32,049 nt of DNA, taken from contig JAKVAQ010000045.1 of assembly GCA_022447665.1 (NCBI GenBank), forward strand, positions 1-32,049. The letters run 5' to 3'. The position numbers and the translations under genes are program-made. Below the pieces are notes generated by a model. It was not told where the DNA came from. It saw nothing but the letters and a program-made list of their open reading frames with translations, and ran no database searches. Below are positions 1-32,049 of this stretch, in pieces. The stretch comes from Crocinitomicaceae bacterium. Lineage in GTDB: Bacteria > Bacteroidota > Bacteroidia > Flavobacteriales_D > Crocinitomicaceae. Position 1 is the first letter of the stretch, and the number at the start of each line of letters is the position of its first letter.

Positions 1-1210
1 GATTATTGTTGATGATCCACAAAGACAATTTCACAATTTTGAAGCTACAGTAGATGCGGGAGAAGCGGCTGTAGGCCCTGCTGGTTCAGGATGTTTTGAC
101 TATGATGGATGGTGCTCAGGTGATGGTGTAACGCAAACAGTTTGGTTTGAATTTACTGCACCTACTTCAGGAGCTGTAAGTGTTTCGACATTTGATACGT
201 TAGAAACTATGACTAGCAGCAATACTGAAATCGCAGTATACAGCACTCCAGATTGTTCTAACTACGGAACATACGTATTAGAAGGGGCCAATACTTTTGC
301 ACCATTGTCAGGTGGTGGGGGAGTTGCTCCATTCGGTTCAGAAGTGGTAATGTGTGGTTTAACTCCAGGTGAAACTTACTACGTAATGGTTAATCCAGTG
401 TCATTTGAATCATTTGATATTATCTTCGGATTAGAAATTGCTTCAATCGATGCTGCTCCTGAAGCAGGTTTCCCTGCAAACTTAGAAGCATGTGAGGGTG
501 AGCCTGTTGACTTCTTCAATACAATCACTGGTAACTCAAGTACTGATGGACAATGGTATAGCCCTAGTGCAGCTCCAGGAAACGAAGCGCCTAGCGCAGT
601 TTCAGGATTAGTTGCTGGTTCATATGGACTAGCTTACGTTATAGAGAACGCTTGTGCAGCGGATACAGTAGAGACGATCTTAGTTGTTTCTGAAGGTCCT
701 AGCGCTGGTGGTGATGGTTCATTCACTACGTGTAATACATTTGATGTTGTATTATTAGAGCACTTAGTAGGAACTGTTGAATTAGGTGGTACTTGGATCG
801 ATGATGACGCGACTGACGCATTATTCGGAGGTCTATTTGTAACTTACGGGCTTGCGGCTGGTTCTTACAACTTCACTTATGTTGTTGAAGGTGGTGGAGT
901 TTGTCCTGATGATTCAGCTTCAGTAGTTGTTACACTTACTGATTGTTTAGGAGAGGATGAAAATGAGTTAGGAACTTTAGAAGTATTCCCTAACCCAGTT
1001 TCAGATGTATTAACTATCCAAAACTTAAACATTGAAGGTAACGCAACAATCGAATTAATCGATGCTCAAGGAAAAATCATTAGCACTAACTTAGTTTCAG
1101 GAATTTTCGGAAACTACGAGTTAGATATGACAGAACTTGAAAGCGGAATGTATTTCGTGAAAATCGTTACTGATAATACAGCTCAAAAAGTAAGAGTTGT
1201 AAAACAATAA
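1..1210 (+). CDS. T9SS type A sorted surface/secreted protein, 5'-truncated
   Basis: The frame is open from base 2 and reads through the first ATG at 209, so the gene starts left of the window and at least 402 residues are visible. The visible part is Cys-, Gly- and Thr-rich beta-type sequence: a jelly-roll-like segment (about bases 2-450, ending in a GETYYVMV strand) and two Ig-like modules (450-950). It ends in a C-terminal sorting domain from about base 980 (EVFPNPVSD, then the DAQGK and LESGMYFVKI strands), the classic type A signal recognised by the T9SS and replaced by A-LPS at the cell surface. The protein is therefore expected to be exported and surface-anchored or released. Codon use is strongly biased (AAC, TTC, GGT, GTA), suggesting high expression. 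Adhesive or enzymatic function cannot be decided from this fragment. A strong terminator follows 19 bases after the stop. Confidence 0.85.
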   Translation, partial: IIVDDPQRQFHNFEATVDAGEAAVGPAGSGCFDYDGWCSGDGVTQTVWFEFTAPTSGAVSVSTFDTLETMTSSNTEIAVYSTPDCSNYGTYVLEGANTFAPLSGGGGVAPFGSEVVMCGLTPGETYYVMVNPVSFESFDIIFGLEIASIDAAPEAGFPANLEACEGEPVDFFNTITGNSSTDGQWYSPSAAPGNEAPSAVSGLVAGSYGLAYVIENACAADTVETILVVSEGPSAGGDGSFTTCNTFDVVLLEHLVGTVELGGTWIDDDATDALFGGLFVTYGLAAGSYNFTYVVEGGGVCPDDSASVVVTLTDCLGEDENELGTLEVFPNPVSDVLTIQNLNIEGNATIELIDAQGKIISTNLVSGIFGNYELDMTELESGMYFVKIVTDNTAQKVRVVKQ

Positions 1211-1228
1211 CAAAGAATAATTAATTGG

Positions 1229-1261
1229 AAAGCGGCACCGTTTTCACGGTGCCGCTTTTTT
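1229..1261 (+). terminator. Intrinsic terminator after the first surface-protein gene
   Basis: A perfect stem has its left arm at 1229-1241 (AAGCGGCACCGT core) and its right arm at 1246-1258, with a TTTC loop and a T-run. The same hairpin recurs after two downstream genes, but there the loop reads GAAA, so this copy is the inverted form. Confidence 0.9.
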
Positions 1262-1344
1262 ATTGCCGTAAATTTCTTAAATATTAGTTAATCAAATAAT
1301 TAGACTGGCCAAAGTAGAATGTGTTAACTGAATACGCTATTGGA

Positions 1345-1422
1345 TCAGTTTTTTTGATCTATGTTTAATCTTGTTAGGTCGAAAATAATTTGGAGTTCAT
1401 GCAACCATCTCGTAAATTGAGG
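1345..1422 (+). promoter_or_regulatory. Conserved leader block upstream of LamG-like copy 1
   Basis: This stretch (from CAGTTTTTTTGATCTATG through AATTTGGAGTTCATGCA to GTAAATTGAGGT) is about 90% identical to the blocks at 3057-3136 and 4774-4853. The copy 1 coding region is only about 85% identical in a sampled segment, and the rest of the leader aligns poorly. Conservation in non-coding DNA suggests a promoter or 5'-UTR control element. No perfect TAnnTTTG box is present; the closest is a TAATTTG heptamer. Confidence 0.45.
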
Positions 1423-1454
1423 TGTTGTTAAACTGAGTCCCCAAAACTTATTGC

Positions 1455-2923
1455 ATGCAACTACTTACTAAATCTCTTAGGAGAGTACTGTTAATTTCCC
1501 TAAGCTTCTTTTTATTTACGTTATAGGCTTAGAGAGGGCCAGGCGGTGTTTCTTTGGAGATTGCTGGAGATAGTGATTGTAAAATGTGGTGCGGTGCAGG
1601 AGAGCTAATTCTAGGTGATGGGGACCCTGTAGCAGCTTGGCCAGACATCTCATAATCTGCTGATATCAATACACCTACATAAGCGGCAGTTGCAAGTCAA
1701 CCAACTTATAGATCAGCTGCAACTGAGAGTATAAATGGTAATCCGGTCCTTAGGTTTTTACCAGCACAGTTTCTACAATTACTTTCATCAGATGACATAA
1801 ACGACCATGGTCCTTACACGCAGAGAACAACTTTCTTAGCCTTTAGGATAGGTACAGATATTACGCCACGTCAGATGCTGTGGGAGCAAGGCGGTACAGT
1901 AAGAGGTTTGAATGTCTATATCTTTAATGGATATTTATATTTCGGAGGTTATGATGTAGCAGGGGGTGATCCAGATGGTACACCAGCTTGGCCCTATACT
2001 TTTACGAGAGTTCCAGTTGACCCAAGCACCCCTTACGTTGTGACACACGTCTTTGAAGGCTCTCTAGGTGCAACGACAGGTACTATTTCGGGGTTTCTTA
2101 ATGGGCATTCCAAGCACTGAACCCAGGTGTTGTTGAGGGAGATCCTGCAGGGAATGTAGAGTCATTATGGGCACACCCAAATCCTCCTAGATTAGGAGCG
2201 ATTAACGGTGACTTATATAATGAGTTAGGACCAATCGGTGGTGCTACAGGAAGTCAACCTTTCCTTGGAGATATGGCAGAGTTTATTGCGTATGCCGATC
2301 TACTAAACGATGCTGAAATAATTATTGTTGAGAACTATTTAGGAGCGAAATATTTTGCTGATCTAGTAGTAAATGACTTTTTCGATTGGCAGTTAATACA
2401 CGCTGACGAGGTTATTGGTATTGGCCGTTTTACTGGGGCAACAAATTTTCATAATGTAAGCCAAGGCCGAAATGTTTTTCAAATAGAAGGCCCAACCGCA
2501 GATTTTGCTGATGCAGACAACGAATTTTTCTTGGTGGGTCATAATGATGCTGATGTCACGAATTGGACTGTAACCGACGCACTTAACTTGGGTATTAATA
2601 CGCAACGAGTTGTCCGAGAGTGGAAAGTAGATCATACGGGAGAAGTTGGAGATGTTAAATTTACGGTGATTAATCAACTAAGTATAAACGAGAATGAACT
2701 TGAAAACCTATCAGTGTATCCAAATCCAGTTCAGAATTTTGCAGCAATTGACTACGCAGGATCTTATTCGTACAGCATTATCGATGCCACTGGTAAGGTT
2801 GTAATGAATGGTCAAGAAAATGGTAAAGCAGAAGTTTCAATGGAGGCGCTTGCACCATGAATGTATATTATTGAACTAGTTGATGGTGACAAGATTTCTA
2901 GGTTATCTCACATTAAGGAGTAA
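1455..2923 (+). pseudogene. LamG-like T9SS surface protein, copy 1, inactivated
   Basis: This is homologous end to end with the intact gene at 3168-4640. It starts at an equivalent ATG (MQLLTKSL) after an equivalent leader. Inactivating changes are in-frame TAG at 1524 and 1530 (signal peptide end), TAA at 1653 and 1680, a 4-base deletion near 2110 that shifts the frame, and TGA at 2858 inside the T9SS tail where copy 2 has GGA. The original stop is at 2921-2923. Most other differences are synonymous: in a 120-base sample from 1875 I count about 18 changes, one of them non-synonymous. The open fragments at 1875-2120 and 2273-2860 are pieces of this gene, not genes. From about 2640 on it is nearly identical to the tail of copy 2. 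Confidence 0.9.
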
Positions 2924-2943
2924 ACTTAAGTAATTATTATTTG

Positions 2944-2975
2944 AAGCGGCATCGTGAAAACGGTGCCGCTTTTTT
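2944..2975 (+). terminator. Intrinsic terminator after copy 1
   Basis: A stem at 2944-2955 pairs with 2960-2971, with one G.U pair and a GAAA loop, followed by a T-run. The sequence is the reverse complement of the hairpin at 1229-1258 except for one base. Confidence 0.88.
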
Positions 2976-3056
2976 GTTGCAAATTGCTTAAATATCAATG
3001 ATTCAATTTATTAGATCATTCTAGGTATAAAATATTAAACAATATAAGTCCCAGAT

Positions 3057-3136
3057 TCAGTTTTTTTTGATCTATGCTTAATCTTGTTTAGTCGAAAATA
3101 ATTTGGAGTTCATGCATACATCTTGTAAATTGAAGT
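3057..3136 (+). promoter_or_regulatory. Conserved leader block upstream of copy 2
   Basis: Same element as at 1345-1422; identical to the block at 4774-4853. It lies 30-110 bases before the start codon, where a promoter or 5'-UTR element would sit. Confidence 0.45.
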
Positions 3137-3167
3137 ACTTTTAGGTTATGTCCTCAAAACCCATAGC

Positions 3168-4640
3168 ATGTCACTACTTACTAAATCACTTAAGAGAGAA
3201 CTACTACTTTGCTTAAGCTTTTTATCATTTACATTGCTGGCCCAAAGAGGGCCGGGTGGTGTTTCTTTGGAAGTTGCTGGAGATAGTGACTGTAAAATGT
3301 GGTGCGACGCAGGGGAGCTTGTGCTTGGAGATGGAGATCCAGTTGCGGCTTGGCCAGATATTTCCTTGTCTGCAGATGTTAATACGCCAACGCAAACTGC
3401 GGTGGTCAGTCAACCAACGTATAGATCAGCTGCAGCGGAAAGTATTAATGGTAATCCTGTTCTTAGGTTTTTACCTGCGCAATTTCTTCAATTACTTTCT
3501 TCGGATGATATTAATGACCAAGGACCTTATACGCAAAGAACTACTTTCTTGGCTTTCAGAACGGGAACAGACATTACCACACGTCAAATGCTATGGGAAC
3601 AAGGTGGGACAGTAAGAGGATTGAATGTATATATCTTTGATGGCTATTTGTATTTTGGTGGTTATGATGTCGCTGGAGGTGATCCAGATGGCACTCCAGC
3701 ATGGCCGTTTACGTTTACAAGAGTTCCAGTTGACCCAAGTACACCTTATGTTGTGACCCATGTATTTGAAGGGCCTTTAGGTGCAACAACAGGTACCATC
3801 TCAGGTTTTCTAAATGGACAATCGTTTCAAGCTTTAAACCCTGGAGTAGGTGAGGGAGATCCTGCTGGTAATGTAGGGTCTTTATGGACGCATCCAAACC
3901 CTCCAGGATTGGGTGCGATTAATGGAGATTCGTACAATGAGTTAGGGCCAATAGGTGGTGGTACAGGAAGTCAACCTTTTCTCGGTGATATGGCTGAGTT
4001 CATTGCATATGATGAACTCCTCAACGATGCTGAAAGAATCATTGTAGAGAATTATTTAGGAGCGAAATATTTTGCTGACCTAGTAGTAAACGATTATTTC
4101 GATTGGCAGTTAACACATGGAGATGAAGTTATCGGTGTTGGACGTTTTTCTGGAGCCACAAATCTTCATAATGTAAGCCAGGGTCGTAATGTTTTTCAAA
4201 TAGAAGCACCTACAGCTGATTTTGCGGATGTAGATGATGATTTTTTTTTGGTGGGTCATAATGATGCAGACATTACAAGTTGGACAGTTACCGATGCACC
4301 AAATTTAGGAATCAATACGCAGCGTATTGCTAGAGAATGGAAAGTAGACCATACGGGAGATGTTGGAGATGTTACATTTACGGTGATTAATCAACTAAGT
4401 ATAAACGAGAATGAACTTGAAAACCTATCAGTGTATCCAAATCCAGTTCAGAATTTTGTAACAATTGACTACGCAGGATCTTATTCGTACAGCATTATCG
4501 ATGCCACTGGTAAGGTTGTAATGAATGGTCAAGAAAATGGTAAAGCAGAAGTTTCAATGGAGGCGCTTGCACCAGGAATGTACATTATTGAACTAGTTGA
4601 TGGTGACAAGATTTCTAAGTTATCTCTCATTAAGGAGTAA
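3168..4640 (+). CDS. Chimeric LamG-like surface protein with T9SS type A tail (copy 2)
   Basis: The product has 490 residues. It has a signal peptide (hydrophobic LLLCLSFLSFTLLAQ, cleavage near residue 26), then a concanavalin/LamG-like module at about 35-300 (KMWCDAGELV start, QMLWEQGG and VYIFDGYLYFGG strands, a FLGDMAEFIAYDELLNDAERIIVENYL region). A second conserved segment at about 310-400 (GDEVIGVGRF, FFLVGHNDAD, REWKVDHTGDVGD) is followed by a type A sorting domain (SVYPNP to LSLIKE). It should be a surface-anchored or secreted T9SS cargo, possibly glycan- or surface-binding; the ligand is unknown. Residues 1-350 match copy 3 almost exactly while the last 75 match the copy 1 tail, so this gene is a recombinant. 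It has its own leader and terminator. Confidence 0.88.
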   Translation: MSLLTKSLKRELLLCLSFLSFTLLAQRGPGGVSLEVAGDSDCKMWCDAGELVLGDGDPVAAWPDISLSADVNTPTQTAVVSQPTYRSAAAESINGNPVLRFLPAQFLQLLSSDDINDQGPYTQRTTFLAFRTGTDITTRQMLWEQGGTVRGLNVYIFDGYLYFGGYDVAGGDPDGTPAWPFTFTRVPVDPSTPYVVTHVFEGPLGATTGTISGFLNGQSFQALNPGVGEGDPAGNVGSLWTHPNPPGLGAINGDSYNELGPIGGGTGSQPFLGDMAEFIAYDELLNDAERIIVENYLGAKYFADLVVNDYFDWQLTHGDEVIGVGRFSGATNLHNVSQGRNVFQIEAPTADFADVDDDFFLVGHNDADITSWTVTDAPNLGINTQRIAREWKVDHTGDVGDVTFTVINQLSINENELENLSVYPNPVQNFVTIDYAGSYSYSIIDATGKVVMNGQENGKAEVSMEALAPGMYIIELVDGDKISKLSLIKE

Positions 4641-4660
4641 ACTTAAGTAATTATTATTTG

Positions 4661-4692
4661 AAGCGGCATCGTGAAAACGGTGCCGCTTTTTT
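4661..4692 (+). terminator. Intrinsic terminator after copy 2
   Basis: Same hairpin as at 2944-2971: stem 4661-4672 with 4677-4688, GAAA loop, then a T-run. Confidence 0.88.
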
Positions 4693-4773
4693 GCTGTAAA
4701 TTGCTTAAATATCAATGATTCAATTTATTAGATCATTCTAGGTATAAAATATTAAACAATATAAGTCCCAGAT

Positions 4774-4853
4774 TCAGTTTTTTTTGATCTATGCTTAATC
4801 TTGTTTAGTCGAAAATAATTTGGAGTTCATGCATACATCTTGTAAATTGAAGT
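4774..4853 (+). promoter_or_regulatory. Conserved leader block upstream of copy 3
   Basis: Identical to the block at 3057-3136 because it lies in the recent duplication. The independent evidence for conservation is the comparison with 1345-1422. Confidence 0.45.
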
Positions 4854-4884
4854 ACTTTTAGGTTATGTCCTCAAAACCCATAGC

Positions 4885-7800
4885 ATGTCACTACTTACTA
4901 AATCACTTAAGAGAGAACTACTACTTTGCTTAAGCTTTTTATCATTTACATTGCTGGCCCAAAGAGGGCCGGGTGGTGTTTCTTTGGAAGTTGCTGGAGA
5001 TAGTGACTGTAAAATGTGGTGCGACGCAGGGGAGCTTGTGCTTGGAGATGGAGATCCAGTTGCGGCTTGGCCAGATATTTCCTTGTCTGCAGATGTTAAT
5101 ACGCCAACGCAAACTGCGGTGGTCAGTCAACCAACGTATAGATCAGCTGCAGCGGAAAGTATTAATGGTAATCCTGTTCTTAGGTTTTTACCTGCGCAAT
5201 TTCTTCAATTACTTTCTTCGGATGATATTAATGACCAAGGACCTTATACGCAAAGAACTACTTTCTTGGCTTTCAGAACGGGAACAGACATTACCACACG
5301 TCAAATGCTATGGGAACAAGGTGGGACAGTAAGAGGATTGAATGTATATATCTTTGATGGCTATTTGTATTTTGGTGGTTATGATGTCGCTGGAGGTGAT
5401 CCAGATGGCACTCCAGCATGGCCGTTTACGTTTACAAGAGTTCCAGTTGACCCAAGTACACCTTATGTTGTGACCCATGTATTTGAAGGGCCTTTAGGTG
5501 CAACAACAGGTACCATCTCAGGTTTTCTAAATGGACAATCGTTTCAAGCTTTAAACCCTGGAGTAGGTGAGGGAGATCCTGCTGGTAATGTAGGGTCTTT
5601 ATGGACGCATCCAAACCCTCCAGGATTGGGTGCGATTAATGGAGATTCGTACAATGAGTTAGGGCCAATAGGTGGTGGTACAGGAAGTCAACCTTTTCTC
5701 GGTGATATGGCTGAGTTCATTGCATATGATGAACTCCTCAACGATGCTGAAAGAATCATTGTAGAGAATTATTTAGGAGCGAAATATTTTGCTGACCTAG
5801 TAGTAAACGATTATTTCGATTGGCAGTTAACACATGGAGATGAAGTTATCGGTGTTGGACGTTTTTCTGGAGCCACAAATCTTCATAATGTAAGCCAGGG
5901 TCGTAATGTTTTTCAAATAGAAGCAACTACAGCTGATTTTGCGGATGTAGATGATGAATTTTTCTTGGTGGGTCATAATGATGCAGACATTACCAGTTGG
6001 ACAGTTACCGATGCACCAAATTTAGGAATCAATACGCAGCGTATTGCTAGAGAATGGAAAGTAGACCATACTGGGGATGTGGGAGATATTCGATTTACAG
6101 TGGATGCCACTACCGAACTTCCGGCTTTTCCGGCAGGTTTTACGCGGCTATGTTTAGTCATGGATCTTAGTGGAGGGGCAATTTCAAATTTTAACTCAGG
6201 GAGTGTAGAGATTATTGAAATGATTGACCTTGGCGGAGGAATTTATGAAACAACGCAAACGGTACCTGATGGAACTTATATCACCTTCGCAGTAATTAAT
6301 CCAGCAGTACAATTTACTAATTCAAATGATTTTGGATTTGAATTAACCCCGGTTGGTGCAGATGCGCTTGGAACAGTGCAGGTGGAGTTGAATTATAGAC
6401 CTCTAACAGATATAACCGTTAACTATACATTTGCTGATGTTACTGCAGTATTTGGAGCTGGTCCACCTCCTGGAGTTGATTATAATAATGTGACACCAGG
6501 AACAGGAATCGTTACTATTCCTGCAGACAATTACTTTGGCAATATTAATTTCGATATTCTTGGAGATAGTGACCCTGAGAGTTCTGAAGACTTAAGGTTT
6601 AATTTGGTGTTAGGGGCAGGTACAACCGCTGATTTGGAATTAGGAGCTACCGATGAAAATACCTTTACCATATTTGATGACGATAATACCCCTGATGTAG
6701 GGTTTGCTGTAGTGGCTTCTTCTGAGCCAGAATCTGCTGGAACTGTTAACGTTCAAATCGTTAGATCTGGGAATATAGTACCACCCGTATCGGTTGAATA
6801 TAGGTTAAGAATTCCTGGTGGATCCGGTACAGCGACAGATGGTGTTGACTATACATATGTTTCCGGAATAGCCAATTTCGCTTCAGGTGTTACTACCTTT
6901 GATATGCCTGTTACAATTCTTGAAGACTTATTGGATGAGCCTGACGAAACAATAATTTTTGAGTTGTTCAATTCGGTGGATTGTGATATCATACCAGCGC
7001 AGAAAGAACATACCTTAACAATAGTCGATAATGATTCTCCGCCTGAGGTATGTTTCGCAATTACTACGTCACAAGGACCTGAATCATTCGGAACTCCGGT
7101 AATTGAAGTGATTTTATCGGCACCTTCTACATTGGTTTGTGAAATCGATTATCAAGATTTACTCACGGGTACGGCATTATTTCCAGGAGATTATACAATC
7201 GCAACAACAGGAACAATCACCTTCGCACCAGGCGATACGTTAGAGACGTTGCCATTATTTATTGTGAATGATGTTGCTCCAGAGCCGGACGAAACAATAA
7301 ACTTTGAATTACTACCAGGTACAGCTGTGAATTGTACCCCTGGGGCTTGTCTTACGCATACATATACAATAAAGGATTATACATCGTTCGAGTGGTTGGG
7401 AGTGGCTGGTATAGGTATGCCAGTGGATAATGTGTTCTGGTTTAATGCAGATGCTTTGCCTGATGCAGATGGCGCCAATGTTACTGACTTTCTTGATCAA
7501 TCTCCGAACGGGCAAGTTGCCACTCAAGGTACTGGAGCTAATCGTCCGAATATGAATTTTGCGGGACCAAACGGTAAAAAAGAACTTGATTTTAATGGTA
7601 CTACAGATTTCTTTGATTTGGATGACGACCCATTGATCAATACATCAGCATTTTATACTAGAAAATATGTTACAGTTGTATTCACTACTACAGCTGATGT
7701 AGGCACAAGACAATTAATATATGAACAAGGAGGGGGTACTCGTGGAATCTCAATTTATATAGATGGCGGAGACCTATATTTCCATGTTTGGAGTAATAAT

Positions 7801-9237
7801 GACGATAATGGCACCGACTCAAGGTGGGGTGTTGGTTCTCCAACAGGAGCCTTCTTTGTTAATGGTACAGTGGACCCAAGTGCTACATCGGTTGCAACAT
7901 TAGTTTATGAAACTGATGGGGGTACAGGAGGTACTTTAGAAGGATTTATTAATGGGGCAAGTGTTGGAACAGTGGCCTTGAGCACAGTTGCAGGTACACA
8001 AGAACCACGTCTATATTCGCATGGCGATAATGGAGGTATTGGTGATGTTGTAGGTACTACACGTTACCATGACAATGCATCGGGCAGCAATCCATTTGGC
8101 GGGTCGATTCAAGAATTGGTTCATTATAGTGATGCTCCTTTTAATACTACAAGAAGAATCATCTTGGAAAACCATATGTCCGTTAAGTATGATGTAGCCT
8201 TAGCCGCAGGTGCTCAAAAGTACGCCATAAGTTATGCGTCTTCGCATGAAAATGAAATTGCCGGAATTGGTCAGTTTGGTGCTAGTGATAACCATTCTGA
8301 TTCTCAGGGAACGGGTATGGTAAGAATTAACACACCAAGTGATTTAGATGTAGGGGATTTCCTTATGTGGGGACATGATGGCGCATCACTAACAGTTGGA
8401 CTTTTCCCGTACGTTGAATACATTCCTGGAATATCCAATAGACTGCATAGGGTTTGGAAAGCAAGTGAACTTGCAGGTGACGTCGGGACTGTAACCCTGG
8501 CATGGGATTTATCTGTTATTGCTGGTTTTGCCTCAATGGTAGAAACAGATCTGGTCTTGTTAATCGATTCTGATGATGGAAATTTTTCTAATGCACTCCA
8601 AATAGAAGCGGGACGTTCTTATGTTCCAACAACCGGAACTTTAACTTTTACAGGAGTGAACTTAAACAATGATGTTTGGTTTACAATCGGTACTAAAACA
8701 TCTGCAACCCCTCTACCAATTGAGTTGTTAGAGTTTACAGCAACTCCAGTTGAAAATGATGTTCGCCTAAATTGGACAACACTTTCAGAAACAGAAAACG
8801 ACTTTTTTACCATCGAAAGATCTCGTGATGGTATTGCGTTCACAGAATTAATGAAGGTGCCTGGAGCAGGTAATTCGAGTATAGAGCTTAATTATGAGGA
8901 ATGGGACAATAATCCACTTCCAGGAATTTCTTATTACCGTTTAAAACAAACAGACTTCAATGGAACAACTTCGTATTCTGATATTGTGAGTGTTGAGTTC
9001 GATGGGCCAAAATTGAGTATCTATCCAAATCCTGCTGCTGACTTAATTAACGTACAAACTAATCTTGATGATTCTTATGCCGTTTATGTCTTTGATATCC
9101 AAGGAAAACTAATTCGTACTTGGGAAGAAGGTGATCAGGCCTTTAAAATGGATGTGTCAACTTTAGAATCTGGCATCTATTACATGAATATAATCTCTGA
9201 AAATGAGAGCGTTACAAAGCAGTTTGTCGTAAATTAA
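4885..9237 (+). CDS. Large T9SS surface protein: two LamG-like modules flanking Calx-beta repeats (copy 3)
   Basis: The product has 1450 residues with the same signal peptide and first module as copy 2 (to about residue 405). Three Calx-beta-like domains follow at roughly 489-595, 600-715 and 718-830, each ending in a DDD/DND-type turn such as FTIFDDD and LTIVDND, a Ca-binding fold common in adhesins. A second copy of the LamG-like module spans about 840-1245 (VFWFNADAL, QLIYEQGGGTRGISIYI, IILENHMSVKYDVAL, EIAGIGQFG, HRVWKASELAGDVG), diverged from the first. An FN3-like segment (PIELLEFTA... YYRLKQTDFNG) lies at about 1276-1370, and a type A sorting domain (LSIYPNP...) from about 1376. It is a likely cell-surface adhesin or matrix protein. 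It is probably the parental head for copy 2. No terminator is evident after the stop. Confidence 0.9.
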   Translation: MSLLTKSLKRELLLCLSFLSFTLLAQRGPGGVSLEVAGDSDCKMWCDAGELVLGDGDPVAAWPDISLSADVNTPTQTAVVSQPTYRSAAAESINGNPVLRFLPAQFLQLLSSDDINDQGPYTQRTTFLAFRTGTDITTRQMLWEQGGTVRGLNVYIFDGYLYFGGYDVAGGDPDGTPAWPFTFTRVPVDPSTPYVVTHVFEGPLGATTGTISGFLNGQSFQALNPGVGEGDPAGNVGSLWTHPNPPGLGAINGDSYNELGPIGGGTGSQPFLGDMAEFIAYDELLNDAERIIVENYLGAKYFADLVVNDYFDWQLTHGDEVIGVGRFSGATNLHNVSQGRNVFQIEATTADFADVDDEFFLVGHNDADITSWTVTDAPNLGINTQRIAREWKVDHTGDVGDIRFTVDATTELPAFPAGFTRLCLVMDLSGGAISNFNSGSVEIIEMIDLGGGIYETTQTVPDGTYITFAVINPAVQFTNSNDFGFELTPVGADALGTVQVELNYRPLTDITVNYTFADVTAVFGAGPPPGVDYNNVTPGTGIVTIPADNYFGNINFDILGDSDPESSEDLRFNLVLGAGTTADLELGATDENTFTIFDDDNTPDVGFAVVASSEPESAGTVNVQIVRSGNIVPPVSVEYRLRIPGGSGTATDGVDYTYVSGIANFASGVTTFDMPVTILEDLLDEPDETIIFELFNSVDCDIIPAQKEHTLTIVDNDSPPEVCFAITTSQGPESFGTPVIEVILSAPSTLVCEIDYQDLLTGTALFPGDYTIATTGTITFAPGDTLETLPLFIVNDVAPEPDETINFELLPGTAVNCTPGACLTHTYTIKDYTSFEWLGVAGIGMPVDNVFWFNADALPDADGANVTDFLDQSPNGQVATQGTGANRPNMNFAGPNGKKELDFNGTTDFFDLDDDPLINTSAFYTRKYVTVVFTTTADVGTRQLIYEQGGGTRGISIYIDGGDLYFHVWSNNDDNGTDSRWGVGSPTGAFFVNGTVDPSATSVATLVYETDGGTGGTLEGFINGASVGTVALSTVAGTQEPRLYSHGDNGGIGDVVGTTRYHDNASGSNPFGGSIQELVHYSDAPFNTTRRIILENHMSVKYDVALAAGAQKYAISYASSHENEIAGIGQFGASDNHSDSQGTGMVRINTPSDLDVGDFLMWGHDGASLTVGLFPYVEYIPGISNRLHRVWKASELAGDVGTVTLAWDLSVIAGFASMVETDLVLLIDSDDGNFSNALQIEAGRSYVPTTGTLTFTGVNLNNDVWFTIGTKTSATPLPIELLEFTATPVENDVRLNWTTLSETENDFFTIERSRDGIAFTELMKVPGAGNSSIELNYEEWDNNPLPGISYYRLKQTDFNGTTSYSDIVSVEFDGPKLSIYPNPAADLINVQTNLDDSYAVYVFDIQGKLIRTWEEGDQAFKMDVSTLESGIYYMNIISENESVTKQFVVN

Positions 9238-9347
9238 AAACGCGCTTAGCTTCTTCATTTTTCCACACTTTTCAATGTTAATTCAATGTTAAGCATTCTT
9301 AATTTTTCAATAATTGCTTAAATCGGTTTAGGCCATCACCCTCGCCG

Positions 9348-9355
9348 TAACTTTG
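9348..9355 (+). promoter_or_regulatory. Bacteroidota -7 box for the TonB receptor
   Basis: TAACTTTG is a perfect TAnnTTTG element 23 bases before the ATG at 9379. A weak TTTA lies about 17 bases upstream in place of the -33 TTG. It supports the ATG at 9379 over the upstream TTG at 9358. Confidence 0.5.
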
Positions 9356-9378
9356 CTTTGAATTTTAACGTCTTAGCG

Positions 9379-12339
9379 ATGAAAAAAACGGTTTTATTCT
9401 TAATTGGTTTTGTAAGTGCTCTAACTTACGCACAAAACGGAACTGTAGCAGGAGTGGTTAATGCGAGCGAAAATGGTGAGCTTAATCCGATTCCAATGGT
9501 TAAAATTATTGATGTTGACCAAGGCAAGCCAATTGGTGTTACCAGATATGACGGAACATACAGTGTTTCTCTTTCAGAAGGTGAACATCGTTTATTATTT
9601 AGCTATATCTCAAAAAGAAAAGACACCGTTACAGTTAATGTTGTTGCTGGTGAAACTACACTTAAAGATATCGAGCTTTATTCTGATACAGAATTAGAAG
9701 TTGTTGAAATATTTGGTGGTGTTATCACAGGTGGTGGATCTGAAATTAAATCAACAAAAGACACTAAAGAGGACGAAAAAGTAGTAGCTATCATTACGGA
9801 TCAACAAATGGGTGAGAAGGGTGTAGGAAACGCTGCAGAAGCAACTAAAAAGATTACTGGACTATCAACTGTTGGTAGCTCTTTATACGTTCGTGGTTTA
9901 GGTGATCGATACAATGTTGTTTATATGAATGGTTTACCATTGCCTTCACCAGATCCTGATTTTAGAGTTGTTCCTCTAGATTTATTTCCAACTGATGTTA
10001 TTAGTTCAGTACAAGTTTCAAAAGTGATGTCTTCGGAGTTTTACGGAGATTATGCTGGTGGAGCTTTCAACATGACAACAAAAAGCTTTTACGATAAACC
10101 AACATTTAAGATGTCTGTTGGTGGAGGTGGAAATACTCAAACTACCTTCCAGGATTTCAAAACCTACCAAGGCGGTAAATTTGATGTGTTTGGTTTTGAT
10201 GATGGAACGAGATCTGTACCTTCATCGGTTTACGCTAACTCTAAAGACTTAAATGCTTACCCAGGTGTAAATAACTTATTTCCAAATGTGCTTTACACAA
10301 CAAACCCTGATATTGGATCTGATTTCCAAAACAATTTTGGTGTTCAAAATGTAATGGCACGTCCAGGATTCAACTTCTCACTTTCTGGCGGAGGATTCAA
10401 ACCATTCACGAAATCAGACAATTCAAAATCTAGTGGGATGGGATTCTTAGCGTTGGTTAAGAATGATAATAGTTTACACTACCAAGAAGGTGTTGTGAAA
10501 ATCATTAACGCCCAAAGCGAAGAAAGATTAAACTACGATGTTTACCAATACAATTACGAAACATCTACAACAGCTTTATTAAACTTTTACGTGCGATTTA
10601 ACCCTAACCACAACATTAGTGTTAACTCATTATTCGTAAATCAATCTAATGATGAAGCTCGTGAAACTTGGGGTTACCATTTTGATTACGATCCGTTCAA
10701 CGTTTATTCAAGACGTTATACCTATAGACAAAACTTCTTAAATGTTAACCAAGTAATTGGTACGCATAAATTTGGAGTTGATGAAGAGGATCCGACTTTC
10801 TCGAAACTAATTTTAGACTGGAGAGCGTCTTATAGTATGACTGGAAGCAAAGAGCCAGACAGAAGACAGTTAGTTGCCTTGTACAATAAGGATACAGATC
10901 CAAGATCAACAGGTCAATACGACATGTGGAATGCACTTGACTTAAACGAAAACCACAGATTCTTCTCAATGTTAAGAGAAACTGAAATCGCTGCAAAAGT
11001 GAATACGAAATATGTGCTTAAATCTGAAAAGAATAAAACAGAAAGAGGTAAAGTTGAAGTAGTTGATTTAATTACACTTCGTGGTGGAGTTGATTTCAGA
11101 CAAAAAACTAGAGTATTTGATTACAAACAATATAATTACAACATTAAGTCTTTAGCTGATAGCATTGGTGTTGTGGATGTATACGCTACTGATGACTATT
11201 TCACAAATGAGAATCACCAAGCAGGATTGTTCTTTATTGATGAATTGGCCAACTTCGGATCTTCTTATTTAGCAGAGTTAAGCGTATTAGGATTTTACGG
11301 AGATGCAAAATTCAGATTAAATAGATTAGAAGTTATTCCTGGCATTCGTTACGAGAACTCTTTCCAAAGAGTATTCAATAGAGATCAAACATCTCCAGTG
11401 AACTTTAACAACACTATTGTTCCTACTTCTCCATTACAAGGTCTTTTACCAAGCTTAATCTTAAAGTATTCAAAAGACGAAAGAAATGTATTCAGATTTG
11501 TTGCAAGTAAAACCTTAACTAGACCTAAGTTTAATGAGGTAGCACCTTTCCAATACATTCAGTTCTTTGCTGGTGTTAAAGCTGAAGGAAATGACACGTT
11601 GAAAAACGGAGTTAATTATAACGCAGATTTCAGATATGAATTCTATCCTACACCAGGAGAAATGATTACTGTTGGTGCTTTCTACAAGTATCTTCAAAAT
11701 CCAATTGAGCAAACTATGCGTGGAACAGCTTCAGGGCAATTAATTTCTTTCTCAAATGCTAAGTCAGGTCAAGTTGCTGGATTGGAAGTTGAATACATGA
11801 AGAACTTAGGTTTCTTAGCTGACTCAAGCAAAAGAAAAGATTCTTTCTGGAGCAATCTTTCATTAGGTTTCAATGCATCTTACATGTATACGCAGGTATT
11901 GATTGATACCTTAGACCCAGGGAATATTAGTACAAACTATAGACGTCCACTAGAAGGTGCCTCACCTTTCCTTTTAAACCTTGATTTACGTTACAAGAAA
12001 ACGTTTAAGGCGGATAAAGAAACTGGTAAGGCTAAAAAAGATGTTTTATTCGGATTAGCATACAATGTATTCGGACAAAGATTAGTTTCAGTAGGGGGGC
12101 AAGGTATTGGTGATCAATATGCTCTTCCTGTAAACACATTAAACTTTGTATCGAAGTTGACATTCGATGATAGATTCTCTGTTGGATTTAAAGCAAGAAA
12201 CCTATTCAATCCTTACATCAGAATTTACCAGCAAGATATGGTAAACAAAGGTGAAAGATTAGAAGTTTCTAGCTTCAGAAGAGGTATTGACTTTAGTTTC
12301 TCTGTATCATATACTTTTACTGGGAAAGACAAGAAATAA
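9379..12339 (+). CDS. TonB-dependent outer-membrane receptor
   Basis: The product has 986 residues from the ATG at 9379 (MKKTVLFLIGFVSALTYAQ signal peptide; a TTG at 9358 would add seven residues before it). Domains are a carboxypeptidase-regulatory-like beta sandwich at about 20-110 (NGTVAGVVNASENGE...), a short linker, a plug at about 130-235 (EATKKITGLSTVGSSLYVRG, GLGDRYNVVYMNGLPLPSPD, FYGDYAGGAFNMTTKSF), and a 22-strand-type barrel to the C-terminus. It transports a ligand across the outer membrane using TonB-ExbBD energy. It is not SusC-like in context: no SusD gene follows, but two beta-helix lipoproteins do. Substrate is unknown. Strong codon bias suggests high expression. Confidence 0.92.
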   Translation: MKKTVLFLIGFVSALTYAQNGTVAGVVNASENGELNPIPMVKIIDVDQGKPIGVTRYDGTYSVSLSEGEHRLLFSYISKRKDTVTVNVVAGETTLKDIELYSDTELEVVEIFGGVITGGGSEIKSTKDTKEDEKVVAIITDQQMGEKGVGNAAEATKKITGLSTVGSSLYVRGLGDRYNVVYMNGLPLPSPDPDFRVVPLDLFPTDVISSVQVSKVMSSEFYGDYAGGAFNMTTKSFYDKPTFKMSVGGGGNTQTTFQDFKTYQGGKFDVFGFDDGTRSVPSSVYANSKDLNAYPGVNNLFPNVLYTTNPDIGSDFQNNFGVQNVMARPGFNFSLSGGGFKPFTKSDNSKSSGMGFLALVKNDNSLHYQEGVVKIINAQSEERLNYDVYQYNYETSTTALLNFYVRFNPNHNISVNSLFVNQSNDEARETWGYHFDYDPFNVYSRRYTYRQNFLNVNQVIGTHKFGVDEEDPTFSKLILDWRASYSMTGSKEPDRRQLVALYNKDTDPRSTGQYDMWNALDLNENHRFFSMLRETEIAAKVNTKYVLKSEKNKTERGKVEVVDLITLRGGVDFRQKTRVFDYKQYNYNIKSLADSIGVVDVYATDDYFTNENHQAGLFFIDELANFGSSYLAELSVLGFYGDAKFRLNRLEVIPGIRYENSFQRVFNRDQTSPVNFNNTIVPTSPLQGLLPSLILKYSKDERNVFRFVASKTLTRPKFNEVAPFQYIQFFAGVKAEGNDTLKNGVNYNADFRYEFYPTPGEMITVGAFYKYLQNPIEQTMRGTASGQLISFSNAKSGQVAGLEVEYMKNLGFLADSSKRKDSFWSNLSLGFNASYMYTQVLIDTLDPGNISTNYRRPLEGASPFLLNLDLRYKKTFKADKETGKAKKDVLFGLAYNVFGQRLVSVGGQGIGDQYALPVNTLNFVSKLTFDDRFSVGFKARNLFNPYIRIYQQDMVNKGERLEVSSFRRGIDFSFSVSYTFTGKDKK

Positions 12340-12359
12340 GGTTAAATAATTTATAAAGG

Positions 12360-12385
12360 TCCCGCTCTCGAGCGGGATTTTTTTT
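12360..12385 (+). terminator. Intrinsic terminator after the TonB receptor
   Basis: TCCCGCT/AGCGGGA stem with a CTCG loop, followed by eight T. Confidence 0.9.
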
Positions 12386-12515
12386 AACAATGATAAGATT
12401 AAGTCAACGTTAAGAATGATAAAGACACATTTAACCAATCATTAAAATTGAATTAAATAAATCACGGAATTCGCTTCCGATATTTGCACAAACAAAAACG
12501 AATAATACTATTAAA

Positions 12516-13751
12516 ATGAAATTAAAAAACTCTCTTATCGCCGCTTTACTAGTTGGAGGAGTTATGGTTGTAGCTCCATCTTGTAACAGAAAAGGATGTA
12601 CTGATCCAACTGCTAATAACTACGATGAAAAAGCAAAAAAGGAGGATCCAGATGAGCCTTGTACTTATGACCTTCCTACTGGCTATACAGTAGTTACTAT
12701 TGGAGGTGTAAGCTACAATCAATTAGACGCTAACCTTACACAAGATATGACTTTAGACGCTGCGTCTAACTGGTTATTATCTGGAGGAACTTTTGTAAAT
12801 GATGGTGTTACCTTAACTATCGAAGCAGGTACTACAGTTTATACAGCTGATGATGGAACGGTTCCATTCTTATCTGTTTCACAAGGAGGTAAATTAATGG
12901 CCGTAGGTACAGCTTCTTCTCCAATTGTTTTTACTCCAATTTCTGCAACTCCTGCTCCAGGTGACTGGGGAGGAATCATCCTAAACGGATATGCTCCAAT
13001 CAACACTGGTGCTACTGCTGAAGGTGAAGGAGGAACTGGTACTTATGGAGGTGCTATTGCTGATGATAATTCAGGAACATTACAATATGTTAGGGTTGAG
13101 TATGCAGGAAAATTACTTTCTACAGATAATGAGTTGAACGGATTCTCATTCAATGGAGTTGGTTCAGGAACTTCTTTAAGCTATTTACAAGCGTATAGAG
13201 GAAATGACGATGGATTCGAGTTCTTTGGAGGAACTGTTTCTTTGTCAAACGCTGTATCTTCTGGTAACGGAGATGATTCATTTGACTGGACTCACGGATG
13301 GGTTGGTACTGGTACTAACTGGATCGTTGAGCAAGACGCAACTTTAGGTGATAGAGGAATTGAGGCTGACAACAATGGTGATAACAACGATGCTATGCCA
13401 ATGTCTGCTCCTTCAATCTCTAAATTAACAATCACTGGTCGTGGATCTTCTGCTGAGAAAGATGCTATCAAATTAAGAGAAGGAACTTCTGCAACAATTG
13501 ATAACGTATTAATCACTGGTGCTAAAGACGGTATTGATATCCAACATGATGTAACTGCTGCAAACGTAACTGCTGGTACATTAACTATCACTAACGTTAC
13601 TGCTTCATCTGACGTAACTAACCCTTACGCTGTAAATGTTGCTGCAGGAACAGATTCAACTAACACTGCTAACATGCTTAATACGGCTGTTAATGGTGCT
13701 GGAACTGGAGCTGACACTGGTTGGACTTCAGGATGGACTAAAGCACTATAA
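12516..13751 (+). CDS. Surface-type lipoprotein with right-handed beta-helix
   Basis: The product has 411 residues. A lipoprotein signal ends in VVAPSC with the acylated Cys at 23. Next comes a Cys-containing motif NRKGCTDPTANNYDEKA...EPC (residues 24-50) of the 'GCTDPxAxNY' type common in exported Bacteroidota proteins. The rest is repetitive, Thr/Gly/Asn-rich beta-strand sequence with regular short rungs (LTIEAGT, APGDWGGIILNG, LQYVRVEYAGK, LSYLQAYRGNDDGFEFFGG), typical of a parallel beta-helix. There is no T9SS tail, so it is expected to be lipid-anchored in the outer membrane. It sits 177 bases after the TonB receptor with a terminator between, and has a paralogue immediately downstream. 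Very biased codon use (GCT, ACT, AAC, GTA) suggests abundant expression. It could be a substrate-capture partner of the receptor (inference). Confidence 0.8.
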   Translation: MKLKNSLIAALLVGGVMVVAPSCNRKGCTDPTANNYDEKAKKEDPDEPCTYDLPTGYTVVTIGGVSYNQLDANLTQDMTLDAASNWLLSGGTFVNDGVTLTIEAGTTVYTADDGTVPFLSVSQGGKLMAVGTASSPIVFTPISATPAPGDWGGIILNGYAPINTGATAEGEGGTGTYGGAIADDNSGTLQYVRVEYAGKLLSTDNELNGFSFNGVGSGTSLSYLQAYRGNDDGFEFFGGTVSLSNAVSSGNGDDSFDWTHGWVGTGTNWIVEQDATLGDRGIEADNNGDNNDAMPMSAPSISKLTITGRGSSAEKDAIKLREGTSATIDNVLITGAKDGIDIQHDVTAANVTAGTLTITNVTASSDVTNPYAVNVAAGTDSTNTANMLNTAVNGAGTGADTGWTSGWTKAL

Positions 13752-13782
13752 GAAACTTCTTATAACACGTTTTAATAAAGCT

Positions 13783-13816
13783 AAAAGGCCTTGCCCGTAT
13801 GGGTGAGGCTTTTTTC
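13783..13816 (+). terminator. Intrinsic terminator after the first beta-helix lipoprotein
   Basis: AAAAGGCCTTGCCC pairs with GGGTGAGGCTTTT (several G.U pairs) around a GTAT loop, followed by a T-run. Confidence 0.8.
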
Positions 13817-13880
13817 GTTTTATAACTTAACCGTAATTATAGCTTAACAGAGTGCGTACTTGAATACTCTATCTTTCATT

Positions 13881-15107
13881 ATGAATCGAATTAAGAAGAA
13901 ACAATCAATTAACCTCTTTACCATTCTTATCGGGATTGGATTATTTTTCCCGGCTTGTAATAAAAGAGGTTGTACAGATCCAGCAGCTGAAAATTATAAT
14001 CTGGATGCAAAAATTGATGATGGATCATGCCTTATAGAAAATCCAGGAAATCCTTGCCATTACACAATTAATGGTGTTTGCTATAAAGGACTTCATTCTA
14101 ATATTACAGAAGATACCTATTTAGACGCAGAAACAAATTGGTTATTATCGGGTGGGACATTCGTTGATCCTGGGGTGACTTTAACGATAGAAGCAGGAAC
14201 AATTATTCATGCCGCTGATGATGGCACTGTTCCATTTTTGAGTATTTCAAGAGGGGCAAAAATTGTTGCTGATGGAACAGCTGAAAATCCAATCGTATTT
14301 ACCCCTATATCGTCAAGCCCAGAACCCGGTGATTGGGGTGGTATAATTATAAATGGTTCGGCAAATGTGAATATGGAATCCTGCGTAGGAGAAGGGGGTA
14401 CGGGTCCATTTGGTGGAAATGATGACGATGATAATTCAGGAATCTTAAAATATGTTAGAGTAGAGTACGGAGGAAAGTTAATATCCACAGATAATCAATT
14501 GAATGGCTTCTCCTTCAACGCTGTGGGCAGTGGTACTACTCTAGAGTATTTACAAGCGTATAAATGTGCTAACGATGGATTCAATATTTTAGGTGGTAGA
14601 GCAGCGGTGAATTTTGCCTTATCCACAGGAAATAGGGGAGATGGTTTTGATATAAATTTGGGTTGGATAGCTAATGGTAAAGAATGGATTGTTGAGCAAG
14701 AAGCAGGGTTCGGAAGCACAGGAGTAGAGATTGAAAATGATCCCGTATATCCTCAATGGACAAAGGCAGATTTGACCAACATAACGATTATTGGATCTGG
14801 CAGTTCGCAAGGACAAGATGGATTAAAGTTTAGAGAAGGATCTCAGGGAACCATATCGAATATTTATATCGTTGGATTTAAGGATGGAATAGACCTCAAA
14901 AACGATGAAACTGGAGAGAGTGTTTCGTCAGGTGATCTAATTATTTCTAATGCAACTATTGGGATGGACGTACTTAACGCATATCAAGTATCTATAGATT
15001 CTAGTATTGATTCAACGAATGCGGTTAATATGCTAGAAAATGCAATTGACAGTTCAGGTGTTGGAGCCGCCAGCTATTGGACCCTTGGTTGGACTAAAGG
15101 GATATAA
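13881..15107 (+). CDS. Second beta-helix lipoprotein, paralogue of the preceding gene
   Basis: The product has 408 residues from the ATG at 13881; a TTG at 13860 would only lengthen the signal. The signal ends in GLFFPAC with Cys26 acylated. A KRGCTDPAAENYNLDAKIDD motif and a beta-helix follow, colinear with the 12516-13751 product (NWLLSGGTFV, GVTLTIEAGT, GDWGGIIINGSA, VRVEYGGKLISTDNQLNGFSFN, TLGWTKGI end). Unlike its neighbour, it uses many rare-type codons (ATA, AGA, GGG), consistent with lower expression or an older, less constrained copy. It is probably an outer-membrane lipoprotein acting with or varying the partner of the TonB receptor upstream. This is inference from position only. 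Confidence 0.8.
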   Translation: MNRIKKKQSINLFTILIGIGLFFPACNKRGCTDPAAENYNLDAKIDDGSCLIENPGNPCHYTINGVCYKGLHSNITEDTYLDAETNWLLSGGTFVDPGVTLTIEAGTIIHAADDGTVPFLSISRGAKIVADGTAENPIVFTPISSSPEPGDWGGIIINGSANVNMESCVGEGGTGPFGGNDDDDNSGILKYVRVEYGGKLISTDNQLNGFSFNAVGSGTTLEYLQAYKCANDGFNILGGRAAVNFALSTGNRGDGFDINLGWIANGKEWIVEQEAGFGSTGVEIENDPVYPQWTKADLTNITIIGSGSSQGQDGLKFREGSQGTISNIYIVGFKDGIDLKNDETGESVSSGDLIISNATIGMDVLNAYQVSIDSSIDSTNAVNMLENAIDSSGVGAASYWTLGWTKGI

Positions 15108-15109
15108 AT

Positions 15110-15138
15110 AAAGGCCTAGATTAAATCTAGACCCTTTT
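15110..15138. terminator. Weak bidirectional hairpin between convergent genes
   Basis: CTAGAT-TAA-ATCTAG with an interrupted GG/CC extension, preceded by AAA and followed by CCTTTT. It lies in the 54-base gap between the second lipoprotein and the response regulator. Confidence 0.45.
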
Positions 15139-15161
15139 AATGAACCAAATAATGATTTTAA

Positions 15162-15842
15162 TTATTGTTGAAATTTATAACCGACACCTTTTATGGTAAC
15201 AATATACTCGTCTCCCAGTTTCTCTCTTAATTTTCTAATATGAACATCAATTGTTCTATCACCAACAATCACATCTCCACCCCAAACGGTATTCATGATC
15301 TCCTGACGCTCAAAAACAACGCCTGGCTTTGACATTAATAGCGATAATAATTCAAACTCTTTTCTTGGAAGATTGATCTTTTCATCCTCTTTCATTACTC
15401 TGTAACGCTCGCGATTAAGAACGATTTTTGGATTTAAAGTTTCTTCAAAATCAATATCAGCTCTTGATGACTTTCTTCTTCTTAGCATTGAAGAGATTTG
15501 ACTCACCAATACTTTCGGCTTAATGGGCTTCGTTAAGTAATAATCGGCACCTGCATCTAAACCTGCAATTTGAGAATAATCTTCTCCTCTAGCGGTAAGG
15601 AAACAAATCATAGTGTCATTTAAATTTGAATCCTGACGTAATTGCTCACATGTTTCAATACCGTCCATCTCAGGCATCATAACATCTAAAAGTATAACCG
15701 CTGGATGAACTTCTTTAGCCGTTTGAATACCTTCCAAACCATTAGGAGCTTCGTATACAGTAAACCCTTCTTTCTCAAGGTTGTACTTTAATAAAAAGCG
15801 AATATCGCTTTCATCGTCTATGACTAATATTTTTTCACTCAT
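15162..15842 (-). CDS. OmpR/PhoB-family response regulator
   Basis: The product has 226 residues. The receiver domain spans 1-120, with acidic pocket D9/D10, phosphoacceptor D53 (LLDVMMPEMDG), T83 and a KP pair near 106-107. A linker and a winged-helix DNA-binding domain follow at about 135-226 (LPRKEFELLSLLMSKPGVVF, VGDRTIDVHIRKLREKLGDEYIVTIKGVGYKF). It binds DNA and is controlled by phosphorylation from a histidine kinase that is not encoded beside it. Its ATG overlaps the TGA of the aquaglyceroporin gene (ATGA, 4 bases), so the two are translationally coupled. The family includes PhoB, which fits the Na/Pi transporter nearby, but the sequence alone does not prove a phosphate role. Confidence 0.92.
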   Translation of the reverse strand: MSEKILVIDDESDIRFLLKYNLEKEGFTVYEAPNGLEGIQTAKEVHPAVILLDVMMPEMDGIETCEQLRQDSNLNDTMICFLTARGEDYSQIAGLDAGADYYLTKPIKPKVLVSQISSMLRRRKSSRADIDFEETLNPKIVLNRERYRVMKEDEKINLPRKEFELLSLLMSKPGVVFERQEIMNTVWGGDVIVGDRTIDVHIRKLREKLGDEYIVTIKGVGYKFQQ

Positions 15843-16624
15843 TTAGTTGAATTTCTAAAAGATAATTTTTCCTTAGAACGTCTATTGTCTAAAGATAATT
15901 TAAATAATAATGTTGCGCTACTTGCACCTACAATTGGTCCCAAAATATATACTGTAATAAATCCTAGGCTAGGACCTGAGAATGCAATGTTTTCGTACCC
16001 ATTAAAATAACTAAAAAGTCGTGGGGCAAAATCTCTTGCTGGATTAAACCCTGCTTGGGTATAAGGTGCAATAACATAAATTAAAATGCTGAGTGTTATC
16101 CCAATCGCTGCGGCTTTAATTAAATAATGAAGTCTTTCATTATGATTAATAACTAAAATAGCGAACATCAATAAAAAGGTTCCGCCAAATTCAAATAAAA
16201 AAGCTGTACTGGTTCTAAGTTCGTTTAAAGATGCGTTTTCAGGGTTTGGATAATATTCACCAAAAATCATAGCTGTATTGATACTAAAATTTCCGCCTTC
16301 TGCTAGCAAAATTTGATTTTCGAAGATCATAAAAACTGCAAAAGCGGCTATGAAAGCACCCAACAATTGCCCTACCAAATATATTCCGAAGGTCTTTAAA
16401 CCGATGTTCTTATTGAAATAAAAACCTAAACTAACCGCCGGGTTTAAATGGGCGTTAGAAAAATTTCTTGATACTAAAATGGCGATAAAAACTGCGATTC
16501 CCCATACTCCAGCAATTTGAATAAGCGAAAGTTGGTTTATTAATACAGTGTAGCCAACAACACCACAGCCGAGAAAAACCAAAATAAAGGTTCCTAATAA
16601 TTCGCCAACAAAGTGTTTTAGCAT
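15839..16624 (-). CDS. MIP-family channel, aquaglyceroporin-like
   Basis: The product has 261 residues with six hydrophobic helices and the two half-helix signatures of the family: NPA at 61-63 (SNAHLNPAVSLGF) and NPA at 194-196, continued as NPARD (AGFNPARDFAPRLF). The Asp after NPAR is typical of glycerol-facilitator-type channels rather than strict water channels. It allows passive passage of small neutral solutes (water, glycerol, possibly arsenite) through the inner membrane. It is the first gene of a coupled pair with the response regulator and is divergent from the Na/Pi transporter. Related channels occur in arsenic-resistance operons; with ArsM 2.4 kb away, arsenite permeation is a reasonable hypothesis but unproven. 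Confidence 0.88.
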   Translation of the reverse strand: MLKHFVGELLGTFILVFLGCGVVGYTVLINQLSLIQIAGVWGIAVFIAILVSRNFSNAHLNPAVSLGFYFNKNIGLKTFGIYLVGQLLGAFIAAFAVFMIFENQILLAEGGNFSINTAMIFGEYYPNPENASLNELRTSTAFLFEFGGTFLLMFAILVINHNERLHYLIKAAAIGITLSILIYVIAPYTQAGFNPARDFAPRLFSYFNGYENIAFSGPSLGFITVYILGPIVGASSATLLFKLSLDNRRSKEKLSFRNSTK

Positions 16625-16711
16625 AGTCGCAAAATTATCAAGGATGTATTCCAGCTGTGTTAAGCCAATATGAAGAAAACCTTAACTTTATAACTGTAAC
16701 GCTTTAAAATC

Positions 16712-16724
16712 GGTGATTTTCACC
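16712..16724. promoter_or_regulatory. Short inverted repeat in the divergent control region
   Basis: GGTGA-TTT-TCACC lies midway between the aquaglyceroporin and Na/Pi transporter starts. Three TAAC words at 16683, 16691 and 16697 lie beside it. Either could be an operator; this is suggestive only. Confidence 0.25.
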
Positions 16725-16785
16725 ACGATACTATTTAGTGGAACCTTATTCCTCAGTACCTCGTATTAACTATACTTATTTTAGC

Positions 16786-16793
16786 TAATTTTG
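16786..16793 (+). promoter_or_regulatory. -7 box for the Na/Pi transporter
   Basis: TAATTTTG is a perfect TAnnTTTG element 16 bases before the ATG at 16810. No clear -33 TTG is present, so activation by a regulator is possible. Confidence 0.45.
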
Positions 16794-16809
16794 ACGCACA
16801 TTTGAAAAA

Positions 16810-18921
16810 ATGAGGAAACTCTTATTAATTCTATCATTATTCCTTTGTTTTTTTGGGAACTCCCAAGAATTTCTTCTCACAAACGAAGGCGATACAATCG
16901 ACGACAAGTCTATATTGCTAACCAAAGCTAAAGCAAAGGTTGATGAAGTTAAGATTCAATGGGCAATAGATCCAATTGATTACAATTCAATAAAAAATGA
17001 TGCTGGAAAGAATTATTCCTTTTCTATACGCTATGCTACCAAAAATGAATTAAAAAGTATTGAACTTCAGATTGAAGGAGCAGAATGGCATACCGTTCAA
17101 GATATTCCGATCTCTGAAAGTGACTATAAAATTGAAGAGTTATCTGAAAATGACAGTTATGTTTTTCAATTAGGACTTTCCAATGGAACCGAAACTGTTT
17201 GGGCGAAGAAGGATAAGTTTTCTACTGATCGAGGATGGGGTGTAATTAAGGTATTGATTTTAATTGGAGCATTGGCCTTCTTTATTTATGGTATGAAAAT
17301 CATGAGTGAAGGAATTCAAAAAGCTGCTGGTCAGAAAATGCGTAACATTTTAAGCGCAATGACTTCCAACAGGCTGAAGGGGATATTCACAGGTTTTCTT
17401 ACGACTACACTTATTCAATCTTCCTCGGCGACTACCGTAATGGTAGTAAGTTTTGTGAACGCTGGGCTACTTACTTTACGCCAATCTATTGGGGTTATAA
17501 TGGGAGCTAATATCGGAACAACAGTAACCAGCTGGTTAATTGTATTATTCGGATTCGGAAGCTTCAAAGTATCGGCGTTTTCATTACCAATCATCGCTGT
17601 TGCTATCCCATTATTATTCTCATCGAAAAGTAAAAATAAATCTTGGGGTGAGGTATTAATTGGATTTGCGATCTTATTCATGGGCTTACAGTTCTTGAAA
17701 GAAAGTGTTCCAGATCTTAAGTCTAATCCAGAAGCATTACAGTTCATTAACGATATTGCTGGAACTGGTATCCACCATATTTTATTAGCAGTACTTATAG
17801 GAACAATAATTACTGTAATTGTTCAATCATCAAGCGCGGCTATGGCCATAACATTAATCCTTTGTAATGAGGGGTATATTCCATTTGAAATGGCTGCTGG
17901 AATGGTGTTAGGTGAAAATATTGGTACAACTATCACCGCGAATCTTGCCGCAATTATTGGAAATACAGCTGCCAAGCGAGCCGCTCGAGCACACTTCATT
18001 TTTAATGTGTTTGGAGTGGTGTGGATGGTCCTTGTTTTTGCTTGGTTTATTCAAGGAATAGATTACTTCATGATCAATTACACGCATTGGTCAAGTCCTT
18101 TTACCGAAGCAAGCTCAAGGCCAGTGGGATTGAGCATTTTCCATACAGCGTTTAACTTATTAAACGTACTTATTATGGTTTGGATGGTACCTATTATCGC
18201 GCGAATAGTGGAGCGCATGGTTCCGTCTAAGGCTGGTGATGATGAGTTTCATCTGGAATACATTCGTGGTGGAGTTTTGGCAACGCCTGAATTGTCAATT
18301 TTAGAAGCGCGAAAAGAAGTACACAAGTTCTCTGGAATTGCAAGTAGAATGTCTGAATTCTTTAAGTCTCTTCTTACTGAAACCAACAAGAAGAAAATTA
18401 AAAAGCTTGTTGAAAGAATAGAGAAATACGAGGAGATTACAGATAGAGTAGAAGAAGAAATTGCGGATTATTTATCGAAAGTCGCGGAGGGAGACCTTTC
18501 TGATGTTACCTCAAAAAGAGTCCGTGCCATGTTGAGTATTACGAATGACCTTGAAAGCATAGGTGATATATATTATCAGCTTTCTAAAACCATGGAGCGA
18601 AAAGATGCTGAGAAAATTTGGTTTACTCCAGAACAAAGAAATCGTGTGCTTGAAATGGTAGATTTAGTGGATCAAGCTTTCGATTTGATGAATAATGAAT
18701 TGGATCAAGAGTATGACAAAATCGAGCTTGACGCGGCCATTGAAATGGAAAATCGTATCAATCTCAAGCGCGATGAACTTAGATCTCAACATCTAGCAAA
18801 CGTCGAAAAGAAAGAGTATAACGTTAAATCCGGTATGATTTATAATGATATCTTCAATTCACTTGAACGTGTTGGTGATCATATTCATAACGTCATCGCT
18901 GCTGCTAGCGGTAAGGTATAA
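16810..18921 (+). CDS. Na/Pi cotransporter (NptA/YjbB type) with N-terminal periplasmic domain and PhoU-like tail
   Basis: The product has 703 residues: a signal peptide (1-18), then an unusual exported region of about 120 residues resembling a fibronectin/FN3-like sandwich (YSFSIRYATKNELKSIELQIEG...). From about 145 the membrane domain carries two inverted QSSSA repeats (Q203-A207 TLIQSSSATTVMVVS; Q339-A343 VQSSSAAMAITL) that bind Na and phosphate, and GANIGTT/GENIGTT signatures. From about 500 there is a PhoU-like coiled helical domain (EEITDRVEEEIADYL, ITNDLESIGDIYYQLSKTM). It imports (or exports) inorganic phosphate driven by sodium, and may also carry arsenate. Most relatives lack the N-terminal beta domain. 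It is divergent from the aquaglyceroporin/regulator pair and followed by arsM. Confidence 0.9.
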   Translation: MRKLLLILSLFLCFFGNSQEFLLTNEGDTIDDKSILLTKAKAKVDEVKIQWAIDPIDYNSIKNDAGKNYSFSIRYATKNELKSIELQIEGAEWHTVQDIPISESDYKIEELSENDSYVFQLGLSNGTETVWAKKDKFSTDRGWGVIKVLILIGALAFFIYGMKIMSEGIQKAAGQKMRNILSAMTSNRLKGIFTGFLTTTLIQSSSATTVMVVSFVNAGLLTLRQSIGVIMGANIGTTVTSWLIVLFGFGSFKVSAFSLPIIAVAIPLLFSSKSKNKSWGEVLIGFAILFMGLQFLKESVPDLKSNPEALQFINDIAGTGIHHILLAVLIGTIITVIVQSSSAAMAITLILCNEGYIPFEMAAGMVLGENIGTTITANLAAIIGNTAAKRAARAHFIFNVFGVVWMVLVFAWFIQGIDYFMINYTHWSSPFTEASSRPVGLSIFHTAFNLLNVLIMVWMVPIIARIVERMVPSKAGDDEFHLEYIRGGVLATPELSILEARKEVHKFSGIASRMSEFFKSLLTETNKKKIKKLVERIEKYEEITDRVEEEIADYLSKVAEGDLSDVTSKRVRAMLSITNDLESIGDIYYQLSKTMERKDAEKIWFTPEQRNRVLEMVDLVDQAFDLMNNELDQEYDKIELDAAIEMENRINLKRDELRSQHLANVEKKEYNVKSGMIYNDIFNSLERVGDHIHNVIAAASGKV

Positions 18922-18977
18922 TCAATCAATTACATCATCTTTATTTATTCTGTAAGCCCTATCTGGGGTAATCGACT

Positions 18978-18985
18978 TATATTTG
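18978..18985 (+). promoter_or_regulatory. -7 box for arsM
   Basis: TATATTTG, a perfect TAnnTTTG element, 17 bases before the ATG at 19003. It indicates that the methyltransferase can be transcribed separately from the Na/Pi gene. Confidence 0.5.
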
Positions 18986-19002
18986 ATTAAAGAAAGATAG
19001 GC

Positions 19003-20052
19003 ATGGATACAGTTCACGAAGAGGTCAAGGAATATTACGGGAAGGAATTACAATCAAGTGATGATTTGAAAACAAACGCTTGTTGCACGTTAGAGGCACC
19101 TCCTAAGTATATTCAAGAGGCTTTAAAAAAAGTGCACGATGAGGTTCAAATGAAGTATTACGGATGCGGACTCACAATTCCTTCTCAAATTAAAGGATTA
19201 AGAATTTTAGATCTTGGTTCAGGTAGTGGTAGAGACTGTTACATTGCAGCACAGCTTGTTGGCGAGAATGGATATGTCGTTGGTGTAGATATGACCGATG
19301 AGCAATTGAAAGTGGCTAATAAACATATTGAATACCATCGTGAAGCTTTTGGTTATGCCAAATCAAATGTAGAATTCATTAAAGGGAACATTGAGGCACT
19401 TGATCAATTAAACCTTCAAGGAGGTTCTTTTGATGTGATAATATCTAATTGCGTGATCAATCTTGCCAAAGACAAGCAAAAAGTATTAAATGATGCTTAC
19501 AAGCTTCTAAAACCAGGAGGTGAAATGTATTTCTCGGATGTTTATTCAGATAGAAGAGTTTCAGAAGAACTTCAAAACGACCCTGTATTATGGGGAGAAT
19601 GTTTGAGTGGAGCACTTTATTGGAATGATTTCTTGAATTATGCCAAAGCAGCAGGATTTGGAGACCCACGTTCTGTAGAAGATCATCCTATAACGGTGGA
19701 GAACGAAGATCTTCAGGAGAAGCTTAAAGGCTATAATTTTTATTCTGTCACTTACCGTCTTTTCAAAATTGACAACCTTGAATCAGATTGTGAAGATTAT
19801 GGCCAGGCGGTTAGATATAAGGGAACCGTTGAAAATGAACCGAATGAATTATTGTTGGATGGTGGTCACTTATTCCCAACAGGCAAAATTATGACCGTGT
19901 GCGGTAACTCATACCGTATGCTTAATGACACGCGGTATCAAAAGCATTTTGATTTCTTTGGAGATTGGTCAACCCATTACGGAATTTTTGAAGGATGTGG
20001 CGGCTCAATGCCTTTCTCTGAAAGTAGTTCTGAAGAGGGATCTTGTTGCTAG
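19003..20052 (+). CDS. arsM: Arsenite S-adenosylmethionine methyltransferase (ArsM type)
   Basis: The product has 349 residues. The SAM-binding Rossmann fold spans about 66-180 (LRILDLGSGSGRDCYIAAQLVG motif I, VGVDMT motif II, FDVIISNCVINL, LLKPGGEMYFSDV). Cysteines expected of As(III) methyltransferases are present: C55 in YYGCG, C150 in SNCVINL and C200 in GECLSGALY, with C27/C28 in an NACC motif. C150 and C200 keep the 50-residue spacing of the characterised algal enzyme. The C-terminus is Cys-rich (FEGCGG, final CC). The enzyme methylates arsenite to methylated or volatile species in the cytosol as detoxification. No ArsR or ArsC gene is visible. Its stop codon TAG shares the palindrome CTAG with the stop of the S41 protease on the other strand. 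Confidence 0.9.
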   Translation: MDTVHEEVKEYYGKELQSSDDLKTNACCTLEAPPKYIQEALKKVHDEVQMKYYGCGLTIPSQIKGLRILDLGSGSGRDCYIAAQLVGENGYVVGVDMTDEQLKVANKHIEYHREAFGYAKSNVEFIKGNIEALDQLNLQGGSFDVIISNCVINLAKDKQKVLNDAYKLLKPGGEMYFSDVYSDRRVSEELQNDPVLWGECLSGALYWNDFLNYAKAAGFGDPRSVEDHPITVENEDLQEKLKGYNFYSVTYRLFKIDNLESDCEDYGQAVRYKGTVENEPNELLLDGGHLFPTGKIMTVCGNSYRMLNDTRYQKHFDFFGDWSTHYGIFEGCGGSMPFSESSSEEGSCC

Positions 20053-21650
20053 TTCTTTAAATCAATACCGTTCTCAAATTCGGTCAAAGCATTTTGAACA
20101 TCCATATCTTCTTCTAAATAAACCATGTAATACCCATTTTGGTCCCAGATATGACGCGCAACTTCGGCTTTCATGCGGTTTTTTATTACAGATCTTGAAG
20201 TAATAATGTCCATTGGTATTTCCTCAATTCCTAATGTACTGGCGTAGGTAATGAATCGCTCAAACATCGATGCATCTACCTTAAAAGAGCTATTAAAAGC
20301 CTCAAACTTATTGAAAGATGTACGCATCACGTCCAAATATTTAATTGCCCAATGATTAAATGCATTCGCATAATAAAGAGAGGTTAAATAGTAAGAAGCT
20401 CCAGCAGTATCATTAGGGATAAAAACGTCTGGATATATACCTCCGCCACCATACACTGTTCTTCCATTTGGAGTTGTGTACTTTAAGCTCTCATCAAACT
20501 TTACACTATCCTCATTCATTAATTCCCCGCTCATATAACGCTCAAAATAATCATTGTCGTAATCAACACCATTTCCATAAGGTTTCTGTATCGAACGCCC
20601 TGTTGGAGTGTAATAGCGAGAGATTGTTAGTCTTAAAGCACTTCCGTCAGTAAACTCTTCTTGATCTTGTACTAGGCCTTTTCCAAATGATCTGCGTCCC
20701 ATAATCAATCCACGATCATTATCTTGAATAGCACCGGCAAGAATTTCACTTGCTGAAGCCGAAAGTGAATTGATAAGAATTATCAGTTCAGTGTTTTCGA
20801 GAATACCCTTCTTCGTAGAATAATACTCTACTTTTTCTTCGTTCCTTCCATCTGTGTATACAATGAGTTTACCCGAAGCAAGAAATTGATCAGCAATGTC
20901 AGTTGCAGTATGTAAAAATCCGCCACCATTATTTCTAAGATCGAAGATTAACTTCTTCATGCCTTTGGCTTTAAGGTCTCTTGCCGCCTCTTCGAATTCA
21001 ATATGACAGTTCGAAGTAAAGCTTGTAAGCTTTATAAACCCTACGTCCTCCGTTAGCATTATGGAGGCATCAATACTACTCACAGGTATTGTTCCACGAG
21101 TAATGGCTAGATCTCTTTTTTCACCTTTTCTATAAACTTTAAGTGTAACGTCAGAACCGGCTGTTCCTTTCAAAAGCGACATGACCATAGCATTATTGAG
21201 ATCAATTCCTGTTATGACAGAATCATCTACCATTATTATTCTGTCTCCTGGAAGCATTCCTGCGCTTTCAGCAGGACTACCGTTTAATACATGTGTGGCC
21301 ACCAAAGAATCATCATGGATTAAAAAACGAATGCCAATCCCTCCGAAATTTCCTTGTAGTTGCTCGTTCACAGCATCTAAATCCTGAGGTGGAATATAGG
21401 CACTGTGTGGGTCTAGCGTTTCAATCATACCGTTAATTGCACTCTCAACGAGCATGTCGTGATCCACTGAATCTACATAACGTTCCTCAATCTTTTCTAA
21501 AATAGAGGTGAACTTATTGGAGTTCTCCGTAATTACGTTTGTTGTGTTATGAGGAATGAAAAGCGTCCCCAACCAAATTCCGCAAGCCAAGGTCAAAGCC
21601 ATTAAAACAGGTATAAGTACCGCGTAATTTCTAGGTTGATTCTCTTCCAT
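20049..21650 (-). CDS. S41-family C-terminal processing peptidase
   Basis: The product has 533 residues. An N-terminal membrane anchor lies at about 9-33 (YAVLIPVLMALTLACGIWL). The PDZ domain is at about 95-180 (GGIGIRF, VLNGSPAESAGMLPGDRIIMVDD). The protease core runs from about 190: FIKLTSF, LIFDLRNNGGGFL, then NSLSASASEILAGA with the likely catalytic Ser299, and GRRSFGKGLVQ with Lys324. That Ser-Lys spacing of 25 is as in CtpA-type enzymes. The C-terminal extension is about 180 residues. It cleaves periplasmic or envelope proteins near C-termini. It lies 58 bases downstream of the glycosyltransferase on the same strand and may be co-transcribed, though an internal -7 box exists. It ends tail-to-tail with arsM by a 4-base overlap. 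Confidence 0.93.
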   Translation of the reverse strand: MEENQPRNYAVLIPVLMALTLACGIWLGTLFIPHNTTNVITENSNKFTSILEKIEERYVDSVDHDMLVESAINGMIETLDPHSAYIPPQDLDAVNEQLQGNFGGIGIRFLIHDDSLVATHVLNGSPAESAGMLPGDRIIMVDDSVITGIDLNNAMVMSLLKGTAGSDVTLKVYRKGEKRDLAITRGTIPVSSIDASIMLTEDVGFIKLTSFTSNCHIEFEEAARDLKAKGMKKLIFDLRNNGGGFLHTATDIADQFLASGKLIVYTDGRNEEKVEYYSTKKGILENTELIILINSLSASASEILAGAIQDNDRGLIMGRRSFGKGLVQDQEEFTDGSALRLTISRYYTPTGRSIQKPYGNGVDYDNDYFERYMSGELMNEDSVKFDESLKYTTPNGRTVYGGGGIYPDVFIPNDTAGASYYLTSLYYANAFNHWAIKYLDVMRTSFNKFEAFNSSFKVDASMFERFITYASTLGIEEIPMDIITSRSVIKNRMKAEVARHIWDQNGYYMVYLEEDMDVQNALTEFENGIDLKN

Positions 21651-21667
21651 ATTTTATCTGTCTAACA

Positions 21668-21675
21668 CAAAAATA
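21668..21675 (-). promoter_or_regulatory. -7 box for the S41 peptidase
   Basis: On the minus strand TATTTTTG, a perfect TAnnTTTG, 17 bases before the start codon at 21650. A -33 TTG at the usual spacing is not clear. Confidence 0.4.
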
Positions 21676-21708
21676 ACTGCAAATCACAAGCTTTAGTTCT
21701 TTAAAATC

Positions 21709-22422
21709 TTAATTTTTCTTAGAAAGCCCGTATTTAAGAATGCAATAGATTGCCCTGAAGCCATCTTTCCAACCAATTTTTTTTCCCTGTTCTTCGTTTC
21801 GGGGTGAATAAGAAATAGGAACTTCGGCCCATTTCAAAGAACGATCTTTAGCAAGTTTAGCTGTTATTTCAGGTTCAAAACCAAATCGTTTCTCCACTAA
21901 ATTGAGCGACTTAAAAACCTTTGTAGGCACCAATTTATAGCATGTTTCCATGTCCGTTATCTTGATTCTGAAAATGATATTTGAGAGCCAGGTTAAGAAG
22001 GAGTTTGCGAGGTTACTTAGAAAGGTTCCTCCCTTTGTTTTATTTAGAAATCGACTTCCGTATACAATATCCACTTTTCCATGAATTACCTTTTCCAATA
22101 ATAGATTTATTTCTTTTGGATTAAGTTCTAAATCAGCATCTTGAATAATAATATAGTCGCCACTAACACTTTGGATTCCTGTATGAATTGCACCTCCTTT
22201 ACCTGTATTCACTTCATGTTTAGCCGAAATAATGTTGTCTGGAGAACCCAGGCTATCAATTGCTTTTTTTATTTCAAGTCCAGAATCGTCTGTGGAGCAA
22301 TCATTAATGATCACAATTTCTTTGTCAATATTTTCGATTAATTCCAACGTATGAATAGTTTTAATCACCGCACCAATGGTATTGGCTTCGTTGTAAACAG
22401 GTATGATAATCGAGAGCTTCAT
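21709..22422 (-). CDS. GT2 family glycosyltransferase, polyprenyl-phosphate mannose/glucose synthase-like
   Basis: The product has 237 residues. The GT-A fold is complete: KLSIIIPVYNEANTIGAVI at the N-terminus, IVIINDCSTDDS, HEVNTGKGGAIHTGI, IIIQDADLELNPKE with the metal-binding DAD, DIVYGSRFLN, DMETCYKLVP and FGFEPEITAKL. This is the pattern of dolichyl/undecaprenyl-phosphate sugar synthases (DPM1-like). No C-terminal membrane helices are present, so it is the short soluble or peripheral form. It transfers a sugar from a nucleotide donor to a lipid carrier for surface glycans; which sugar cannot be told. It is divergent from rsgA, with overlapping control regions, and upstream of the S41 protease. 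Confidence 0.9.
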   Translation of the reverse strand: MKLSIIIPVYNEANTIGAVIKTIHTLELIENIDKEIVIINDCSTDDSGLEIKKAIDSLGSPDNIISAKHEVNTGKGGAIHTGIQSVSGDYIIIQDADLELNPKEINLLLEKVIHGKVDIVYGSRFLNKTKGGTFLSNLANSFLTWLSNIIFRIKITDMETCYKLVPTKVFKSLNLVEKRFGFEPEITAKLAKDRSLKWAEVPISYSPRNEEQGKKIGWKDGFRAIYCILKYGLSKKN

Positions 22423-22486
22423 GCGTTAGTTAGGTGGCAAAGATAAACCAATTACTCGCACTTGTTAAACGCAATTCTGAATTGCT

Positions 22487-22494
22487 TATTTTTG
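22487..22494 (+). promoter_or_regulatory. -7 box for rsgA
   Basis: TATTTTTG, a perfect TAnnTTTG, with a TTG 22 bases upstream at 22462. It lies inside the longest rsgA reading frame (GTG at 22434), arguing for a start downstream of about 22500. Confidence 0.4.
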
Positions 22495-22502
22495 CTAAAA
22501 GT

Positions 22503-23456
22503 TTGAATTTGAAAAAAGGTATTGTCACTAAATCTACGGGAAGTTGGTATCAAGTAAGGGTAGACCAGGAGGTTTGGAATTGTAGAATTAAGGGAAAAAT
22601 TCGATTAAAAGGTATTCGAACTACCAATCCAGTGGCAGTAGGTGATGTTGTGAAATTTGAAATTGAAGATGCTGATGAGAGTAGGGGAGTAATTGCGGAA
22701 ATTGAACCGCGACGTAATTATATCATTCGTAAGTCGGTGAATTTGAGCAAAGAGTCTCAGATCATGGCTGCAAATATTGATACGCTTTTTTTGGTCATTA
22801 CGCTTACCTCGCCTAAGACTTTGACAGCATTTATCGATCGGTTTTTAGTCACTGCCGAATTCTATCATATACCTGCAAAAATCATCATTAATAAAACTGA
22901 TCTTTTAACCACTGATGAACTTAAGGATGATTTGGAATTAATGAAATATGTGTACACCAAAATTGGTTACGAGGTTTTTGAAATATCAGCCTTAGATAAA
23001 TCAAGCGTTGAGTTTTTAAAGAAGGAAATTGATGGGAATGTAGTTATGTTTGGTGGGCATAGTGGAGTTGGTAAGTCAACCCTGATTAACGCACTCGATG
23101 AAAATCTTAACCTGAAAACAGGTAAAATATCTGATTATCATAAAACAGGTCAGCATACAACAACATTTGCAGAAATGGTCGAATTGAAATCGGGCGGTTT
23201 TATTGTCGACACTCCAGGGATTAGATCATTCGGATTAGTGGATTACGACAAGAGCAATTTATCGCATTATTTCCCTGAAATGCGAGAGTTATTGCATGAA
23301 TGCAAGTTCAATAACTGTCAACATATTAATGAACCAAAATGTGCCGTGAAGAAAGCTTATGAGGAGGGAGATATTTATCCGGACCGTTATCAGAACTATT
23401 TGAATATGATGAATGAAGATGCCGGAGACCCGTATAGACATAATATTTATGAATAA
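22503..23456 (+). CDS. rsgA: Ribosome small-subunit-dependent GTPase A
   Basis: The product has about 317 residues from TTG 22503 (or 315 from TTG 22509). The frame is open back to GTG 22434, but family members begin just before the OB-fold sequence GIVTKSTGSWYQVRV, and a promoter box lies at 22487; no ATG is available. Domains are an OB-fold (first 80 residues), a circularly permuted GTPase with G4 NKTDL, G1 GGHSGVGKSTLINAL and G3 DTPGIRSFGL in that order, and a C-terminal zinc finger C-x5-C-x-H-x5-C (CKFNNCQHINEPKC). It assists late 30S subunit maturation in the cytosol, with GTPase activity stimulated by the small subunit. It is divergent from the glycosyltransferase. It ends just before a hairpin that functions best on the minus strand. 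Confidence 0.93.
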   Translation: MNLKKGIVTKSTGSWYQVRVDQEVWNCRIKGKIRLKGIRTTNPVAVGDVVKFEIEDADESRGVIAEIEPRRNYIIRKSVNLSKESQIMAANIDTLFLVITLTSPKTLTAFIDRFLVTAEFYHIPAKIIINKTDLLTTDELKDDLELMKYVYTKIGYEVFEISALDKSSVEFLKKEIDGNVVMFGGHSGVGKSTLINALDENLNLKTGKISDYHKTGQHTTTFAEMVELKSGGFIVDTPGIRSFGLVDYDKSNLSHYFPEMRELLHECKFNNCQHINEPKCAVKKAYEEGDIYPDRYQNYLNMMNEDAGDPYRHNIYE

Positions 23457-23483
23457 AAAAACGCCGCTTCAAATTGGGCGGCG
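23456..23483 (-). terminator. Intrinsic terminator oriented for minus-strand transcription
   Basis: The stem is CGCCGC/GCGGCG (23462-23467 with 23478-23483). Read on the minus strand it is followed by seven T. On the plus strand the hairpin is preceded by A and followed only by ATTTCTT, so it is better placed to stop a transcript coming from 23.5-23.7 kb leftwards; it may also serve rsgA weakly. Confidence 0.7.
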
Positions 23484-23508
23484 ATTTCTTCATGGTTACT
23501 AATAATTC

Positions 23509-23580
23509 CTAATTTCCGTTGTCATTAAAAATCCAAATGAAATCAGGTTTTTGCGATAAAGTAAAAGTTGTCATAAGCAT
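23509..23580 (-). CDS. Candidate small peptide gene (21-23 residues)
   Basis: The frame begins ATG CTT ATG and gives MLMTTFTLSQKPDFIW followed by IFNDNGN and TAG; from the second ATG (23574) it is 21 residues. It is the only coding-looking stretch in the 300-base gap between rsgA and the LytTR regulator. A strong minus-strand terminator starts 26 bases after its stop, giving a compact transcription unit. Upstream on the minus strand there is only a TAATTTG heptamer near 23605, no perfect promoter. I do not recognise the peptide. It could instead be part of a non-coding RNA ending at the same terminator, or chance. Confidence 0.35.
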   Translation of the reverse strand: MLMTTFTLSQKPDFIWIFNDNGN

Positions 23581-23716
23581 TCTGAGTTGTCAATTATAAT
23601 CTCAAATTAACAAGTTTTAACAGAGTTTTGTTTTGCAAAATGGCCTAATAGAAGTTTTATTGATTGAAGTGTATAGAATCGGAATTTTTCGGTTTAGCCA
23701 TTATTTAAACATTAAG

Positions 23717-23724
23717 TATATTTA
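23717..23724 (+). promoter_or_regulatory. Probable -7 box for the LytTR regulator operon
   Basis: TATATTTA matches seven of eight positions of TAnnTTTG-type boxes; a TTTA lies 20 bases upstream near the -33 position. It lies 40 bases before the regulator start, leaving room for the seven-codon leader frame. Confidence 0.35.
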
Positions 23725-23736
23725 CTTCAACCTAAC

Positions 23737-23760
23737 ATGAAGAAACCCTCAGAAGAATGA
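23737..23760 (+). other. Seven-codon upstream reading frame coupled to the LytTR regulator
   Basis: ATG at 23737 encodes MKKPSEE and stops at TGA 23758-23760, which overlaps the regulator start ATG (23757) as ATGA. It could couple initiation or act as a leader; it could also be chance in so short a stretch. Confidence 0.3.
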
Positions 23761-24533
23761 GTTTAAAAGCGATTATTGTAGACGATGAAGAGCTAGCAAG
23801 AAAGAACCTTGGGATGATGCTAAAGGAATACTGTCCGGCGGTTGAGGTACTTGACGAAGCAGGTAATATTACCGATGCACAAGCAAAGATTGAAGCATTA
23901 AATCCTGATGTAGTATTTCTAGATATTAGAATGCCAAGCGGATCGGAAGGATTTGAATTACTAGAAAGAATTGAAAATCGAAATTTTTTAGTTGTTTTCG
24001 TTACAGCGTTTAAAGATTACGCGCTTAGGGCCTTCAACGCTAATGCGGTACATTATGTATTGAAACCAATAGATGCAGATGATTTAATTCAAGCGGTTGA
24101 TAAGGTGATTGAATCGCGAGTAGCTTTCTCGGATGACCCCGAGAATTTCAAGACTTATTTTGAGTCGTTGCAAAATTTGTCAACCTCTCTAACTTCCTCT
24201 GGTTTCGGTAAAAAGATTGCGATTTCTCACACCAAAGGCATTAAGCTTATAGAAATTGAAGATATAACCTATCTTGAAGCAAGTGGAAACTGTACGATGT
24301 TGTACTTCAAAGATGGCTCACGCTATTTAGATACAAGGACTATGAAAGTTTACGAAGGTATCTTGGATCCTGCACTTTTTTATAGAATACATAAATCATA
24401 CATTTTGAATTTGGATGAACTCAAAGAGTATTTGAATGAGGATGGTCATATGGCGATTCTTAAAAATGGTAAGATGTTGCCTGTAGCTCGTAATAGAGTA
24501 TCTTCTTTTGTTAAGACACTTAAATCTTTATAA
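23757..24533 (+). CDS. LytTR-family response regulator
   Basis: The product has 258 residues. The receiver domain spans 1-120: acidic D9/D10 (IIVDDEE), phosphoacceptor D56 (VFLDIRMPSGSEG), T83 (VFVTAFKDYA) and K103 (YVLKPIDADD). A LytTR DNA-binding domain follows at about 155-258 (KIAISHTKGIKLIEIEDITYLEASGNCTMLYF, LFYRIHKSYILNL, MLPVARNRV). It is phosphorylated by the LytS-type kinase encoded three bases downstream and then binds direct-repeat sites to activate transcription. Its targets are unknown; the two small exported proteins downstream are candidates by position. The ATG at 23757 is supported by the receiver domain starting at once. Confidence 0.93.
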   Translation: MSLKAIIVDDEELARKNLGMMLKEYCPAVEVLDEAGNITDAQAKIEALNPDVVFLDIRMPSGSEGFELLERIENRNFLVVFVTAFKDYALRAFNANAVHYVLKPIDADDLIQAVDKVIESRVAFSDDPENFKTYFESLQNLSTSLTSSGFGKKIAISHTKGIKLIEIEDITYLEASGNCTMLYFKDGSRYLDTRTMKVYEGILDPALFYRIHKSYILNLDELKEYLNEDGHMAILKNGKMLPVARNRVSSFVKTLKSL

Positions 24534-24536
24534 TTA

Positions 24537-27464
24537 GTGAAGTATTGCTGGGCTCTTCTTTTATTTCTTAGCAGTTTATTAAGCTTCGGCCAGCAGTATA
24601 ATCTTATTAACTATTCGGTTGATGAAGGGCTGCCTTCTTCTCAAGTAACAAGTATCAATCAAGATCAAGATGGTTATTTGTGGATAGGAACTGAAACAGG
24701 ATTAAGTAAGTTTGACGGTCTAGAATTTGTAAACTTCTCTGTTGCAGATGGGCTAACGGATAATAAAATTGAAGAGATTCTTGTTCGGGGGAGAGACATT
24801 TGGGTGGGAACACGAAAGGGTATTTCTCACTACGAAAATCAAGAGTTTAAGCCTTACACATTCGATGAAGAGATTCGAGTAAATGATTTATTGTTCTTAG
24901 ATGAAGAACTTCTAATAGCGCACGACCAAGGAATAATTAAGTTCAATAAGGGGTTATTTGAACCCTATTTTTTAGATAAAATTTCACTTAAAATCAGAAG
25001 CTTAGCTTTCTTAAATGGGGTTCTGTATCTAGGTACGCCAGAAGGGTTGTTTAAATTTTCAAACGAGGAGTTAATTCGATTTGACGAGCCAGAACTCGAT
25101 GTGAATATTAGCGATTTAGAAGTGTCGAACGATTTTCTCTATATATCAACTTATGGTGACGCAGTTTTGACATTAAACCCAATGAACAATGCTGTTGAGG
25201 TTGTCTCGGACAGATTATCCAGTATAAGAGAAATACACGTTGTTGGGAATACGATAATCTCTTCTACCAAAAACGGAGCAATAATCAAAGGACCTAGCCA
25301 GGATCACTTTATTAACGATCAGAATGGGTTGGAAGTAGAACAGGTTAAATGCAGTTATCTCGACTCAGAAGGGAATTTTTGGATTGGTTCAGATGGTGGA
25401 GGGTTAGTAAAATTCGGAGGTGACGCGATTGTGTCCTTCGGGGTTAAAGATGGTTTATCCAGCAATGCCGTTATGTCTATTTCAACTCATAATGATGTTC
25501 ACTTATTCGGGACTTATAATGCTGGTCTTACTATTTACGGGAGAGATATAGAGATTGTAAACGAAGGAAATGGTTTAATTGATAACCGAATTTGGTGTGT
25601 TGAATCACATTTTAATAAGATATTTCTAGGTACCGATGATGGAGTTTCTTTCATAGATGAAGATGGCAAGTATTCAAGCCTTCAAGACCAGTTTCTCAAT
25701 CATAAAATCCGGACAATTTTACGTGTAGATTCTACCATTTATTTTGGGGGAACCAAGGGCATCTTTATTCTTGGACATGGAGAAGTAAAACCTCGTGCTA
25801 ATACACAAGATCTCAATATAAATAAGTTAGTACTCCATAACGATGAGGTTTATATTGGGGCAAATACGGGTCTTTTTAAAATTGATAAAACTTCGGGTAT
25901 AATTGAAAATATTGCCCTTCCTACAAATGATGTCAACACGGTTCTTTCAGATAGTCGAGGTTATTTATGGGTGGGGACTCAAAACGGATTATATGTGTTA
26001 GATGGAGATTTGATGTTTCCTATTGAATTAGATAAAAATGAATTCAAATCACGCCAAATTTTAGGTCTACTGGAAACGAAAAACAGGACGGTCTGGGTTT
26101 CAACGGCTTTTGGAGTTTATAATATTGGAACGACAATTTTCAATAGACATGAGCAATTGTTAATTAGGCAATTTGGTAAAGTTGAGGGAATCGTAAATTT
26201 GGAATGTAATTTGAACGCTATTTATGAGGATAGTGATGGTTTTGTATGGGTTGGTACATCAACTGGCTTGTGCAAGATTGATCCAGAAAAATCAGATCAA
26301 CTTTTTGAGTTAAAATCACCCAGGGTTCAGTTTACAAACCTTCGATTGTTTTTAGAAGAATTTGATTTTGATAAGTTCACAAAAGAACCAGACTCCTTGG
26401 GTTTAATGCCGAAACAAATTTCACTCCCGTACAATAAGAATCATATCACGTTTGATTTTATGGGGCTGAATTTGAAGGACCCATTTTCAGTAAGTTATGA
26501 TTATCGAATGATTGGTTTGAACGATAACTGGATTTCAAATCAGAAAGATAATTATGTCACCTACTCATTTCTTTCGCCTGGAGAATACACCTTTCAAGTG
26601 CGGGCATCTAATAAGAATTTTGAAAAGTCTTCGATTATTGAAATGGGTATCATTATAAATCCTCCTTTTTGGAGAACGTGGTGGTTTCTCGTTATAATGA
26701 TTGGTCTTATTGTACTCCTTTTATGGCAGTTTTTCCGGGCACGTCTCAGAAATCTAGAGCGCGAACAGAGAAATGAAAAATTAGAGTTTAAAAATCGCCT
26801 CCAGTTACTTGAGCAGCGTTCATTAAATGCTTCAATGAACCGTCATTTCATTTTTAACTCGCTAAATTCAATTCAATATTACATTAACAGTTCTGATAAA
26901 CGCTCTGCAAACAAGTACTTAACAAGTTTTGCCAAACTGATACGTATGAACCTAGATAGTTCTGTACAGCATAATTTTATTGTAAGTCTCGAAGAGGAAA
27001 TTCAAAGAATTGAATTGTATTTGAATCTTGAAAAAATGAGATTCAATGAAAAGTTTAATTATGAGTTAGTTGTAGATTCGGAATTAGATTTAGAAGGTAT
27101 TCAAATACCTTCCATGATTTTGCAACCATTTGCTGAAAACGCGTTGATCCATGGTATATTGCCATTAGACAGGCCTGGAAAGATCACCATAAATATTTAT
27201 GAAGAAGAGGGTGAGTTAGTCTTTGAAGTAGTAGACGATGGAATTGGAATTGATAAAAGTTTGGAGATGAAATGTGTTGAGCCTTCTGGAGACCATGAAT
27301 CACAGGGAGTTGAAATAACGAATAGAAGAATTGAAATATTACGCAGGATTACCGGTGATAAGTTGTTGATAATAGGTCCAAAACAGCTTTCTGATCCCGA
27401 AGGAAATTGCCTCGGAACGAAAGTTGTTATAAAGATGCCACTCGGATTAGCACAAAATATTTAA
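24537..27464 (+). CDS. Propeller-type sensor histidine kinase (LytS-like kinase domain)
   Basis: The product has 975 residues from a GTG three bases after the regulator's stop. A signal peptide (1-18) is followed by two-component-regulator propeller repeats over about 20-600 (DQDGYLWIGTETGLSKFDG, SEGNFWIGSDGGGLVKFGG, SRGYLWVGTQNGLYVLDG, SDGFVWVGTSTGLCKID). A Y_Y_Y-type beta domain lies at about 630-705 (ISLPYNKNHITFDFMGLNLKDPFSVSYDYRMIG) and a membrane helix at about 715-737. The His_kinase domain carries H770 in NRHFIFNSLNSIQYYI, an N-box QPFAENALIHG and a DDGIGID G-box. The usual PHF/LFN motif has Arg before the His. It senses an unknown extracytoplasmic ligand and phosphorylates the adjacent LytTR regulator. 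Confidence 0.93.
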   Translation: MKYCWALLLFLSSLLSFGQQYNLINYSVDEGLPSSQVTSINQDQDGYLWIGTETGLSKFDGLEFVNFSVADGLTDNKIEEILVRGRDIWVGTRKGISHYENQEFKPYTFDEEIRVNDLLFLDEELLIAHDQGIIKFNKGLFEPYFLDKISLKIRSLAFLNGVLYLGTPEGLFKFSNEELIRFDEPELDVNISDLEVSNDFLYISTYGDAVLTLNPMNNAVEVVSDRLSSIREIHVVGNTIISSTKNGAIIKGPSQDHFINDQNGLEVEQVKCSYLDSEGNFWIGSDGGGLVKFGGDAIVSFGVKDGLSSNAVMSISTHNDVHLFGTYNAGLTIYGRDIEIVNEGNGLIDNRIWCVESHFNKIFLGTDDGVSFIDEDGKYSSLQDQFLNHKIRTILRVDSTIYFGGTKGIFILGHGEVKPRANTQDLNINKLVLHNDEVYIGANTGLFKIDKTSGIIENIALPTNDVNTVLSDSRGYLWVGTQNGLYVLDGDLMFPIELDKNEFKSRQILGLLETKNRTVWVSTAFGVYNIGTTIFNRHEQLLIRQFGKVEGIVNLECNLNAIYEDSDGFVWVGTSTGLCKIDPEKSDQLFELKSPRVQFTNLRLFLEEFDFDKFTKEPDSLGLMPKQISLPYNKNHITFDFMGLNLKDPFSVSYDYRMIGLNDNWISNQKDNYVTYSFLSPGEYTFQVRASNKNFEKSSIIEMGIIINPPFWRTWWFLVIMIGLIVLLLWQFFRARLRNLEREQRNEKLEFKNRLQLLEQRSLNASMNRHFIFNSLNSIQYYINSSDKRSANKYLTSFAKLIRMNLDSSVQHNFIVSLEEEIQRIELYLNLEKMRFNEKFNYELVVDSELDLEGIQIPSMILQPFAENALIHGILPLDRPGKITINIYEEEGELVFEVVDDGIGIDKSLEMKCVEPSGDHESQGVEITNRRIEILRRITGDKLLIIGPKQLSDPEGNCLGTKVVIKMPLGLAQNI

Positions 27465-27472
27465 TAAAATCC

Positions 27473-27503
27473 TTGATAATTAGATGTTTTTGCTGTAAAT
27501 TTG
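27473..27503 (+). promoter_or_regulatory. Promoter of the acidic lipoprotein gene
   Basis: TTG at 27473-27475, a 20-base spacer and TAAATTTG at 27496-27503 form a near-ideal Bacteroidota -33/-7 pair, 21 bases before the ATG. The gene is thus separately transcribed from the kinase. Confidence 0.65.
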
Positions 27504-27524
27504 TTTGTAAAAGTCTAGAATTAG

Positions 27525-27893
27525 ATGATAAAAAAGTTTTACATATTGTCTGTTTTAACCCTTTTCGTGGGTTTAGCTTCTTGTGAAAAGGAGATCATTA
27601 GACCTGTTGGCGATGGTTTGGAACCAGATGCTTACTTCGAAGATGCTTCAGAAGGAGGTGGGGATGAAATTCCTGGGACAACAAGAGCAGGTGAAACTGG
27701 AGATCCATCAGTGAAGAATGGTAAGGGAGGGATTACCGATCCTGATGAAGATGAGGATTTTGATACTGACGAGGATACTAATATTACAGATCCAGACGAA
27801 GATGAGGATTATGACGATGACGAAGGAATCATAGATTCTGATGAAGATGAGGATAATGACGATGATGATGATGACGGAGATTCTGGAAAATAA
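27525..27893 (+). CDS. Small, extremely acidic lipoprotein
   Basis: The product has 122 residues. A lipoprotein signal ends in VGLASC with Cys20 acylated. The mature part starts with a short linker (EKEIIRPVGDGLEPDAYF) and a Gly-rich stretch. Three acidic repeats of the form ITDPDEDEDFD / ITDPDEDEDYD / IIDSDEDEDND follow from about residue 70, then a poly-Asp run and GDSGK. The repeats resemble Asp-rich calcium-binding loops (thrombospondin type 3-like) but are too degenerate for a family call. It is probably outer-membrane attached, binding Ca or other divalent cations (inference). It has its own strong promoter and a terminator, and lies directly after the LytTR/kinase operon. Confidence 0.75.
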   Translation: MIKKFYILSVLTLFVGLASCEKEIIRPVGDGLEPDAYFEDASEGGGDEIPGTTRAGETGDPSVKNGKGGITDPDEDEDFDTDEDTNITDPDEDEDYDDDEGIIDSDEDEDNDDDDDDGDSGK

Positions 27894-27913
27894 TTTTGAT
27901 TTAGAATATTTGG

Positions 27914-27940
27914 AAAAGACAACCCATGGTTGTCTTTTTT
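27914..27940 (+). terminator. Intrinsic terminator after the acidic lipoprotein
   Basis: AAAAGACAACC pairs with GGTTGTCTTTT around a CAT loop, followed by further T. Confidence 0.88.
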
Positions 27941-27965
27941 CGTTTAAAAGACATAAATTAAAGAC

Positions 27966-28346
27966 ATGAAAAAAGGATTTCTTTTCGCAGTAATTGCGAT
28001 CGTAGCTAGTTTTACTTCGTTTGCCAATCCAGTAGCAGTTTTAGAAGATAATGCCGAGCACTATACGCAAACTGAAAACGGATACATAGTAAACTTTGAT
28101 TTGCAAGCTACTTCTGATGAATATTTAGATGTTACTAGAAGAGCTGAAGAAAATAGTCGTCTTTTAACGCTTACGGCGGTTGAAGATGGGATTAATAATT
28201 ATCATTGTGTTCTTACTATCAATCATCAGAATCATCCAGAATACGTTCATAAAATGATGGTGGCTCTTGGTATTACAACCTTGCTTTATAAGGAAGCAAC
28301 TCATCCAATAATTTATATTGTAGATATTCTAAAGTCTTACGAGTAA
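27966..28346 (+). CDS. Small exported protein of unknown function
   Basis: The product has 126 residues with a Sec signal peptide (MKKGFLFAVIAIVASFTSFA, cleavage near 20). The mature part is a mixed alpha/beta sequence of about 105 residues (YIVNFDLQATSDEYLDVTRRAEENSRLLTLTAVEDG, NYHCVLTINHQNHPEYVHKMMVALGI). One Cys, no lipobox and no T9SS tail, so it is probably periplasmic. I do not recognise a family; the pattern of one strand-helix-strand unit is reminiscent of small heavy-metal-associated-like folds but lacks a CxxC. It sits 26 bases after the preceding terminator and ends two bases from the stop of the convergent 93-residue gene. Confidence 0.7.
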   Translation: MKKGFLFAVIAIVASFTSFANPVAVLEDNAEHYTQTENGYIVNFDLQATSDEYLDVTRRAEENSRLLTLTAVEDGINNYHCVLTINHQNHPEYVHKMMVALGITTLLYKEATHPIIYIVDILKSYE

Positions 28347-28348
28347 TA

Positions 28349-28630
28349 CTATTTATCTAAGTAGGTAAGGAAGGCTTTTAGAACTTCGTTCCAATTCTCA
28401 TAAGAAACATTTTTGTTTCCATTAATGTAATAGGTGGTTCTAACTAAGAATTGACCATTGTTGTTAATCGACGATTCTTTCTTTCGAAAGAAAGAAAAAG
28501 AGCTTTTATAGTCTCTCACTTTCACATACAAATGACCTTTAGATTTTGTAGATGAATACTCATCTTTAACGAAACCTTTCTTCTTTAATATGAGTTCAAA
28601 ATCCTTATATTTCTTAATCAGAAATTTCAT
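28349..28630 (-). CDS. Small hypothetical protein coupled to a sensor remnant
   Basis: The product has 93 residues from the ATG at 28630. An upstream in-frame ATG at 28654 would overlap the end of the sensor frame; the 28630 start overlaps that frame's stop as TAATG, a common coupling arrangement, so I choose it. The sequence is basic and lysine-rich with no signal peptide (MKFLIKKYKDFELILKKKGF, LYVKVRDYKSSFSFFRKKES, FLVRTTYYINGNKNVSYENW), ending in an amphipathic helix. It is likely cytosolic. I do not recognise a family. With its partner inactivated it may be an orphan expressed poorly or not at all. Confidence 0.6.
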   Translation of the reverse strand: MKFLIKKYKDFELILKKKGFVKDEYSSTKSKGHLYVKVRDYKSSFSFFRKKESSINNNGQFLVRTTYYINGNKNVSYENWNEVLKAFLTYLDK

Positions 28631-29178
28631 TAAAATCGAACTCCAATTATACAAGCGTCATCAGCTTGTTCGAATGAACCTTTCCACTCTTCGAACTTTT
28701 CGTTTAATATTTTCCCTTGCTCTTTCATGGATAGTTCATGAATATTTTTGAGGATTTTCTTGAAAGGTTTGTATTTAAGATTTTTTCCTTTTTCACCATC
28801 GAATTGGTCAGCATATCCATCCGGGAATAGATAAAGCGCGTTATCGTTTTTAGTTGCAAACTATATGGTTCCATTTCTATCTTCCTCAATACCTCTTACG
28901 AGATAATGTACCAATCCATCTTCTTCCGAATAAGACTGAATATTGTTTCCATCAAGCTTATTAACTCCGGATCTCGTAGCCGCCCAAACGTATCCATTGG
29001 AGTCTTGGAAAATATACTCTACAACACTACCTAGTAATTCCTCGTTTGGTCCGTAATGATGGAAGTTATGAGTTCCAAACCCTTCTGTTATTCCAACGTC
29101 GACATTCTTCTGAACTAAAGAGAATAATCCCAGAAATAAAAAGCATAAACTGAGTAGATATTTATCGAATACTACCAT
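28630..29178 (-). pseudogene. Gutted propeller-sensor/SpoIIE phosphatase gene
   Basis: The first 105 codons give a signal peptide (YLLSLCFLFLGLFSLV) and the first propeller repeat (YIFQDSNGYVWAATRSGVNKLDG), then EDRNGTI and TAG at 28863-28861. The same frame continues for 76 codons with FATKNDNALYLFPDGYADQF, GEKGKNLKYKPFKKIL and ADDACIIGVRF to TAA. That is the end of a PP2C/SpoIIE phosphatase domain as found in Bacteroidota sensors. The middle, which in full proteins holds the remaining propeller, membrane helix and most of the phosphatase (several hundred residues), is missing. The TAG replaces the Trp expected in a NGTIWFAT propeller motif (TGG to TAG). An internal deletion plus a nonsense change is the simplest reading. 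The coupled 93-residue gene follows. Confidence 0.8.
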
Positions 29179-29222
29179 GAAGAAATAATGGTTAATTCAA
29201 TGTACACAAAATATTCAAGTAA

Positions 29223-29253
29223 AAAAAGCCCCGAAGAATCATCGAGGCTTTTT
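29223..29253 (-). terminator. Terminator after the SprB-repeat protein gene
   Basis: The arms at 29223-29234 and 29242-29253 (AAAAAGCC..CGA type) pair with one G.U on the minus strand and are followed by a T-run there. It lies four bases beyond the stop codon and could also work on the plus strand. Confidence 0.85.
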
Positions 29254-29256
29254 AAA

Positions 29257-32049
29257 TTATTTAAGAACGGTTACATGACCGCGGTACTTTCTCTTTTTGT
29301 CGGTATTCTTTTCGCCAAATTCAATTTGCCAAATATAAACTCCGTCTTCAACGAGACCTTGGTTACCATAAGTGCCAGGCCACCCATTGTCATAGTTGAA
29401 TGATTCAAAAATGATTTCACCCCAACGATTAAATATCGTTAAGTGATAATCATAAGGATCAACACCTGCAGTGAATACAGGGAAGAATTCTTCGTTGTAA
29501 TCATCTCCATCTGGCGTGAATGAGTTAGGAACGTAGAAAACAACTTCTTCAATGATTGTTACTGCTTGACAAGAAGTAGCTTCACATCCAAAGTCATTCG
29601 TTACAGTTTGACAAATGATGTATTCAGTTTCTTCATCTACACTAGGGAAAGTAAATACAGGGTTCATTTCATTTGAAGAACCAACTCCTCCAAAGTCGTA
29701 GGCAAATCCAGTTCCATCAGGTGAAGTGTTAATTACTTCAATTGTAGGATCTAGTACTGATGGATTGTTTGGAGTCCAATAGAAACCTGGTGTAGGATCT
29801 TCATAAACACAAACAATATCATCAAGTGTAGCGGTACCCGTACAGCCATCCGCTGAAACAACACTTAAGGTAACATCATAGCAACCTGGGGTGTAGTACG
29901 TTGTTGTAGGCCCATCACATAATGCAGAAGTTGATCCGTTTCCGAAGTCCCAGCTACATGTTCCTCCTAACATGGCAGGAGGAGTAGTATTGGTGAAAGT
30001 AACTTCTAGTGGAGAACAACCATTGGCTGGATCCGCTGAGAAAGTTGGAGTAACTTCAGGAAGAACAGTAACATTTACATAGAGAGTGTCATAATACCAG
30101 CAATCATCACGTGCTACTAGCGTCAGCGTTTCTGGAGCTGTTGGTGTGTATGTATATGTTGCAGGACCATCACTTAAAGTATCAAGAGCCGTGTTCAAAT
30201 ACTGGAAGTAATAAGGAGCAACTCCTCCAACACCTCCAGCTGTAAATGTAGCTTCTTGTCCAGGACATACTGTAACGTCAGGTGTTACATTAGGTATGAA
30301 CTGAGGTAAAATAGAAACATCTGCCGTTTCTGTATTTGAAGGACATCCATTGAAATCATATACCGTACAAGAGAATGTTGCCGGAGCAGTGAGGTTAACG
30401 TTCAGGAACTGAACAGTATCAGTTGCGTCCCAAACATAGTTATAAGGCGCGTTTCCTCCTGTTGCGAATGCTTCGAGTGTTCCATATCCATCATAACAGA
30501 TTGTGATGTCAGAAATCGGATCAAGAACTACCGGCGTAGGTTCGTTTATTGTAACTGTAATACTTTCTGTACAACCTGTTGCGTTTTGAACAACTACGTC
30601 GTAAGTTCCTGCACAAAGATCAATAAATGTATTTGACACTTGGTAGGTTGCTCCGCCATCAATACTGTACTGCGTAGCAGTAGCAGAAGTTATAATAATT
30701 GAACCATCACAATCCCCATTACAAGAAGCATCTGTAGCACTAATACTTGAGATAACGAGCATTGGCGGTTCGGTAATATTAAACGAAGTAGATACCGTAC
30801 ATCCATTATCGTCTGTTACGTCTAATAAATATGTACCTGCACATAAGTCAATTGCCGTAGCGGAAGCTGCTCCCGCAGCGCCACTTCCCCAAGCATAGGT
30901 GTAAGGAAGAGTACCTCCAATAATGGTAGCCGTAGCATCACCATCACAGAATCCAAAACATGTTGCATCGGTTGAGGTAGTATTGTCAACAAGCAATTCA
31001 GCTGGTTCGTTAACATTTTCTGTACCAGTTACAGTACATCCATTTGCATCTAAAACTTCAATGTCGTACGTGCCCGCAGCTATGAAGCTAAAATCACCAG
31101 TCGGTTGGTAAGAAGCCCCTCCATCCGAGCTGTATAGATATGGGCCAGTACCACCAGCTTCCGTGACTACAATAGATCCAGAGAAGTCATCGAAACATAA
31201 CAAGTCAGTAACAACAGCAGTGTAAGTTAACGCTGGAGGATCAATTAAGTCAACAATTTGAGTGGCAGTACAACCATTTGCATCTTCTACTGTCACAGTA
31301 TATGCACCTGCAGCTAATCCCGCAAATACATTTGACGCTTGGAACGGACCACCGATACTATATTGATGCACTCCTACTCCCATTGAAGAGGTAATTGTTA
31401 TTGAACCATTTGCGTCACCATTACAAAGTGGGTCAACTAGTGCAACAGCATCAATTACAGGAGTAGCATCAGCTATTACTGTCACTAGTGAGTCAAGTTG
31501 ACACCCATTATTGTCTTCGATAACTAAGTTGTAATCAGAAGCCACTAATCCAGCAAATACGTTTCCTGGACCGAAAGTGGTACCGGCGTCATTACTATAT
31601 GTATAACCAGGTGTTCCACCTGCAGCGGTAATGGTGATATCTCCATTGTCTAAACCACAGGTGGCAGGATTGATTGCTAAAGTCATTGATAGTTCCGTAG
31701 GTTCACCAACAGTTTCTGTAGAAAGAACTGTACATCCGTTATCGTCTTCAACATAAATATCATGATCTCCAGCACATAATCCTCCAAGTATATCTGAAGA
31801 ACCTGTAATGGTACCTCCGTCTGAGCTATAAACATAAGGAGTTGTTCCTCCAGCAGCGTCAACATCAACTTCACCATCACATGATCCGAAACATAGTGCA
31901 TCGGTAATAGTATAGTTCGCAGTAAGCGCAGCTGGCTCGATTAATGTTGCTGTTGTGTCTTTCGTACATCCTGCTCCATCGGTGATAGTAATAGTGTATC
32001 CACCTGCAGCCATTGAAATGAATACACCTGTAGTGTTCGTAGTGGCACC
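29257..32049 (-). CDS. Giant SprB-repeat/PKD protein with T9SS type B tail, 5'-truncated
   Basis: The frame is open to the right edge (12 codons upstream of the first internal ATG at 32013), so at least 930 residues are visible and the start lies outside. In order it holds one partial and six complete SprB-type repeats of about 75-80 residues (each with a C-G-D/N-G-x-I-T-AGGT-PYxYS core, an AGxYxVxVxDxNGC strand and an EP linker), two Ig-like modules with VRDDCW and VCPGQEATF, and a PKD domain (NGCSPLEVTFTNTT, CSWDFGNGS, YTPGCYDVTLSV). A type B sorting domain closes it (FYVPNSFTPDGDDYNEEF, YHLTIFNRWGEIIFES, VEDGVYIWQIEFG, RGHVTVLK). Type B cargo includes gliding adhesin SprB, which needs PorP/SprF-type partners, often encoded downstream. 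None is here: a terminator follows at once. Confidence 0.93.
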   Translation of the reverse strand, partial: GATTNTTGVFISMAAGGYTITITDGAGCTKDTTATLIEPAALTANYTITDALCFGSCDGEVDVDAAGGTTPYVYSSDGGTITGSSDILGGLCAGDHDIYVEDDNGCTVLSTETVGEPTELSMTLAINPATCGLDNGDITITAAGGTPGYTYSNDAGTTFGPGNVFAGLVASDYNLVIEDNNGCQLDSLVTVIADATPVIDAVALVDPLCNGDANGSITITSSMGVGVHQYSIGGPFQASNVFAGLAAGAYTVTVEDANGCTATQIVDLIDPPALTYTAVVTDLLCFDDFSGSIVVTEAGGTGPYLYSSDGGASYQPTGDFSFIAAGTYDIEVLDANGCTVTGTENVNEPAELLVDNTTSTDATCFGFCDGDATATIIGGTLPYTYAWGSGAAGAASATAIDLCAGTYLLDVTDDNGCTVSTSFNITEPPMLVISSISATDASCNGDCDGSIIITSATATQYSIDGGATYQVSNTFIDLCAGTYDVVVQNATGCTESITVTINEPTPVVLDPISDITICYDGYGTLEAFATGGNAPYNYVWDATDTVQFLNVNLTAPATFSCTVYDFNGCPSNTETADVSILPQFIPNVTPDVTVCPGQEATFTAGGVGGVAPYYFQYLNTALDTLSDGPATYTYTPTAPETLTLVARDDCWYYDTLYVNVTVLPEVTPTFSADPANGCSPLEVTFTNTTPPAMLGGTCSWDFGNGSTSALCDGPTTTYYTPGCYDVTLSVVSADGCTGTATLDDIVCVYEDPTPGFYWTPNNPSVLDPTIEVINTSPDGTGFAYDFGGVGSSNEMNPVFTFPSVDEETEYIICQTVTNDFGCEATSCQAVTIIEEVVFYVPNSFTPDGDDYNEEFFPVFTAGVDPYDYHLTIFNRWGEIIFESFNYDNGWPGTYGNQGLVEDGVYIWQIEFGEKNTDKKRKYRGHVTVLK

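Follow-up and report, generated by a model that had tools for sequence, protein, structure and literature searches.

A chimeric T9SS cargo gene in a tandem array of paralogues, probably made by unequal homologous exchange

The closest described systems are tandem arrays whose members recombine with each other. In Firmicutes, the immunity genes esaG and tipC form such arrays, in which recombination within shared blocks gives rise to mosaic genes and to the gain and loss of members (PMC9484751). In Staphylococcus aureus, the tandem csa1 lipoprotein genes, whose paralogues are 61-80% identical, are described as a "gene accordion" (PMC7360770). Furthermore, concerted evolution keeps prokaryotic paralogues within a genome more alike than their age predicts (PMC6053082).

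The locus described here resembles each of them in a different respect. With esaG and tipC it shares a mosaic made from neighbouring paralogues and an array that includes an annotated pseudogene, although there the events are shown by several strains and are reported mostly as deletions, whereas here there is one genome, the genes encode T9SS cargo and the event is a duplication (PMC9484751). With csa1 it shares surface-protein paralogues that expand and contract through recombination; nevertheless, in that report the change in copy number was seen in culture and in mice and was confirmed by long reads, while here it is deduced from one draft (PMC7360770). The stretch of identity at the centre of the repeat is similar to concerted evolution, but the cases in that study are long-lasting and occur in many species, and here we deal with a single recent stretch (PMC6053082). 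A search of the open-access literature with a few wordings found no paper on T9SS together with tandem duplication or recombination. The locus is a new and clean example of a known process, i.e., ordinary exchange between neighbouring gene copies, and not a new kind of protein. The general process being well known, the locus is of value for the clarity with which it exemplifies it: a single locus would display a series of steps for T9SS cargo genes, from old paralogues through exchange and decay of a parent to re-homogenisation.

The window, i.e., the whole stretch of DNA that was analysed, has 32,049 bases and is one entire contig of an 84-contig, 4.06-Mb draft genome assigned to Bacteroidota. 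From left to right it carries a gene that ends in a T9SS sorting tail (209-1210, forward strand; TIGR04183 50.6 bits, cut-off 23), three paralogues that we call copies 1, 2 and 3, a TonB-dependent receptor to the right of copy 3 (9358-12339) and two related genes that start at 12516 and 13860. The three copies lie on the forward strand. Copy 1 (1455-2923) is a pseudogene of the short form, with a head and a short T9SS tail, and is damaged by stops and a deletion; copy 2 (3168-4640) is an open short form of 490 aa, with the head of copy 3 and the tail of copy 1; and copy 3 (4885-9237) is an open long form of 1450 aa, composed of the head, a Calx-beta domain, a second head-like domain and a T9SS tail. 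A similar intergenic stretch precedes each of the three copies and is opened in each case by a terminator-like hairpin, all read on the forward strand: ahead of copy 1, at the head of its unit, with the loop TTTC (1229-1258); after copy 1, with the loop GAAA, the reverse complement of the former (2943-2972); and after copy 2, again with GAAA (4660-4689). The hairpin pattern, allowing up to two mismatches, has three sites in the whole genome, one ahead of every copy. Inspection by eye of the listed open reading frames turned up no transposase or integrase, profiles having been run on six proteins or pieces from the left part of the window, and no tRNA was found.

A direct repeat of 1717 bp spans 2633 to about 6071. 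Its first unit (2633-4349, forward strand) consists of the tail of copy 1, the intergenic region and the head of copy 2, and its second unit (4350-6066, forward strand) of the tail of copy 2, the intergenic region and the head of copy 3; compared at an offset of 1717, both units differ at 14 of 1717 bases. To the left of 2633 identity drops to the level of the old paralogues, and to the right of about 6071 it drops to chance. In a three-way alignment restricted to ungapped columns (copy 2 positions 2913-4649), copy 2 agrees with copy 3 only at 290 sites, the last being 4349 and 4361, at the second of which copy 1 is the odd one out against copies 2 and 3. It agrees with copy 1 only at 16 sites, 13 of them at or to the right of 4355 and the other three (2977, 2980 and 4209) to the left. 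The switch from copy 3-like to copy 1-like sequence is consequently bounded by 4349, the last site of copy 3 type before it, and 4355, the first site of copy 1 type, and occupies five bases common to all three copies (4350-4354, forward strand). The original prediction of a repeat with a 1717 offset from about 2640 to 6069, and of a copy 2 composed of the head of copy 3 and the tail of copy 1, is confirmed by these counts, and the switch, rightly expected at about 4340-4365, is narrowed by the base alignment.

The array is made of adjacent paralogues in direct orientation, and the parts of its mosaic member match different neighbours, with a junction that keeps the homologous register of the parents. 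Indeed, both parental breakpoints fall in one alignment column and in frame, between parents that are 81% identical over the head, and this coincidence makes homologous exchange between neighbouring paralogues the best explanation. We consider it fairly probable, taking the sequence as a whole, that an unequal homologous exchange gave rise to copy 2 and was followed by decay and conversion. The starting state would have been a tandem pair of old paralogues, a short gene A (head and short T9SS tail) beside a long gene B, carrying the same head followed by a Calx-beta domain, a second head-like domain and a T9SS tail of its own. An unequal exchange between sister chromosomes, located in the final bases of the head shared by A and B, would have duplicated the 1717 bp between the exchange points, leading to the order A, recombinant (B head and A tail), B. 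Subsequently A, the present copy 1, would have decayed to a pseudogene while the recombinant copy 2 remained open, and a conversion-type event would have restored the identity of the centre of both units. Two considerations stand against this succession of events. The switch falls at most a few tens of bases from where the similarity between A and B ends, a place at which a random crossover would rarely occur and a conversion tract would naturally stop; moreover, the identical centre must be ascribed to an extra event.

The parental heads, which are those of copies 1 and 3, show 81.1% identity over 1178 aligned bases, with a Ks of 1.30 and a Ka of 0.054 (386 codons, four stop codons excluded). 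On these rates they are strongly constrained paralogues of old origin, both apparently kept for a long time by selection. In an 18-row tree, copies 1-3 form one clade (100/100) apart from the sampled relatives. In this tree the row of L056 is shifted by five residues, its locus starting at contig base 16; L056 and L025, on contigs of equal length (3813 bases) and at zero distance, were counted as one, with L025 omitted, and L062 (at a contig edge), L010, L014, L026, L030, L031 and L033 stand outside it.

The mismatches between the two units are very unevenly spread: the left end differs at 2.87% of its bases (10 of 348), the middle at none of 1228 and the right end at 2.84% (4 of 141). The homogenised centre, 2981-4208 on the forward strand, is identical over its 1228 bases to 4698-5925, and an inner gap of 1229 was obtained in none of 1,000,000 uniform placements of the mismatches. 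The divergences of the two ends are alike (10/348 against 4/141, Fisher p = 1.0), both rates being somewhat too high since each end was delimited, post hoc, at its innermost mismatch. A centre as old as the ends would be predicted to hold 35 differences (2.86%). Even a conservative expectation, which takes silent and intergenic sites at the silent rate of the tail (1 in 62.5), amounts to 6.9 differences, for which the probability of finding zero is 0.001, or 0.016 when the uncertainty of a rate derived from one change is allowed for; with the silent changes of the right end included, it is 0.001. A single crossover is thus insufficient, and either a later conversion or an effect of the assembly is required. 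The unequal exchange between copies 1 and 3 that had been proposed as the source of copy 2 therefore stands in part: the homologous register, the preserved frame and the similar divergence of the ends favour it, but one event does not account for the identical centre. Alike ends and an identical centre fit, as far as the pattern of differences goes, one exchange and a later conversion that affected the centre.

A two-step origin is the alternative that fares best, although we regard it as unlikely. According to it, the whole short gene A was duplicated (A1 and A2), and the head of B then overwrote that of A2 by gene conversion, in a tract that ended where the similarity between A and B ends. 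This would account for the position of the switch, right where the shared head ends, and also for tails that are about 2.9% apart beside heads that are almost identical. Nevertheless, the four head differences would then be expected anywhere across 1369 bases (2981-4349), and all of them are in the last 141; such clustering has a probability of 1.1e-4, the true figure being larger because the stretch was chosen post hoc. Furthermore, under the two-step origin it would be a coincidence that the two unit ends have diverged to a similar degree.

That either the number of tandem copies or the identical centre was made by the assembler from short reads appears quite improbable. The draft is fragmented into its 84 contigs, and a single contig of 3945 bases holds all three of its 16S matches, suggesting that it is probably a short-read assembly with collapsed repeats. 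The usual short-read pairs are shorter than 1228 identical bases. Against an assembly effect, the differences at the ends adjoin within 2-114 bases of each other, i.e., inside single reads, and the chimeric junction is flanked by differences between copies 2 and 3 at 4277 and 4355, 78 bases apart, so it should show in single reads. It can also be reasoned that an assembly graph containing both unit ends and the tail of copy 2 would have a single linear path, and that a centre with a divergence of 2.86% (35 differences) should have been resolvable, just like the ends. An illegitimate tandem duplication through 5-base microhomology, to which the certain overlap at the junction of just 5 bases (4350-4354) would lend itself, is the least probable origin, and a very improbable one, because the breakpoints share an alignment column in paralogues whose similarity is about 80% over 1.4 kb, a register that microhomology joining does not need.

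Returning to the unequal exchange, its products did not include a new architecture. Copy 1 is a pseudogene, with in-frame stops at 1524, 1530, 1653 and 1680 in the head and at 2858 in the tail, and with a 4-base deletion in the head near 2107. It has the same architecture as copy 2, a head and a short T9SS tail, and thus the exchange created no domain combination that was not already there. This lends no support to the proposal that the event brought this head and a short T9SS tail together for the first time. An expanding secreted repertoire is likewise unsupported, since a single short gene and a single long gene are now open at the locus. Copy 2 is chimeric by origin and not by layout: a short gene re-made with the head of the long gene. 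More generally, this is a caution that a "chimeric gene" need not amount to a new architecture where one parent has become a pseudogene.

Over 95 codons, the tail of copy 1 is separated from that of copy 2 by the stop, 6 non-synonymous changes and 1 synonymous one. Of the head changes on whose placement the two outgroups concur, copy 1 has 12 and copy 3 has 2 (p = 0.006); if one outgroup is taken as enough, the figures are 21 and 5, with 16 of 42 differences unplaceable. Copy 1, with its five stops, its deletion and the mostly non-synonymous changes of its tail, is on this evidence in relaxed evolution. With site totals that are rounded, the non-synonymous difference is 50 of about 894 sites between the heads of copies 1 and 3, stops and older divergence counted, and 7 of about 225 between the tails of copies 1 and 2, values that are not significantly different (p = 0.17). 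This likeness allows a decay of copy 1 since roughly the time of the exchange, although it may have begun earlier. One could speculate, rather doubtfully, on a recombinational rescue, in which a short form that was failing or near failing would have been replaced by an open short gene rebuilt from the old tail and the head of the long neighbour, and continued conversion would preserve the DNA identity of the open heads, with the old copy left to degenerate.

Concerning the encoded proteins, the T9SS type A sorting domain exceeds its curated cut-off of 23, with 44.2 bits in copy 2 and 52.9 bits in copy 3, while the piece of copy 1 up to the tail stop reaches 24.1 against a Pfam cut-off of 27. 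The N-terminus, considered as the signal-peptide criterion of T9SS export, is hydrophobic by eye. T9SS probably exports the protein, which would then stay at the surface or be released from it. The head matches no Pfam family, and the second head-like domain of copy 3, the copy that carries the Calx-beta domain, is 32% identical to it. The head had been called LamG-like, a weakly supported designation. Two among five remote relatives have sub-threshold Laminin_G_3 scores (21.2 and 20.5 bits, with a threshold of 27.6), but the proteins of the window gave no Pfam LamG match: for PF13385 (Laminin G) none was listed in copies 2 and 3 at E <=5, a search in which the HMMER filters drop most weak matches. 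A structure model of the head from a four-sequence alignment had a mean pLDDT of 32.2, too low for use in a fold comparison, and a sequence search of solved structures gave five chains at E <=1, only 7pzj being below 0.001, with E 3.9e-4 over residues 418-482, which are the sorting tail. A role in binding carbohydrate or protein at the surface would be a guess.

Two candidate donors of the short tail were considered and rejected. The tail of the upstream gene has 25 of 74 aa identical to that of copy 2 (z 14.1) and the tail of copy 3 has 17 of 65 residues (z 10.7), with DNA near shuffles in both comparisons (z 1.6 and 0.25, respectively); these tails are, judging from their alignments, T9SS homologues of the copy 2 tail at the protein level. 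The other tails among 37 matches in the genome have up to 41% identity.

With the own genome included in each count, and in three sets of genomes that overlap, matches to the head were obtained in 5 of 100 family genomes at E 1e-20, in 2 of 240 genomes at 1e-60 and in 13 of 399 order genomes at 1e-40. One genome per species was examined, and the genus search gave the source genome alone. In the order search at most four candidates per genome were scored, so that weaker paralogues can escape it. Among its 15 matches listed in other genomes, nine are in open frames of 1269-1572 aa, three are in frames of 626-635 aa and three abut contig ends (776, 1045 and 425 aa); most uncut matches are longer genes, and none of the uncut relatives listed has the 490-aa short form. 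In one genome (G003, locus L036) the long gene lies between uvrC-like and amidohydrolase-like genes, named by eye, with no short paralogue beside it, and at L025, where the contig end truncates the long gene, the 1.5 kb upstream contain no paralogue. A further genome (G253) contains three tandem long paralogues that are 36-41% identical; tandem arrays thus occur elsewhere in this family.

The TonB-dependent receptor, in turn, has matches in 14 of 100 genomes at 1e-150, the own genome included. Its surroundings were examined in 6 of the 13 other genomes, over 12-14.5 kb each: none of the six includes a head match near the receptor, and in all six a response-regulator-like gene, recognised by eye, adjoins it.

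Each of the repeat segments lying ahead of copies 1, 2 and 3 of the tandem secreted-protein paralogues (units 1, 2 and 3, respectively) opens with a terminator-like hairpin, located at 1229-1258, 2943-2972 and 4660-4689. Unit 1 has the loop TTTC and the other two units have its reverse complement, GAAA, as though the loop had been flipped between its arms. No further sites matching the hairpin pattern were found in the genome when up to two mismatches were allowed. The intergenic region overall is 74% identical between copy 1 and copy 3, and a 26-base intergenic stretch is identical in all three copies (1378-1403, 3091-3116 and 4808-4833); this stretch is possibly a promoter or regulator site.

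A second pair of tandem paralogues (12516-13751 and 13860-15107; 49.6% amino acid identity) is located downstream of the TonB-dependent receptor gene, and a match to this pair adjoins the receptor in all nine receptor loci compared. The stretch 9358-18921 groups the receptor with two genes whose names were assigned by eye, one response-regulator-like (15162-15842) and one Na/phosphate-symporter-like (16810), and may constitute a phosphate-linked locus. In six relatives, a regulator-like gene directly adjoins the receptor, at the place held in the window by the cluster of copies 1-3.

Tandem organization also exists in a genome from a different family of the same order (G253), where three long paralogues of copy 3, with open frames of 1477-1566 amino acids and 36-41% identical, follow one another at locus L069 (G253:C15:33000-51500).

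Close to the contig end, 29257-32013 encodes a repetitive protein of 918 amino acids that looks SprB-like by eye.
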